DNA of 64,000 nt. Source: Abyssalbus ytuae. Its GTDB lineage: Bacteria > Bacteroidota > Bacteroidia > Flavobacteriales > Flavobacteriaceae. Below, piece by piece: positions 1 through 64,000 of the stretch. Under the pieces are notes generated by a model. It was not told where the DNA came from, made no database searches, and saw only the letters and a program-made list of their open reading frames with translations. The stretch is from NCBI RefSeq assembly GCF_022807975.1, contig NZ_CP094358.1, positions 1,054,001 through 1,118,000 on the forward strand, written 5' to 3'. The position numbers were made by a program, and so were the translations under genes. Every line of letters starts with the position of its first letter. The stretch's first letter is position 1.

Positions 1-744
1 CAAAGAAACCGCAAGTTTATTTTCAGAATTAAAAATAAAATCAAAACCGCCCCCCAGTTTCATGTTGGTAGGGATAAAGCTTTTTTCGCCTGCTTCATCA
101 TATTTAATACGGGGGCCGATGTTGGAAATATTAAATCCACCTCTCCAACGGCCATTATAATTGCTTAAAGCAAATTCTTTGGAGTTATAAAACCCGGAAA
201 TATCTACAGCAAAGGAACTGGCCGCTTTAGCATCAACAAATTCATCCGGAATTTTTAAGTCCGATCTTAAATAACGACCACTAACCGCCATTGAAAAATT
301 TTCACTAAGCCTTAATGCATATGTTGCGTCAATAGTTAATTCATTAGGCCTTTCCACTACTCCTATATCATCAGCGGTATTTCTTAATTCAATATCGCCT
401 AAGCTAAAATATTTTATACTTGCCGCCCACGCACTTCTTTCATTCATCCGATTGTATGCGGTAAGATTTAAAAGAGCGATGTCATTTACCAACTCGCTTA
501 AATATGGTGTATAGCTGGCTCCTATTCCAACTTTTTGCTTGGCAAAAACATATTTTGCGGGGTTCCATTGTTGAGAAAAAGCATCTGGTGAAGTAGCAAC
601 CCCCAGTTCTCCCATACCGCCGGCACGGGCATCTGAAGTTATGAGTAGAAATGGAACAGCAGTAGTAATAACTCTTGAATTATCCTGACAAATAACCTGG
701 CTAAAAACCAAGAGTGATGTAAATAGTAAGGTTAGTTTTTTCAT
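1..744 (-). CDS. porV: PorV, T9SS outer-membrane shuttle protein (5' part only)
   Basis: The minus-strand frame is open from an ATG at 744 to the window edge (248 codons, no stop), so the C-terminus lies outside. A signal peptide (MKKLTLLFTSLLVFSQVICQ) is followed by SDARAGGMGELGVAT and by QQWNPAKYVF, typical of the PorV/LptO branch of FadL-like 14-strand barrels. In the known system PorV receives T9SS cargo from the translocon and works with the PorU sortase in CTD removal and attachment. It is divergent from gldJ, another T9SS/gliding gene. porU, often a neighbour in related genomes, is not between them and may lie beyond the window. A TATATTTG -7-like box sits at 763-770 just upstream. The family call is confident; the length cannot be judged. 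Confidence 0.88.
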   Translation of the reverse strand, partial: MKKLTLLFTSLLVFSQVICQDNSRVITTAVPFLLITSDARAGGMGELGVATSPDAFSQQWNPAKYVFAKQKVGIGASYTPYLSELVNDIALLNLTAYNRMNERSAWAASIKYFSLGDIELRNTADDIGVVERPNELTIDATYALRLSENFSMAVSGRYLRSDLKIPDEFVDAKAASSFAVDISGFYNSKEFALSNYNGRWRGGFNISNIGPRIKYDEAGEKSFIPTNMKLGGGFDFIFNSENKLAVSL

Positions 745-1085
745 AAAAAATTTAAATTTGAACAAATATATAGTTTATACATTAAAGAAAGATTAAGTTC
801 GTATATTAAAGAAATATTAAGTTTTGGTTATCATAGTTTTTACATTTCATTAACGAATATTCAATAATTATCTTGTATTTATCAGTTCTTTTATTATCAA
901 AAAATATTCTTATTTTTTACTAATAGCAGATAATAAATAGATATTATACGCGTTCAAAAAGGGAGTGTTTAATCAAAATTTGTGGTAATTAATGAGTTGC
1001 AGTGTATAATTTTGTTTAAAATAATTGACTTTTTGTACTTAATTATTATATTGCATCCTATTTTGTACCATAACAAATCTTACGT
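745..1085. promoter_or_regulatory. Divergent porV/gldJ control region with a 19-bp direct repeat
   Basis: This AT-rich stretch separates two T9SS/gliding genes and holds no ORF. On the minus strand TATATTTG (763-770) fits the Bacteroidota -7 box for porV, but no TTG lies at the usual -33 distance. Where it should be there is a 19-nt direct repeat, at 781-799 and 805-823, with one mismatch and a 24-nt period. For gldJ only a weak candidate is seen (TTG 1033-1035 and an imperfect TATTTTG at 1059-1065). The repeat could be an activator site; that is inference. Confidence 0.45.
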
Positions 1086-2759
1086 ATGAAAAAATATTCA
1101 TTTAAAGTTTTATTTGCTTTTGCTTTAGCATCAATAGCTTTTACAGGATGTAAAAATTCTTCCGGTTCCAGGGATACCTCAAGGACCACCGGTTGGAAGA
1201 TTAATGCAAGGGAAGGAGGATTTCAGTACAATTCTAATTTCAGGGAGCAGGAAACCCCACCGGGAACAGTTTTTATTGAAGGTGGTACTTTTATAAAAGG
1301 TAAAGTTCAGGACGATGTGATGCACGATTGGAACAATACACCTACCCAACAACACGTTCAGTCATTTTACATGGATGAAACTGAGGTGACCAACAGGGAA
1401 TATTTAGAATACCTTGACTGGTTAAAGAGTGTATTTCCTCCTGATGTTCCAAAAAACAGGAATATCTATATAGGTGCTTTACCTGATACCCTGGTATGGC
1501 ATAACAGGCTTGGGTACAATGAAGTTATGGTAAACAATTATCTAAGACACCCCGCATATGGAAATTATCCTGTAGTAGGTGTAAACTGGGTGCAGGCTGT
1601 ACAATATGCCGAATGGAGGACTGACCGGGTGAATGAACTCATATTAGAACGTGAAGGATTTTTAGAAAGAAATACGGGTATTGCTGCTTATAACGGAGAA
1701 ACTCAGGGTGGTACATTTAGCACCGAAACATACTTAAATACTCCTTCCGATACTTATGGAGGCAGAATAGACTCACTTCAGGGAAGAGTAAAAAGAGACT
1801 CTGTCAATGTTTTTGCTAAAAGACAAAGCGGGCTATTATCCCCCGATTTTAGGTTACCTACTGAAACGGAATGGGAATATGCTGCATCTGCTTTAGTTGG
1901 TAAAAGAGAATACAATAACTACAGAGGTAGAAAAAAATATCCATGGAACGGAGAATACACACGTTCCGGCAAAAGAAGATTCAGAGGAGATCAGCTTGAA
2001 AACTTTAAGCAAGGTACCGGTGATTATGGTGGAATTGCAGGTTGGTCTGATGATGGTGCAGATATTACCGCAGAAGTTAAATCATATCCCCCTAATGATT
2101 ATGGGCTGTATGATATGGCAGGTAATGTTTCGGAATGGGTAGCTGATGTATACCGGCCGATTGTAGATGATGATGCGAATGACTTTAATTACTACAGAGG
2201 AAACGTTTACATGAAAGCATCAATAGATGAAAATGGAAAAGTACAGGTAATTGATCCCAATACAATAGTATATGACACCTTAAGCAACGGTAAAATTGTT
2301 ATCAGGGATCTTCCCGGTCAGTTAGCAACTGTTCCATTAAATGAAGATGATACTTATTTAAGAACAAATTTTGATAAGAGTGATAACCGTAATTACAGAG
2401 ATGGAGATCCGGGATCAACAAGATATTTTAATTTGTTTTATGGGGAGAGTGAAGATAGTGATGACCCCAATAAAAGGATGTATAATTCACCTCTTCATTC
2501 GGTAAGAAGAGACTCTTTAGGAAATATCGTGAAGGATTATGATAAAACTAATGGCAGAACTACTTTAATAGACGACGAAACAAGAGTTTATAAAGGAGGT
2601 TCCTGGAAAGACAGAGCCTATTGGCTCGATCCGGCACAAAGAAGATATTTGCCACAATATATGGCCACTGACTATATAGGTTTCAGATGTGCTGTTTCCC
2701 GTGTAGGTGCCAAAGCTAAAAGAAACAAAACCCCTAGAAATGTAGGGCCCAAAAGTTAA
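1086..2759 (+). CDS. gldJ: GldJ, gliding motility lipoprotein (FGE-sulfatase-like)
   Basis: Predicted 557-residue lipoprotein. The signal peptide ends in a lipobox with Cys22 (AFTGC). The rest is a formylglycine-generating-enzyme-like (FGE-sulfatase) fold: start at GTVFIEGGTFIKGK (about residue 59), DETEVTNREY, RLPTETEWEYAA, DMAGNVSEWV, and the C-terminal VYKGGSWKDRAYWLDPAQRR...YIGFRCA. In Flavobacterium GldJ is an essential periplasmic partner of the GldKLMN/T9SS motor; enzyme activity has not been assigned to it. Length and composition fit GldJ rather than GldK, and the divergent porV and the downstream murF agree with flavobacterial gene order. A strong hairpin terminator follows, only 12 bases before murF. 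Confidence 0.93.
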   Translation: MKKYSFKVLFAFALASIAFTGCKNSSGSRDTSRTTGWKINAREGGFQYNSNFREQETPPGTVFIEGGTFIKGKVQDDVMHDWNNTPTQQHVQSFYMDETEVTNREYLEYLDWLKSVFPPDVPKNRNIYIGALPDTLVWHNRLGYNEVMVNNYLRHPAYGNYPVVGVNWVQAVQYAEWRTDRVNELILEREGFLERNTGIAAYNGETQGGTFSTETYLNTPSDTYGGRIDSLQGRVKRDSVNVFAKRQSGLLSPDFRLPTETEWEYAASALVGKREYNNYRGRKKYPWNGEYTRSGKRRFRGDQLENFKQGTGDYGGIAGWSDDGADITAEVKSYPPNDYGLYDMAGNVSEWVADVYRPIVDDDANDFNYYRGNVYMKASIDENGKVQVIDPNTIVYDTLSNGKIVIRDLPGQLATVPLNEDDTYLRTNFDKSDNRNYRDGDPGSTRYFNLFYGESEDSDDPNKRMYNSPLHSVRRDSLGNIVKDYDKTNGRTTLIDDETRVYKGGSWKDRAYWLDPAQRRYLPQYMATDYIGFRCAVSRVGAKAKRNKTPRNVGPKS

Positions 2760-2784
2760 TATTAGCTGTTAAGATAAATATTTT

Positions 2785-2814
2785 AAGCCTTGTCCCACAG
2801 GACAGGGCTTTTTT
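2785..2814 (+). terminator. Intrinsic terminator between gldJ and murF
   Basis: An 11-bp stem (2785-2795 with 2800-2810, one G-U pair) closes a CACA loop and runs into a T tract (2809-2814). It ends 12 bases before the murF ATG. Confidence 0.85.
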
Positions 2815-2826
2815 AATAACCGATCA

Positions 2827-4110
2827 ATGAATATAGAAAAATTACATTCTTTATATCTTAATTGTTCCAATGCTTGTACCGATACAAGACAAATTCAAAA
2901 GAATAATATGTTTTTTGCTTTGAAGGGACCTAATTTCAATGGTAATAAATATGCAGAAGAAGCCATTAAAAAAGGAGCCCTGTATGCGGTTGTTGATGAA
3001 GAAAAATATCTAAAAAATAATGACAGAATTATTTTAGTTGACAATGTCCAGAAAGCATTACAACAATTAGCCACCTATCACAGAAATTTTTTAGGACTAA
3101 AAATACTCTCTTTAACAGGAAGTAATGGGAAAACTACCACCAAAGAACTTATAAACGCTGTCCTCTCTAAAAAATACAATACTGTTGCCACAAAAGGAAA
3201 TTTAAATAATCATATAGGAGTACCTCTTACTTTGCTATCCATGAATAAAAATACTGAATTTGGTATTGTTGAAATGGGAGCCAATCATTTAAAAGAAATA
3301 GAAACACTCTGCTCCATTACTCATCCGGATTACGGATATATAACAAATTTTGGAAAAGCCCATTTAGAAGGTTTTGGAAGTGTAGAAGGAGTTATTAAAG
3401 GAAAAACTGAGTTGTACGATTATTTAATTAATAATGACAAAACTGTCTTTTGCAATGCCAATGATTCAATACAAATTCAAAAACTAAAAGATTACAAGAA
3501 GAAATTTTGTTTCGGTTCAGACATAAGTGTGGATGTAAAAATAATACAGAAAAAGAGTAACAATGCAAATGTTACCGTTTGGGTAGAGGATGTTATAATT
3601 GAAAGCCAACTTATAGGTAATTATAATTTTACAAATATTGCTTCAGCCATATGTATTGGAAAACACTTTAATATTCCCTTAAACAAAATTAAAGAAGCCA
3701 TAGAAGGATATGTACCCACAAATAATAGATCACAGCTAATCATTAAAGACAATAAAAAAATTGTTATGGATGCGTATAATGCTAACCCAAGCAGTATGAA
3801 AGCAGCACTCGATAATTTTGCTTCTCTGCCTGATGCCAATAAAATAATTTTTCTGGGAGATATGTTTGAATTGGGAGAAACATCATTTGAAGAGCATCAA
3901 TTTATTTCAGAATATGCATCTCATCAACGTTTTAATGAAATATTCTTAATTGGTGAAAATTTCTATAAAACAGAGAATAGCAAAGCAAAAAAGTTTAAAA
4001 CTTTTACTGATTTTGAAACTTTTATAAAATCTTATAATGTTAGAGAAGGTATAATCTTAATTAAAGGCTCACGCGGCATGGCTTTAGAAAGAATTTTACC
4101 ACTTATCTGA
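2827..4110 (+). CDS. murF: UDP-N-acetylmuramoyl-tripeptide--D-alanyl-D-alanine ligase
   Basis: Cytoplasmic Mur ligase that adds D-Ala-D-Ala to UDP-MurNAc-tripeptide, the last cytosolic step of peptidoglycan precursor assembly. The 427-residue protein has the MurF domain order: an N-terminal UDP-binding part (SNACTDTRQIQKNNMFFALKG), the ATP-binding central domain with GSNGKTTTKE (Lys102), the EMGANHLKEIETL and NFGKAHLEGFGS segments, and a C-terminal domain with DAYNANPSSMKAAL, FLGDMFELG and IKGSRGMALERIL. Length is normal. It is the usual downstream neighbour of gldJ in flavobacteria, but the terminator right before it means it needs read-through or a promoter overlapping that hairpin. Confidence 0.95.
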   Translation: MNIEKLHSLYLNCSNACTDTRQIQKNNMFFALKGPNFNGNKYAEEAIKKGALYAVVDEEKYLKNNDRIILVDNVQKALQQLATYHRNFLGLKILSLTGSNGKTTTKELINAVLSKKYNTVATKGNLNNHIGVPLTLLSMNKNTEFGIVEMGANHLKEIETLCSITHPDYGYITNFGKAHLEGFGSVEGVIKGKTELYDYLINNDKTVFCNANDSIQIQKLKDYKKKFCFGSDISVDVKIIQKKSNNANVTVWVEDVIIESQLIGNYNFTNIASAICIGKHFNIPLNKIKEAIEGYVPTNNRSQLIIKDNKKIVMDAYNANPSSMKAALDNFASLPDANKIIFLGDMFELGETSFEEHQFISEYASHQRFNEIFLIGENFYKTENSKAKKFKTFTDFETFIKSYNVREGIILIKGSRGMALERILPLI

Positions 4111-4296
4111 AAATTTCATATTTTTATTGTATATTTGTTTGCATTCCCAAATTTACTTCTTGATTATTCCTGCTTAATTTATTTAGTTGAAATTTTTTAA
4201 TTATAAAAAAATAAAAACATTATTAATGGTTTTCTGAATAAACGCAATTAATTTTTCAGAAATATTGGTAATAGTTAAATTCAAACAAATCCTTAG

Positions 4297-4325
4297 AAAA
4301 GCTTCAGTATTCCTGAAGCTTTTTT
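4297..4325 (+). terminator. Intrinsic terminator after murF
   Basis: Stem AGCTTCAG (4300-4307) with CTGAAGCT (4313-4320), extended by A/T pairs, loop TATTC, followed by a T tract. Its distance of about 190 bases from the murF stop is long. Confidence 0.75.
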
Positions 4326-4373
4326 CTTTCCTACAATTTTTCAGGATTAATAAATAATTCAATGAAGGATAAA

Positions 4374-4512
4374 ATGTATAAATAGAAAAAGGCTGGCCAA
4401 AAAGTATTTTTTATCATTAATTTCCAACTAAGCATACAAATTTAGAGGGGTAGCTTAACTACAACTTAATGTAAAACAAAATATATGTCTTCCTGGCCAG
4501 CCTTTTATACAT
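4374..4512. repeat. Long inverted-repeat element (MITE-like or bidirectional terminator)
   Basis: Perfect 13-bp arms at 4387-4399 and 4494-4506 (AAAAGGCTGGCCA and its complement). Pairing resumes outside (4374-4382 with 4504-4512) after a 5-nt bulge. The arms enclose about 94 bases of AT-rich non-coding DNA. It sits between convergent genes, and the arms are flanked by A and T runs, so it could end transcripts from both sides; its size also fits a small non-autonomous element. No transposase is present. Confidence 0.5.
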
Positions 4513-4556
4513 GGAAGAAAGGGCTTAATTCCTATTCGTTTCTTATATTAGTAAAG

Positions 4557-6749
4557 TTATCCTTTAATGACTTTATGTAAAGAAACTTTATTATTCACCT
4601 TAAGTTTCACTATGTAAATTTGCTTGGAAAGACCTGAAAAATCTATTGTATTTGATAACACTTTCCCCTGCTTAACTTTTTCTCCGGAAAGCGTAAAAAT
4701 TTCATAACTTGCTTCAGCATCACTTACACCATTAAGTATGGTTACACTATTTCCTGCCGGGATAGGATATAATTTTAGTTTTTTACTATTAAAGTAATTG
4801 TAGCTCTCACCTATAGTTGAATCAGAATTACTTCCAGCAGTTTTTTCTGTAGTTGTTTCCTCGGTGGTGTTTTCACATCCCAAAGCAAAATTGGCCGTAA
4901 CTGAAATATCACCCACAACATTAACATCAGTCCTTGGGTTTTCCGTACTGCCATCACTCCAACCTACAAATAGATAACCAGCCGGAGGAATAGCCCCTAC
5001 CATTGTACCATCTTCTCCCTGATTTACAGTTTGGTTTGTATTTCCCATAATACTCCCATTTTCACCTGCAACATAGTTTAGGCCATAGGTATTATCTCCA
5101 TTATCTTCATTTGCTTCAAAAGTCGCTGTAACAGTTATATTTCCTGTAACATTAACATCAGTTCTCGGATTTTCAGTACTACCATCACTCCAGCTAACAA
5201 ATTTATAACCACTGTTTGCTATTGCTTCAACACTGGCACCATTTCCGGAATACTCTACAACTTGAGGTGTCACTCCGCTAATGCTACCATTAGCCCCGGC
5301 AGTATAAGTCAAAGTATATGTAACCTGTACGTTTCCGGTATACTCATAAGCACCTATGTCTATAATCGATTGAACCGGCCTTACATTTCCTGAAAAATCT
5401 TCCAATCCGTATTGAGCATATACATCATCAATAGATGATATATCAAACCCTTTATTAATTACGGGGCTATTCTCAAGAGGTCTGAAATCTAAATTTGCAG
5501 CATCAACATATAAAGGTTCCGAATTAACTATAGAATGTTCTCCTAGTGTATATCCCTGATTAGTGTATTTATTGTTATAATATAAATTGTAATCAGACTC
5601 CAATAAAGGCATGTCAGGATTAGCCAAATACCCCCCATCTCTTATTGCGGCACCCTCTTTAGTACCGGTAATTATTGTATTATAAACTTTTACAGGCATA
5701 TATGTAATACCGGCTGGATCATCATTCAGATTGACTCTTACATGAAGTCCCTGATCATAATTATCGGTTATCACACAGTTGTAAAGGTTAAGAGCAGCAC
5801 CAATGCTTACCTTAACTCCCGGATTAGTATCATTAGATTCTCCATCATGGTCATATCCATTATCAGAAAAAATACAATTAATAGCGGTTACGGTTTTTGG
5901 AGCATAATTATCACCCTCTCTTCTCCATACTTTAAGACCTCCTGAATCATTCCCGTAAGATTTACAGTTAATCATTATTGCATTACTATTCAGGTCAAAA
6001 CCATCTTCGGCATTATTCCAGGTATTGCAATTAATAAACTTTATTTCTTCTCCTCCAAAACTATGAAAGCCATCCGCATCACTGTTTTCAGGAGTTCTAT
6101 CATCATCTACATTGTACACATTTACATTCTCTACCAATATATTTTTACATGGTTCACCTGTAGCAGCTGATGCCGATCCCCGTAATTGAAACCCATTTGT
6201 TTGCAAATCATGGATTTCCAAATCCCTAAACTCACTATTGGTTGTACCACTTAATCTTGGTCCGTGATCACAACCATATATTTCAGCGTTGCTTAGTTTT
6301 AAACCGGTATTATTGCCCTCGGCTACATATGAATATTCCCTGCCAATAATTTTTAACGGCCCTTGAATATGTACATTCGATACTCCAACAGGCAATTTTA
6401 CCCCAAACTGCGAAGGTATAATACTTGCATCACTTATAATTGTATGACCAGGGTAAGGCTTAATTACAATAGGCTGATCTTCTGACCCACCACTACTGGT
6501 CATGTAAATTGAGCCATATGAAGCAGCTTGTACAATTACTACTGTATCCCCTGGTTTTAATCCTACTCTAAACCAATCTCCCTGCAAATCATGTTTGGGC
6601 TGTTCCAGAGTTCCGGGCCATTTATTACTTGAACCATTTCCTAAATAATTGTCCCTGTCTACATAATAAACTTGGGCAAAAGCATTATTCATTAGTAATA
6701 ACAGAATAATTACCATTGCATTTTTAAAAATTAAATTACTAGTTTTCAT
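4557..6749 (-). CDS. Secreted PL9-like beta-helix protein with T9SS C-terminal domain
   Basis: 730 residues from the ATG at 6749. An upstream in-frame ATG at 6797 would only add 16 residues before a clear signal peptide (MKTSNLIFKNAMVIILLLLM...AFAQ), so 6749 is preferred. Residues about 27-450 form a right-handed parallel beta-helix; the pair of motifs DADGFHSFGGEE and AEDGFDLNSNAIMINCKSYGN resembles polysaccharide lyase family 9 pectate lyases. Two InlB-type B repeats follow (YTAGANGSISG and YVAGENGSIMG, each with GWSDGSTENPRTDVNV or its SWSDGS variant). The last 75 or so residues (KLYPIPAGNSVTI...KVSLHKVIKG) are a type A T9SS sorting domain, predicting secretion through the system of porV/gldJ. 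The gene stands alone with no SusCD or other CAZyme, so the substrate is open: pectin-like glycan is inference. Confidence 0.82.
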   Translation of the reverse strand: MKTSNLIFKNAMVIILLLLMNNAFAQVYYVDRDNYLGNGSSNKWPGTLEQPKHDLQGDWFRVGLKPGDTVVIVQAASYGSIYMTSSGGSEDQPIVIKPYPGHTIISDASIIPSQFGVKLPVGVSNVHIQGPLKIIGREYSYVAEGNNTGLKLSNAEIYGCDHGPRLSGTTNSEFRDLEIHDLQTNGFQLRGSASAATGEPCKNILVENVNVYNVDDDRTPENSDADGFHSFGGEEIKFINCNTWNNAEDGFDLNSNAIMINCKSYGNDSGGLKVWRREGDNYAPKTVTAINCIFSDNGYDHDGESNDTNPGVKVSIGAALNLYNCVITDNYDQGLHVRVNLNDDPAGITYMPVKVYNTIITGTKEGAAIRDGGYLANPDMPLLESDYNLYYNNKYTNQGYTLGEHSIVNSEPLYVDAANLDFRPLENSPVINKGFDISSIDDVYAQYGLEDFSGNVRPVQSIIDIGAYEYTGNVQVTYTLTYTAGANGSISGVTPQVVEYSGNGASVEAIANSGYKFVSWSDGSTENPRTDVNVTGNITVTATFEANEDNGDNTYGLNYVAGENGSIMGNTNQTVNQGEDGTMVGAIPPAGYLFVGWSDGSTENPRTDVNVVGDISVTANFALGCENTTEETTTEKTAGSNSDSTIGESYNYFNSKKLKLYPIPAGNSVTILNGVSDAEASYEIFTLSGEKVKQGKVLSNTIDFSGLSKQIYIVKLKVNNKVSLHKVIKG

Positions 6750-7169
6750 TTTTCTGGTTTTTGTTAAGTTCACAATTAATTTTTCTACTTGCTGCAAAAT
6801 ATTTTTTTGGGTGATTTGTTGTTTTTATAAATCGGCATCTACACAATTTGTCTAAGCTATAATTTCAAGACCTGTTATAGCTCAATACAGTTATCACGTA
6901 ATGATTTGATTTGAATACCTCAAATACTGAATGAACATATTTTTCCGATTTTAAATTTATCCCCTCAATAAGCTTTTATTTGTACATTAGCTTAATAATC
7001 AAATATATGGACATGCCTAATGGGATGCATCACTATAAAATAGTATAATTATAAATACCTAAAAAGAGGTATAAAGGAATGATGTGCGTGTGCATATATT
7101 GCAGGGAGTTTATGATTTTTAGGGAAGTTGTTGTATAGATTTAATAATCAATAACTTAATAAATAATTA
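6750..7169. other. Intergenic region between divergent beta-helix and kinase genes
   Basis: No ORF. It should hold promoters for both flanking genes. The only good -7-like box is TATATTTG on the minus strand (7000-7007), about 250 bases from the beta-helix start and without a matching -33 TTG. I see no clear promoter for the kinase gene. Confidence 0.4.
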
Positions 7170-9356
7170 ATGAAAATCATTAAATTAATTTTATCAGTAT
7201 TAGTCTGTTTTTTTCTTTTTCCCAGTATAGCCCAAGAAGCCCCAAACAATCAAGACTTCATTGCTCATACAGAAAATGTTAACACCAAACAAACTATAGA
7301 TTCTTTAATTCTATTATGTGATGAATATCGCTTTTCTGATCCTCCAAAAGCTTTAAATTACATAAAAGACGCTCTTACAATAAGTAAAACTTGTCAAGAT
7401 AATCGAAGGATTGCCAGTAGTTATTATAGCTTAGGGCTATTGTATAATCAATCAGGAAATTTTGATCTGGCTTTAGATAGTTTTAGAAACGCTGCCAGAT
7501 TTATCAAAAAAAAGGGGGACAGTCTCAGTCTCCCTATCATTAAATGCTATCATCAAATTGGGATGACATACTTTCACAAAAACGATTATCCGGAAGCTTT
7601 AAGTATTCTCACCGATATAGCAGAAAAAGCCCAAAAGCTTGATTATGCCCACGAGTTGACTTTAATAAATATAAATATAGCTTTGGTACTTTATCAACTA
7701 AAAAATTATACTTCATCTATAAAGCGACTTGAGCCATATTTAAAAAAGAAACTTGATAAAACCACAGAAGCCACAATTTACAACAATATTGGCATGGCAT
7801 ATCAAGCTCTTAAGGAAACAGACAAGGCCCTAAAATATTATCACACAAGCAAAGAAATTTGTGAAGATATAAAGAACAACCCATGTGAATTAAAATCTTT
7901 AGGAAATATTGCCAATATTTATTTAGAGCAAGATGACTACGATAATGCTATTACCTCACTGCTTCAAATAATGAAATTAGAAGAAGCTCTTGGCTATAAA
8001 ACCGATTTGATCGTAACTTATAATAGTATTGGTGTAGCCTATAGAGCAAATAAAAACTTTGAAGAAGGAATAAAATATATTCATAAAAGTGAGCAATTAG
8101 CCAAGGAAACCAAATCTTTTAACTTTTTAAAAACTATATATCTAAGTCTTGCAGTAGCTTATCAGGAAAATGAACAATATGAAAAGGCAATCGACTACTT
8201 ATACTCCCATAAATATCTCTCCGACAGTTTGTTGAAAGTCGAAAAAAGCAAGCAGATTTCAGAGCTTATAGTAAAATATCAGACCAAAGAAAAAGAGCAG
8301 GAAATATCCTTACTTAAAAAAGATAAAGAGATACAATCTATTTTAATAGAAAAGCAAGAAGTAGAATTAAAAAGAAAAAAATTAGCAGAAATTCTTAAAG
8401 AACAGGAAATAGCAGGACTTAAAAATATTAATAATCTGAATCTTATTTCATTACAATGGAGAAAAGAAGAATCAGAAAAAAAAATGGCACAACTTAATCT
8501 CTTACAAAAAGATAAAGAACTGCAATCTCAGGTGCTTAAAAACAAACAATTTGAATTAAATGAGAAAATTCTGGAACGAAATTCAATTATAACAGGATTT
8601 GTTATTTTGCTTATAACTGCTTCAATAATGATTTTTACTTATCATCAAAAACTAAAAAATAAAGAATTAATAGCAAGTAAAAACGAAGAAATTAATAAAC
8701 AGGAAACTTTAAAATTACTTCGCGACCAAGAAATAAAAAGTATAAAAAACAATATTGAATGGCAGGAAAAAGAAAGGAAAAGAATCTCAAGAGAACTACA
8801 TGATGGTATAGCCCCATCTATAGCCGCTATAAAATTGGGGCTTTTAAAAGTAAAAGATAGCCATACTGATGACAAAAAATTAGAAAAACTAATATCAATT
8901 ACAGATAATACATATGATGAAATACGTACTATCTCCCACAATTTTTCTTCTCCCAGAATAATCAATACTCCCTTTATTAATTTAATAGAAGATTATTTAA
9001 ATGAAATTAAAGATAGCTTTTCCCCACTAAAGATCGATTTTATTTGTAATTGTAAACAAAAAATAAATCACATAAGAGATGAAATTAAAGTAGAACTTTA
9101 CAGAATAATTCAAGAAAGTATGAGTAATGTAGTAAAGCACTCCAAATCTGACTATACTTTATTGCAATTAACATGCAGCAACGAATATTTAAACCTGTTT
9201 ATAGAAGATAATGGTATAGGATTTAACACCTATAAAAAAAGCTCTGGTATAGGAATAAATAGTATTAAATCAAGAGTAAATATTTTAAAAGGCGATATTA
9301 ATATAGATTCAGCAATAAATAGAGGAACCATTATCAACATAAACGTACCTTACTAA
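7170..9356 (+). CDS. TPR-containing sensor histidine kinase (HisKA_3/NarL type)
   Basis: 728-residue membrane sensor kinase. A signal peptide (residues 1-21, ending SIAQ) leads into an extracytoplasmic array of tetratricopeptide repeats (about 50-360; for example ATIYNNIGMAYQALKETDKALKYYH), a coiled coil, one transmembrane helix near 473-492 (SIITGFVILLITASIMIF) and a second coiled coil. The cytoplasmic part has the HisKA_3 dimerisation box ERKRISRELHDGIAPS with phospho-acceptor His near 544, and a C-terminal HATPase_c with IEDNGIGFN and SSGIGINSIKSRV. It probably passes phosphate to the regulator 41 bp downstream. The signal sensed is unknown; TPR sensors of this type are common in Bacteroidota. 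Confidence 0.92.
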   Translation: MKIIKLILSVLVCFFLFPSIAQEAPNNQDFIAHTENVNTKQTIDSLILLCDEYRFSDPPKALNYIKDALTISKTCQDNRRIASSYYSLGLLYNQSGNFDLALDSFRNAARFIKKKGDSLSLPIIKCYHQIGMTYFHKNDYPEALSILTDIAEKAQKLDYAHELTLININIALVLYQLKNYTSSIKRLEPYLKKKLDKTTEATIYNNIGMAYQALKETDKALKYYHTSKEICEDIKNNPCELKSLGNIANIYLEQDDYDNAITSLLQIMKLEEALGYKTDLIVTYNSIGVAYRANKNFEEGIKYIHKSEQLAKETKSFNFLKTIYLSLAVAYQENEQYEKAIDYLYSHKYLSDSLLKVEKSKQISELIVKYQTKEKEQEISLLKKDKEIQSILIEKQEVELKRKKLAEILKEQEIAGLKNINNLNLISLQWRKEESEKKMAQLNLLQKDKELQSQVLKNKQFELNEKILERNSIITGFVILLITASIMIFTYHQKLKNKELIASKNEEINKQETLKLLRDQEIKSIKNNIEWQEKERKRISRELHDGIAPSIAAIKLGLLKVKDSHTDDKKLEKLISITDNTYDEIRTISHNFSSPRIINTPFINLIEDYLNEIKDSFSPLKIDFICNCKQKINHIRDEIKVELYRIIQESMSNVVKHSKSDYTLLQLTCSNEYLNLFIEDNGIGFNTYKKSSGIGINSIKSRVNILKGDINIDSAINRGTIININVPY

Positions 9357-9397
9357 CCCATCCCAAATAGCCCAATCAAAACCATTTCTTTAAAGCA

Positions 9398-10042
9398 ATG
9401 ACCAAAAAAAAAATTAACCTAATAATTGCAGATGACCATCAAATTTTTCTGGATGGCCTGGTTGCATTAATTAAAGATGTAAAAGATATTAATATAGTAG
9501 GAACGGCATTAAATGGGCGTTCAGTGCTAAACCTCCTTAAAAAATATACTGTTGATATTGTGCTTTTGGATATTAATATGCCTGAAATGGATGGTATTGA
9601 ATTAAATAAAATTATAAAAAAAGAACATCCTGAAATTAAAACCCTTGTATTAACAACCCACAATTATCCCGACAAAATCGTTCATTTTGCGAAAGACAAT
9701 GCAAATGGATACCTGCTAAAAAATGTAGGCAAAATAGAATTATTAACTGCAATCTATTCTGTTATAAATAATGAAAATTATTTTTCTGAAGAAATGAAGA
9801 AAAAATACATGAACAGTGTTTTTAATAAAAATAACACAACTGATGAAGCTCCATTAAGTGAAAGAGAAAAAGAGATTATAAAACTTATAATGAAAGAATA
9901 CACAACTCAGGAAATAGCAGAAAAACTCTATATAAGTCAACATACTGTAAATACACATAGAAAAAATATTTTAACAAAACTTAATATAAAAAATGTAGCA
10001 GGGTTAGCAGTATATGCAATAAAAAATGGAATAATTGACTAA
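9398..10042 (+). CDS. LuxR/NarL-family response regulator
   Basis: 214-residue two-domain regulator. The receiver has the acidic pair in IIADDHQIF, the phospho-acceptor Asp58 in DIVLLDINMPEMDG, Thr in LVLTTHNYP and Lys in GYLLKNVGK. The C-terminal GerE/LuxR helix-turn-helix is PLSEREKEIIKLIMKEYTTQ followed by EIAEKLYISQHTVNTHRKNI. It is co-directional with the histidine kinase just upstream and very likely its cognate partner, acting as a DNA-binding transcription factor. Its targets are not evident; the divergent secreted beta-helix gene is a possible one, by position only. Confidence 0.93.
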   Translation: MTKKKINLIIADDHQIFLDGLVALIKDVKDINIVGTALNGRSVLNLLKKYTVDIVLLDINMPEMDGIELNKIIKKEHPEIKTLVLTTHNYPDKIVHFAKDNANGYLLKNVGKIELLTAIYSVINNENYFSEEMKKKYMNSVFNKNNTTDEAPLSEREKEIIKLIMKEYTTQEIAEKLYISQHTVNTHRKNILTKLNIKNVAGLAVYAIKNGIID

Positions 10043-10151
10043 AGCTGGTGATTATTTGCATATATAATTATAAAATGCTTCTCAAGTTCTTCCTATCCTC
10101 TTTTTAACCAAGATTCACTTCGGTGATAACTATCTTCCACTAAAAAATAAG

Positions 10152-10188
10152 CAAAAAAAAAAAAGCATCTATCGAATGATAGATGCTT
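10152..10188 (-). terminator. rRNA operon terminator
   Basis: Perfect 11-bp stem (10163-10173 with 10178-10188) with a 4-nt loop, then an uninterrupted run of about 11 T on the minus strand, right after the 5S gene. Confidence 0.92.
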
Positions 10189-10193
10189 TCAAA

Positions 10194-10302
<109 letters not shown>

Positions 10303-10404
10303 AGTTTTAGTGTACTATAGCACCATTGCTATAATTTATCCGAACCCGTTAGGGGGTGGACCACTTTAATTCATTAATCCAGAATCCTGAATCGATATAT
10401 CTTA

Positions 10405-10419
10405 ACATATTGAGATAAA
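10405..10419 (-). other. 3' arm of the 23S rRNA processing stem
   Basis: This 15-nt sequence in the 23S-5S spacer is the exact reverse complement of 13455-13469 upstream of 23S. The two arms can pair across the whole 23S gene, the usual arrangement of an RNase III processing stem. Confidence 0.7.
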
Positions 10420-10505
10420 AACATCACTGGCTTGCAGCAGAAAAAAATAAACCCTTAAAAGAGTGGACGCCCCCCTGCCCTTGCATAACGGCAGGAGGAC
10501 TACGT

Positions 10506-13329
<2,824 letters not shown>

Positions 13330-13454
13330 TACTTTTTGCTCTTTTATTTTATTATGTCCCTAAATCAATCGTGCAATTGATCCAGAAACCGGTTTCTCTT
13401 TGATTCTACTTACTTCTTATATACTATGCCTAAACATAATATATCTCGTATCTC

Positions 13455-13477
13455 TTTATCTCAATATGTCAATGAAC
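13455..13477 (-). other. 5' arm of the 23S processing stem with boxA-like element
   Basis: 13455-13469 is the exact complement of 10405-10419 on the far side of 23S. Just upstream in transcript direction is GTTCATTGA (13469-13477), which recurs in the 16S leader (15723-15731) and the tRNA-Ala side spacer (13685-13693). Repeated placement before rRNA units suggests a boxA-like antitermination signal; the function is inference. Confidence 0.55.
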
Positions 13478-13516
13478 TTTCCTTAATTATAAAGTATCAA
13501 CCCATAATTAATCTCG

Positions 13517-13590
13517 TGGAGAATATCGGAGTCGAACCGATGACCTCCTGCGTGCAAGGCAGGCGCTCTAGCCAGCTGAGCTAATTCCCC
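13517..13590 (-). tRNA. tRNA-Ala (TGC)
   Basis: 74 nt. Full cloverleaf: acceptor GGGGAAT with ATTCTCC (one G-U), D arm AGCTCAGCTGG, anticodon loop CTTGCAC with anticodon TGC, T arm TCGGTTCGACTCCGA, discriminator A. CCA is not encoded. It lies between tRNA-Ile and 23S. Confidence 0.97.
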
Positions 13591-13756
13591 TTTTTTTTAA
13601 ATTTAAGAATTACGATTTTTGAATTACGAATTCTTCTCAGGAGAATCTTCTATTCTCAACCCTAGTTTCTCAATTTTTCAATACTCAATGAACTCTTCTT
13701 CTTTACTAACTTTCCAATCCCTGATTCTAAACCTGAAGTCGTAAATGGTAAATTTA

Positions 13757-13837
13757 GTAGTCTCGGGCAGGCTTCTCGCCCTTGGCGTGATAAACTTCAC
13801 ACCCCGCCGTTGCTACTACCGTAGTCTCGGGCAGGCT
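13757..13837 (-). repeat. 17-nt duplication of the tRNA-Ile 3' end
   Basis: GTAGTCTCGGGCAGGCT occurs at 13821-13837, where it is the T-arm/acceptor end of tRNA-Ile, and again exactly at 13757-13773, a 64-bp period. The segment between is GC-richer than the surrounding spacer. Confidence 0.75.
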
Positions 13838-13895
13838 CGAACTGCCGACCTCTACATTATCAGTGTAGCGCTCTAACCAGCTGAGCTACGAGACT
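13822..13895 (-). tRNA. tRNA-Ile (GAT)
   Basis: 74 nt. Acceptor AGTCTCG pairs with CGAGACT; D arm AGCTCAGCTGG; anticodon loop CTGATAA with anticodon GAT; T arm GCAGTTCGAGCCTGC; discriminator A. CCA is not encoded. Its 3' half is partly duplicated 64 bp further along the spacer. Confidence 0.97.
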
Positions 13896-13982
13896 TCTTT
13901 GATGGCCTGCAGGATCCGGTAAAACCGTTTCGGTAATTCTACCCAAAACCGGTTCTCTTTACCCACATACCTTTTTTTTTTA

Positions 13983-13992
13983 ATTGACAGCA
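13983..13992 (-). other. 3' arm of the 16S rRNA processing stem (candidate)
   Basis: ATTGACAGCA here is the exact complement of 15706-15715 in the 16S leader. A second complementary block follows (ATAAGCAAAATCA against 15628-15642, one mismatch), so leader and trailer of 16S can pair in two segments. Confidence 0.5.
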
Positions 13993-14050
13993 TAAGCAAA
14001 ATCAACCCTTCGTAAGGACTTAACCAGGAATACCCCAGGATCTTTCTCTA

Positions 14051-15570
<1,520 letters not shown>

Positions 15571-15722
15571 ATTCTTTAATAATATTAATATCCTTAAAAT
15601 ATAACCCGTTTTATCCTTCTCCGGAAATGACTTTGCTTATTCTTCTTTTTTTATCCTTGCGGATCTTACCTTAGGTATGTCTTTGTTCAAAAAACACACC
15701 CGGCGTGCTGTCAATCAATATC

Positions 15723-15740
15723 TCAATGAACTCTTCTTCT
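15723..15740 (-). promoter_or_regulatory. boxA-like leader element of 16S
   Basis: The 18-nt sequence with GTTCATTGA on the minus strand is repeated exactly at 13685-13702, in the spacer between tRNA-Ile and tRNA-Ala, and its core again before 23S (13469-13477). Position fits rRNA antitermination; no experiment is implied. Confidence 0.45.
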
Positions 15741-15771
15741 CTTCTTATAGCTCCCTTGTCGAAAGCGGGTG

Positions 15772-15804
15772 CAAATATAAAAACCTTTTTTCCCTTTTTC
15801 CAAA
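15772..15804 (-). promoter_or_regulatory. rRNA operon promoter, proximal (candidate)
   Basis: TATATTTG at 15772-15779 on the minus strand is an exact -7 box. The nearest TTG (15802-15804) leaves a 22-nt spacer, slightly long. It lies about 200 nt from the 16S 5' end. Confidence 0.55.
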
Positions 15805-15908
15805 CTTTTTTATGGAAAAATTTTTAGCCGATTCCTGACCCGGAAAAATGACCCTTTTTTACACCTTTTTTAAGAACTTTCGCCTTATGGTCTCCCTCAA
15901 AGCGGCTG

Positions 15909-15938
15909 CAAATATATAACCCTTTTTTGATTTTGCAA
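15909..15938 (-). promoter_or_regulatory. rRNA operon promoter, distal
   Basis: Minus-strand TTG (15936-15938), a 19-nt spacer, then TATATTTG (15909-15916): a full match to the Bacteroidota housekeeping promoter. TATATTTGCA is shared with the proximal promoter about 137 bp downstream, giving a tandem arrangement usual for rRNA operons. Confidence 0.8.
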
Positions 15939-16105
15939 TACTTACCCTGAACTTTTTTTGGACTTTTTTTAGACCCCCTCCCTAAACCCCTGTTTTTAAA
16001 GACCTCCTATGAAAAAAAAATTCCCGAAACTATCCCTTTTATCCCCTAATCTAGAATACTTATAAGACGGGCTCTGTTGAAAAGAAAAGAATACTTAACT
16101 TATTT

Positions 16106-18196
16106 TTAAGAAAAGAAATTCCAAACCAAACCAAAACGGATAATAAAATCACGATAGGGATTATTTGGCGCGGAATAAAAGTCATACCCTGTAAAAGATG
16201 AATTAAAATGCTCAGCTTTAAAATATATTCTTGTACGCTGTACTTTAGCATTTATAAAAAAATCCAGCAAGGGAAATGCTCCTATTTTTTCCTGATCCTG
16301 AATGTAAAATTCACCCAGTAAAGGATTATAGGCATTAGCATAATATTCAGTAAAATATTTAAAAGTAACTCCTGTTTGTAAATAAAGTGCTTTTTTAAAT
16401 AAGTGATTGGAGTAATATAAAGTGTTTCTGGTTATAATTTCAGGAACATTAAGAACATCATTTTCCTGATCTACCTGTTGATACATTATTGTATTATTAA
16501 GGGCAAAGTTTTTTAAGAACCTGAATTCTTTATTCACTTTTACCTTAAGATAATTTATTTCAGTGGGTAATTGATAGGGTTGCGCCTGTGCAACAGGTTG
16601 TTCTTCTCCTTCTTCAGCATTTTCTATTTGGGCTAAACCAAAGTAGGTATAATTTTTAAGTTTAGAATAGCTTGCGTCAATATTTAACCATTTATCCGAT
16701 TTAAAAGAAAAACCAATATTTTGAGTTTCTTCTTTTAAAAATACATCTGTATTTTGCCAGTTATAGCTTTTATAATCACTTTGGTATAGTAAAAAATTAA
16801 AATTTGGCATGCGAGAAGTTGAGGATAATTCAAATTTAATTACATCGTCCTGTGTAAAACTGTATTTTGCGGAAGCATATATTTTTGTTCCTCCCATATC
16901 GCCGGAAATATTAGAGTTAATATCGGCATATACACCAAATCCGCCTATATTTTTATTCCATCCTGCTCCTACTGCGATTTCATCATCTTTGAGCTGATTT
17001 GTTATAATCTGATCATCAGTAATTACTATACTATTGAAATAGTAGTTGTAATTATACAAGTTGGCTTTTAAAATAACGCTCCCTAATAAACCGGAATTAT
17101 ATTTTAATCTTATTTGATTATACATTGTTTTCAGACGTGCCTGATCTCTTAATGACGATGTTGCAAAGGACTCGTCAAACAAATCATTTTGTTGAGATTG
17201 TTCAAATCGGTACAATTTTGTTTCGTAATTAAATCTATGTCCCAAGGACAGCGAATAATGTCTTGTTGAGTCATTATTTCTTAAAAAAGCATAATCATGA
17301 TCAATGAAATATCTTTTACCTAAAAGAAAATTCTCGGCATTTTCATAATTTACATCTATTCTTCCTCTTTCAATAAACTCATCTTCACCGGATTCAAACT
17401 GCTCTCTTAATAAAAGCCCCCCGTTTTCTTCATTTAAAATATCCTGAGAAGTATAATGTAGCCTGAGATTGTATCTTTTATTTTTGGAAAGATAATTGGA
17501 TGTAAATCTAAAATTACCCGTACTGGATAAAATATGCTGATATTTTCCTAAAGATCGCATCCCCTTGTAAGCAATAGAAAAATTGAACTGCCTCGACGTA
17601 TTCATTGTTATGAATGCATCCAATATTTGCCCCTGCTCCATCACCGTTTTAAAAAATAACTCGGTAGTGGGAGTTGGAACATGGTAATAGTTTATATCTT
17701 CAACTTCCAGATAATTAAAGTGTTTTGCTCTTGCACCTAACTGAGGATATTGAGTTATATCGTTAGCATCAACGGCCAAACTATTATAGGTTTGACCCAC
17801 ATTATTAAAAGGAAGCAATTCAAAATCATCCCTCCTGAGATAATTATACTTGTATTCTTTTTGAATGGTTAAAGTGGTATCAAAAGAAACTGTATCTCTC
17901 TGTAAGGATATAATTTTATAATCTTTAATTGTTATTTGAGTTTCCGCAGCCGGTAAAGTATCTATCCCCCTGGGCCTCCCTCCTGCTAAAACAATATCTT
18001 TTTTAATTTCTGTATTATTTCCCTGAAGGGTGTCAGAAGGTTCGTAATACTCCTCTACTAAAGGAATGTCCGGTTTTTCATTCAGTGGAATTGAATCTAC
18101 GGGAATATCTTGCTGTTCTTTGTTTAGTGGTTTATCTTGTGCACTAATTATTTGTGTAGTTAATAATAACCAAAAAATTAAACAGACTTTTTTCAT
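16106..18196 (-). CDS. Putative outer-membrane porin (Porin_10 family)
   Basis: 696 residues with a signal peptide ([20 protein letters not shown]), then a low-complexity acidic/proline segment, then alternating amphipathic strands to a C-terminal aromatic-rich end ([15 protein letters not shown]), as in outer-membrane beta-barrels. The Porin_10 call rests on the overall pattern of the flavobacterial putative porin and on synteny beside rnhB. Phrases such as [19 protein letters not shown] and [19 protein letters not shown] fit that family. Substrate unknown. The ATG at 18196 is preferred because it opens the signal peptide. Confidence 0.75.
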
Positions 18197-18220
18197 TCAT
18201 TATATTTTGCAGCAAAGGTA

Positions 18221-18228
18221 TATATTTG
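18221..18228 (+). promoter_or_regulatory. -7 box upstream of rnhB
   Basis: TATATTTG matches the Bacteroidota -7 element; no TTG is seen at the -33 distance. Transcription from here would begin near 18234, after the upstream ATG at 18226, which argues for the rnhB start at 18280. Confidence 0.45.
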
Positions 18229-18279
18229 AACGAAATAGTATTTAACAATATTTTGTTAATTAATGAAAAACAAATTATA

Positions 18280-18876
18280 ATGTTATTAAACTTACTAGAT
18301 GTAAAGTGGGAAACAGGCACCGATGAGGCCGGGAGAGGATGTTTAGCCGGTCCTGTTACTGCTGCTGCTGTTATCCTGCCAAAGAATTTTGAAAATAGCG
18401 TTATAAACGACTCCAAACAACTGTCAGAACAAACCCGGAATTTATTAAGACCTATTATTGAAACTGAAAGCGTTTGTTATGGAGTAGTGCATGTATTTCC
18501 TGAAGAAATTGACAAAATAAATATTTTAAATGCTTCTATAATTGGTATGCACAGGGCAATAGAAAAGCTTAAAGTATTACCGGAACATATTATTGTTGAC
18601 GGAAATAAATTTAAACCATATAAACAAATACCACATAAATGCGTTATAAAAGGAGACAGTAAATACATGAGTATAGCAGCAGCTTCTATTTTGGCCAAAA
18701 CATACAGAGATGCTTATATGGAAAGCATTCATGAAGAATTTCCCATGTACAACTGGAAAAAAAACAAAGGCTATCCTACCAAAGAGCACAGGGAGGCCAT
18801 AAAAAAATATGGTATAACAAAATATCACAGAAGAAGTTTTAGATTATTGCCGGAACAGTTGACACTTGATTTATAA
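18280..18876 (+). CDS. rnhB: Ribonuclease HII
   Basis: Cuts the RNA strand of RNA-DNA hybrids and removes misincorporated ribonucleotides. The catalytic start of the family, [21 protein letters not shown], is present, as are the VDGNKFKP and [21 protein letters not shown] blocks that supply further acidic residues. The start at 18280 ([20 protein letters not shown]) gives 198 residues, a normal RNase HII length. The in-frame ATG at 18226 would add 18 non-conserved residues and overlaps the promoter box. It is divergent from the porin gene and is followed after 31 bp by a lipoprotein gene in the same direction. Confidence 0.94.
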
Positions 18877-18907
18877 ATATTATTTTTGTGATAAACCTAA
18901 TCAATTA

Positions 18908-21361
18908 ATGAAGAGAGCATTTATTATTTTAATTCTAGTCATTGCAGGTTGCAGCACCCAATCTTCCAAAAAGAGCAGTCTTATTTCTTTTATACCTTCA
19001 AACAGTGCGTTGATTATTAAAATTAACGACTATCAGCGTTTTAAAAGTGACCTGAAAAACAGTGCAATTTTAGAAAAATTCAACAATACATCAATATTCA
19101 AGAATACGGAACAAAAATTTACTGGTCTGGAAGACTTTGATCCTTATAAAGAAACTATTTTAACATTTTCGGAAGTAGGAAAAGACAATGTAGAATACAC
19201 CTTCATTACAAAAAATACTGTAGCCATGTTTAACATGGATAGTACGGTGATTAAAAATCAAAAAACCAGGGATTACGAAAACAAGACTATAAAATCGTAT
19301 ACCATAAAAGGAGAAAAAATTTTTACCACCTTAATAGACAGCATTTTTTTGGTTTCTTCGTCTGAATTACTTATTGAAAACTCAATACGAAATTACGGCA
19401 AAACCCAACCTGATGAAGAATTTTCCAAACTATATACAACCTCACAAAAAAATGCTATAGCTACCCTTTTTATTCATCATGGTAACAGTATTCCATATCT
19501 TAAAAACACTGTAGCTGATAAATTATTGAGCAATTTTAAAAATTTCAGTCAGTGGAGTGCTGTTGATATTTCAGCCGAACAAGAAAAAATCCGACTAAAT
19601 GGAGTGGCCATATCCAACGATTCTACCCAAATCAAAACAATACAACTTTTTGAAAATATAAACCCGGAAATTAACAGGGCTATTAGTATAATGCCCATGG
19701 ATTTTGATGCTCTAACCTCCTTCACCTTTAGCAACTTTGTAACCTTTCTGAAAAATAAAAACCCTGACCCCTTAAAAAAAACAGATTCTTTATTTTTCGA
19801 TATTGATGAATTTGCCATTTTAAATAAAGCGGACAAAAGGGCTACTGCTATTCATGCAAAAAATTTTGAAGTATTAAACGACTCGCTTAAAAATTTAAAT
19901 GGTGAAGAAAGCATTTTTAGGGAATATTCAATATTCAAATTAAAAAGACCCTCGGCTGTAGAAACTAATTTCTATCCTCTTATCAAAGGATTTACAGCAG
20001 AATATTACACCAGCATTAATGATTTGTTTCTTTTTTCTGAAGAAAAGGAAATTTTACAAGATGTTATTGCTAATTTTCAAAATAATACGATTATTACTTC
20101 CCTACCTTCTTTTGAAGAAATTAAAAAGGAAATATCCGATAATTCTTCTATTCTTTTTATAGGGAAATATGATAAATGCATCCAAAGTGATCTCTTTTTA
20201 AAAGAAGATTTAAAAAAAGAATTAGATAGTCCTGCCGGGAAGGAAGATAAATTCATCGTATTTCAGGCTACCTCATCAAAAGATTATACTTATGTCAATG
20301 CTTTAATTAAAAAAACCGAAGCAAAAGTAGAAACCAATCTTGTTTCCCAGGAGTTCAGCACAAAACTTGATGCTAAAATTATTACCAGGCCACAATTTGT
20401 CATTAATCACCGAAGTAAAAAGAAAGAGGTAGTGGTACAGGATGCAGATAATAATCTTTATCTCATAGCAACTAACGGAAAAGTGCTGTGGAAGAAAAAA
20501 CTTAACAGTAAAATAATTGGAGACATCCAACAGGTTGATTTATACAGAAACGGACGTTTACAACTTGCATTTGTTACACAACACGAATTAATGATTGTAG
20601 ACCGAAACGGTAAAGATGTACCTCCATTCCCCATAAAATTTAATGATCCGATCACACAACCCCTGGCTCTTTTTGATTATGACAAAAGTAAAGATTACAG
20701 GTTTTTGATAGTACAGGGTAAAAACTTAAACATGTATGATCGGGAAGGAAGCATTGTTTCCGGATTTGTATTAAAAAATACCGAAAGCTATATAAACAGC
20801 ATACCTCAACATTTTAGAGTAGGGAATAAAGATTATTTGGTAGTTACAGAAGAGGGCGGAAAATTAAATATTCTGCACCGTACAGGAAAAACAAGAATCC
20901 CTGTTAAAAACCCAATAAAATTTTCCGGTAACAATGTTTATTTACATGAAAGCAAGTTTACCATGACCGATATCAATGGAAACTTGATACAGGTCGATGA
21001 AAACGGGAAAATATCAAAAGAATATTTAAAGGTAAACAACACCCATTTTATTGATGCAACCAGCAAAACACTGGTTACGTTATCTGACAATGTACTTACT
21101 ATAAGAGGACGAAAAATTGAACTGGATTATGCTATTTACTCCAGACCGAAAATTTTCTACATAAACAACAAAATTTATGTAACTGTAACTGACACTCAAT
21201 CTAATAAAGTTTACTTGTTCGATAGTCAGGCCGAACCTATTCCCAATTTTCCAGTTTATGGCACCTCTGCCATTGATCTGGATGATATTGACAATGATCA
21301 AAAAGTAGAGTTGGTTGTACAGGGGGAAGAAGATTCTGTTCTGGTTTATAAGGTGAATTAA
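18908..21361 (+). CDS. Large lipoprotein of unknown function with propeller-like C-terminus
   Basis: 817 residues from 18908. The upstream frame start at 18866 overlaps rnhB and lies before the signal peptide, so it is rejected. The lipobox ends IAGC (Cys15). Residues after Cys (STQSSKKSS) are not acidic, so surface export is not predicted. The N-terminal 480 or so residues alternate alpha/beta with no motif I recognise. The C-terminal 300 or so contain repeats such as VVVQDADNNLYLIATNGKVLWKK, LMIVDRNGKDVPPFP and LNMYDREGSIVSGF, resembling PQQ-type beta-propeller blades, ending DLDDIDNDQKVELVVQGE. The pairing with rnhB appears conserved in flavobacteria, but I cannot give a function. Confidence 0.7.
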   Translation: MKRAFIILILVIAGCSTQSSKKSSLISFIPSNSALIIKINDYQRFKSDLKNSAILEKFNNTSIFKNTEQKFTGLEDFDPYKETILTFSEVGKDNVEYTFITKNTVAMFNMDSTVIKNQKTRDYENKTIKSYTIKGEKIFTTLIDSIFLVSSSELLIENSIRNYGKTQPDEEFSKLYTTSQKNAIATLFIHHGNSIPYLKNTVADKLLSNFKNFSQWSAVDISAEQEKIRLNGVAISNDSTQIKTIQLFENINPEINRAISIMPMDFDALTSFTFSNFVTFLKNKNPDPLKKTDSLFFDIDEFAILNKADKRATAIHAKNFEVLNDSLKNLNGEESIFREYSIFKLKRPSAVETNFYPLIKGFTAEYYTSINDLFLFSEEKEILQDVIANFQNNTIITSLPSFEEIKKEISDNSSILFIGKYDKCIQSDLFLKEDLKKELDSPAGKEDKFIVFQATSSKDYTYVNALIKKTEAKVETNLVSQEFSTKLDAKIITRPQFVINHRSKKKEVVVQDADNNLYLIATNGKVLWKKKLNSKIIGDIQQVDLYRNGRLQLAFVTQHELMIVDRNGKDVPPFPIKFNDPITQPLALFDYDKSKDYRFLIVQGKNLNMYDREGSIVSGFVLKNTESYINSIPQHFRVGNKDYLVVTEEGGKLNILHRTGKTRIPVKNPIKFSGNNVYLHESKFTMTDINGNLIQVDENGKISKEYLKVNNTHFIDATSKTLVTLSDNVLTIRGRKIELDYAIYSRPKIFYINNKIYVTVTDTQSNKVYLFDSQAEPIPNFPVYGTSAIDLDDIDNDQKVELVVQGEEDSVLVYKVN

Positions 21362-21462
21362 AAACTAGCGTTTTTATCAATAACATAACAGTCAACAAAA
21401 TACAAATCACAAACTACATAAATATTTGTCGGCGGATTAGTTTCAGATTAAAAAAGCTAATA

Positions 21463-22623
21463 TCAACGGCAATGTGTACTGATATACTGGTCTTCAAAAA
21501 TATACGATTTATTATAATCTACAAGAAAACGACCTGTACTAAACTGGCAGTCAAAGCTTAATTCATCGCCTTGTTTTATTTGGTTAAAATCCACACTAGG
21601 AGCTGTGGTTGGGTTGCAGGTAATAGGCTTGGAGAAATCCTCTAAAAGATTTTTAGCAATGGCATTGGTTTCGTTCTTCAATTCATTTAATACCTCATTA
21701 GATATAGACTGTTTTTCCAACTCTTCCCTTGGAACAAATTCAATATCCCGGCCAATAGCTTTCCCTGACCGAAATATCTGGTTGCTGTCAATTTTAAATT
21801 CAGTTCGAAAAAAAGTATGCACATAGGCGATTTTCACAAAATTCGGATCATTTTCAAAATCCGATTCTATATACGAATTTTTAAGTTTGGTAGTCAGGTC
21901 CTTTCTAAGGAAAGAATCTAAAGGTATCTCCCGTTTATCATACCAGATTTCATGTTTTTGATATTCATACCCTTCAAAAGACTCTCCTTTGTCCTGTCTT
22001 TCATCCATACACCTTGCATACATAACCACTTCTTTAGCGACATAATGAAAACCGTTTCGTTCACGAAAAAAAGGGATTTTATATTCCTTTTTCAACTTCC
22101 ACCTACCCTGATATTTATAACAGGGATAATAACAATCTTCAGGAAGTTCTTTTAGCTTCACATAAGGTTGTACATAATTATTCTCAAATCCCCATCGCAA
22201 CATCTCATAACGCAGCTTTTTTTCTTCCCGATGTTCGGTAAGCAGAGTATCCGTATTATTTCTAAAGTAATAAAAGGATAGAAAAATTGCAGTAATTAAT
22301 AATAACCCTATGGCTAGTAATAAACTTCTATTTCCAAAATTGAATATTTTACTTTTTTCTCCTGATTTTAATATTTTCTCACGAAGTTCATGCACGTCCA
22401 GTAAACGTTGCACATTTCTCAGTGCACGGGTTAGTTCTCCTTCGGAGGCCGTATTATTAATCAATCTGGAAAATTGCGAATCACTATAAAATAAATCCCT
22501 GGCTATTTTAGAATTACTGGTAGATTCAAACTTTTTATTTACCGAATCAAAACGTCCATAGTGTTTCTCTAGCTTAGATATAAAATTTGCATGAATCTTA
22601 TTTATCTCTTCTTCTTTACTCAT
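21463..22623 (-). CDS. Single-pass membrane protein of unknown function facing the SusCD locus
   Basis: 386 residues, no signal peptide. One transmembrane helix at about 100-119 (SLLLAIGLLLITAIFLSFYY). The N-terminal 99 residues are charged, and the piece SKIARDLFYSDSQFSRLIN resembles a helix-turn-helix, followed by TRALRNVQRLLDVHELREK. The C-terminal 265 residues are probably extracytoplasmic and include CYYPCYKYQGRWKLKKEYK and three further Cys. The layout (cytoplasmic DNA-binding-like part, membrane helix, outer sensor) would fit a membrane-bound regulator of the divergent SusC gene, but this is inference from position and a weak motif. No family is recognised. Confidence 0.6.
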   Translation of the reverse strand: MSKEEEINKIHANFISKLEKHYGRFDSVNKKFESTSNSKIARDLFYSDSQFSRLINNTASEGELTRALRNVQRLLDVHELREKILKSGEKSKIFNFGNRSLLLAIGLLLITAIFLSFYYFRNNTDTLLTEHREEKKLRYEMLRWGFENNYVQPYVKLKELPEDCYYPCYKYQGRWKLKKEYKIPFFRERNGFHYVAKEVVMYARCMDERQDKGESFEGYEYQKHEIWYDKREIPLDSFLRKDLTTKLKNSYIESDFENDPNFVKIAYVHTFFRTEFKIDSNQIFRSGKAIGRDIEFVPREELEKQSISNEVLNELKNETNAIAKNLLEDFSKPITCNPTTAPSVDFNQIKQGDELSFDCQFSTGRFLVDYNKSYIFEDQYISTHCR

Positions 22624-22946
22624 TGAGGAGGGTATTGGGGTAAACTGTTAAGAATTTCCTAATCTACAAAATTAAAACATATTATTCACTTTATAGGAAA
22701 ATCACAGACATTCTAAGGTTTCAGATCAAAATTTATTCAACATTTATTTCCTGTTTCCTAAAACGTTTCACTAAACATTGTTAAATATTGTTAAATATCG
22801 ATAAAAATTGATAAAATAAAAAAAATAGCCTAAAAAAATATATTATTGCTAACCAATCTGCTGTATTTGTAACAAAATAGCAATTCGGTTGATTGTGAAA
22901 ATTCACCTTTTTGACTCAAATTTTACAAACTTAAAAACATTATGGT
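22624..22946. promoter_or_regulatory. Control region of the SusCD locus with phased decamers
   Basis: Non-coding and very AT-rich. Four decamers abut exactly at 22777-22816 (ATTGTTAAAT twice, ATCGATAAAA, ATTGATAAAA), a 10-nt period close to one helical turn. A near -7 box (TGTATTTG, 22862-22869; one mismatch) follows. No full promoter with a -33 TTG is visible. The decamers may bind a regulator or bend DNA; that is inference. Confidence 0.4.
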
Positions 22947-25900
22947 ATGAAAATAAGACTACATCAAATTTTCTTGTTATTTTTCGTATTATCAACTCAA
23001 CTGATTTTTTCCCAAAGATTAATTACCGGAACCGTAAATGATGGAGACGGTCAGCCTATGGTAGGTGTTTCTATTATTGAAGAAGGGACATCTAATGGAA
23101 CTACTGTTGATTTTGATGGTAATTTCTCCATCACTACTAAATCGGACACACCAACCCTGGTGTTCACCTATGTGGGTTTCGAAACTCTTACTATTGAAGT
23201 AGGTGAAGAATCAACCCTAGACGTAGTAATGAAAGATGATTTACTTTCTTTAGGGGAAGTAGTGGTAACCGCAATGGGATTCGAAGCAAATAAAGATGAT
23301 CTGGGGTATGCGAGTTCCACCATTAATGGTGATCTCCTTACTAATTCAGGTGAAACCAGTTTATTAAATTCCCTTTCGGGAAAAGCTTCCGGCCTTCGTA
23401 TTAGTCGTACGTCAGGTGATCCGGGTGCCGGATCTCACATCCAAATCAGGGGGGTATCTACCCTTACCCGAAGTACTCAACCTCTAATAGTTATTGACGG
23501 CGTTCCCATAAGTAACGACACCCGTAATGATGATGATAGTGGGGGGGTTAATCAACAATCGAGGTTAAATGATATTAACCCCAATGATATTGAAAGCATT
23601 TCCGTTTTAAAAGGTGCATCTGCTGCCGCACTTTGGGGAACAAAAGCTTTAGGCGGTGTTATACAGATTACCACTAAAAACGGAGATTTTAACAGTAAAA
23701 TGAAAGTAACCTACAAAAGCACCTTTTCTTATGATGAGATCAACGTTAAATATCCTCTCCAATCACAATATGGACAGGGAAGTGATGGTGTATATAGTCA
23801 AACCGATGCAAGATCCTGGGGAGATCGTATAGCCGACCGTCCCGGAGGTGTAGATAATTTTAATACAAATGGAGAATTCTTTATAGATCAGGCCGGCAAT
23901 GTGTATTATCCTATAGTAAACAAAAATTCCAGAGAAATTCTTCAGGATTCAAATTTTGACCAGATTTTTGACAATGGTTACTTTTTTGAAAATAATTTAA
24001 GTATTAGTGGTGGGTCGGCTAAAAGTTCTATGTTTTTTAGCCTGGCAGACTTAAATCAACAGGGTATTATTAGAAACAATTCAGATTACAAAAGGTCTAC
24101 CGTTCGCTTTAACGCCCACCACTATTTTAATGATGCTATTAGTTTAAAATTAAGTTCATCTTACACCCGTACAAAATCAAACAGGATTTTAAAAGGGGCT
24201 ACCAGTTCAGGTCTTTATCTTGGACTGTTAAGAACCCCGGCCGATTTTGATATAACCGGATACAGAGGTGATTATTATGCAGCAAGTGATGCTTCCCCTA
24301 TTACAAACAGGCAAAGGTCATATCGTAACCCTTTAGGAGCAGATGAAAATCCTGGGTTTAATAACCCTCTTTGGACAATAAATGAGCAGGAAAACCTATC
24401 TAAACTTGATCACTTTATTACCAACGTAGAACTCACAGCAGCACCAAATTCATGGCTTACATTAATAGGAAGAGCCGGATTAGACCATTATAGTGAAAAA
24501 ACCAATCAATTTTTTACTCCAGGCGCTGCAACTCAGGAATTTAGAAACGGATTGCAAAGTCAGGAACTGGCCACCAACACCATTTTCAACATGGACTATA
24601 TAGCAAAAACTGCTTTTAACTTTACTGATGATATGACTGGTGATTTCCTTCTCGGATTTAATTATAATGACAGAACCCGTGTAGTAAACGGATATGAGGG
24701 CACAAATTTTATTCAATTTATAGATGTAGATAGTGATATAAGAGACAAAAATAATATTGCACGGGAGAATATTGTAACAAAAAGCACTCAGGGACATGAA
24801 CGTACCGTAGGTGTATATTCTTCTCTTTCCTTTTCACTCTATGATATGTTTGATATAAATGGTACTGTAAGAGCTGAAACAGCTTCAACTTTTGGGGAGA
24901 ACAGTGACAAACCATTTATATTTCCTTCAACTTCCATAGCATGGCAATTTTCTCAGTTAGAACCATTCAGGGATAGTAATTTTTTATCTTTTGGTAAATT
25001 AAGAGCCTCTTATGGTGAAGTAGGTGTACAACCGGAACGTTATAATACTACGAACTCCTATACTTCTCCTACCTATGGTGATGCATATGGAGGCAGCCTT
25101 AACCTTGGATTATTTGGTAATGGTGGTTTTGTCCCTCGATCTGCTCGCGGAAATGCCAGTCTTAAACCCGAACGAAAAAGGGAACTGGAATTTGGAGCAG
25201 ACCTTCGGTTTTTCCGTAACCGACTGTCACTGAGCGGAACTTATTATACAAACGAAATAGAAGATGTCCTTTTAGATCTTCCTTTGGCTAACACATCCGG
25301 GTATACTTCTATTTATACCAACGGAGCTAAAATAGAAAATAAAGGATATGAACTGGACCTTTTATATCATATTATTAACAGCCAGAACGTAACCTGGTCC
25401 ATAGACTTAACTTACTCACAAGTACGTAACAAAGTTGTTGATCTTTTAGGTATAGAATCTATGAGCCTGGGAGGATTAGCAGCTGTAAGCCCATCTGCCG
25501 TAGTAGGCCAGCCTGTAGGTGTATTGTGGGGTTCACGAATCCTGCGTGATGAAAACGGAGCTATTGTGTTTGATGAATACGGATTTCCGGAGAAAGACAT
25601 CAAAGAAGGGGTGATAGGAAATCCTAATCCTGACTGGCAGGGTTCAGCATTGTCTACTTTTAAATATAAAAACCTGAGGTTATCTGTATTGTTAGAAACT
25701 TTCCAGGGAGGAGATGTATTTGCCGGAACTAAATCAGCATTGCGTGATTATGGAACCTGGTACGATACAGCAAATGAAGTAACAGCTACCCGCAATTATT
25801 TCCGTTCCGATGGCAGCATCGTGAATATAGGAGAAACTTTTCGTGGGAATGTATATGATTTTGGCGCAGGCCCTGTAGCATTAACAGAATCATGGTATAA

Positions 25901-26198
25901 AGGTGAAGGTGGTTATTTCAGTGGCGGGAACCATGAATTATATGTGGAAGATGCCTCATGGACCCGTATAAGGGAAATCAGTATTGCTTATCTGCTAAAT
26001 GGAGATTGGTTAAAAAGATCCGTCGGGCTTGAATCAGCTGAGTTTTCCGTAACCGGAAGAAACCTTTTTCTCTGGACAGATTTTGAAGGAAACGATCCGG
26101 ATTCTAACCTTTCAGGGGTTAGTACAGCACGAGGTATAGATTACTTTAATAACCCGAGTACAAAATCGTATTTATTCAATCTTACACTTATTTTTTAA
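22947..26198 (+). CDS. SusC/RagA-family TonB-dependent outer-membrane transporter
   Basis: 1083 residues. Signal peptide ending FSQ, then the N-terminal carboxypeptidase-D-like module (RLITGTVNDGDGQPMVGVSI), a TonB-box-like stretch (LSLGEVVVTAMGFEANK), a plug domain (RTSGDPGAGSHIQIRGVSTL, PLIVIDGVPISNDTRND, SISVLKGASAAALWG) and a C-terminal barrel ending SYLFNLTLIF. It moves bulky substrates across the outer membrane in a complex with the lipoprotein encoded 18 bp downstream. It is the first gene of a six-gene locus whose enzymes are esterase-like, so the substrate may not be a plain glycan. Confidence 0.96.
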   Translation: MKIRLHQIFLLFFVLSTQLIFSQRLITGTVNDGDGQPMVGVSIIEEGTSNGTTVDFDGNFSITTKSDTPTLVFTYVGFETLTIEVGEESTLDVVMKDDLLSLGEVVVTAMGFEANKDDLGYASSTINGDLLTNSGETSLLNSLSGKASGLRISRTSGDPGAGSHIQIRGVSTLTRSTQPLIVIDGVPISNDTRNDDDSGGVNQQSRLNDINPNDIESISVLKGASAAALWGTKALGGVIQITTKNGDFNSKMKVTYKSTFSYDEINVKYPLQSQYGQGSDGVYSQTDARSWGDRIADRPGGVDNFNTNGEFFIDQAGNVYYPIVNKNSREILQDSNFDQIFDNGYFFENNLSISGGSAKSSMFFSLADLNQQGIIRNNSDYKRSTVRFNAHHYFNDAISLKLSSSYTRTKSNRILKGATSSGLYLGLLRTPADFDITGYRGDYYAASDASPITNRQRSYRNPLGADENPGFNNPLWTINEQENLSKLDHFITNVELTAAPNSWLTLIGRAGLDHYSEKTNQFFTPGAATQEFRNGLQSQELATNTIFNMDYIAKTAFNFTDDMTGDFLLGFNYNDRTRVVNGYEGTNFIQFIDVDSDIRDKNNIARENIVTKSTQGHERTVGVYSSLSFSLYDMFDINGTVRAETASTFGENSDKPFIFPSTSIAWQFSQLEPFRDSNFLSFGKLRASYGEVGVQPERYNTTNSYTSPTYGDAYGGSLNLGLFGNGGFVPRSARGNASLKPERKRELEFGADLRFFRNRLSLSGTYYTNEIEDVLLDLPLANTSGYTSIYTNGAKIENKGYELDLLYHIINSQNVTWSIDLTYSQVRNKVVDLLGIESMSLGGLAAVSPSAVVGQPVGVLWGSRILRDENGAIVFDEYGFPEKDIKEGVIGNPNPDWQGSALSTFKYKNLRLSVLLETFQGGDVFAGTKSALRDYGTWYDTANEVTATRNYFRSDGSIVNIGETFRGNVYDFGAGPVALTESWYKGEGGYFSGGNHELYVEDASWTRIREISIAYLLNGDWLKRSVGLESAEFSVTGRNLFLWTDFEGNDPDSNLSGVSTARGIDYFNNPSTKSYLFNLTLIF

Positions 26199-26215
26199 TC
26201 CCGAAAATTACGACT

Positions 26216-27631
26216 ATGAAATCTTATATAGCTATAATCTTTGTTATTATTTTAAGTACATCATGCAGTGACCTTGTTGAAGGCATCAATGATGACCCTA
26301 ACAACGTAACCCAGAGTTCCTTTGGAAATGTATTAACAGGTGCAGAAGTAGGAAACACACTTTTTCAAAGTGGTGAATCTTCCAGAAGAGCGGCTATCTT
26401 TGCCGGCCAATATACAGGAATTGACAGACAACATCTGGGTTTTACAACTTATTCTGTAATAAGTAGTGATTTTGATGGTGTATGGAGTGATTCCTATGTA
26501 AACGCCTTAAGAAATACTATAGTAGCAGAAGAGGTTGCAAATGATGAAAATTTAGAAGGCATATCAAAAGGTATCACTTTGGTTTTACAAGCCCATGTTT
26601 TTGGAAGCCTTGCATCATTGTATGGCGACATCCCTTTTGATGAAGCCGGAAACTTTTTAATTTCCGATCCTGTATTTGAAGATCAGATAGAGGTATATGC
26701 CAAAATACAAAAACAACTGGATGAAGCAATAGAGCTACTTAACTCAGAGATTGACAGACCGGAAGCAGGTGCAGATATATATTTTAACGGAAATCCTGAT
26801 AAATGGATTGAAGCAGCCAATACCCTGAAAGCGCGTTTTTATATGCATACCAAAAACTACCAGAAAGCCTATGATGCAGCAGGGAGAGGCATTAGCTCTA
26901 TAGATAATTCCATGTACAGTCCTCATAAGGACTCAGACGACGCAGGCAACCTAAATTACCAGTTTTTTATTGGTCGGGGTGAAACTGATGTTGTGGTTTC
27001 TGATTTTATGGTAAGCTTACTAAATCCCGGTGCCAGTAATCCTATCGCTGCTAATTACCGGGGTAATACAAAAACTGACGAAACAGGAAGATATAATTAC
27101 TTATTCGTAACAAATACTGCAGGTGTACAGCCAAATACAACCAATGGCTTTGCAGCACAAACTGCCCCAGCCCCTTTAGTCACTTATGAAGAAAACCTTT
27201 TAATACTGGCCGAAGCCGGATTCAGGGTAGGCGGATTTGATACCGGGCTTGACAATTTGAACAGGTTCAGGGCTTTTATGGCAACAGGCGGATATTTAAC
27301 CAATGCAGACCCCGCACAAATTACTTATGAGCCGTATGAAGCTTCTGATTTTGAAGCAGGAGGAATGGAAAATCCGGATAGTATAAGCAGGGAAAATGCC
27401 TTATTAAGAGAAATTCTTGAAGAACGGTATGTTACCTTATTCGGCCAAATAGAAACTTTTAATGATACGCGCAGAACAGAAAATGAAACTGTGGTAAGAG
27501 TTCCTGTAATGCCTAACACAGGTGATCTCTTACCTCAACGGTTTCTATATGCACAATCAGAAATAAACAGCAATAACAATGTTCCTGACCCGCTTCCGGA
27601 ATTTTTTGAAAAAACTCCGGTGAACGAATAA
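26216..27631 (+). CDS. SusD/RagB-family substrate-binding lipoprotein (SusD-like_2 type)
   Basis: 471 residues. Lipobox LSTSC with Cys17, then SDLVEGINDDPNNVTQSSFGN, the typical N-terminus of the SusD-like_2 group. The helical TPR-like scaffold follows (YVNALRNTIVAEEVANDE, PDKWIEAANTLKARFYMH), and the C-terminal part has EENLLILAEAGFRVGG and REILEERYVTLFGQIETFNDTRR. It forms the lid of the SusC transporter encoded just upstream and helps capture ligand at the cell surface. The tight spacing indicates one transcript. Confidence 0.94.
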   Translation: MKSYIAIIFVIILSTSCSDLVEGINDDPNNVTQSSFGNVLTGAEVGNTLFQSGESSRRAAIFAGQYTGIDRQHLGFTTYSVISSDFDGVWSDSYVNALRNTIVAEEVANDENLEGISKGITLVLQAHVFGSLASLYGDIPFDEAGNFLISDPVFEDQIEVYAKIQKQLDEAIELLNSEIDRPEAGADIYFNGNPDKWIEAANTLKARFYMHTKNYQKAYDAAGRGISSIDNSMYSPHKDSDDAGNLNYQFFIGRGETDVVVSDFMVSLLNPGASNPIAANYRGNTKTDETGRYNYLFVTNTAGVQPNTTNGFAAQTAPAPLVTYEENLLILAEAGFRVGGFDTGLDNLNRFRAFMATGGYLTNADPAQITYEPYEASDFEAGGMENPDSISRENALLREILEERYVTLFGQIETFNDTRRTENETVVRVPVMPNTGDLLPQRFLYAQSEINSNNNVPDPLPEFFEKTPVNE

Positions 27632-27651
27632 AATATTCCAGTAATAGAATT

Positions 27652-28425
27652 ATGAAATCAATGAGGAAAAAAAATATTTATATACCTGTTATTTGCTTAA
27701 TTCTACTGCTACCATTTGGTTTAAAAAGTCAAACCAAAAAAGAGCCTGTTAAAATACTTTTTGTAGGCAACAGCCTTACTTTTTTTTGGAATATGCCACA
27801 ACTGGTAAGTGCCATGGCAAAAAGCCAGGGGGTTGAAATTCAAGCTTATCAATCTACGGTAAGCGGAAGTAACCTGGAACAACACTGGAAAGGGGAAAAG
27901 GGAACTCTGACACAAAAACGTATAGAGGAAGAAAAGTGGGACTATGTAGTGTTTGGTGATCATACTACAAGCACTATAAAAAATCCGGACCGGTTTGATG
28001 AATATGCAAGAAAATTTGCAAAACTGGTTCGTTCAAAAGGTGCTGAACCCATATTTTATATTACATGGGCGTATAAATCAAACCCGTTAATGCAGGAAAC
28101 CGTTACGAATGGCTATATACAACTTGCCAAAGAATTAAACGCTCAGGTATTTCCTGTAGGTCCCATTTGGATGAAGTCCAGAAATCTCAGACCTGATTTG
28201 GAACTATATTTTGATGATAAGCATCCATCTCCGGATGGTACCTATTTAGTCGCATTGATAATAACAAAATCTCTCACCGGAAAATCAGTTTTGGACATAC
28301 CTAACAGATTGACCACACTGGATAAAAATAGTGAGAAGTTATATCTGTCATTTGTATTGCCTGCCAACGGAAACTTTTTAAGACAATTGGTTGAAGAAAC
28401 AAATCTTGAAATATATAAAAGATAA
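27652..28425 (+). CDS. Secreted SGNH/GDSL-type hydrolase
   Basis: 257 residues with a signal peptide (to about residue 26, GLKSQ). Block I FVGNSLTFFWNMP supplies the nucleophile Ser41; block V FDDKHPSPDGTYLVA supplies Asp188 and His191 in the DxxH order of SGNH esterases. Blocks II and III are less clear (STVSGSNLEQH and YVVFGDHTT). The usual Asn of block III is not obvious, which needs a structural check. Such enzymes remove acyl groups from carbohydrates or hydrolyse small esters. It lies 20 bp after susD and 2 bp before the transporter, so it is part of the locus. Substrate unknown. Confidence 0.8.
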   Translation: MKSMRKKNIYIPVICLILLLPFGLKSQTKKEPVKILFVGNSLTFFWNMPQLVSAMAKSQGVEIQAYQSTVSGSNLEQHWKGEKGTLTQKRIEEEKWDYVVFGDHTTSTIKNPDRFDEYARKFAKLVRSKGAEPIFYITWAYKSNPLMQETVTNGYIQLAKELNAQVFPVGPIWMKSRNLRPDLELYFDDKHPSPDGTYLVALIITKSLTGKSVLDIPNRLTTLDKNSEKLYLSFVLPANGNFLRQLVEETNLEIYKR

Positions 28426-28427
28426 AA

Positions 28428-29912
28428 ATGAAGTTAGGGAAAAAAAACATTTTTTTGATAGCAGGGCCAATGTCTTTTATCATCTTACAGATGCTTAAAA
28501 CTCCCGAGGGTATGCCTGAAAGTGCTTTTGATATGTTGGGAATAACGCTCTGGATGGCTATTTGGTGGATTACCGAAGCAATCCCCATTGGAGCAACAGC
28601 TTTGCTGCCAATAATACTTTTTCCAATGGTAGGTGCAGCAGATCTTTCATCCACTACCTCATCATACGGACATAAATATATTTTTCTCTATATGGGGGGG
28701 TTTATGTTAGCTATTGCTATTGAAAAGTGGAACCTTCATAAACGAATGGCATTACATATAATTAATCTTATTGGCACCAACATTTCAAAAATCATTTTGG
28801 GGTTTATGGTGGCCACAGCTTTTTTATCAATGTGGATATCCAATACGGCGACCTCAGTTATGATGTTACCCATAGGAATGTCAATAGTGGCACAGTTAAA
28901 AGATAATCCTGCTACCGAAAAAGATGAAAATTTAATCTTTGGTAAAGCACTGATGCTTGCCATTGCTTACAGTTCCTCAATTGGTGGTATTGCCACCTTA
29001 ATAGGTACCCCTCCTAACCTGGTTCTTGCAGGTTTTGTAGAAGAGATATATGGCATGGAAATTACTTTTTGGCAGTGGGCCAAATGGGGGCTACCCATAA
29101 CTATTCCCTTATTAATATTCGCATGGTTATACTTAACCAAATTCGTGTATAATTTCAAACAAAAAGAATTTCCAGGTGGGAAAGCAGAAATAAGCAAATT
29201 GTTACATCAAATAGGCCCTATGAAGAAAGAAGAAAAAATACTTCTTTGGATCTTTTCATTAACTGCTTTTGCCTGGATAAGCCGTTCCTTTATTTTACAA
29301 AGCTTTCTACCGGGAATAGATGATACTATCATTGCCATGTTTTCGGGAATTTTATTATTCACCATTCCTGCAGGCAGCAAAAATAAAACTTTAATTACCT
29401 GGGACGATGCTGTAAAACTCCCCTGGGGAATTATTTTACTATTTGGCGGCGGCATGGCTTTAGCTTCCGGTTTTGAAACCACAGGGCTGGCTAAATGGCT
29501 TGGTAATCAAATGAGCCTGTTACAAGGATTAAGTCTTTTGGGATTAATTGTGGTTATTATCACTTCAGTTAATTTTATTACTGAAGTAACCTCAAATTTA
29601 GCTACTACGGCAATGCTGTTGCCTGTTTTAGCCCCTATTTCCTTTTCTTTGGGTATCAACCCTTACATCCTTATGGTTGCAGCTACCATTGCTGCTTCAT
29701 GCGCTTTCATGCTACCTGTAGCTACTCCCCCAAATGCTGTAGTTTTTGGCTCCGGCTATTTAAAAATTCCGGATATGGTAAAAAGCGGGATATGGATGAA
29801 TATTTTTTCTATCGCATTTCTGGCTCCTATGGTTTACTATGTTTTACCCCTTCTTTGGGGTTTTGATCCTAAAGAATTTAATGAATTTATTTTTAACAAA
29901 ATCACAAAATGA
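28428..29912 (+). CDS. DASS/SLC13-family anion:sodium symporter
   Basis: 494 residues, about 11-12 hydrophobic segments, inner membrane. Hallmarks of the divalent anion:Na+ symporters are present: WISNTATSVMMLPIGMSI, SSIGGIATLIGTPPNLVLAG, and the second repeat TEVTSNLATTAMLLPVL with VATPPNAVVFGSGYLKI. The first Ser-Asn-Thr motif is intact; the second reads Ser-Asn-Leu. Relatives carry succinate, malate, citrate or sulfate with sodium. It starts 2 bp after the SGNH gene. A DASS carrier inside a SusCD operon suggests the imported product is a carboxylate, an inference from context. Confidence 0.92.
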   Translation: MKLGKKNIFLIAGPMSFIILQMLKTPEGMPESAFDMLGITLWMAIWWITEAIPIGATALLPIILFPMVGAADLSSTTSSYGHKYIFLYMGGFMLAIAIEKWNLHKRMALHIINLIGTNISKIILGFMVATAFLSMWISNTATSVMMLPIGMSIVAQLKDNPATEKDENLIFGKALMLAIAYSSSIGGIATLIGTPPNLVLAGFVEEIYGMEITFWQWAKWGLPITIPLLIFAWLYLTKFVYNFKQKEFPGGKAEISKLLHQIGPMKKEEKILLWIFSLTAFAWISRSFILQSFLPGIDDTIIAMFSGILLFTIPAGSKNKTLITWDDAVKLPWGIILLFGGGMALASGFETTGLAKWLGNQMSLLQGLSLLGLIVVIITSVNFITEVTSNLATTAMLLPVLAPISFSLGINPYILMVAATIAASCAFMLPVATPPNAVVFGSGYLKIPDMVKSGIWMNIFSIAFLAPMVYYVLPLLWGFDPKEFNEFIFNKITK

Positions 29913-29939
29913 TAAACCCAAAATTCTAAAACTCATACT

Positions 29940-31703
29940 ATGAAAAACAATTCTACTATCTTGGCTATACTGATGTTGTTCTTCATTATTAGCTGTAATG
30001 ATGATGAAAATACAGTTACAGAAGACAATACCTTAACTGTAATGAAAACGAACCTTACTGATGACCTGTCAGAACCCATCGAAAATATATCCGTCGGAAC
30101 TTCTATAGAAATAATTTTTTCTCATAGCCTGGATATAAATAAAATAGAATCTGCACTTAGTCTGTCTTCTTCTTTAGGAGAGACCGATCATACCATTGAA
30201 TTTTCCAATACAAACTCTACCGTTATCCTCACCCCCACTTCTCCATTGGAATATGAAACAATGTATACGATTTCCTTACCGGAAGGGGTTTATGGAGCAA
30301 AAGGAGAAACATTAAAAACCTCCTTATCAATAAATTTTTCCACAGGAATATATACCCTACCAGTGGCAACCTTATTAAGCAGTACTTCAACCCTGGAAGA
30401 AAAAGATGAAGAAACAGCTACTATTACCATTCAATTAAATAAAGCTACTAATGAAGAGGTAACAGCAACCCTGGTTTTTTCGGGAACAGCAACCGAAGGA
30501 GTAGACTATACCATTTCAGGTGAAAAAACAATTTCAATACCTAAAGGTAGTTCTTCAACTACTGTTACAATTACTTCTATTGCAGATAATGATAGTGAAG
30601 GAGCAGAACTTATTTCTATCGCACTTACTGACATAACCAATGCTATAGATGAATCAATCCAACTTAATATTGCTGTTAATGATCCGCCTCTTGCTCTTTC
30701 CTTACAGGGAATCATGTCTCTTGCATGGGATAGTGCAGGAACCAATGGCGGTAAAGCAATACACCTTGTAGCAAATGAAGATATAGCAGATTTAAGTCTG
30801 TTCGGCTTGGGAACTGCTAATAATGGCGGTGGCACCGATGGTAAAGAATATGTATTACCTGCACAATCTGTTTCTAAAGGAGATGATATTCTTTTAGCCA
30901 GGGAAGTCGACCTCATATCGGCTTATTTTGAAGGTTGTATGAGCGAATTTGAACACATTATTACAGCAGAATCTACCATAAATCAGAATGGAGACGATGC
31001 CATTGAACTTTTCCAGGGAGACACCGTAATTGAAACTTATGGAGATGCAAACATCGACGGAACAGGTGAAGATTGGGAATACTCAGGTTCCTGGGCTTAT
31101 AAAGTAGACGGTTTCTGGACAACCGGTGGTATTGATTGTTCTGTAGGCTCTACTACTAACAGTACCTCTGCCTGTCCTTATCCCCTATGTGCCGAACCAC
31201 TAATGCTTCAGGGAATATTAGCCTTATCATGGGAGGGAAGTGGTGCCAATGGTGGAAAAGCTATTCACTTAAAAGCAGTTAAAGACATTCCTGACTTAAG
31301 TATTTATGGCCTTGGCACTGCTAATAACGGAGGAGGTTCTGACGGTCTTGAATATACTTTACCCAACCAGGCTGTTAATAAAGGTGACGATATTATTATT
31401 GCCCGTGAACCGGCAACCCTTGCAGCTTACTTTGGTACTTGTATAGACTCTTTTGATCATGTTATTGAAGCAACTAGTTCAATAAATCAAAGTGGAGACG
31501 ATGCGATTGAACTTTTCAAGAATGGAGTGGTTATAGAAACCTACGGTGATGTCACCTACTCAAGTGACGCAGCTACACCATGGGAATACACAGGCTCCTG
31601 GGCTTATAAAGTAGATGATTTGTGGACAATCGGTGGTATTAAGTGTGCCGATGGTTCTACCTCTACTCAAAGTTCAAGTTGTGTATATCCTATATGTAAT
31701 TAA
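29940..31703 (+). CDS. Surface lipoprotein: Big_5, Calx-beta and two LTD-like modules
   Basis: 587 residues. Lipobox IISC (Cys19) followed by acidic NDDEN, which fits the Bacteroidota lipoprotein surface-export signal. The order is an SbsA/Big_5 Ig-like domain (about 30-145), a Calx-beta-like repeat (about 150-245, GVDYTISGEKTISIPKGSSS), then two homologous modules of about 160 residues. Each module has LQGI(M/L)(S/A)L(A/S)W, GGKAIHL, LFGLGTANNGGG or its variant, SINQSGDDAIELF, and GSWAYKVD followed by a Cys pair; they resemble the lamin-tail/LTD-like domains of bacterial surface proteins. No catalytic motif is seen; a binding or scaffolding role at the cell surface is inferred. Fifth gene of the SusCD locus. 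Confidence 0.8.
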   Translation: MKNNSTILAILMLFFIISCNDDENTVTEDNTLTVMKTNLTDDLSEPIENISVGTSIEIIFSHSLDINKIESALSLSSSLGETDHTIEFSNTNSTVILTPTSPLEYETMYTISLPEGVYGAKGETLKTSLSINFSTGIYTLPVATLLSSTSTLEEKDEETATITIQLNKATNEEVTATLVFSGTATEGVDYTISGEKTISIPKGSSSTTVTITSIADNDSEGAELISIALTDITNAIDESIQLNIAVNDPPLALSLQGIMSLAWDSAGTNGGKAIHLVANEDIADLSLFGLGTANNGGGTDGKEYVLPAQSVSKGDDILLAREVDLISAYFEGCMSEFEHIITAESTINQNGDDAIELFQGDTVIETYGDANIDGTGEDWEYSGSWAYKVDGFWTTGGIDCSVGSTTNSTSACPYPLCAEPLMLQGILALSWEGSGANGGKAIHLKAVKDIPDLSIYGLGTANNGGGSDGLEYTLPNQAVNKGDDIIIAREPATLAAYFGTCIDSFDHVIEATSSINQSGDDAIELFKNGVVIETYGDVTYSSDAATPWEYTGSWAYKVDDLWTIGGIKCADGSTSTQSSSCVYPICN

Positions 31704-31736
31704 TAATCATAAACTGAATACTAAATCTTACATCAT

Positions 31737-33119
31737 ATGAATATAAAAAATAAAATAAAGCATATTTACAACCTTTGTATAGCCCTTACTTTTATAGGGC
31801 TTACAGGTTGCGATAATGAGGACGATACCTCTTCTCCGACTGAAATACTTGTTTTTAAATTAAACAATGAGGCCTTTACCGATAATACCGAAAACGTACC
31901 CGTTAACAGTACATTCGAAATGATTTTCTCATCGCCGGTAATTGCCGATAAATTCGAAGGTGCTTTTCATGTAAAAGCAGGTACCGATAATATCCCTTAT
32001 ACTGTTCAATATCAAAATCAATCATCAAAAGTATTGGTCGATATCAAGGATATGTCTTATAGCACCAGCCATACCATCGGGATAAAAGCAGGAGAAATAG
32101 GCGAAAAAGGAAAAGTTCTTACAAATGACTTACTTTTCAATTTCAAAACAAAGGCTGCAAATACCAAAACCCCTTGCCTTACTGCTTCAGACAATTGCAC
32201 GCAACAATTAAGTTTTACCGATAATGCAGATGCTTCTCTCACCTTCGATATGTATTCTAATTATGATTTTGTAGATGATTCGGAATTTGTATGGGATTTT
32301 ATAAAACAGGTAGTTGTGGTGGTTCATGGAGCCGAAAGGAACTCAGATGAATATTTTAACTATATGGTAAATTCTTTAAGAAGTTTGGAACTGGAAGAAA
32401 CCACTCTTATCATTGCCCCTCATTTTGAGGATAAAGATACCGCACCGGCCAATGGTTTAGTTTGGAATGATTCGAGATGGAGGGAAGGTGTCAATGCCGC
32501 TAATAATAATTCGGCAATAAGTTCATTTACAGTAATGGACAGCATCGTAAACAGAATTTCAAACCTGGAGAAATTTCCAAATCTCAAAACAGTATTTATT
32601 GCCGGTCATTCTTCGGGAGCTGCCTATGTACAACATTATGCACTGGCAAACAAAGTTCACGATTTGCATACTCAGATAGATTTTCAATATATAGTGGCAA
32701 ACAGCCAGTATTTCTATTATCCTGACGGAATGCGTTATGATGAAATAGGCCTGAGTTTCTACACCCCAACTGACTGCAACGGATATAATTACTGGCCTTA
32801 CGGATTTGAGTTTGCGGTACCATATCTTGACGGAACAGATGCCAATACTATTTCAAACCAGATGGTAACCAGGAATACTGTTTACTTTTTGGGTACCGAT
32901 GACACCTCTACAAGTGGTTCTCTTAATACTACAGAGTGTCAGGCTACTTTATTAGGTTCAAACCGATTTACAAGAGGCGAGAATATGTTCAGCTATATGG
33001 AAAGGTTTTATGGGGCCACACATAAGCATAAGAAAATTATCGTACAAAATATTGGCCATGACGGAGATGGCATGTTCAATTCCCCGGAGTTCAAACAATT
33101 TATGTTGGAGTTCCAATAA
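31737..33119 (+). CDS. Surface lipoprotein with alpha/beta-hydrolase domain
   Basis: 460 residues. Lipobox LTGC (Cys25) followed by acidic DNEDD. An N-terminal Big_5 Ig-like domain matches that of the preceding protein. The rest is an alpha/beta hydrolase: VVVVHGAERNSDEYF near the oxyanion loop, the nucleophile elbow GHSSGA (Ser292), a candidate acid in FLGTDDTS and a candidate His in NIGHDGDGMF. Conserved Cys (TDCNGYNYW, TTECQAT) may form disulfides. It is likely an esterase or related hydrolase anchored at the cell surface, the last gene of the SusCD locus. It ends at a strong terminator. The true substrate is not evident. Confidence 0.8.
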   Translation: MNIKNKIKHIYNLCIALTFIGLTGCDNEDDTSSPTEILVFKLNNEAFTDNTENVPVNSTFEMIFSSPVIADKFEGAFHVKAGTDNIPYTVQYQNQSSKVLVDIKDMSYSTSHTIGIKAGEIGEKGKVLTNDLLFNFKTKAANTKTPCLTASDNCTQQLSFTDNADASLTFDMYSNYDFVDDSEFVWDFIKQVVVVVHGAERNSDEYFNYMVNSLRSLELEETTLIIAPHFEDKDTAPANGLVWNDSRWREGVNAANNNSAISSFTVMDSIVNRISNLEKFPNLKTVFIAGHSSGAAYVQHYALANKVHDLHTQIDFQYIVANSQYFYYPDGMRYDEIGLSFYTPTDCNGYNYWPYGFEFAVPYLDGTDANTISNQMVTRNTVYFLGTDDTSTSGSLNTTECQATLLGSNRFTRGENMFSYMERFYGATHKHKKIIVQNIGHDGDGMFNSPEFKQFMLEFQ

Positions 33120-33150
33120 TCTTACCCCAAACTTTAACCAGTTTTTAGCT

Positions 33151-33187
33151 AATGGGTGGTCTTTAAAAGGACCACCCATTTCTTTTT
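33151..33187 (+). terminator. Terminator of the SusCD locus
   Basis: Perfect 11-bp stem (33151-33161 with 33170-33180) followed by TTCTTTTTT. It closes the six-gene locus and separates it from convergent lipB. Confidence 0.9.
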
Positions 33188-33239
33188 TATTTATACAAAA
33201 GACTCTCTAAACTTTTTAGGAAAGTACTGATAAACCGGG

Positions 33240-33959
33240 CTAAGCTTCAGTTTTAATTTTCTCCGATAATTCTGCCTCAAACAACAAAGAAAAGTGCTGT
33301 AACAGTTTGGCTTTAACTTCATTTACTGGCACCTCTTTTTTACCTAATTCAACATTTAAAGAAGTAACTGCTTTACCTCGTATGCCACAAGGAATGATAT
33401 TGTCAAAATACCCTAAATCGGTATTTACATTTAATGCAAACCCATGCATGGTTACCCAACGTGATGCTCTTACTCCCATAGCACAAATTTTACGGGCAAA
33501 GGGAGTACCAACATCCAGCCATACCCCTGTTTCTCCTTCACTTCTCATTCCTTTTAACCCGTATTCCTGCAGGGTAAGTATAATAACCTCTTCTAAAAAC
33601 CTCAGGTATTTATGAATATCAGTAAAAAAATTGTCAAGGTCTAAAATAGGATATCCTACTATTTGCCCTGGGCCGTGATAAGTAATATCCCCACCCCTGT
33701 TTATTTTGTAAAATGTGGCACCTTTAGCGGCAAGTTGTCCTTCATTGAGAAGCATATTACTAATGTCGCCGCTCTTACCCAAAGTATATACATGAGGATG
33801 CTCTACAAAAAGAAAATAATTTGGAGTATCAATATTTAAATTCTCCCTCCTGTTTTTTATTTTTAAATCGACAATTCCTTTAAAAAGGCTTTCCTGATAA
33901 TCCCAGGTTTCCTTGTAGTCCTTGTAGCCTAAATCCTGTACTTCTACTTTCTTTTTCAT
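33240..33959 (-). CDS. lipB: Octanoyl-[ACP]:protein N-octanoyltransferase
   Basis: Transfers octanoyl from ACP to lipoyl domains, the first step of lipoate synthesis. The family motifs are present: HPHVYTLGKSGD, RGGDITYHGPGQIVGYPILDL, GVWLDVGTPFARKICAMGVRASRWVT, HGFALNVNTDLGYFDNIIPCGIRGKAVTSL with the conserved Cys. The ATG at 33959 (MKKKVEVQDLGYKD) gives 239 residues. A GTG two codons upstream is inside a -7-like box (TATCTTTG, 33965-33972), so it is rejected; the box would place transcription start near the ATG, implying a very short or absent leader. Single-gene unit, convergent with the SusCD locus. Confidence 0.95.
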   Translation of the reverse strand: MKKKVEVQDLGYKDYKETWDYQESLFKGIVDLKIKNRRENLNIDTPNYFLFVEHPHVYTLGKSGDISNMLLNEGQLAAKGATFYKINRGGDITYHGPGQIVGYPILDLDNFFTDIHKYLRFLEEVIILTLQEYGLKGMRSEGETGVWLDVGTPFARKICAMGVRASRWVTMHGFALNVNTDLGYFDNIIPCGIRGKAVTSLNVELGKKEVPVNEVKAKLLQHFSLLFEAELSEKIKTEA

Positions 33960-33964
33960 AGCCA

Positions 33965-33972
33965 CAAAGATA
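33965..33972 (-). promoter_or_regulatory. -7 box directly before lipB
   Basis: TATCTTTG, 5 bases before the lipB ATG. No -33 TTG at the right distance, so support is partial. Confidence 0.4.
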
Positions 33973-34028
33973 GGGAGATTTATCGGGAAGAGCTTAATAA
34001 ATACAATTTACACCCTCAACACAAAAAA

Positions 34029-34388
34029 TTAAGAAAACAGTTGCTTTAACCGGGCTAACACATCCAATCCATGCCTGTTTTGCGCATACAAAACAAACAA
34101 TATGAATAGGGCAAAAATAAAACTAACATAAAGTCCTATATTCCGGGCGGAAGAAACCCTTTTTCCTGTATTCACATATACTTTAGACACTTTTCCTATC
34201 CACTTGCTTAAGAAATTAAAAAGAGGAAAAAAAACAATAAGTGTAGCCAGCATGCCTATTACTACCGACTTATAAGTGGGCTCCTCATAATAGGATTTAA
34301 TAAGTTTTAGCAAATACTCATTAATTAAAGAAGCACTTAAAATGGAAATTACCAAAGCAGCATATTTGGTTTGTCTTCTTGTGTTCAT
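34029..34388 (-). CDS. Small inner-membrane protein of unknown function
   Basis: 119 residues, no signal peptide cleavage site. Three hydrophobic segments are visible: about 9-27 (AALVISILSASLINEYLLK), 42-60 (VVIGMLATLIVFFPLFNFL) and 88-104 (LYVSFIFALFILFVLYA), with basic loops between. No family is recognised. It lies between lipB and a lipoprotein gene on the same strand, separated from the latter by a terminator at 34424-34451, so it has its own promoter or relies on read-through. Confidence 0.65.
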   Translation of the reverse strand: MNTRRQTKYAALVISILSASLINEYLLKLIKSYYEEPTYKSVVIGMLATLIVFFPLFNFLSKWIGKVSKVYVNTGKRVSSARNIGLYVSFIFALFILFVLYAQNRHGLDVLARLKQLFS

Positions 34389-34423
34389 GTTTAAAAATTT
34401 AGGTAGCTAAATATATTATAAAA

Positions 34424-34451
34424 AAAGAAAAGTGGCATTTAGCCACTTTTC
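34424..34451 (-). terminator. Terminator after the lipoprotein gene at 34458
   Basis: 10-bp stem (34427-34436 with 34442-34451), loop ATTTA, with an A run on one side and a T run on the other, so it can act in either direction. Minus is the expected one. Confidence 0.8.
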
Positions 34452-34457
34452 TTTTTT

Positions 34458-35201
34458 TTAATCTTCAAGCTTCACTTCTAAATTCAGCATTTCAGGGTCT
34501 TTTAAGTAATCCATAAAGGAAACTTCTATTTTAAAGCTTTTCCTGTCTGCGCTAAACATGGCATTTTCATTGGACACCGATTTTACCGGTTTGGGAAAAT
34601 GGTAATTTAAAACATAGCTCGACGAAGACAACATCATTTCCGCCTCTCCGAGACTGTCCATTGCCTGTTGGTGCAGTTCTTTGTCAACTATTATTGCTTT
34701 TCTTTTAAATACACCTTTTTTAAAAGTATACTCCATTTTTGTACCGCCTCCGTTACCAAATGATGAAAAAGGATTATCGGCAGATTGATTTTCTTTTTTT
34801 AACGAATTGGCCTTGTTCATAGCTGCCATCATATCCTGCAACTCATTCACATTATTAAATTCGGTAAATAAGTCAAACTTCATTTGTTGCTCCTGAGGAT
34901 TCATGAGCATGTGCATGGTAAATTTTTCAAGCGACTTTAAAGCTTCCTGTTCCTCCTTTGGCAACTTAGCTATACTGTCCTTTTTTTCTTTAAAAAAATC
35001 TTTAAAAACAATAGTTGAGTCTATAACCTCTTCCTTTCCTTCTTTCGCCATAGCGTCTCCTCCCATTTTCATGAGTTCGGAGCCGTCAAATACAAAAGAC
35101 ATTTTTCCGGTTCCGTCATCATTTATATAAATATTTTCAGAAAACTGGCAACTGGTAAGTGTTACTACGAGGCATAGAACAAGTAGATAAATTTTTTTCA
35201 T
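34458..35201 (-). CDS. Lipoprotein of unknown function
   Basis: 247 residues. Lipobox TLTSC (Cys18) with QFSENIYINDDGTGKMSFVFDGSELM after it. The middle is helical and charged (KEKKDSIAKLPKEEQEALKSLEKF), the C-terminal half beta-like. The start NIYINDDGTGKM resembles small flavobacterial periplasmic lipoproteins without known role. It starts 6 bp downstream of the small YqaE/Pmp3 gene, so they probably share a transcript. No catalytic motif is visible. Confidence 0.75.
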   Translation of the reverse strand: MKKIYLLVLCLVVTLTSCQFSENIYINDDGTGKMSFVFDGSELMKMGGDAMAKEGKEEVIDSTIVFKDFFKEKKDSIAKLPKEEQEALKSLEKFTMHMLMNPQEQQMKFDLFTEFNNVNELQDMMAAMNKANSLKKENQSADNPFSSFGNGGGTKMEYTFKKGVFKRKAIIVDKELHQQAMDSLGEAEMMLSSSSYVLNYHFPKPVKSVSNENAMFSADRKSFKIEVSFMDYLKDPEMLNLEVKLED

Positions 35202-35207
35202 GGTTTT

Positions 35208-35363
35208 TTAATTAGGATTATTTAAAATTATTAATGCGGCAATAACTCCGGGCACCCAACCACATAACCACAAAATAAATACAATTATTATTGATCCGCA
35301 ACCTTTATCCAACACTGCAAGGGGCGGACAAATAATTGACAATAATACTCTCCATATGCTCAT
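35208..35363 (-). CDS. YqaE/Pmp3-family small membrane protein
   Basis: 51 residues read directly from the minus strand (start ATG at 35361-35363, stop at 35208-35210). The sequence MSIWRVLLSIICPPLAVLDK is followed by GCGSIIIVFILWLCGWVPGV, the two-helix pattern of the YqaE/Pmp3 family with the CPPLAV motif and the WVPGVIAA second helix. Eukaryotic Pmp3 affects membrane potential and salt tolerance; the bacterial role is unsettled. It lies 6 bp before the lipoprotein gene at 34458-35201, probably co-transcribed. Confidence 0.85.
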   Translation of the reverse strand: MSIWRVLLSIICPPLAVLDKGCGSIIIVFILWLCGWVPGVIAALIILNNPN

Positions 35364-35443
35364 TTGTTGTGTTTAATTGATGAATGCCTGTTTGACGAAG
35401 ATATTCTTTTTTTGTTACACTCTAAAATCAATTAATTTTCAAA

Positions 35444-35474
35444 TTGATTCCTACCCTATTTGTCATTATCTTTG
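35444..35474 (+). promoter_or_regulatory. lysS promoter
   Basis: TTG (35444-35446), 20-nt spacer, TATCTTTG (35467-35474): full Bacteroidota promoter. Transcription would start near 35480, leaving a leader of about 20 nt before the ATG at 35499 and excluding the upstream in-frame ATG at 35460. Confidence 0.75.
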
Positions 35475-35498
35475 CAGGCTTTAAATAATAAGTATATT

Positions 35499-37190
35499 AT
35501 GCAACTTTCAGAACAGGAATTAATCCGCAGGGAAAAACTTGAAAAACTTCGTGAATTTGGCATTAACCCATATCCGGCTGCCCTATACCCCGTTAATCAT
35601 ACTTCTAAACAGATAAAAGAAAACTTTACAGAGGGAAAAAAGGTAGTTATTGCCGGCAGGTTAATGTCCCGACGTATTCAGGGAAAAGCCTCTTTTGCCG
35701 AGTTGCAGGATAGTAACGGACGTATTCAGGTTTATTTTAACCGCGACGAAATTTGTCCGGGAGAAGATAAAACCCTATACAACGAAATTTATAAAAAACT
35801 ACTTGACATTGGTGATTTTATAGGTGTTGAAGGAGAATTGTTTACCACCCAGGTAGGAGAAAAAACCGTAATGGTAAAAAACTTTACAGTACTAAGTAAA
35901 ACTTTAAGGCCATTGCCATTACCTAAGGTTGACAGTGAAGGAAAGATATATGACGAGTTTAATGATGCCGAACAAAGGTACAGAATGCGGTATGTTGACC
36001 TGGTTGTAAATCCGCAGGTAAAAGAAGTGTTTGTAAAACGTACAAAACTTTTTAATGCCATGCGTGAGTTTTTTAACGAAAAAGGATATTTTGAAGTAGA
36101 AACCCCCATATTACAACCCATCCCCGGGGGGGCGGCAGCAAGGCCTTTTATTACCCATCACAACTCGCTGGACATTCCTTTATATATGCGTATAGCCAAT
36201 GAATTGTACTTAAAAAGATTAATAGTAGGAGGTTTTGACGGTGTTTACGAGTTTTCTAAAAATTTCCGTAATGAAGGAATGGACAGAACCCATAATCCTG
36301 AATTTACAGCGATGGAAATTTATGTAGCCTATAAAGATTACAACTGGATGATGGAGTTTACCGAAAACCTGCTTCAACACTGTGCATTGGCGGTTAACGG
36401 AACAACAAAAGCCACCTTTGGGGAACACGAAATTGATTTTAAAGCCCCCTACCCAAGAGTTACCATGACCGAGGCTATTAAAAAATTCACAGGTTTTGAT
36501 ATAACCGGAAAAACCGAAGACCAGATCAGGGAAGCAGCCGTTAATTTAGGTGTGGAGGTAGATGAAACCATGGGCAAAGGAAAACTTATTGATGAGATAT
36601 TTGGTGAAAAATGTGAAGGCAATTTTATTCAGCCTACTTTCATAACCGATTATCCCAGGGAGATGAGCCCCCTGTGTAAAGTTCACAGAGAAAATCCTGA
36701 TTTAACCGAAAGGTTTGAACTCATGGTATGCGGTAAGGAAATTGCCAATGCCTATTCCGAACTTAACGACCCCATAGACCAGCGTCAACGATTTGAAGAA
36801 CAGCTTAAACTCTCTGAAAAAGGCGATGACGAAGCTATGTTTATTGATCAGGACTTTTTAAGGGCCTTAGAATATGGAATGCCGCCCACTTCCGGGCTTG
36901 GTATTGGTATGGACAGGCTTATTATGTTTTTAACAAACAACCAGTCTATACAAGAAGTTTTGTTCTTTCCGCAAATGAAACCCGAGAAAAAGCAAGTAGA
37001 ACTTAAAGACAATGAAAAAGTAATTTACGATATCGTAAAAAAGAATAAAACAATGCAACTGGCAGAGTTAAAAAACTCTTCCGGATTAAGTAATAAAGCA
37101 TGGGATAAAGGCATTAAAGGACTTACCAAACTTGGCCTGGTAAAAGTGAAAAAAGAAGAGGATAATTTAATTTGTGAAGTCCAGGAATAA
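35499..37190 (+). CDS. lysS: Lysyl-tRNA synthetase, class II
   Basis: Charges tRNA-Lys with lysine. 563 residues from 35499 (MQLSEQELIRREKLEKLREF). The N-terminal OB-fold anticodon-binding domain (KVVIAGRLMSRRIQGKASFAELQD) is followed by the class II core: motif 1 (YFEVETPILQPIPGGAAARP), motif 2 (KNFRNEGMDRTHNPEFTAME) and motif 3 (GLGIGMDRLIMFL). A C-terminal extension of about 65 residues after FFPQMKPEK looks like a small winged-helix unit (MQLAELKNSSGLSNKAWDKG), seen in Bacteroidota LysS. The start is fixed by the promoter; the ATG at 35460 lies upstream of the predicted transcript. Confidence 0.96.
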   Translation: MQLSEQELIRREKLEKLREFGINPYPAALYPVNHTSKQIKENFTEGKKVVIAGRLMSRRIQGKASFAELQDSNGRIQVYFNRDEICPGEDKTLYNEIYKKLLDIGDFIGVEGELFTTQVGEKTVMVKNFTVLSKTLRPLPLPKVDSEGKIYDEFNDAEQRYRMRYVDLVVNPQVKEVFVKRTKLFNAMREFFNEKGYFEVETPILQPIPGGAAARPFITHHNSLDIPLYMRIANELYLKRLIVGGFDGVYEFSKNFRNEGMDRTHNPEFTAMEIYVAYKDYNWMMEFTENLLQHCALAVNGTTKATFGEHEIDFKAPYPRVTMTEAIKKFTGFDITGKTEDQIREAAVNLGVEVDETMGKGKLIDEIFGEKCEGNFIQPTFITDYPREMSPLCKVHRENPDLTERFELMVCGKEIANAYSELNDPIDQRQRFEEQLKLSEKGDDEAMFIDQDFLRALEYGMPPTSGLGIGMDRLIMFLTNNQSIQEVLFFPQMKPEKKQVELKDNEKVIYDIVKKNKTMQLAELKNSSGLSNKAWDKGIKGLTKLGLVKVKKEEDNLICEVQE

Positions 37191-37221
37191 GAAAGAAAGA
37201 ATAACCTTATACCCGAAATTA

Positions 37222-37270
37222 AAAACGGCGCACTCCTGAAATCCCATTCAAAAGTGCGCCGTTTTCATAT
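37222..37270 (+). terminator. lysS terminator
   Basis: Perfect 13-bp GC-rich stem (37222-37234 with 37253-37265) with an 18-nt loop; the outer A/T pairs provide the T run. Confidence 0.85.
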
Positions 37271-37539
37271 AATATCTCCAATACCCTTCATGTTTTAACC
37301 ATATTAAAAATAAACCCATTACACACTCATGTACAGGATTTAATCTGCCTAAAAAATCTTCAACTTCATAAAGCATTTCTAAAAAAAATGTTCTCTGGTT
37401 CCTCCATACATGAATAAAAAAAGTGCTTTTCCCTTCAAAAATTTCAAAAAATAAGCAACAAAAAAATTTTCGTGGTTATCAATTTAACAGAATATAGTTA
37501 GAAATTTAACACTTTATGCTTATTATTCTTGTAAAATGT

Positions 37540-37745
37540 AGCTACGAAACAAATATTTCGTAAGCATAAAATAACAAAAACCTAAGCACAAAAGGAAAGA
37601 TTCCTACCTAACGCTTAATAAAAACATAGTTACGAAACAAAAAACTTCTAATTACAAAAAGAAAATCCCCTAACTAGAAAATAATCATTTTGTAGTTACA
37701 AAAAAAAATTTTGTAAGCACGAAAAAAAATTTCGTAAGCACAAAA
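37540..37745. repeat. Degenerate tandem array of short palindromic units
   Basis: Units of roughly 18-26 nt that open with TAAGCAC or a variant (37561, 37583, 37714, 37735). Several contain a small hairpin: TACGAAA/TTTCGTA (37543-37562), TTACAAAA/TTTTGTAA (37696-37716), ACGAAA/TTTCGT (37719-37735). The last two units keep a strict 21-nt period; the middle ones are eroded. No coding sense in any frame. Confidence 0.55.
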
Positions 37746-37822
37746 TCGGGAAATATACAGGTAAAAACTTTACGAAAAGTAAGGGAAAACCTTAATAAAT
37801 TACGGGATGGTTTTTTGAAATT

Positions 37823-38263
37823 TTAGGATTGAAATATTGAAAAGGAAATTGTAGAAAGTGAAACGCCGGGGTAATTGAAAGAAGTAGGAGATTTATAAGA
37901 GGTAAGGAAGTTAAGCCTGCTATTAGTTTTACTGCCGGGTGCAGAGACAGCATTTTGATTTTTAACGGAAGAGATGGTTACTTCATGCACAGTATTATGG
38001 CCATGGTTATAGTGGCTCATACCCATGGAAAAGGGTTCCTCAACGGATGTACTTTCGGAACAAGATTCTACAAAAAACATCTTTTTAAAGATGCAGATAG
38101 AATAATTTACTACATAAAGGCCTACAGTAATAAGTTTGTTTAAGAAGAAAATAATAAAGAAAGACAAGATATATGAAAGATACCCCGATAGAAACCGGCC
38201 GGTGTGAGGACCGACAGTAGCGGAAGCATTCAGCTTTTCATCTAACGTATATTCTTTGTTCAT
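37823..38263 (-). CDS. Hypothetical membrane protein with His/Cys-rich loop
   Basis: 146 residues; one hydrophobic segment at about 27-52 (GYLSYILSFFIIFFLNKLITVGLYVV). After it come CIFKKMFFVESCSES and SMGMSHYNHGHNTVHEVTIS, with several His near two Cys, which could bind metal, and a Ser/Thr-rich tail. It is isolated, beside the gene-free repeat region, and I recognise no family. The frame is open for 146 codons in AT-rich DNA, so it is probably but not certainly a gene. Confidence 0.45.
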   Translation of the reverse strand: MNKEYTLDEKLNASATVGPHTGRFLSGYLSYILSFFIIFFLNKLITVGLYVVNYSICIFKKMFFVESCSESTSVEEPFSMGMSHYNHGHNTVHEVTISSVKNQNAVSAPGSKTNSRLNFLTSYKSPTSFNYPGVSLSTISFSIFQS

Positions 38264-38549
38264 AATGGCAGTGAAGATACTTTTTACTTGAAAAAGACCA
38301 AAAAAGCAGGGGTATACAAAAGGTTACGGGAGGGAAGATTTACAATTTTTGAATTACGATTTGAAGGATACAGGACGGATGTTGTGTTAATTCATTGAAT
38401 TTGTTGAGTCGTTAATTGAATTTTGATGCTTGATGATTTGGAATTTAAAAAAAGACAGATGACCGGTAACCGATAACAGATGCAATAAATACGATTTACA
38501 ATGCGAAACTTCGTCCTTCTAACTCTTCTTAATTAGAAGCTGATGAAGA

Positions 38550-38891
38550 TTAAAAATAAACCAATTTTCTCACGGGTTTATTAATTGTAATACAATTTAG
38601 TTCCGGCTTTTCATAATTTAAATAAGCATATAAAGGTGCTTTTTCTTCACTCATCTTTACATAATCTTCCATTTTGGAAAAAGGTTCAAATACTACACCC
38701 AGTTTATATACCTTGATGAATTCCGGATCGGGCAAATTCTTCTTATCATCCAAAAAATAGACCAGAAAACGATAGTCGCCGCCCGAACACACCATATGTC
38801 CCCTTGCCTTTATTTCTTTATCATGCCAATAAATAGACGTTAATTCTTTATTTACCGAACAGGATTCTACTAAAAAAGATTTACCAGTCAT
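38550..38891 (-). CDS. Hypothetical protein
   Basis: 113 residues, soluble, no signal peptide. It begins MTGKSFLVESCSVNKELTSIYWHDKEIKARGHMVCSGGDYRFLVYFLDDKK and ends ELNCITINKPVRKLVYF. The mix of short strands and charged turns suggests a small globular domain; no family recognised. A TATATTTG -7-like box lies at 38914-38921, 22 bases before the start, which supports a real transcript. No neighbour suggests a role. Confidence 0.6.
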   Translation of the reverse strand: MTGKSFLVESCSVNKELTSIYWHDKEIKARGHMVCSGGDYRFLVYFLDDKKNLPDPEFIKVYKLGVVFEPFSKMEDYVKMSEEKAPLYAYLNYEKPELNCITINKPVRKLVYF

Positions 38892-39161
38892 AGTTTATTT
38901 TTAAAAGATGAAACAAATATATTTTTAGCAGGAAAAAAATCCGCAGGTGAAAAACTGTGAATTTAAAGGGGCTTTTTCCTGAGAATTTAATAATTTTCTC
39001 ATCTTTTAACACGGAAGAAAGAAATTTTAACAGTTTTAAACCATTAATTTTCATATACTTGTGAAAATAATTGAATAGGTTTTTTCATATTAATTTTAGT
39101 TGCCCCAAATAAAACTAAAAATATTACTTATGAAATCACCTCTACCCTAAACCTACTTATT

Positions 39162-39653
39162 ATGAAGAAAGTCTTATTTATATGCCTGTTTGCACTTACC
39201 CTTTATCCTGCATTTTCTCAAAATGTAAAAATTGACGGAAGGTTAAAACACCATCTTGATGATTTTTTTGAATATTGTAACAAATATGGTATTGAATACC
39301 ATGAAAAATTGTTCAAACTAAAGAGTATAGCCGTAGTAGACACGCTTTATACAGCACCCGATGCCTCTACTTTAGGAATGTTGGTAAGAGATAAAAATAA
39401 AAACCCTGAAAGTATTGTAATAAACTGGATCACTTTACTGGATGATGAAATACTAAGAACAGTTGCTTTTCATGAATTCGGGCATTATTTTCTTGATTAT
39501 AAAACTCATGTTTGTGATGACTGCAACAAAATAATGGCAGTGATTAATACAAGTTATTTTGATATTGCCCGGGACTGGGAATATCATGTGAAAATACTTT
39601 TTGAAGAATCGCCTGCCTATGCTGACCGAAAACTTATAGCCAACAAAACATAG
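39162..39653 (+). CDS. Secreted zincin-like protein (HEFGH motif)
   Basis: 163 residues with a signal peptide (MKKVLFICLFALTLYPAFSQ). The sequence LRTVAFHEFGHYFLDYKTHVC contains HExxH (His104, Glu105, His108), the zinc site of zincin metallopeptidases, and is followed by the pair CDDC. A third zinc ligand is not obvious; candidates are Asp or His in the C-terminal NTSYFDIARDWEYHVK. At this size it is a minimal protease or a metal-binding relic. It ends 5 bp from the stop of convergent hemL. Flavobacterial proteins of this kind are annotated only as putative metalloproteases. Confidence 0.7.
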   Translation: MKKVLFICLFALTLYPAFSQNVKIDGRLKHHLDDFFEYCNKYGIEYHEKLFKLKSIAVVDTLYTAPDASTLGMLVRDKNKNPESIVINWITLLDDEILRTVAFHEFGHYFLDYKTHVCDDCNKIMAVINTSYFDIARDWEYHVKILFEESPAYADRKLIANKT

Positions 39654-39658
39654 AACAA

Positions 39659-40945
39659 CTATAAGTTTTTAGCAACTTTCTTTACGGCATTAATTGTAAA
39701 GTCGATATCAGAATATGATAAAGCGTTATTTAAAAACCAGCTTTCAAAAGCACTTGGCGGTAAATAAACACCTTCAGCAAGCATTCCGTGAAAGAATTTT
39801 TTAAAAAATTCATTATTCCCGGTAGCCGATGTTTTAAAGTCAGTTACCTGTACATTGGTAAAATGTACTGAAATCATAGACCCAATACGATTGATAGTAT
39901 AATCAATACCTGATGCTGATAACACTTTATCCATCCCCTCATGTAAATAAGCTGTTTTGTCTGCCAGTTCATTAAATATTTGAGGATTATTATTTAACTC
40001 GTTCAGCATTGCAAGCCCGGCTGCCATTGCCAATGGATTACCGCTTAAAGTACCCGCCTGGTATACGGGTCCCACCGGTGCGAGATAATTCATGATTTCT
40101 TCCCGGGCTGCAAAAGCTCCTACAGGAAGCCCCCCTCCTATCACCTTTCCGAAGGCTACAATATCTGCATTAATATTAAAAAGTTCTTGTGCTCCTCCCC
40201 GGGCCAGCCTGAAACCTGTCATTACCTCATCAAAAATGAGCAAAATTCCGTTTTCGTCGCATAATTTCCTTAATCCTTCAAGAAAACCGGGATTTGGTAT
40301 TATACAGCCCATATTGCCTGCTACAGGTTCTATAATAATGGCAGCTATTTCATTTTTATTGGCTAAAACTATCTCTTTTACATTTTCGAGGTTGTTATAT
40401 TCTGCCAACAAGGTATCTTTAGCCGTACCCTGTGTTACTCCGGGGCTGTTGGGCGAACCGAATGTTACAGCACCACTGCCCGCCTGTATAAGAAAAGAAT
40501 CGGAATGACCGTGGTAACACCCTGCGAATTTTATTATTTTTTCCCTGCCGGTATATCCTCTTGCCAACCTTACGGCGCTCATGCAGGCCTCGGTTCCGCT
40601 GTTTACAAAACGTATTTTATCTATATTGGGAACCATAGATATTGCCAGTTTTGCTATTTCGGTTTCTATAGCTGTTGGCATTCCAAATGAAGTTCCCTTT
40701 TCAGCTTTTTCTATTACGGCATTTACTACCGGCTCATGGGCATGGCCTAAAATAAGAGGCCCCCAGGAAGCTATATAATCTATAAGTTTATTACCGTCTT
40801 CGTCAAACAAATAGGCTCCTTTTGCTTCTTTTACAAAAACAGGTTCGCCCCCAACTGCATTAAAAGCCCGTACCGGCGAGTTAACTCCCCCGGGTATATA
40901 TTGTTGTGCCTGTGCAAACAATGCACTGCTTCTTTTGTATATCAT
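39659..40945 (-). CDS. hemL: Glutamate-1-semialdehyde 2,1-aminomutase
   Basis: PLP enzyme that converts glutamate-1-semialdehyde to 5-aminolevulinate in the C5 heme pathway; cytoplasmic. 428 residues. Family landmarks: [65 protein letters not shown], the PLP Lys in [17 protein letters not shown], and [20 protein letters not shown]. Length is normal. Its start codon overlaps the stop of the upstream glucosaminidase gene by one base, so it is the third gene of an operon read from 42662. Confidence 0.96.
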
Positions 40946-41769
40946 TAGTAATTAGATTCTAAAGGTTTTATAAAGAGTACCTGGCCTTCATAGATATTAT
41001 TATCCTCCAGGCTGTTTATTTGTTTCAGTTCATCAACGGTAAGTTTATATCTTCGAGAAATTGAATAAAGCGTATCACCTTTAACCACTGTATATTTATT
41101 GGTATTGGATGTTACCTTTTTTGCATCTTTCAAGCTTTTCCCGAGTACTTCAGCATCAAATTCATATAATTTATACCGGTCAATCAGTCCTATTAATTTT
41201 TGAGGGTAGCGGGGATCAGTTGCATATCCTGCCTGCCTTAATCCTTTGGCCCAGGACTTATAATCATCCTTTGGCAATTTAAAAAGAAATAAATAGCGTT
41301 TTCGCCCGGTAAGAAACAAAGAGTGATCCTGGTAAGAGTAATGCGGATGCGCATATTTACGAAAACATTCTCCTTCCCTGTCATCATCATGATAAACAGT
41401 TAGCCCTTTCCAGTCATGACATTTTATACCAAAATGATTGTTGGCTTTTAATACCAGTTCCCCCCTACCGGCACCGCTTTCTAAAATTCCCTGTGCTAAT
41501 GTAATGCTGGCCGGCACCCCATACTGCAACATTTGTTGTTTAGCTATTTCTTTATATTCATTGATGTAATCCTGCACTACTTCGGTATATACCTTTGTAG
41601 TAGAGGTGGATTTAAGAACTTCTGTTTCCCGGGGTTCATTTGCTGTAACAGGAGTAGATTTCGAGGTATTGGTTTTTGATTTAGGCTTGGTATAAACCGT
41701 CTTCTTTTTGGATCCACAGGAAGTTAAAATTGCCAAAGAAAACAACAACAACAAATACTTAGTTTTCAT
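40945..41769 (-). CDS. Glucosaminidase-LysM lipoprotein (peptidoglycan hydrolase)
   Basis: 274 residues. Lipobox LTSCGSKKK (Cys18). Residues about 65-205 are a mannosyl-glycoprotein endo-N-acetylglucosaminidase-like domain ([55 protein letters not shown]) with the catalytic Glu in ILESGAG. One LysM repeat closes the protein ([20 protein letters not shown]). It is predicted to cut peptidoglycan in the periplasm during growth. It overlaps the upstream PLP gene by 4 bp and hemL by 1 bp, so translation is probably coupled. Confidence 0.92.
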
Positions 41770-42662
41770 AATAATTCTGATAATCCTTTTTTTCTGTTTC
41801 TTAAATTCATTCCTTTAATTCCCTGCAACCCTCCGGTATGAATTGCCAGAATTTTTGTTCCTTTTTCAAACTCATCATTTTTAATCATATCCATCAAACC
41901 GAATAACATTTTACCAGTATAGACAGGATCTAAAGGTATATGAGTTTTTATTTTAAAATCATTAATAAAAGTAATTAACTCTTCATTTATTTTGGCATAC
42001 CCCCCAAAATGGTAATCACAAACAAGTTTCCAATTACGCTTGCTGGCAAATTTAACAATTTCGTTATTTAAAAAATCTCCCTTTAAGGCAGGAAAACCTA
42101 AAACTTGTTGACTAAGTTGTGAACAATTTATAATACCGGAAATAGTTCCCCCGGTTCCAACTGCCACACCTACAACATCAAAACTAAAATCATTTTCAGT
42201 TAAAATTTCTTCACAACCTTTTACTGCCAGCGCGTTTGTTCCACCTTCGGGAACAAGATAAAAATTTCCGAATTCACAATACAATCTTTCAATAAAATCT
42301 TTATCAGTCTTTTTTCTATACTCACCTCTCGATATAAACTTAAACTCCATACCACACTCTTTTGCAAATTTCAGTGTGGGGTTTTCTTTTATCCGGTTCC
42401 ACAATTCTTCCCCTCTGATTATTCCAATTGTTTTAAATCCCTTTTCTTTCCCTGCTGCAGCCACAGCAGCTATATGATTGGAATAGGCACCCCCAAAGGT
42501 TAGCAGGGTAGTAAAACCTTTGTTTGAGGCCTCAATTAAATTATACTTCAGCTTCCGGTACTTGTTGCCTGAAATATGGGGGTGTATCAAATCATCCCTC
42601 TTTATAAAAAGTTGAATTGATTTTTCTTCCAGAATAGAAAGTTTCACCTCCTGATTATACAC
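41766..42662 (-). CDS. PLP-dependent ACC deaminase/D-cysteine desulfhydrase family protein
   Basis: 298 residues of the fold type II PLP family. PLP Lys in HPHISGNKYRKLKYNL; the phosphate and substrate loops TFGGAYSNHIAAVAAAGKEKG and PEGGTNALAVKGCEEIL; glycine-rich GVAVGTGGTISGII; and a C-terminal ILAIHTGGLQGI. Members either open 1-aminocyclopropane-1-carboxylate or release H2S from D-cysteine; residues that separate the two are not certain from reading alone, so I do not choose. First gene of the operon with the glucosaminidase and hemL. Confidence 0.88.
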   Translation of the reverse strand: MYNQEVKLSILEEKSIQLFIKRDDLIHPHISGNKYRKLKYNLIEASNKGFTTLLTFGGAYSNHIAAVAAAGKEKGFKTIGIIRGEELWNRIKENPTLKFAKECGMEFKFISRGEYRKKTDKDFIERLYCEFGNFYLVPEGGTNALAVKGCEEILTENDFSFDVVGVAVGTGGTISGIINCSQLSQQVLGFPALKGDFLNNEIVKFASKRNWKLVCDYHFGGYAKINEELITFINDFKIKTHIPLDPVYTGKMLFGLMDMIKNDEFEKGTKILAIHTGGLQGIKGMNLRNRKKGLSELL

Positions 42663-42724
42663 TTCTTAATTTTATAAAAATGTAGAGAATAATATGCTTG
42701 CAAAAGTAAACATCTGATGCATAT

Positions 42725-42756
42725 AAAAAAAGAGACTGCCAGTGAGCAGTCTTTTA
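42725..42756 (-). terminator. Terminator after the lipoprotein gene at 42775
   Basis: 7-bp core stem AGACTGC/GCAGTCT (42733-42739 with 42746-42752) extended by A/T pairs, followed on the minus strand by a T run. It separates this gene from the PLP operon. Confidence 0.75.
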
Positions 42757-42774
42757 GTAATAATTTAATGTTTT

Positions 42775-43239
42775 TTAAATTCTTTTTTTACGGTGTTCAT
42801 CAAGAAACAATTTGTGAACAGAATCGGATTTTCTCATCATTTCTTCCATTTCTTTTATCCTGTTATTCCAGTTGTTCATGAAAAAATCATCCTGAAAAAA
42901 GGATTGAGCTCCAATGGAATCATGAGTAAAAAACCCAAACAAATTATCGTCAAACATAGATGGAAAATCCGGGTCATATTTTAACCTGAAATTATTCATC
43001 AAACTGTCCAACGTTTCAGAAGAAATTTCATTTTCTTCTGATGAAAAAGACCAGATGTAAGTAGAATCCAGACGGATCAGGTTTCCTTGTTCGTCATATT
43101 CTTTATTGACTTTCCAACTTTCTTTTGGCTCATTTTTGGCCAATACAGGATCATCCTTTTTTTGTTGCAGTTCTTTATTCTGGCTATTACATGAAGTGAA
43201 AATGAAAAGAACTGATAGAAGAGTTACAATTTTTCTCAT
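42775..43239 (-). CDS. Small lipoprotein of unknown function
   Basis: 154 residues from the ATG at 43239; an in-frame ATG at 43269 adds 10 residues before the signal peptide and is rejected. MRKIVTLLSVLFIFTSCNSQ has lipobox FTSC with Cys17. The mature part contains KVNKEYDEQGNLIRLDSTYIW, then Phe/Asp-rich sequence and a charged helical tail (NNRIKEMEEMMRKSDSVHKL). YDEQGNLIRLDST resembles the short repeats of RHS/YD-like proteins, though only one is seen. No enzyme motif. Function unknown. Confidence 0.7.
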   Translation of the reverse strand: MRKIVTLLSVLFIFTSCNSQNKELQQKKDDPVLAKNEPKESWKVNKEYDEQGNLIRLDSTYIWSFSSEENEISSETLDSLMNNFRLKYDPDFPSMFDDNLFGFFTHDSIGAQSFFQDDFFMNNWNNRIKEMEEMMRKSDSVHKLFLDEHRKKRI

Positions 43240-43293
43240 TTTTAAATGTTTTTTGATGAAAAAACACAAAAAAAATGCCAGACAAAGGTCATG

Positions 43294-43623
43294 TCATGCT
43301 AAAAAATACTTAAAAGAAGAAAACAAAGGCCGGGTTTTAAGGTATTTCAAATTTTCTTCATTTTTGTATGCTTCACGCTCAAAACTTATGTTCCTGTATG
43401 CCAGGTGAGCATCTTTATATTTAAAAATACCTATTACCCATTCTATAAAATAAATTATATAAAAAGGAAGTATAAATAATTCCAACTGTTGTTTTAGATG
43501 AATTCTTTCATGGTTGATAAGAACCTCATCATTTCTCAGGTTATCATATTTTAAAATAATAACCGGCCAAAGGGTAAGTCCTTCAAACCTCTCGGGAAAA
43601 ATTCGTTTTGAAATTACAATCAT
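43294..43623 (-). CDS. Minimal membrane zincin-like protein (HERIH motif)
   Basis: 109 residues. INHERIHLKQQLEL contains HExxH (His38, Glu39, His42), then a single membrane helix (LFILPFYIIYFIEWVIGIF) and AYRNISFEREAYKN, whose Glu could be the third zinc ligand as in M48/M56 gluzincins. The usual extra membrane helices of those families are absent. It may be a compact peptidase or a degenerate one. No partner gene is adjacent; a small lipoprotein gene lies downstream on the same strand. Confidence 0.6.
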   Translation of the reverse strand: MIVISKRIFPERFEGLTLWPVIILKYDNLRNDEVLINHERIHLKQQLELFILPFYIIYFIEWVIGIFKYKDAHLAYRNISFEREAYKNEENLKYLKTRPLFSSFKYFLA

Positions 43624-43760
43624 ACTTATCTTTTTACAAAAAGCAAGCCAAAATTTACTTTAACTTTGAGTTAAAGTTCTGTTTTTTTGTTTAACGTATT
43701 AATTCTTTTAGCTAAACATACGTTTTATTTCGACAAAAAACAGATTATAAATAAATTGAT

Positions 43761-43913
43761 ATGAACAAGAAATCAACACCTATTGAAGAGGGAGATTTTT
43801 ACCTTTCTGAAAAAGGATATAAAATATTTACTGAAAAATACCACTTGAAGCGGGGGTACTGCTGCCAGAATAAATGCAAAAACTGCCCATACGGATATAA
43901 TAAAAATACTTGA
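43761..43913 (+). CDS. DUF5522-family small Cys-rich protein
   Basis: 50 residues read directly from the plus strand. The hallmark KRGYCCQNKCKNCPYGYNKN near the C-terminus has four Cys in the CCxxxCxxC arrangement followed by PYGY, typical of DUF5522. It is preceded by FYLSEKGYKIFTEKYHL. Such proteins probably bind zinc or an iron-sulfur cluster; the function is not known. It stands alone between the HERIH gene and the DUF4136 gene. Confidence 0.85.
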   Translation: MNKKSTPIEEGDFYLSEKGYKIFTEKYHLKRGYCCQNKCKNCPYGYNKNT

Positions 43914-44016
43914 TTCAAAATACTATAAAAAATTAACGAAATGGCATATTTATTGATACATTTTTAAATATATGGATAAATCATTAATTTTAATAAAAAC
44001 TCAATAAGCAAATGTT

Positions 44017-44559
44017 ATGAAAGTCGCAAAATTATTATCAATACTCTTTGTGGTAACGTTTTTCACTTCGTGTGTTTCCGTTCGCGTTTCTACAGATTAT
44101 GACCGTCAGGCAAATTTTAATCAGTATAAATCATTTGCCTTTTTTAAACCAGGAATTGACAAAGCCGAAATCTCTGATTTAGACAAGAAAAGAATTTTAA
44201 GGGCTATTGAATCCGAAATGCTGTCAAAAGGATTTATAAAATCTGAAAATCCGGATATTCTGGTAAGCATTTTTACCCAGGAGAGAGAAAGAGTTGATAT
44301 GTACAACAATTATGGTTGGAGCTGGGGCCCGGGCTGGGGAGGTGGATGGAACCCCTGGTGGGGAATGGGCTATAACAATGTTTATACCCGCACTGAAGGG
44401 TCACTTTACATAGACCTTATAGATGCTAAGGAAAAAGAATTGGTATGGCAAGGGAAAGGAACCGGATATCTCACAAAAGATACTGAAAAAAAACAGGAAC
44501 GAATAAATGAATTTGTAAAAGAAATTTTAGGCAAGTTCCCTCCGGGAATTGGTCAGTAA
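44017..44559 (+). CDS. DUF4136 lipoprotein
   Basis: 180 residues. Lipobox FFTSC (Cys19), then SVRVSTDYDRQANFNQYKSFAFFKPG, the typical DUF4136 start, the strand-rich middle ILVSIFTQERERVDMYNNYG, a Gly/Trp-rich loop (GWSWGPGWGGGWNPWWGMGY) and the ending TEGSLYIDLIDAKEKELVWQGKGTGYL. Members are outer-membrane-associated lipoproteins with no defined role. Convergent with the alaS operon; the two share the hairpin at 44590-44627. Confidence 0.9.
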   Translation: MKVAKLLSILFVVTFFTSCVSVRVSTDYDRQANFNQYKSFAFFKPGIDKAEISDLDKKRILRAIESEMLSKGFIKSENPDILVSIFTQERERVDMYNNYGWSWGPGWGGGWNPWWGMGYNNVYTRTEGSLYIDLIDAKEKELVWQGKGTGYLTKDTEKKQERINEFVKEILGKFPPGIGQ

Positions 44560-44589
44560 AATTATTCTGCTTTATAGGTATAAAACATT

Positions 44590-44627
44590 ATAAACGCGCA
44601 AGGCTTTTAAAAACCTTGCGCGTTTAT
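44590..44627. terminator. Bidirectional terminator
   Basis: Perfect 14-bp stem (44590-44603 with 44614-44627) between convergent genes, with A/T-rich flanks on both sides. Confidence 0.85.
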
Positions 44628-44649
44628 TTATGTCCAAAATACCCTAAAG

Positions 44650-45264
44650 TTAATTTTTAATAACTTCGAGTTCGGATATGTTATTTATAGGTATCTCATT
44701 ATATTGTAATGTCCAGCCCAAAGAATTTGTTAAAATAAAAAATTTAGATAATTCACTGAGCAACCTGTTTTGGGCATTTGTTTTTAAAGAAGTTGTTTCA
44801 ATCTTGTTTAACAACATCTTTTTCACCCCTTCTTTAATTAAATTATAATCTTCTGCCTCAAAGAGATTTAAATAATCCTGTTTAACATCATAATATTCCA
44901 AATCAGGACTTATTTTAATTTCCGGATCGGGGATATTTTTTATAGTCAGCACCTTATTTAAACTGTCAATTTCATAGTGTATTTCCCTAAGGTTATATGC
45001 AATGTCCACATCGGCATTTATTACTACCAGTGCGCTTTTTTCGGCTTTAATTAAATTACCTAAGACTTCTTTTACATCTTCATATTTATACACTTCGGCA
45101 AAATGACCCTCGGTAACAATCAGTTTACCTACATTATTTATTTGTTCCCTGATAAGCGTAGAGCTTTCTTTTAATTGCTGTCTTTCGGATTTTTTTTCAA
45201 AAAAATAGTTAAAGATTAAAATGCAGGCTAAAGTAAGAATAACTCCAAAAAGTATTTTCCTCAT
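44650..45264 (-). CDS. DUF4230-family membrane-anchored protein
   Basis: 204 residues. N-terminal anchor (ILFGVILTLACILIFNYFF), then GKLIVTEGHFAEVYKYED, SALVVINADVDIAYNLREIHYEID and the C-terminal LLSELSKFFILTNSLGW, which fit DUF4230. The domain lies outside the cytoplasm. It begins 3 bp after the GSCFA gene and is the last of the alaS operon. Function unknown; the same domain is widespread in Firmicutes and Bacteroidota. Confidence 0.8.
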   Translation of the reverse strand: MRKILFGVILTLACILIFNYFFEKKSERQQLKESSTLIREQINNVGKLIVTEGHFAEVYKYEDVKEVLGNLIKAEKSALVVINADVDIAYNLREIHYEIDSLNKVLTIKNIPDPEIKISPDLEYYDVKQDYLNLFEAEDYNLIKEGVKKMLLNKIETTSLKTNAQNRLLSELSKFFILTNSLGWTLQYNEIPINNISELEVIKN

Positions 45265-45266
45265 GG

Positions 45267-46223
45267 TTAAAATTTAATAAAAGGATACTTAAGTTGAAGA
45301 TACATAATTTTTTCGGAAAGTGATTTTAAAAACTTTTTATGTTGATCTGATTCCGGATTAAATGGTTTGTGAGTAAGGCTTTTTTGAATAGATGCTACTT
45401 CTTCCATTGTGGAAAAATCACTTTCGCTTATCCATACCGCCTTAAATTTTTCCCATATATAATTTACAGCCAACGAATTGGGGTGAACCATATCTTCTTT
45501 ATAAAACCTGTAATCCCTGAGTTCATCTATCATAATCTCATAAGAAGGAAAATAAGTTAAATTAATATTTCCAGACTTACGATTTAAAATTTCATGTAAT
45601 GCAGTTATAAGATGAGATTTACTTGCTTGATTTTCTGTAAATCCGTCTTTAAGATGTCTGACAGGTGACACGGTAAATATTACCTCAGCCCGATTATTTA
45701 TATTCTTAACATTATTTAATATATTTTCCAGATTTTCAGTTATTTCTTCTGTTGACAGCAAATGTTTTGTGAAATTGTTTTGAGGTACTTTATGGCAATT
45801 GGCTACCAGTTTTCCAGTTTCATTTAAGCGATAAACCCAGGATGTTCCGAGTGTAATAATTATATGTGTAGATTTTTTTAGTCGATACGATAATAAATCA
45901 AGTGCCTGATTTAAATTATGCAGTAAATTTTCTTTTGAAACATCGCTTAAATCCGAATGAACTTCATAACAATGCCATCTTTCGTTAAAAAAGAAAATAT
46001 CCTTTTCTTCAAACTTTTTATTATTTACGGCCCTTTCAACTAATATGTCAATAGCATTTGGATTAAATATAATACCAAAAGGGTTTACAACAGACTTAAA
46101 TTTATAATATTCAAACTTACTACCCATGTTTAGAACAAAACATGAGCCTATTAACAATAATTCAGACTGGTAGCTGATTTGATTTTCTTCCTTATTTAAT
46201 GGAACAATAGTTTGCAGTTTCAT
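45267..46223 (-). CDS. GSCFA-domain protein
   Basis: 318 residues. The naming motif is visible: LLLIGSCFVLNMGSKFEYYKF followed by NPFGIIFNP; later motifs are IITLGTSWVYRLNETGKLVANCHK, EVIFTVSPVRHLKDGF and SKSHLITALHEI. The domain is related to SGNH-type hydrolases, and the Ser of GSCF is the likely nucleophile. It lies 39 bp after alaS and 3 bp before the DUF4230 gene. The role is unknown, though linkage to alaS is common in flavobacteria. Confidence 0.9.
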   Translation of the reverse strand: MKLQTIVPLNKEENQISYQSELLLIGSCFVLNMGSKFEYYKFKSVVNPFGIIFNPNAIDILVERAVNNKKFEEKDIFFFNERWHCYEVHSDLSDVSKENLLHNLNQALDLLSYRLKKSTHIIITLGTSWVYRLNETGKLVANCHKVPQNNFTKHLLSTEEITENLENILNNVKNINNRAEVIFTVSPVRHLKDGFTENQASKSHLITALHEILNRKSGNINLTYFPSYEIMIDELRDYRFYKEDMVHPNSLAVNYIWEKFKAVWISESDFSTMEEVASIQKSLTHKPFNPESDQHKKFLKSLSEKIMYLQLKYPFIKF

Positions 46224-46261
46224 ATAAATACAATTCCCGCCTTTTAAGCGGGAATTACAAT

Positions 46262-48889
46262 TTACAAAATATAATCTTTTGCTTTTTCAAGCGCTTGTGA
46301 AATTCCTCCAGGGTTTTTACCCCCGGCAGTGGCAAAGAATGGCTGACCGCCTCCGCCGCCATGTATTAATTTACCTAATTCCCTAACTACCTGTCCGGCA
46401 TTATAACCTTTTTCATTAGCCAATTCTTTTGATATGTAACAAGTAAGCATGGCTTTACCCTCATTCTCAGCAGCAAACAATGCGAAGAGATTTTTATATT
46501 CATTGCCCAATTCAAACGCCAGGTCTTTAATACTAGCAGCGTCAAGGTCTACTTTTGTGGCCAGGAAATTAATATTATTCACTTGTTCCAGCTTATTTTT
46601 AAGTTCACCTTTAAGATTTCTGGCTTTATCTTTTAACAAGCCTTCTATTTGTTTTTTTAATGCGGTATTTTCTTCCTGTATTGAGACAACAGCCTTAACG
46701 GGATCTTTAGGATTTTTTAAAATTGACTTAACTTCATTGAAAGCTTCTGTCTGAGACGCAAAATAATCTTTTGCTGCGTCAGAAGTTATGGCTTCAATTC
46801 TTCTAACACCTGCCGCAACAGCACTTTCGGATGTTATGATAAAATGCCATATGTCGGCTGTATTTTGAACATGGGTTCCTCCGCAAAGTTCCATGCTTTC
46901 ACCAAATTTTATAGCTCTTACCGCATCGCCGTATTTTTCTCCAAATAAAGCAATGGCCCCTTCATCAAGTGCCTGCCGGTAAGGAATACCTCTTTTCTCT
47001 TCTAACGGAAGTTGTTCCCTTATCCTTGCATTTACAAAGTCTTCCACTTGTTTTAATTCTTCATCAGACACTTTGCTAAAATGTGAAAAATCAAAACGGA
47101 GATAACTACTGTGAACCATACTTCCTTTTTGTTCTACATGAGTTCCCAAAATAGTACGTAATGCCTGATGCAATAAATGGGTAGCTGTATGGTTGGAAGC
47201 TGTTCGCTTCCTTTGTTTTTGATCTACCACAGCTTTAAAAGTATCATTAATATTTTTAGGAAGGCCTTTGGCTAAATGGATAATTACATTATTTTCCTTT
47301 TTAGTATCCAGTATATAAATAACATCACCGTTAGGAGTTTCCAAATAACCTTTATCACCTACCTGTCCTCCCCCTTCCGGATAAAACGGTGTTAAATTAA
47401 AAACCAGTTGATACATTTCACCTTCCTTTTTACTTTCAACTATTCGGTAACGGGTTAATTTCACATTGGTTTCCAGAGTATCGTATCCTACAAATTCTTC
47501 CTCAAGATCATCCGTAATAATATGCCAGTCCCCTGTTTCAACTTTTGTAGCTGCACGGGAGCGTTCTTTTTGTTTTTGGAGTTCGGCTTCAAAACCTTTT
47601 TCATCTAACTGAAAACCTCTCTCTCTTAATATAAGTGCAGTCAGATCTATAGGAAAACCATATGTATCGTATAATTCAAAAGCTTTAGCCCCTGATACTA
47701 CTTTGCCATTCGTCCCTGCTATAACATTTTCAAGCAGCAATAAACCCTGTTCTAATGTTCGCAGAAAAGAATGTTCTTCTTCTTTGATTACATTAACAAC
47801 TAAATTTTTCTGGGATTTAATTTCAGGAAAAAACTCGTGCATCTGCTTGCTTAAAGTATCTACGAGCTTAAAAATAAAAGGCTCTTTTTGGTTTAAAAAA
47901 GTAAATCCGTACCGTATCGCCCTACGCAAAATTCTTCTTATCACATACCCGGCACCGGTATTTGAAGGCAACTGGCCGTCAGCAATGGCAAATGCTACTG
48001 CCCTTACGTGATCCGCTACCACCCTTATAGCAATATCGGTTTTTTCTCCATCAGTATCAGCATTACCGTATTTAGAGTTTGTTATCGTTTCAATTTCCCT
48101 GATTAAAGGGGTAAAAACATCAGTATCATAATTACTGGTTACACCCTGTAACACCATACACAGGCGTTCAAAACCCATACCGGTATCCACATGGCGGGCA
48201 GGTAATTTTTCCAGTGTTCCATTTGCCTTCCTGTTAAACTCTATAAAAACGAGGTTCCATATTTCAACTACTTGAGGGTGATCCTGATTAACCAGGTTTC
48301 TTCCCGGTATTTTTGTTTTTTCTTCGGGTGGTCTTATATCAACATGAATTTCGGAAGATGGTCCGCAGGGGCCCTGGTCGCCCATTTCCCAGAAATTGTC
48401 CTTTTTATTTCCCATTATAATTCTTTCTTCCGGAACAATTTTTTTCCAGAAGTTATAAGCATCATTATCCATTTCAAGCCCGTCATCATCAGCACCTTCA
48501 AAAACGGTAACATATAAAATGTCCTTATCTATTTTATAAACCTCTGTTAAGAGTTCCCAGGCCCATTCAATAGCTTCCTTTTTAAAATAATCACCAAAAC
48601 TCCAGTTCCCCAGCATTTCAAACATGGTATGGTGGTAGGTGTCCATTCCTACTTCCTCCAGGTCATTATGCTTACCGCTTACACGTAAACATTTTTGAGT
48701 ATCAGTCACCCTGGTATTTTTGGGAGCAGTATTCCCTAAAAAGTATTCCTTAAACTGATTCATCCCAGCATTAGTAAACATCAGGGTTGGGTCATTTTTA
48801 ATAACCATTGGAGCTGACGGTACTATTTCATGTTGTTTTTTCTCAAAAAATTCTAAAAATTTTGCTCTGATGTCTTGAGACTTAGCCAT
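46262..48889 (-). CDS. alaS: Alanyl-tRNA synthetase
   Basis: 875 residues, normal length. Catalytic class II core ([58 protein letters not shown]), editing domain with zinc-binding motifs ([13 protein letters not shown] and [15 protein letters not shown]), and the C-Ala oligomerisation domain ending [22 protein letters not shown]. It charges tRNA-Ala and clears Ser or Gly mischarging. First gene of the alaS-GSCFA-DUF4230 unit and divergent from the M23 peptidase gene. Confidence 0.97.
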
Positions 48890-48935
48890 ATAATGTTAAC
48901 TTTTTTATAAAATAAACAGGTAATAAAAAAATATT

Positions 48936-48943
48936 TATCTTTG
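48936..48943 (+). promoter_or_regulatory. -7 box upstream of the M23 operon
   Basis: TATCTTTG, 58 bases before the start; no -33 TTG at the right distance. A small hairpin (TGCACT/AGTGCA, 48964-48981) lies in the presumed leader. Confidence 0.4.
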
Positions 48944-49001
48944 TTACGCCCTCAAACTTTAACTGCACTATTGAAAGTGCAAAAATAGGATATTTAAACT
49001 T

Positions 49002-49979
49002 ATGACGAAGGTAAAATATTATTACGATCCTGAAACACTTTCATACCGCAGAATTGAGCCCCGAAAAGGGAAAAAAATTGCTGCAGTTTTTTTATTCCTG
49101 GTAGCTTCCTTTCTTTTTGGATCTATGGGTCTGGTTGTTTTATTAAATACCAATATAGTTAATACTCCCAGAGAATTATCACAACAAAGAGAATTAAACA
49201 ATTATAAATTTCAGTTTGACCTTCTGGACAAAAAGATGGCTCAAATGGAAAGCGTACTGGAAAATATTGAAGACAGGGACAATAACATATACCGTTTATA
49301 TTTTGAAGCCAACCCCATTCCGGAAGAACAAAGGCAAGCAGGTTTTGGGGGAATTAACAGGTACAAATCCCTTGAAGGTTTCAATAATTCTAAAGTTGTC
49401 ATTGATGCTACTAAACGTTTGGAAAAACTTCAAAAAAGGATGGTGGTACAATCAAAATCTTTAGATGAGATAACCGGCCTTGCCAAAGAAAAAGAAAAAC
49501 TATTGGCTGCTATACCTGCAATTCAGCCTGTTACAAATAAAGACCTTACCCGTATGGCCTCCGGTTACGGCTGGAGATCCGATCCGTTTACAAAAGCCAG
49601 GAAAATGCATTGGGGAATGGATTTTACCGCGCCCCGAGGAACGCCTGTTTACGCTACCGGTGATGGAGTGGTAAAAAGGGCAGATAACAATTCATCGGGC
49701 TATGGTGAACATATCAGGATTGACCATGGTTTTGGGTATGTAAGCTTGTACGGACACTTAAGCAAATACAATGTGAGAAAAGGCCAAAAAGTAAAAAGAG
49801 GAGATATAATTGGTTTTGTAGGAAGTACAGGACGATCTCAGGCCCCACATTTACACTACGAGATTTTTAAAGATGGTGACCGCATTAATCCTATTAACTT
49901 TTACTATGGAAGTTTAACTTCTGATGAATTTGAAGCCATGTTAAGAGTTGCAACTCAAGAAAACCAATCACTTGATTAA
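49002..49979 (+). CDS. M23-family peptidoglycan endopeptidase
   Basis: 325 residues. An N-terminal membrane helix at about 29-50 (AAVFLFLVASFLFGSMGLVVLL) anchors a periplasmic coiled coil (ELNNYKFQFDLLDKKMAQME), followed by a LytM domain with zinc ligands in HWGMDFTAPRGTPVYATGDG and the SQAPHLHYEIFKDG motif. It probably cuts or regulates cutting of peptide crosslinks during cell growth. First gene of a five-gene unit; its stop overlaps the MerR gene start by one base. Confidence 0.93.
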   Translation: MTKVKYYYDPETLSYRRIEPRKGKKIAAVFLFLVASFLFGSMGLVVLLNTNIVNTPRELSQQRELNNYKFQFDLLDKKMAQMESVLENIEDRDNNIYRLYFEANPIPEEQRQAGFGGINRYKSLEGFNNSKVVIDATKRLEKLQKRMVVQSKSLDEITGLAKEKEKLLAAIPAIQPVTNKDLTRMASGYGWRSDPFTKARKMHWGMDFTAPRGTPVYATGDGVVKRADNNSSGYGEHIRIDHGFGYVSLYGHLSKYNVRKGQKVKRGDIIGFVGSTGRSQAPHLHYEIFKDGDRINPINFYYGSLTSDEFEAMLRVATQENQSLD

Positions 49980-50308
49980 TGCACATAGAACTTCCTGAAA
50001 AAAGATATTATAACATTGGTGAAGTCGCCAAAGCCTTTCAGGTTAATACTTCCCTTATAAGGTTCTGGGAAAAAGAATTTGAGGTTCTTAAACCAAAAAA
50101 AAATGCCAAAGGCAACAGGAAGTTTACCCCTGAAGATATAAAAAACCTTCAGCTCATATATTATTTGGTCAAAGAACGTGGTTTTACACTGGAAGGGGCA
50201 AAGATTCATCTAAAAGAAGAAAAGCAAAAAATCTTAACAAATTTTGAGATTATTCGTAAATTAGAAGATGTGAAAGCCGAACTTTTAAAAATCAAAGATC
50301 AACTTTAA
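49979..50308 (+). CDS. MerR-family transcriptional regulator
   Basis: 109 residues. MerR-type winged helix YYNIGEVAKAFQVNTSLIRFW with EKEFEVLKPKKNAKGNRKF and FTPEDIKNLQLIYYLVKERG, then a short dimer helix. It lacks a Cys-rich effector domain, as in the small flavobacterial MerR linked to M23 peptidases. The start ATG overlaps the M23 stop, showing translational coupling. Effector and targets unknown. Confidence 0.92.
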   Translation: MHIELPEKRYYNIGEVAKAFQVNTSLIRFWEKEFEVLKPKKNAKGNRKFTPEDIKNLQLIYYLVKERGFTLEGAKIHLKEEKQKILTNFEIIRKLEDVKAELLKIKDQL

Positions 50309-50333
50309 AAACAACTAATTTAATTTTACAAAT

Positions 50334-50933
50334 ATGAAAAAATGGTTAATTGCTTTGATTGTCATTGCCATCATAGTTTTTGCCCTGATTAAATGGGGTG
50401 CAGGTATAAATAATACAGCCGTTAATTACGAAGAAAATGCTAAAACAGCATGGGCCGATGTTGAAAGCACTTATCAACGAAGAAATGATCTTATTGGAAA
50501 TTTAGTAAAGACTGTTCAGGGTGCTGCCGATTTTGAACGCGGTACTTTAACCGACGTTATTGAAGCTCGTGCAAAAGCAACTTCGGTAAAAATAGACCCC
50601 ACTAATATTACACCTCAACAACTGGAACAATTTAATGAAGCTCAATCAGGTTTAAGTAGTGCTTTATCCAGATTACTCGTAACTGTAGAAAGGTATCCTG
50701 ACCTAAAAGCAAACCAGAATTTTTTAGAATTGCAGGCACAACTTGAAGGAACCGAAAACCGGATCAATGTTGCCAGAGACAGATATAATGAAGCTGTAAA
50801 TATATACAACAAGCATATAAAAATATTTCCCAACAACCTTTTTGCCGGGTGGTTTGGCTTTGAAGAAATGGCAAGATTTTCGGCTGAAGAAGGTGCCGAA
50901 AAAGCCCCTGAGGTTGAATTTGATTTTAAGTAA
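50334..50933 (+). CDS. LemA-family protein
   Basis: 199 residues. N-terminal membrane helix (WLIALIVIAIIVFALIKW), then the LemA helical bundle (YEENAKTAWADVESTYQRRNDLIGNLVKTVQGA, SRLLVTVERYPDLKANQNFLELQAQLEGTENRINVARDRYNEAV) and the ending ARFSAEEGAEKAPEVEF. Function is poorly known, though it is often paired with TPM-domain proteins, as here, 2 bp before the next gene. Confidence 0.95.
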   Translation: MKKWLIALIVIAIIVFALIKWGAGINNTAVNYEENAKTAWADVESTYQRRNDLIGNLVKTVQGAADFERGTLTDVIEARAKATSVKIDPTNITPQQLEQFNEAQSGLSSALSRLLVTVERYPDLKANQNFLELQAQLEGTENRINVARDRYNEAVNIYNKHIKIFPNNLFAGWFGFEEMARFSAEEGAEKAPEVEFDFK

Positions 50934-50935
50934 AC

Positions 50936-51376
50936 ATGTCAGCTGTTGAAAATTTCCTCACTCAGCATGAAGAACAGGAAGTTGTTGAAGCTATCCGTAC
51001 AGCCGAAAAAAACACTTCCGGAGAAATACGTGTACATATAGAATCCTCCTGTGGTAAAGAAGATGTTTTACAACGTGCAAAAGAAGTATTCCACTTGCTT
51101 AAAATGGACAATACCAAAGAGGAAAACGGTGTACTGATTTATGTTGCAGTAAATGATCATACTTTTGCCATATATGGTGATAAAGGAATTGACAAAGTTG
51201 TTCCTCATGATTTTTGGAATGAAACCAAAGAAATAATTCAATACCACTTTAAGCATAAAAAATTTAAACAAGGTCTGGTAAACGGAATTTTAAAAGCCGG
51301 AAAACAACTGCAAAGCCATTTTCCCCACAACCATAATGATGACAACGAGTTACCGGACGAAATTTCTAAAGGGTAA
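50936..51376 (+). CDS. TPM-domain protein (soluble)
   Basis: 146 residues, no signal peptide. The TPM domain is readable: VVEAIRTAEKNTSGEIRVHIESSC, GVLIYVAVNDHTFAIYGDKG, ending HFPHNHNDDNELPD with a His/Asp-rich tail. TPM proteins assist photosystem assembly in plants; in bacteria the role is unclear. It sits between lemA and a longer TPM gene in a tightly packed unit. Confidence 0.92.
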   Translation: MSAVENFLTQHEEQEVVEAIRTAEKNTSGEIRVHIESSCGKEDVLQRAKEVFHLLKMDNTKEENGVLIYVAVNDHTFAIYGDKGIDKVVPHDFWNETKEIIQYHFKHKKFKQGLVNGILKAGKQLQSHFPHNHNDDNELPDEISKG

Positions 51377-51379
51377 GAC

Positions 51380-52189
51380 ATGTACAATCTGAAAATCTTG
51401 AAAAATACTTTATTCATCCTGGGAAGTTTGTTGATTTTTCAATGGGGATTTTCTCAATATAAAATTCCTGAAAAACCCGGTTTCCAAACAAGTGTTTATG
51501 ATGATGAAGTAAAATTGTTATCTGCTTCTCAAAAAGCAGCCCTGGAAAATAAACTCATCAAATATGCCGATACTACAACTACACAAATTGTAGTTGCCAT
51601 TATTTCTTCTACCGAAGGAGAAGATATAGATTATTTGGGGGCTCAATGGGGACAAAAATGGGGAATCGGACAGGCCAATGAAGATAACGGCGTATTGATT
51701 ATTCTTGCAAAAGATGACAGGCAGGTGGGTATTTCTACAGGTTACGGAACCGAACATTTGCTAACAGATGCCATCTCTAAAAGAATAATACAAAACGTAA
51801 TGATCCCTGAATTTAAAAAAGGTGATTATTACACCGGGCTGGATAGAGGTACCGATGTAATTTTCCAGGTAATGCAAGGTGAATATAAAGGTACCAGACA
51901 AAGCAACAGTGAGCAATTTCCACCAGGAAAATTTATTTTCCTTTTCTTTATTTTCATAGTAATTATTATTATCCTGTCCAAAGGAAGAAGAAATGGCGGA
52001 GGAGGAAATAGAGGAAACCGGTCTCCGGGATTAGACCTCATGGATATTATTATACTAAGTAATATGGGACGGGGTGGTTATAAGGGGTCGTCCGGTGGAT
52101 TCGGAGGTTTTGGCGGTGGCACCGGCGGATTTGGAGGAGGCTTCGGAGGAGGCGGATTTGGAGGCGGGGGTGCCAGTGGTAGTTGGTAA
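51380..52189 (+). CDS. TPM-domain membrane protein with Gly-rich tail
   Basis: 269 residues. Signal-like N-terminus (TLFILGSLLIFQWGFS), TPM domain (YADTTTTQIVVAIISSTEG, NGVLIILAKDDRQVGISTGYG, RGTDVIFQVMQGEY), one membrane helix near residues 180-198 (FIFLFFIFIVIIIILS) and a C-terminal tail of GGFGGG repeats ending GGGGASGSW, the common end of bacterial TPM proteins. It is the last gene of the M23-MerR-LemA-TPM-TPM unit. Its stop abuts the stop of the convergent receptor gene with no base between, and no terminator is visible. Confidence 0.92.
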   Translation: MYNLKILKNTLFILGSLLIFQWGFSQYKIPEKPGFQTSVYDDEVKLLSASQKAALENKLIKYADTTTTQIVVAIISSTEGEDIDYLGAQWGQKWGIGQANEDNGVLIILAKDDRQVGISTGYGTEHLLTDAISKRIIQNVMIPEFKKGDYYTGLDRGTDVIFQVMQGEYKGTRQSNSEQFPPGKFIFLFFIFIVIIIILSKGRRNGGGGNRGNRSPGLDLMDIIILSNMGRGGYKGSSGGFGGFGGGTGGFGGGFGGGGFGGGGASGSW

Positions 52190-54973
52190 TTAAAGTCTCC
52201 GGTACATTCTCCTTCTGTCACTCTTAGGTGCTTTACCTCCAAACTGATCGAATTTGTAAGTAAAACTGAACATAAAATACTGCTTCAACACAGTACCCTG
52301 ATAATCCTGTATAAATGTTTCACCTGTGGTACGCCGGGTATTTAGATTTTGATTTAATAAATCGTAAGCTAAAACCTTAATGCTTCCTTTATTTTTCATA
52401 ATATTCATACCAAGGCTCATATTCCAGAACAATGCATCTTTTTTAAACCCCTCTCCCACATTACCATTATAGGTATATTTAATATCATTACCCCATATAA
52501 TATTTTCCGGCCAATATAAGGTAGTAACAAAGCTTCCGTTTTGAGAAACAAAACTCACATCTTTAAAATTATCTATATTGTAATTAGTATTATTAAATGA
52601 AATACTATAACCCGGTTCTATCTCTAAAATCTCTTTAAAATTAAAGTTTATCGAGGCACCGGGCGTATAAGTAGCATATTTGGAAATTATTTTTTGGTCA
52701 TTGGTTAAACTTACATTTCTGCCTAAACTCATTCCGGGAGATATATTAAGTTTCACATTAAAAAGACTGTCTTTTTTAATTTGTTTTGAAAGATGAACCC
52801 CTCCATAAAAATTATAAACTCCGTCCTGATTAGTATAAGTAGTTCTTCTTAAACCATCGGCAGTAGTTTGTGTTACACTGATAATCTGATCGTCATACAT
52901 TTGCAATACTGAATACACAACAAATCCACTGCGTTCCATCCAGTTATAGTTGCTGTAATTGAAATTCAGCCTGTGAGATATGGTAGGTGAAAGATTAGGA
53001 TTTCCGGTTTTGATGTTTAAAGGATTGCTTACATCTTCTATTGGCTGCAATACTGAAGCCTGCGGAACACTTACATCACTTCGGTAAAACATACCTATCC
53101 TTTTGGTTTTATTTATTTGATACCTGAGTCTTGCATTAAACAACAGGTTTTTATAATCTTTATCAAAAGTTATTTCCTGAAGTAAATCTTCATTTTCAAG
53201 AGAAGTATTTACATATCTCGCCCCTATATTAAAGTCAAACTTCTCAGTATTCGAATCTAACTCGATGGAAGGAATTTGCCGGATATTTTCAAAAATAAAC
53301 CTGGAACTGAGGGTCTCATTAAAAATGTCATAGGCGCCGTTATTCTCATTAAAATCGTACACCATTTTAGAATTTTTACGTTCTGCAAAATTGTACTGGT
53401 ATTTAAATTCCAGGGCCAGATTGGCCGATAATGGCTGCCTGTATCCAAGTTGCGCACTATACGAATTGTTTTTATTATTTATGGAAGACTCCTGATCAAG
53501 TTCTTCTTCCGAACTGTTTTCACCAAAAACCTCCCGTAAAGAATTAAAGTTAGAGGTAGCTGTATTATATAAATTTTCATTAGAAAATTCAAAGCTTATA
53601 TTACGCCCGAGTGTATCCAGTTTTTTAATTACCGATAAACTATTTTGAAAACTGTATTGTTTATTATGTGATAGAGATTTACTTATACTTTGGTTTAATA
53701 TTTCATCGGTTTCGTTGGTGGTTATGGTACTGTCATAATCAACCGCATCGGTCCAGTTAGCCGAAAAAGTGGGTTGAGCTGTGATTCTCAGGGTTGGAGT
53801 TACATCAAACTGTAAAGTAGTCGACCCCTGGTGTGAACTTGTATAACCATCAAACTCCGATATACTTTCAGTGGTAAAGCTTCCGTCGGGTAAAATATTT
53901 TCCCTTACGGTTTTTGAATCATTGTAAGAATCGCTATCCGAGTAAAAATAATTACCGTTTATTTCATATTCGCCGGGTTCCGCATCAGCATAACTCACCC
54001 CCAGATTATTTGAAGTCACAATACCTTCTCCAAAACCAAAAGATAAATTATTAATAGAAAAACCGCCGCCACTGCTCCCTGAAATTCTTCTTCCCCTGCC
54101 ATTTCCCACCATATCAAATATTTCGTCAAAAGAAAAGCCGGGGTTATTAATATTATTGGAACCTGCAATTAAACTTAGGCGGGTTTTATCTTTAAAATAA
54201 TTCAACAAACCATTCAACTGATATCTTTCATCAGTACCATAGCCTACAGCAGCCCTGCCTAAAAACCCTTTATTTTTATCCTTTTTAATGGTTAGGTTTA
54301 TGGTTTTTGTATCACTGCTTGATGATTGCCCTGTGAATTCTTCTTTTTTGGTTTTGGAATCGGTAATCTGAACTTTACTTATAATATCTTTTGGAAGGCT
54401 CTTGGTAGCTATGGTAGCATCCGAACTAAAAAATCTCTGGCCGTTTACCAAAACTTCTTTTACCTCCTGCCCGTTTACTGTAATAGTTCCGTCACTATCT
54501 ACCTCAACACCCGGAAGTTTTTTCAGAAGGTCTTCCACGGTGGCATCCGGCCTGGTTTTAAAAGAATCACTGTTAAACTCAAGTGTATCTTTTTTAATAG
54601 TTATCGGAACCCTGTCGGCTACGACATTTACAGCTTCCAGCTCTTCTGCCTGAAGGGTTAATAAAATTTTACCCAGAGCTATTTCTTTATCGCTGAAGGT
54701 AATTTTCTTTTTATAAGTTTCATAACCATTGTAAGTAACAAAAAAATTAGTAGCCTTTTCAAAAGATCTAAAAGTAAGGGTAAAGCTCCCGGATTTATCC
54801 GATATGGTATAAGATATTAAGGAACTGTCTTTAAGTGATTCATTAAAAACGGTTGCGGCTTCCAGCGGATTTCCTGTATCCCTATCGGCAATGATACCTG
54901 TAATAATATACTCCTGAGATGTAGTTATATTTAAGAAAGTAAAAAAGGCAAAGGCTAAGTAAATTTTTCTCAT
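52190..54973 (-). CDS. TonB-dependent-receptor-like outer-membrane protein
   Basis: 927 residues from the ATG at 54973 (MRKIYLAFAFFTFLNITTSQ); an ATG at 54982 is also possible. After the signal peptide come a carboxypeptidase-regulatory-like domain (YIITGIIADRDTGNPLEAAT), a plug-like region (LKKLPGVEVDSDGTITVNGQ, EVLVNGQRFFSSDATIATKS) and an outer-membrane barrel (OMP_b-brl_3 type) ending QYFMFSFTYKFDQFGGKAP plus a short basic tail. No partner SusD and no TonB box that I can name, so the ligand is unknown. It lies 77 bp after der on the same strand. Confidence 0.85.
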   Translation of the reverse strand: MRKIYLAFAFFTFLNITTSQEYIITGIIADRDTGNPLEAATVFNESLKDSSLISYTISDKSGSFTLTFRSFEKATNFFVTYNGYETYKKKITFSDKEIALGKILLTLQAEELEAVNVVADRVPITIKKDTLEFNSDSFKTRPDATVEDLLKKLPGVEVDSDGTITVNGQEVKEVLVNGQRFFSSDATIATKSLPKDIISKVQITDSKTKKEEFTGQSSSSDTKTINLTIKKDKNKGFLGRAAVGYGTDERYQLNGLLNYFKDKTRLSLIAGSNNINNPGFSFDEIFDMVGNGRGRRISGSSGGGFSINNLSFGFGEGIVTSNNLGVSYADAEPGEYEINGNYFYSDSDSYNDSKTVRENILPDGSFTTESISEFDGYTSSHQGSTTLQFDVTPTLRITAQPTFSANWTDAVDYDSTITTNETDEILNQSISKSLSHNKQYSFQNSLSVIKKLDTLGRNISFEFSNENLYNTATSNFNSLREVFGENSSEEELDQESSINNKNNSYSAQLGYRQPLSANLALEFKYQYNFAERKNSKMVYDFNENNGAYDIFNETLSSRFIFENIRQIPSIELDSNTEKFDFNIGARYVNTSLENEDLLQEITFDKDYKNLLFNARLRYQINKTKRIGMFYRSDVSVPQASVLQPIEDVSNPLNIKTGNPNLSPTISHRLNFNYSNYNWMERSGFVVYSVLQMYDDQIISVTQTTADGLRRTTYTNQDGVYNFYGGVHLSKQIKKDSLFNVKLNISPGMSLGRNVSLTNDQKIISKYATYTPGASINFNFKEILEIEPGYSISFNNTNYNIDNFKDVSFVSQNGSFVTTLYWPENIIWGNDIKYTYNGNVGEGFKKDALFWNMSLGMNIMKNKGSIKVLAYDLLNQNLNTRRTTGETFIQDYQGTVLKQYFMFSFTYKFDQFGGKAPKSDRRRMYRRL

Positions 54974-55059
54974 ATTACCCAATTATGAGAACTAAAGTAA
55001 ATTCTATTAACCTATAATAATGGCATTTTTTAAACTTTAGTAATACTTTAACTTTAGCC

Positions 55060-56364
55060 TTATTTTTTTCGGAAATAGATCTGGATCGGAACTCCCTCAA
55101 AATCAAAGTTTTCCCTCAATTTATTTTCGATAAAACGCCTGTAAGCATCTTTTACGTATTGCGGAAGGTTAGCAAAAAATGCAAACTGTGGTGTGGGAGT
55201 GGGTAATTGAGTGCAAAACTTAATTTTTATGTACTTCCCTTTTACCGATGGTGGCGGAGTGTTTTCTATTATAGGCAGCATTACATCGTTTAATTTGCTG
55301 GTAGAAATACGATTATTCCGGTTTTCATAAACTTTTACTGCAGTTTCTATTGCTTTATAGATACGTTGTTTTGTTAGTGCCGACATAAACACTATGGGAA
55401 CATTGGTAAAAGGTTCTATTTGTTTTCTTATAACTTTTTCGAAATCGCGGGTAGTATTTGTTTCTTTTTCTACCAAATCCCATTTGTTTACCAGTATGAC
55501 TATTCCTTTTTTATTGCGTTCTGCAAGCCAGAAAATGTTAAGGTCCTGCCCTTCAAAACCCCGGGTAGCATCAATAACCAACAAACATACATCAGCATAT
55601 TCAATGGCTCTTACCGAGCGCATTACAGAATAGAATTCGAGATCTTCCTTAACTTTGGATTTTCTTCTTATTCCGGCCGTATCTACCAAATTAAAGTCAA
55701 AACCAAAGCGGTTATATTTAGTATCTGTACTATCGCGCGTGGTACCTGCTATATCAGTTACTATAAATCTGTCTTCTCCTAAAAGTGCATTGATAAAAGA
55801 AGATTTTCCTGCATTTGGCCGTCCGACCACAGCAAATCTGGGGAGATCATCTTCATTTTTTTCTTCTTTTTCCGGTAAGGTTTCAACCAGGGCATCAAGC
55901 AACTCCCCTGTTCCACTCCCATTAATACTGGAAATGGTGTAATATTCTCCCAGTCCCAGCGAATAAAACTCAACTGCATCGGCCTGCCGCAATGCGGTAT
56001 CAACTTTATTAACTGCCAGAAAAACAGGTTTTTCAGCTTGCCGAAGTAACTGGGCTACTTCTTCGTCCATGCCGGTAATGCCGGACTCTACATCTACTAC
56101 AAAAATTATTGCATCGGCTTCATCTATTGCCAGTTCTACCTGTTTGTCTATTTCCTGTTCAAAAATATCATCGCTTCCTGTTACATACCCCCCCGTATCA
56201 ATAAGGGAAAATTCTTTTCCGTTCCAGTCCGATTTTCCGTAATGACGATCGCGGGTAACACCACTTACCGCATCAACTATAGCCTCCCTTCTTTTAATTA
56301 ATCGGTTAAAAAGAGTAGACTTTCCTACATTTGGTCTTCCAACAATAGCAACAATAGCGCTCAT
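55060..56364 (-). CDS. der: Ribosome-associated GTPase Der (EngA)
   Basis: 434 residues with the double GTPase arrangement unique to Der. G domain 1: [24 protein letters not shown] domain 2: [33 protein letters not shown]-terminal KH-like domain ([37 protein letters not shown]) completes it. It acts in 50S subunit assembly. A TAACTTTG -7-like box on the minus strand (56382-56389) lies about 18 bp before the start, without a clear -33 element. Confidence 0.97.
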
Positions 56365-56443
56365 AAATTTTTTTTATGCCGCAAAGTTAATGTTTAATTT
56401 TTAAGAAAAAATAATTACTTTAACAGTCCCTAAACCTACGAAT

Positions 56444-56935
56444 ATGGCTTTAAGTAACGAGATCAATTTACGACCCCGTTTTAACATCGAACTAAATAAA
56501 AGTTTTAACTCTGTTTTATTTGCGTTTTTAAACAACCAAAATACAGACTATAAAGTAAAATTTATTGGAGAAGAGATTTTTATTGAAATTCCTGAAAAAG
56601 AGCAATATTTGTGGTCCCCCCAACTTCACATCAAAATCAATAAGATAGATGAGAACCGGTCGAGGTTACAAGGTTTTTTCGGCCAGAAATCTCCTGTGTG
56701 GTCTTTTTTTGTTTTCCTTCACTTTTGGGTAGCCGTTGTTTTTGTGTTATTTGTTTTATGGACAGGTTTAAACTGGTCGATGAACAAACCCATTTCTTTT
56801 CAGCTTCAAGGAATAGCAATTATACTTATAATATGGTTTATTGTTTATTATATAGGGAAAATTGGCAAGGCAAAAGGCAGGAAACAAATGAATGAACTCT
56901 ATAATTTTATGGAAAAGACTATAGTTAAAGGTTAA
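56444..56935 (+). CDS. Small membrane protein of unknown function
   Basis: 163 residues. An N-terminal soluble part (IEIPEKEQYLWSPQLHIKIN) is followed by two hydrophobic segments, about 87-107 (VWSFFVFLHFWVAVVFVLFV) and 122-141 (LQGIAIILIIWFIVYYIGKI), and a short basic tail. No family recognised. Divergent from der and convergent with the choice-of-anchor I gene, separated from the latter by the inverted-repeat element at 56947-57088. Confidence 0.7.
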   Translation: MALSNEINLRPRFNIELNKSFNSVLFAFLNNQNTDYKVKFIGEEIFIEIPEKEQYLWSPQLHIKINKIDENRSRLQGFFGQKSPVWSFFVFLHFWVAVVFVLFVLWTGLNWSMNKPISFQLQGIAIILIIWFIVYYIGKIGKAKGRKQMNELYNFMEKTIVKG

Positions 56936-56946
56936 TATATTAGAAT

Positions 56947-57088
56947 AAAAAGAGGCTTTCTCAAAAATAACTTTCTCTTTCATTTTAAGTGCTGTCAAGA
57001 AATTTTGAATGTTGACTTTCAATTTATTTCGACTGCGCTCAATATGACAAAACAGTTAAATATGATCATTTTGAGAATGCCTCTTTTT
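56947..57088. repeat. 142-bp element with 20-bp terminal inverted repeats
   Basis: Left end AAAAAGAGGCTTTCTCAAAA (56947-56966) and right end TTTTGAGAATGCCTCTTTTT (57069-57088) are complementary with one mismatch. The centre contains TTTCGACTGCGCTCAATATG, a sequence I associate with dispersed intergenic repeats in flavobacterial genomes, from memory. It lies between convergent genes, so it could be both a mobile-repeat copy and a two-way terminator. Confidence 0.65.
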
Positions 57089-57107
57089 AATTGCAAAGGT
57101 TTACCCT

Positions 57108-58661
57108 TTAATTTTGATATATTGATATGGTACCACTATCTTCATTTGTTACAATAAGAAGTGCTTTACCCGACGGGCTGTCACTTTCAGCAATAGCCAA
57201 TACCCCTTCAGGAGCTTCATCTCCCGGTTGCTGCAAGATTTGTATAAATTCAGGGGCAGCAGGATTGCTTATATCATATACCAGTACCTGGCTGTTTCTT
57301 TCCAATCCTACAAACAAAATAGTTTTATTACCAATGATCAATGCTTCTACAGTTTCTGGCTCGGCCCCTTTGTCATCACTTCTACCATCGGCTTCACCAT
57401 CATCGGCATTAAAAGATGCAGGGGTTAAGCTTAAAGTCCTTTCAGCTATTTCATTACCGCTGTCATAGACCAAACTTCCTGTAGCAGACCAGATGGAAAA
57501 TGAACGGGCTCCGAATGAATACAACTCTTCAAACTCAACATCGGCATCAGTGTTACCGAGAGTTGTTGTAATTTTTAAGCGCCCCAGTTTTTCACTGGCT
57601 CCGTAATCTTCACCTGCAGGAAAATTTACAGGATCCAAATCAACATCTTTAACTCGTATTTCTTCAACATACACTTCTTCGTCATCTTCTTCATCATCTG
57701 TTCCTTTATCATCTATATATTCACGCGCGTCACCTTCATTGGCCGAAATAACATATCCTGTACCGTTTATATTTACATATTCTAACGCATCAGGCTGGTA
57801 CATACCATATACGGGCCAGGTATTTAATTCTGTTAGATCATCTTTATCACTGGGATCAATTTCATTACCTGCCAGGTTGTAATTTTTAAAACCAAGCGGA
57901 TATATTTCTTCTATATTTTTTGTTCCCAGATTTACTCTTGCTATCCCGTTGTTTTCCTGTAAAGAAACCCAGGCAGTTTTAGAATCGTCCGAAACCGCTA
58001 CATATTCCGGCTCTACGTCTTCTGATAAATCGGCATTAGGACCAAAAACCCTGAACCCACTTTGCGCAAGGGCAGCTGTTTGAGAATTAAAAGAATCAAA
58101 ATCCAGGTTAGTTACGTTATTTGTTGACAATTCAATTATACTTACCGTGCCTTTGGGATCGTTATTATACAAACTATTAGGCTCACCTTCATTGGCTACA
58201 ATAATTTTAGTACCATCGGGTGTAAAGGTAAGCATATCGGGCAGGGCGCCTACTGTATATGTATTTTGTAATGATTGAGAATCTGTATCGTATACTAAAA
58301 CACTTCCGCTGTTTTGTTTTACAGGGGCCTCTACAGCCACCGCTAATTTACCGTTGCTAACTGCTACACTGTTTGGAGAACCTACAGAACTTACATCTAT
58401 AGAACTTCCCTCAACGGGCGTAGTTACATTGGTTAAATTGTAAACCAGAATATTTTTATCATCGGGGTTTACAACAAAAATTTTATTTGTCAGAGGGTCA
58501 AATGCCGTAATTTCGGTAGTGCCCCCGGCATTAATGGTGGTAAGGTGCTGAAAATTGATTTCTACAGGGTTTTCGTCCCCTCCATTTTTATCATCATTGT
58601 TACTACACGAAAAAACAACCAGTGTTATTGATAAAAGGAAAAATAATTTAGATAGTTTCAT
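57108..58661 (-). CDS. Choice-of-anchor I domain lipoprotein
   Basis: 517 residues. Lipobox FSC (Cys19) followed by SNNDDKNGGDENP, acidic enough to suggest surface export. The protein is a propeller-like choice-of-anchor I domain: LTTINAGGTTEITAFDPLTNK, VANEGEPNSLYNNDPKGTV, SDDSKTAWVSLQENNGIARV, YVISANEGDAREYID, VEALIIGNKTILFVGLERNSQ and LLIVTNEDSGTISIY. It carries a DDEEDDEEVYV acidic insert. Members are secreted or surface-anchored; enzymatic activity is not established. Confidence 0.88.
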   Translation of the reverse strand: MKLSKLFFLLSITLVVFSCSNNDDKNGGDENPVEINFQHLTTINAGGTTEITAFDPLTNKIFVVNPDDKNILVYNLTNVTTPVEGSSIDVSSVGSPNSVAVSNGKLAVAVEAPVKQNSGSVLVYDTDSQSLQNTYTVGALPDMLTFTPDGTKIIVANEGEPNSLYNNDPKGTVSIIELSTNNVTNLDFDSFNSQTAALAQSGFRVFGPNADLSEDVEPEYVAVSDDSKTAWVSLQENNGIARVNLGTKNIEEIYPLGFKNYNLAGNEIDPSDKDDLTELNTWPVYGMYQPDALEYVNINGTGYVISANEGDAREYIDDKGTDDEEDDEEVYVEEIRVKDVDLDPVNFPAGEDYGASEKLGRLKITTTLGNTDADVEFEELYSFGARSFSIWSATGSLVYDSGNEIAERTLSLTPASFNADDGEADGRSDDKGAEPETVEALIIGNKTILFVGLERNSQVLVYDISNPAAPEFIQILQQPGDEAPEGVLAIAESDSPSGKALLIVTNEDSGTISIYQN

Positions 58662-58915
58662 TTAAACAGTTTTAATATAAACTTCAAAGAAACCTTCCTT
58701 ATGTAAACTTATTGTTAGCTAAAACTAAAATAAACGTTAGTATTTATGGTATGTCATTTGATTTTTTCTTTAGAGTTTAAAATATTTTTTTTTGAACCAA
58801 TCATCCGTGTTGGATAGACATAAATTCGCAATAAGATTTAACCCTATCTAATAGTTTGTTTACTATCGTATATAATATATGTAAAGCATTATTAACAATT
58901 TAAAAATGTATTGAA

Positions 58916-59449
58916 ATGAAAAATTTGAAGAAAATTGGTTTTCTGTTGATAATTACATTATTTGCCATCAATGTAAATGCACAGACAAAAAAAGAACAAA
59001 AGATAATTGATGATGCCAGGGAAGCAAAATCTATGTTATTAAAAGAAGAATCTAACATAGGTGATTTTTTTGCAAGTTCGGCAGGCTATGTAATATTTCC
59101 CAATGTGGGGAAAGGAGCCTTTATAATTGGTGCTGCTTCGGGTAATGGTGTAGTATACCAAAAAGGCCGGGTAATAGGAATGGCCGATTTGAAAAAAATA
59201 AACGTTGGTTTTCAGGCCGGTGGCCAGGCTATAATTGAAGCCATATTTTTTGAAACTGAAAAAGAACTGAATGATTTTAAAGAGGGGAATTTTGAGTTTT
59301 CAGGAGAAGCATCGGCAGTAATATTAAAATCAGGTAAAGCTGTAAATGCCCAATATAAAGACGGGGTAGCCGTATTTGCACTCCCTAAAGCCGGATTAAT
59401 GGCTGAGGCAGCAGTAGGAGGTCAGAAATTTTCTTATGATCCACTGTAA
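58916..59449 (+). CDS. SYLF-domain (Ysc84/DUF500-like) lipid-binding protein
   Basis: 177 residues. Signal peptide (FLLIITLFAINVNAQ), then the SYLF domain: SMLLKEESNIGDFFASSAGYVIFPNVGKGAFIIG, GRVIGMADLKKINVGFQAGGQ, LNDFKEGNFEFSGEASAVI and FALPKAGLMAEAAVGGQKFSY. SYLF proteins bind phosphoinositides in eukaryotes; the bacterial periplasmic role is undefined. It stands alone with a clear terminator after it. Confidence 0.92.
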   Translation: MKNLKKIGFLLIITLFAINVNAQTKKEQKIIDDAREAKSMLLKEESNIGDFFASSAGYVIFPNVGKGAFIIGAASGNGVVYQKGRVIGMADLKKINVGFQAGGQAIIEAIFFETEKELNDFKEGNFEFSGEASAVILKSGKAVNAQYKDGVAVFALPKAGLMAEAAVGGQKFSYDPL

Positions 59450-59466
59450 TTAACACATATTATATT

Positions 59467-59500
59467 AAACCTGCCGGTGATTAAATCCGGCAGGTTTATA
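59467..59500 (+). terminator. Terminator of the SYLF gene
   Basis: Perfect 11-bp stem (59467-59477 with 59487-59497) followed by T-rich sequence. Confidence 0.85.
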
Positions 59501-59644
59501 AATATAACAAATGACTCTCTTCATTAAATACTCCCTCCCTACAAACAATATTTTTGAAGCCGGAAAAGTACCGGTAGTAATCTTAAAAAATAAAGCATTG
59601 TTTTAATATAGAACACAGAGCTTCTCTATTGTGTTTGGTAATTT

Positions 59645-59937
59645 GCCACCAGCCCGACAGGGTCGTTCTGGCGGGGAAGGGTGAAAACTTTTGTCGACAG
59701 TATTCCTGAATTTCAGATAAATAGAAAACTACAGGAAACAGTTAATTTTGAGTGCCATATTGACAGAAAACTGTGTGCGCCGGTATTCTGAAGTTTCAAA
59801 ATTGGTGAAACACACGTGCGCCAGCTAATTTTGAGCACCAGATGGGCAGAAAACTGTGTGCGCAGGCATTCTGAAGTTTCAGCCAGCCCGACAGAGTCAT
59901 TCTGGTGGGCCAGCCCGACAAACTCGTTCTGGTGAGC
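59645..59937. repeat. Composite repeat cluster with REP-like hairpins
   Basis: Two unit types. Type A: 58 nt at 59741-59798 and 59824-59881, 50 of 58 identical, period 83. Type B: CCAGCCCGACAGGGTCGTTC followed by TGG, three copies (59649, 59883, 59910; the last two 27 apart), each able to fold as CCAG-CC-CGAC with GTCG-TT-CTGG or a near form. The B copies flank the A copies. Confidence 0.7.
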
Positions 59938-59968
59938 ATTAAAAATTTTAAAATATCCGGAAATAACC

Positions 59969-60004
59969 ACCTCACAAGCTTTTCCAAACCTGTGAGGTTT
60001 TTTC
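59969..60004 (+). terminator. Orphan intrinsic terminator after the repeat cluster
   Basis: Stem ACCTCACA/TGTGAGGT (59969-59976 with 59991-59998), 14-nt loop, then TTTTTTCTT on the plus strand. No plus-strand gene lies between it and the SYLF terminator. Confidence 0.75.
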
Positions 60005-60138
60005 TTATAATTAGCCTTTCTTTTTTATGAAGTAGCACTTAATGTCTATTCTTAATAAGAATTACTTAAGGTCTCCTAAGGCATTATATATTTTAGGTTA
60101 CTGTTCGGAATACTCATTCTCCTTCTATTGCTTATATC

Positions 60139-62418
60139 CTATGGACAATCTGCACTTTTAGAATCTCCTGCAAATGTCCATCCTTTTGCTTCCAGTACTG
60201 TTCTTGCCGCCTCACCATCATCACAATACGCAAGGTTTGCAACTCCTAACTCTATATCATTGGGCGCTGTACTTAACTCAGACCATCCTTTTAAGGTAGC
60301 ATCATAATTTTCAATTGAAAGATTACTATCATCAAACATATTTTCCATATCACTTACTAGACTTATATCCCAATTACTTAAATCTTGGTTAAAAGAAGTG
60401 GCTCCGTAAAACATACGATACATATTTGTTACTGAACTTACATCCCAACTACTAATATCTACGTTAAAAGAAGTGGCATTGCGAAACATCCCATACGTAT
60501 ATGATACAGAGCTTACATTCCAATTACTAATATTACCATTAAAAGAACTAGCATCGGCAAACATATGCCCTAAATTTGTTACTAAGCTTAGATCCCAATT
60601 GCTAATGTCACTATTAAAAGAAGTGGCACCAGTAAACATACTTTGCATGTCAGTAACTAAACCAGTATTCCAACTACTTAAATCTTGATTAAAAGAGCTG
60701 GCATTGCGAAACATAGAACTCATATCTGTTACTGAACTTACATCCCAATTACCAATGTCACTATTAAAAGAACTAGCATCATTAAACATATGTTTTGTGT
60801 TTATTACCGAACTCACATTCCAATTACTAATATCACTATTAAAAGAACTGGCATTGTCAAACATACTTATCATATTCGTTGCTGAACTTACATTCCAATT
60901 ACTTAAATCTTGATTAAAAGAAGTGGCATAGTGAAACATACGATACATCTTTACTACTGAACTCACATCCCAATTACTAATATTACCATTAAAAGAAGTA
61001 GCATTACGAAACATAGAGCCCATACTTTTTACCGAACTTACGTCCCAATTATTTAAATCTCCATTAAAAGAGGTTGCTTGAAAAAACATATACTCCATAT
61101 TAGTAACCTCACTTAAATCTGGCCTATCTGTTGCTGTATATGTAAGATTAGAACATCCATAAAATGCTCTTTCCATAGACTTCCATTCAATAATACCCCA
61201 TTGTTGTATGGATTCTATTTTTTCTCTATCTCCTTCACCGTTAAAATATATTGCAGGAAAGTTTCCTGTAATACTTACAGTATATACTCCGGCAACATCA
61301 TAGATATGATTAGCATTTCCTGTTTGGTTTTCACTTGTAGTGCCATCTCCCCAATCTACATTATAACTATAGGTGTAGTCTGGGTTTGTAGGTATGGTAA
61401 TGGATTCTGATGCTGTTGTGGTTTGCCATACAGTAATAAATGCATCAGGGTTAGTATCTGCGATATCTGTAACATTAATGGTTATTTCTGCCGTTGATGT
61501 TAATTCTCCATCAGAAACTTCCACTGTAATAGTATGAGTTTGTGCTGTTTCAAAATCCAAACTTTTACCTGGGGCTAAACTCAAAACCCCGTCATTAGTA
61601 ATTTCAAATAAATCATTACTATTGGTAGCAATGCTAAAGGTAATAGCTGTTTCATATGTAGCCATAACTGTACCTATTTCTGTATCATCTGTAATATCTT
61701 CAGCTACTGAAAAACTCTGTGCTTCTATTACAGGAGCTTCATTTATATTTAGAACTATAATAGTAATTTCAGCGGTTGCAGTAAGTTGCCCATCAGATAC
61801 TTCTACTAATATTGTGTGGTTTTCTGCAGTTTCAAAATCTAAGCTTTGTCCTGGGGCTAAGCTTAAAATACCATCATCAGTAATTTCAAATAAATCATTG
61901 CTATTAGTAGTAATGTTATATGTAAGGGTAGTTTCATCTGTAGCTTCTACTGTGCCTATTTCTGCATCATCTGTAATATCTTCAGCTACTGTAAAACTTT
62001 GCGCTTCTATTACCGGAGTAGTATTTTCATCTTTATCTATTACAACCACAATTATACTTGCAGTTGCGGTTAATTCTCCATCAGACACTTCTACCGTAAT
62101 AACATGACTTTCATCGGTTTCAAAATCAAGGTTTTTACCGGTTGCCAAACTTAAAACACCTTCATTGGTAATTTCAAACAAATCATTACTATTGGTTGTA
62201 ATACTAAAAGTCAGTTCATCTTCTTCAGGGTCGGTAGCAGCTATTGTTCCTATTATTGCACTATCTAAAATATCTTCTGACACATTAAAAGATTGTTCGC
62301 TAATTTCCGGTGCTTTATTTTCTTGAGGTGGTGTAGTAGCAGGGCCATCATCTTTTGAACATGAGAAAATAAGTACAATAAAAACAAAAGGAACTAAAAT
62401 TTTGTTTAAGTTTTTCAT
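60139..62418 (-). CDS. BspA-like (DUF285) surface lipoprotein with cadherin-like modules
   Basis: 759 residues. Lipobox IFSC (Cys20) followed by SKDDGP, a good surface-export signal. Three cadherin-like modules of about 90 residues (SFNVSEDILDSAIIGTIAATD, then two SFxVAEDITDDxEIGTV copies, each with NSNDLFEIT and LDFET), a PKD-like segment (YSYNVDWGDGTTSENQTGNA), and ten full 25-residue DUF285 repeats of the form MFxxAxSFNxDISNWDVSSV plus an eleventh partial one. The end has YDATLKGWSEL and CDDGEAARTVLEAKGWTF. BspA-type repeats bind host or matrix proteins in other genera; here the target is unknown. No T9SS tail is present. Confidence 0.9.
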   Translation of the reverse strand: MKNLNKILVPFVFIVLIFSCSKDDGPATTPPQENKAPEISEQSFNVSEDILDSAIIGTIAATDPEEDELTFSITTNSNDLFEITNEGVLSLATGKNLDFETDESHVITVEVSDGELTATASIIVVVIDKDENTTPVIEAQSFTVAEDITDDAEIGTVEATDETTLTYNITTNSNDLFEITDDGILSLAPGQSLDFETAENHTILVEVSDGQLTATAEITIIVLNINEAPVIEAQSFSVAEDITDDTEIGTVMATYETAITFSIATNSNDLFEITNDGVLSLAPGKSLDFETAQTHTITVEVSDGELTSTAEITINVTDIADTNPDAFITVWQTTTASESITIPTNPDYTYSYNVDWGDGTTSENQTGNANHIYDVAGVYTVSITGNFPAIYFNGEGDREKIESIQQWGIIEWKSMERAFYGCSNLTYTATDRPDLSEVTNMEYMFFQATSFNGDLNNWDVSSVKSMGSMFRNATSFNGNISNWDVSSVVKMYRMFHYATSFNQDLSNWNVSSATNMISMFDNASSFNSDISNWNVSSVINTKHMFNDASSFNSDIGNWDVSSVTDMSSMFRNASSFNQDLSSWNTGLVTDMQSMFTGATSFNSDISNWDLSLVTNLGHMFADASSFNGNISNWNVSSVSYTYGMFRNATSFNVDISSWDVSSVTNMYRMFYGATSFNQDLSNWDISLVSDMENMFDDSNLSIENYDATLKGWSELSTAPNDIELGVANLAYCDDGEAARTVLEAKGWTFAGDSKSADCP

Positions 62419-62508
62419 AGGTTAATTACAGTTAATGATTATGATAAATCTGGAATTGAGAATTATTTTTTATAATTAAAAAACCAAATATAAATGAGAA
62501 TAATAGCA

Positions 62509-62540
62509 AACAAGTGCCAAATTATAATTTGGCACTTGTT
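62509..62540 (-). terminator. 32-bp perfect palindrome after era
   Basis: The sequence from AACAAGTGCCAAATTA to its exact complement at 62540 has no loop bases beyond a few central A/T. It lies 75 bp after era and 91 bp before the BspA-like gene; the T run after it on the minus strand is weak. It could instead be an operator of the BspA-like gene. Confidence 0.6.
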
Positions 62541-62614
62541 ATAATCTTACTACTTTAAAAATGAAACTGTAATTAATGGAGTATAGAAGAAAAAAACATA
62601 TTTAGCTTACAAAA

Positions 62615-63502
62615 TCAGTTTTGATTATACCCAAAACGCTTTAACTGCCGCTGATTGCTACGCCAGTTTTTATTTACTTTTACGTAAAGTTCAATATGAA
62701 TTTGTTTCCCGAAAAATTTTTCCAGGTCTTCACGGGCTGCCATGCCTACTTTTTTTAAAGCACTGCCCTTATGCCCTATTATAATTCCTTTTTGGGTATC
62801 TCTCTCTACCATTATTACGGAACGGATTCTTATAATATGATCAGATTCTACAAATTCTTCGGTTTCTACCTCAACCGCATAAGGAATTTCTTTTTTATAA
62901 TTAAGTAGAATTTTTTCCCTTATGGTTTCATTCACAAAAAAACGTTCGGGTTTATCAGTTAACTGGTCCTTGGGGTAAAAAGGAGGGGATTCGGGCAACA
63001 ATTCCACAATACGGTTAAAAACTTCAACTATATTAAAATTGTTTAAGGCAGAAATAGGGTATATTTCTGCATTGGGCACTTTTTCCTTCCAGAATTCTAC
63101 CTGTTCCTCCAGTTCTTCCTGGCTGGATTTATCTATTTTATTTAATAAGAGTAATACAGGTATTTTACCGGAGGTTATTTTTTTTAAAAAATCTTCATCT
63201 TTTAATGACTTCTCCCCTATTTCTACCATATAAAGAAGAATATCGGCATCATCTAAAGCAGATTTTACAAACTCCATCATAGACTCCTGCAATTCATAAG
63301 CCGGTTTGATAATACCGGGAGTATCCGAAATAATTACCTGAAAATCATCACCATTTACAATCCCGAAAATTCTATGCCGGGTTGTTTGTGCTTTTGAGGT
63401 AATTATTGATAATTTTTCGCCAACAAAGGCATTCATAAGGGTAGACTTACCCACGTTGGGGTTGCCTATAATGTTTACAAATCCTGCTTTATGCTTTTTC
63501 AT
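62615..63502 (-). CDS. era: GTPase Era
   Basis: 295 residues. GTPase motifs [36 protein letters not shown] and NKID, then the KH domain (IRIRSVIMVERDTQKGIIIGHKGSALKKVG, EKFFGKQIHIELYVKVNKNWR). Era binds 16S rRNA and helps 30S maturation. Its start overlaps the 3' end of the symporter gene by 14 bp, suggesting coupling. Confidence 0.97.
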   Translation of the reverse strand: MKKHKAGFVNIIGNPNVGKSTLMNAFVGEKLSIITSKAQTTRHRIFGIVNGDDFQVIISDTPGIIKPAYELQESMMEFVKSALDDADILLYMVEIGEKSLKDEDFLKKITSGKIPVLLLLNKIDKSSQEELEEQVEFWKEKVPNAEIYPISALNNFNIVEVFNRIVELLPESPPFYPKDQLTDKPERFFVNETIREKILLNYKKEIPYAVEVETEEFVESDHIIRIRSVIMVERDTQKGIIIGHKGSALKKVGMAAREDLEKFFGKQIHIELYVKVNKNWRSNQRQLKRFGYNQN

Positions 63503-64000
63503 TTATTCTCTTAAAATAGTTATTCATTGCTACATTCATTTTAGGAGATAACCATAAGACTGCTATCATATTAGGAATACTCATTAATGCAAATGCAAGG
63601 TCAATTAGTCCTACCACTAAATCTACTGTAGCTACTGCTGCAAAGATAATGCTCATAATGTATATGAGGTTGTAATATTGCCCTGTTTTTTCTCCGGTAA
63701 GAAAGGTGAGGCTTTTTGTTCCGTAATATGAATAGGTTAATAAGGTAGATATTCCAAAAGATATAACCATTACCATTAAAATTTCATCTCCAAAGCCATA
63801 TAGCAATTTTTCAAAAGCTGCCAGGGTGAGTAAAATTCCATTACTGCTTTTTTCTACATACACCCCACTTATAATAATTATAATTGCGGTAATGGTACAT
63901 ACCAGAATAGTGTCAATAAAAGGCCCCAGCATTGCTACAAGCCCTTCCTGCACAGGTTCGTTGGTTTTAGATTGTCCGTGATACATAGGCGCATTCCCCA
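63489..64000 (-). CDS. Alanine/glycine:cation symporter, AGCS family (3' part only)
   Basis: The frame is open to the window edge and continues upstream of the Met at 63986, reading GNAPMYHGQSKTNEPVQEGL, so that Met is internal. MLGPFIDTILVCTITAIIII and the following hydrophobic segments (DEILMVMVISFGISTLLTYSYYGTK, YNLIYIMSIIFAAVATVDLVVGLIDLAFALM) are the conserved C-terminal third of Na+/alanine (AGCS) carriers. About 170 residues are visible. It overlaps era by 14 bp and probably leads that operon. Confidence 0.9.
   Translation of the reverse strand, partial: GNAPMYHGQSKTNEPVQEGLVAMLGPFIDTILVCTITAIIIIISGVYVEKSSNGILLTLAAFEKLLYGFGDEILMVMVISFGISTLLTYSYYGTKSLTFLTGEKTGQYYNLIYIMSIIFAAVATVDLVVGLIDLAFALMSIPNMIAVLWLSPKMNVAMNNYFKRINEKA

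Follow-up and report, generated by a model that had tools for sequence, protein, structure and literature searches.

SusCD systems are commonly taken as signs of glycan use, and a locus of Abyssalbus ytuae raises the question of what else such a system may import. The locus lies in a 64,000-nucleotide stretch of contig NZ_CP094358.1 (positions 1,054,001 to 1,118,000), which is referred to here as the window and whose numbering is used throughout. Six genes on the forward strand follow one another with intergenic gaps of 17, 20, 2, 27 and 33 bp. They encode a SusC-type TonB-dependent outer-membrane channel (22947..26198; TIGR04056, 612.9 bits against a cut-off of 368.25), a SusD-type surface lipoprotein of the SusD-like_2 family (26216..27631; PF12771, 107.7 bits against 27), a predicted SGNH hydrolase (27652..28425), a DASS/SLC13 anion carrier (28428..29912), an LTD-like lipoprotein that may serve as a surface polymer-binding protein (29940..31703) and an alpha/beta-hydrolase lipoprotein, termed ABH, that is a putative surface depolymerase (31737..33119). 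An intrinsic terminator on the same strand, with a 13-pair stem and then a T-run, ends the series (33151..33180). The adjoining SusC and SusD homologs, both above their family cut-offs, are the SusCD pair by which a polysaccharide utilization locus is recognized; none of the six operon proteins matched a CAZyme family among the Pfam and NCBIfam profiles. The original prediction had listed these six genes and families, gaps of 2–33 bp and a single terminator, and all of this was confirmed.

The expectation that the same gene order would recur, with SGNH and DASS accompanying SusCD without CAZymes, was borne out among relatives. The full six-gene run, with nothing interleaved, was found at 36 of 54 homologous loci, so the arrangement in the window is not a matter of chance; no non-core reading frame of at least 80 aa was present within any of the 36 full blocks. 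The 54 loci are 55 minus L126, which had no ABH frame above threshold, and they include L107, L121, L124 and L125, where ABH relatives stand alone, the other components being absent. Close kin make up much of the full set of 36, with Flagellimonas and Allomuricauda foremost, and several of its members come from MAGs; the counts therefore do not represent independent events, and a gene counted as absent may fall in a gap. Among named records, the block was seen in Flagellimonas, Allomuricauda, Christiangramia, Robertkochia, Roseivirga, Marivirga, Portibacter and others, in a scan with two short peptide patterns that may have missed the window's nearest relatives. Christiangramia gaetbulicola DSM 23082 and Flagellimonas aequoris are examples of cultured strains with the locus.

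What the locus may act on is indicated in part by ABH, which is composed of a lipobox, an Ig-like N-terminus and an alpha/beta-hydrolase domain. The lipobox Cys25 was conserved in 50 of 51 sequences and Ser292, within the predicted GHSSGA motif, was serine in all 51; Arg333, Arg410 and Arg413 were likewise invariant among the 51. His441 is the other putative catalytic residue, and the position aligned with Asp389 was glycine in 23 of 51, which leaves the triad acid unsettled. ABH had no Pfam match above cut-off (best Big_5, 22.8 bits against 23.6). Its profile, compared with the PDB, matched PahZ1 of Sphingomonas (6.1e-11), LpqC (1.2e-10) and PahZ1 of Pedobacter (1.6e-9), with the next match at 0.087, and its structural model (pLDDT 93.3) gave VIA Z scores of 25.8, 25.2 and 25.1 for PahZ1/LpqC and 15.9 for the next fold, a feruloyl esterase. 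The catalytic domain of ABH belongs with PahZ1 and LpqC, and a clear gap separates this clade from other hydrolases. PahZ1 relatives were also found in the ABH slot at L034 (1.8e-51) and between SusD and DASS at L123 of the Neomarinimicrobiota (1.8e-52). Pedobacter PahZ1 reportedly cuts beta- but not alpha-linked aspartate, and the PahZ1 family resembles PHB depolymerases (PMC4456602). The clade also holds a putative PHB depolymerase. Its member PahZ1 is known to cleave amides, so that we can only infer an ester, rather than an amide, as the target of ABH. PHB itself was considered as a substrate and rejected, because ABH gave no match at E ≤ 0.01 to PHA depolymerase type 1 (NF050058), the L034 and L123 PahZ1 relatives scored 27 bits each against its cut-off of 150 bits, and a DASS carrier does not, to our knowledge, suit a monocarboxylate.

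The carrier matched TIGR00785 at 328.1 bits (cut-off 198.6), and its closest solved relatives were SLC13A2 (290 bits), SLC13A5 (282) and SLC13A1 (269), scores too close to tell dicarboxylate carriers from sulfate carriers; the neighbouring genes favour a carbon acid. The SGNH hydrolase is a DUF4886 protein (PF16227, 37.8 bits against 26.7), and the catalytic residues proposed for it were conserved in an alignment of 45 sequences: Ser41 was serine in 43 (window included; the other two were gapped), and Asp188 and His191 were kept in all 45. Gly72 was kept in 43 of 43 ungapped rows, and positions 102 and 103, in the block III asparagine region, were asparagine in 15 and 14 of the 45 rows. By inspection, its signal peptide is followed by no lipobox, so the enzyme is probably periplasmic. 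The window SGNH protein has a pI of 9.2 and the family a median of 5.5 (n = 44); a basic pI was therefore dropped as an argument for a polyanion, not being a family trait. SusD, the LTD-like protein and ABH are acidic (median pI 4.1–4.4), which would not be expected for direct polyanion binding. The LTD-like gene is present where it had been predicted, but its label is weak by Pfam, as PF00932 matched one of five members (at 6.3e-5) and not the window's own protein. Its domains, with matches partly below cut-off, are Big_5, a Calx-beta-like domain (below cut-off) and two LTD-like modules that are 60% identical to each other.

Genes appended to the operon in relatives gave independent support to the predicted import of an organic acid, which is well supported. 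A tartrate/D-malate dehydrogenase gene lies inside the operon or at its end in five genomes. All four appended genes tested were above the cut-off of TIGR02089 (tartrate dehydrogenase), and a search of the L108 genome gave the fifth, which lies between the genes for ABH and DASS. Across 47 system genomes, a set with the L077 genome outside it, tartrate dehydrogenase was above cut-off in six, in five of these within the locus; the window's own genome had none above the TIGR02089 cut-off. The L102 protein matched 3flk, a tartrate dehydrogenase/decarboxylase, at 400 bits among PDB sequences, with the next match at 262. PEP carboxykinase is found at four loci: L106 and L118 have it 38–39 bp downstream, L083 has it two genes downstream, and in L066 it lies end to end with the gene of the regulator. 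Fructose-bisphosphatase lies 9 bp downstream in L084 (the sole locus). The expected number of chance PEP carboxykinase adjacencies was 0.047 and the probability of at least three 1.7e-5, in a post hoc estimate, made after seeing the result, that is based on 4000 genes, a single copy and a reach of two genes to either side. Tartrate/D-malate dehydrogenases act on D-malate and tartrate. Natural polymalate is built of L-malate (PMC4528779), and it is thus no direct explanation of the dehydrogenase.

Of the alternatives, the use of a beta-aspartyl (amide) polymer resembling poly-beta-aspartate or cyanophycin, with the product imported by DASS or another carrier, survives best. PahZ1, the closest characterized relative of ABH, cuts the beta-amide bonds of poly(Asp), and PEP carboxykinase would serve aspartate catabolism too. 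Three PahZ1-bearing sister loci (L171, L172 and L174) combine the enzyme with LTD proteins, DcuC and beta-aspartyl peptidase, and in L171 DASS adjoins PahZ1. More broadly, PahZ1-like proteins (E ≤ 1e-15) occurred in 19 of 395 phylum genomes; 19 PahZ1 stretches from 18 genomes (the G173 copy is L034 and was counted apart) included no window-type block, and a TonB-receptor relative adjoins the PahZ1 gene in L181 and L186. However, beta-aspartyl peptidase was above cut-off in one of 48 system genomes, some of them incomplete MAGs, and had no match in window-type loci; the single genome is the window's own, which keeps the peptidase at a separate aspartyl-type locus. Furthermore, tartrate/D-malate dehydrogenase would have no role for aspartate, and we know of no DASS carriers for amino acids. 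On this evidence the amide polymer appears unlikely.

Tartrate or malate esters of phenolics or other small molecules, such as the dicaffeoyl tartrate of seagrasses, might also be used without any polymer, the hydrolases freeing the acid and DASS importing it. The operon-linked tartrate dehydrogenase, the two esterase-type enzymes and the feruloyl esterase as next-best fold of ABH are consistent with such a role. However, PahZ1 and LpqC stand 9 Z units above the feruloyl esterases, a SusCD pair with large surface lipoproteins fits polymers, and there was no phenolic catabolic family among the neighbours searched by family, which were part of all neighbours. Small esters are just as improbable a substrate as the amide polymer, if not slightly more so.

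The SGNH hydrolase is not exclusive to the system. SGNH-like proteins (E ≤ 1e-10) were found in 56 of 249 family genomes, and the system was present at four (L031, L033, L034 and L035) of the 20 best SGNH places outside the window genome, which came from 19 genomes. Two others are L049, with related SusC and SusD and a gamma-glutamyltranspeptidase, and L032, another polysaccharide utilization locus, with sulfatase and GH88 genes and an SGNH protein 64% identical to the window's; the remaining 14 had no SusCD or DASS relatives. A family check of genes downstream of the blocks, covering part of the loci, found rhamnosidase-like and GH28-like genes at L122. At L066, the regulator, SGNH and DASS are retained beside a different SusCD, and at L070 ABH adjoins a dicarboxylate symporter, with hexuronate genes also near. 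L122 and L032 set limits to the predicted distinction from glycan-degrading loci. Although L032, L122 and L066 would suit an accessory system that removes acyl groups, whether dicarboxylate or other, from a polysaccharide and leaves its backbone to enzymes encoded elsewhere, all 36 full blocks are free of genes of any other kind, the carrier is DASS and no sugar carrier, and the appended genes serve organic acids and gluconeogenesis, which leaves this as the least probable of the three alternatives.

A divergent gene on the reverse strand (21463..22623) and a repeat array beside it were not part of the original prediction. The gene encodes HTH386, a regulator candidate of 386 aa with a helix-turn-helix-like N-terminus, one predicted membrane helix at about residues 99–126 and a beta-rich domain behind the helix. 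Of 37 loci at which the upstream gene could be seen, 33 had a divergent relative, a count that omits 13 loci starting at an edge, and a DASS gene lay in the adjacent run in all nine regulator-positive genomes of one regulator search set (window genome included). The best Pfam or NCBIfam match of HTH386 stayed below cut-off, at 12.4 bits against 27, PDB sequences gave none at E ≤ 1, and its AlphaFold2 model (pLDDT 79) had no Foldseek match in the PDB at E ≤ 0.001. On its predicted topology and position, it may be a membrane-anchored regulator.

The array consists of four 10-bp direct repeats, GTTAAATATT, GTTAAATATC, GATAAAAATT and GATAAAATAA (22780..22819, unstranded), and is a candidate operator. 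It is followed by a conserved TATAT[A/T]ATTG element (22839..22848, forward strand), recognized in the alignment of relatives' regions and possibly a promoter; TATAT[A/T]ATT is present in 19 of 38 regions. At period 10, the window array scores 17 matches out of 20, a value that none of 300 shuffles reached. In 36 of the 38 regions linked to a regulator gene (window included), no other repeat period did as well as 10, which was so in 0 of 19 controls, and the score at period 10 was reached by at most 1% of shuffles in 31 of the 38; L075, L076, L086, L087, L094, L120 and L067 fell short of this threshold, L120 and L067 being the weakest. Period 11 was rejected, with 0 of 38 intergenic regions at the same threshold. 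In the window's own genome, the three-unit repeat pattern has one occurrence besides that at the locus, and this lies upstream of an mraZ-like gene. HTH386 and its putative operator offer a compact testable unit.

Collectively, these results suggested that the locus is probably a SusCD-based uptake system for a beta-linked C4 dicarboxylic polymer, most likely a hydroxydicarboxylate polyester such as one of malate, with polymalate as the best-known natural candidate. The original prediction of an ester-linked or polyester-like substrate captured at the surface is supported overall, ABH falling in a clade of beta-linked-polymer hydrolases. In the mechanism that we infer, with its ester bond, C4 hydroxy acid, location of each step and regulation, the polymer would be held by the surface lipoproteins SusD and the LTD-like protein, cut at the cell surface by ABH as the putative depolymerase and imported through SusC on TonB energy. 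The last bonds would be cut by the periplasmic SGNH hydrolase, and the free C4 acid would enter the cell via DASS and metabolism via malate dehydrogenase or, in some species, via the operon-encoded tartrate/D-malate dehydrogenase and PEP carboxykinase instead. HTH386 may sense the acid or oligomers outside the cytoplasm and act at the 10-bp tandem repeats. Counted against this explanation were the reported lack of serine-esterase activity in a Comamonas polymalate hydrolase, the amidase in the ABH clade, the acidic pI values, the SGNH protein in L032, the downstream genes of L122, the hexuronate genes of L070 and the finding of tartrate dehydrogenase in just six of 47 genomes.

More tentatively, and with rather more doubt than confidence, this may be the first SusCD-type locus known to be dedicated to a natural C4 hydroxydicarboxylic polyester (polymalate or a D-malate/tartrate analogue), spread over marine Bacteroidota and extending to Neomarinimicrobiota. 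Its control would lie with membrane-anchored regulators of a new family, which recognize an operator of 10-bp tandem repeats. Such polymers would then truly serve as carbon sources in the marine environment. If the locus imports a polyester-derived acid, glycan degradation is overestimated by counting SusCD pairs, and carboxylate-rich marine polyesters gain identifiable consumers. The locus also supplies test genes for polymalate turnover, for which a bacterial hydrolase activity is described (PMC9210645), and a natural role is proposed for the PahZ1 family, known from a synthetic polymer (PMC4456602).

A literature search, with subscription journals mostly outside it, gave no paper on such a locus among the matches listed, and several known systems can be compared with it. 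First, it resembles SusCD-type polysaccharide utilization loci in its SusC/SusD pair, surface lipoproteins, predicted surface and then periplasmic hydrolysis, inner-membrane carrier and linked regulator. The usual regulators of such loci are HTCS, SusR and sigma/anti-sigma systems. The window locus differs in that its block has no glycoside hydrolase or lyase, its carrier is a DASS anion carrier, its hydrolases are of polymer-esterase/amidase type and its regulator candidate is outside the families searched. Second, PahZ1 (6ve6, 9o7u) and LpqC (3d0k) have fold and clade in common with the ABH catalytic domain, as well as the nucleophile motif (GHSxG in two, GFSxG in 9o7u) and an RxxR stretch; ABH, with 17–20% identity in the structural alignment and a putative activity, differs by its Ig-like N-terminal domain, lipobox and SusCD and DASS neighbours. 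Third, the polymalate hydrolase of Comamonas acidovorans 7789, a 43-kDa outer-membrane enzyme, likewise cuts polymalate, which its host uses as a carbon source, but it reportedly is without serine-esterase activity; the comparison is by description only (PMC9210645). Fourth, PET-binding SusD homologs are alike in that SusD proteins touch a polyester, but they are cellulose and chitin binders tried on plastics, with no polyester uptake locus described in the accessible part of PMC11267923. Finally, the MocR/LTD/DcuC/beta-aspartyl-peptidase loci (L171, L172, L174 and L190) have LTD-like surface proteins, like the window locus, and a C4-dicarboxylate carrier, as its DASS protein would be, and the first three a PahZ1-type hydrolase as well. 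They carry beta-aspartyl peptidase, MocR and a putative porin (named by inspection; a family search gave no match) where the window locus has SGNH, HTH386 and SusCD. If the polyester reading is true, the window locus would be the ester twin of this beta-aspartyl (amide) locus, with LTD-like surface proteins and PahZ1-type hydrolases in common.

The six-gene block at 22947-33119 (SusC, SusD, an SGNH hydrolase of type DUF4886, a DASS/SLC13 anion carrier, an LTD-like lipoprotein and an alpha/beta-hydrolase lipoprotein, ABH) is a conserved system. The original prediction described these genes exactly as they are present in the 4.37 Mb, single-contig genome, an observation that was right yet understated. 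An ABH alignment served to scan the named genome collection for relatives; of the 55 loci it gave, 54 were analyzed. In 36 of the 54, all six genes form one co-directional run (gaps of up to 300 bp permitted), and none of these full runs is interleaved with another reading frame of at least 80 aa. The interpretation as a SusCD locus with two esterase-type enzymes and no glycan-cleaving enzyme thus held up when the same gene set was sought elsewhere. The set is constant across loci and its order variable: SGNH, DASS, SusC, SusD, LTD, ABH in the genome stretches L120 and L093, DASS first in L096, L099 and L101, and DASS last in L112, L113, L117 and L119.

Several neighboring observations concern taxonomy and surroundings. 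A Neomarinimicrobiota contig (L123) with two ABH relatives, SusCD, a relative of poly(aspartic acid) hydrolase-1 (PahZ1), DASS and LTD proteins, and no SGNH match, is an example of the system outside Bacteroidota. The MAG label of the L118 contig, Rickettsiales bacterium, is probably wrong, because its gene lengths and order nearly equal those of Marinoscillum pacificum (L106). In the window, the GC content of 10000-16000 climbs to 0.46-0.49 and tRNA-Ala and tRNA-Ile are encoded at 13516-13895, so that a ribosomal RNA operon is probable there; at 18866-21361, beside the regulator candidate HTH386 described below, an 831-aa frame weakly matches DUF3352 and a beta-propeller.

In the PDB, the ABH profile matched three solved proteins at E<1e-8, PahZ1 of Sphingomonas, LpqC and PahZ1 of Pedobacter, with the next match at 0.087. 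An AlphaFold2 model of ABH (pLDDT 93.3) gave Z scores of 25.8, 25.2 and 25.1 to both PahZ1 structures and LpqC, with 252-256 residues aligned at 3.1-3.4 A; the next protein scored 15.9. Even closer to PahZ1 than ABH are the hydrolase that occupies the ABH slot in L034 (1.8e-51) and the product of a gene between SusD and DASS in L123 (1.8e-52). Poly(beta-malate) is the oxygen analogue of poly(beta-aspartate). According to PMC4456602, Pedobacter PahZ1 cleaves beta-linked and not alpha-linked aspartate, and its family resembles the PHB depolymerases, enzymes of beta-ester bonds. On these grounds, the substrate of the locus may be read as a beta-linked C4 diacid polymer. The claim of two esterases is thereby narrowed: both hydrolases stand, one as a putative depolymerase of the PahZ1 clade and the other as a DUF4886 enzyme, a type listed with no known activity in the available part of a review, and the ester bond itself we infer.

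Genes appended to some blocks are predicted to serve organic acids and sugar synthesis from them. First, a tartrate dehydrogenase (TIGR02089, above cut-off) lies 5-124 bp downstream of the block in L102, L104, L112 and L122, and in the L108 genome another contig has it flanked by DASS and the end of an ABH gene. Six of 47 genomes with the system have this enzyme above cut-off, five of them within the locus and the sixth (G803) outside it. The L102 protein matched the solved tartrate dehydrogenase/decarboxylase 3flk (which we take to be from P. putida) at 400 bits, the next match reaching 262. Second, a PEP carboxykinase gene follows the block by 38-39 bp in L106 and L118, which by their architecture are one lineage; in L083 it comes two genes after the block, and in L066 it is set end to end with the divergent regulator candidate HTH386. 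Third, fructose-bisphosphatase follows by 9 bp in L084. These genes support the proposed import of an organic acid, which the analysis as a whole narrows to a C4 dicarboxylate. An ABH relative also occurs in a distant genome (L070), together with a lactate permease, a SusCD-like pair and a non-DASS sodium:dicarboxylate symporter, although hexuronate genes are close by as well. Other appended genes have no evident link: a methyltransferase (L103), an MFS carrier (L096) and a secreted protein (L083).

Polymalate of mainly L-malate is made by a mangrove Aureobasidium, according to PMC4528779. Polymalate or a close analogue is a tentative candidate for the polymer, somewhat short of an even chance. 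Tartrate dehydrogenase prefers D-malate or tartrate, which does not fit L-malate, so the actual polymer may differ from L-polymalate in stereochemistry or unit.

HTH386 (21463-22623, minus strand; 386 residues), which the original prediction did not include, lies upstream of the block on the opposite strand and had no match above cut-off in Pfam or NCBIfam. By inspection its N-terminus is helix-turn-helix-like; a long predicted helix at about 99-126, which reads as a putative membrane helix, is followed by a beta-rich domain. It is divergent from the block in 33 of the 37 loci with a visible upstream neighbor; the exceptions are L123, L112, where a subtilase gene takes that place, and L106 and L118, which have a chemotaxis-receptor-type gene there. 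HTH386 is rare (7/397 family genomes at E<=1e-8, 4/395 class genomes at E<=1e-6, nine different genomes overall), and every one of these genomes has a DASS gene in the run next to it.

HTH386 and SusC are separated by 323 bp, in which four 10-bp units stand in tandem at 22780-22819. Thirty-eight HTH386-linked regions (the window's, 33 from ABH-scan loci, L034, L066, L067 and L146) were surveyed, with 19 further divergent regions from these loci as controls. Period 10 was the sole best among periods 7-15 in 36 of the 38 and in none of the controls, and 31 and none, respectively, had a repeat score that 1% or fewer of 300 dinucleotide shuffles reached. The array is kept in L066 despite a different SusCD (17 of 20 matches), and that of L067 was not significant. 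In the window's own genome, a three-unit pattern with one mismatch permitted gave two overlapping matches at the array and one upstream of an mraZ-like gene, while a control pattern gave 0. The most economical reading of these sequences is that the array is a putative operator for HTH386. The similar 10-bp tandem repeat at G000:C1:1022524-1022551 (L150:7525-7552), with GTGGTAAAAA units at the same spacing, precedes the mraZ-like gene, named by inspection, of a cell-division cluster.

Variant loci separate core from exchangeable parts. L066 keeps HTH386, SGNH and DASS with a different SusCD pair and lacks LTD and ABH; on the short contig L067, HTH386 stands beside only DASS and a 425-aa putative porin, named by inspection since Pfam gave no match. 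These variants indicate that the regulator goes with the anion carrier and that the outer-membrane front end varies. In L034 the hydrolase in the ABH slot is a different one, the PahZ1 relative. DUF4886 enzymes may have a further role in loci for sulfated glycans, since at L032:8358-19990 an SGNH 64% identical to the window's is grouped with SusCD, three sulfatases, GH88 and a GMC oxidoreductase. A further SusCD set with no adjoining glycan enzyme is that of L049:3442-10523, where genes for a gamma-glutamyltranspeptidase and an SGNH relative come after a related pair.

Literature searches, with most subscription journals outside their scope, returned nothing on SusD with tartrate dehydrogenase. 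Among the matches listed, none joined polymalic or polymalate with SusC/SusD, and no such locus appeared under polyester with SusC, TonB and esterase (including the available part of PMC11267923) or under SusD with dicarboxylate and symporter. As far as seen, a locus of this type is described in no paper found. The C4 dicarboxylate, the PahZ1-clade putative depolymerase, the DUF4886 enzyme, the new regulator candidate and the candidate operator would sharpen the original prediction; substrate identity and ester bond are candidate readings.

A search for PahZ1 relatives (19 of 395 genomes) exposed a sister locus type. L171, L172 and L174 combine a MocR-type regulator, a PahZ1 relative, LTD proteins, the C4-dicarboxylate carrier DcuC, a beta-aspartyl peptidase and a putative porin, and L171 additionally has DASS; L173 and L174 are neighboring stretches of one contig, so L171-L174 represent three genomes. 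Beta-aspartyl substrates are a plausible target of these loci, which points to a possible role of poly(aspartic acid) hydrolase-1 in nature. Of the 48 genomes that have the window-type system, only the window's own has a beta-aspartyl peptidase above cut-off, and there it lies in a separate locus (G000:C1:2844804-2854314; L190:4805-14315) of MocR, LTD-like, DcuC, beta-aspartyl peptidase, porin-like, M14 carboxypeptidase and porin-like genes that plausibly serves beta-aspartyl polymers or dipeptides. The window-type locus has instead the SGNH hydrolase, plus a hydroxyacid dehydrogenase in some species, and this difference from the sister loci argues for an ester version over an amide one.
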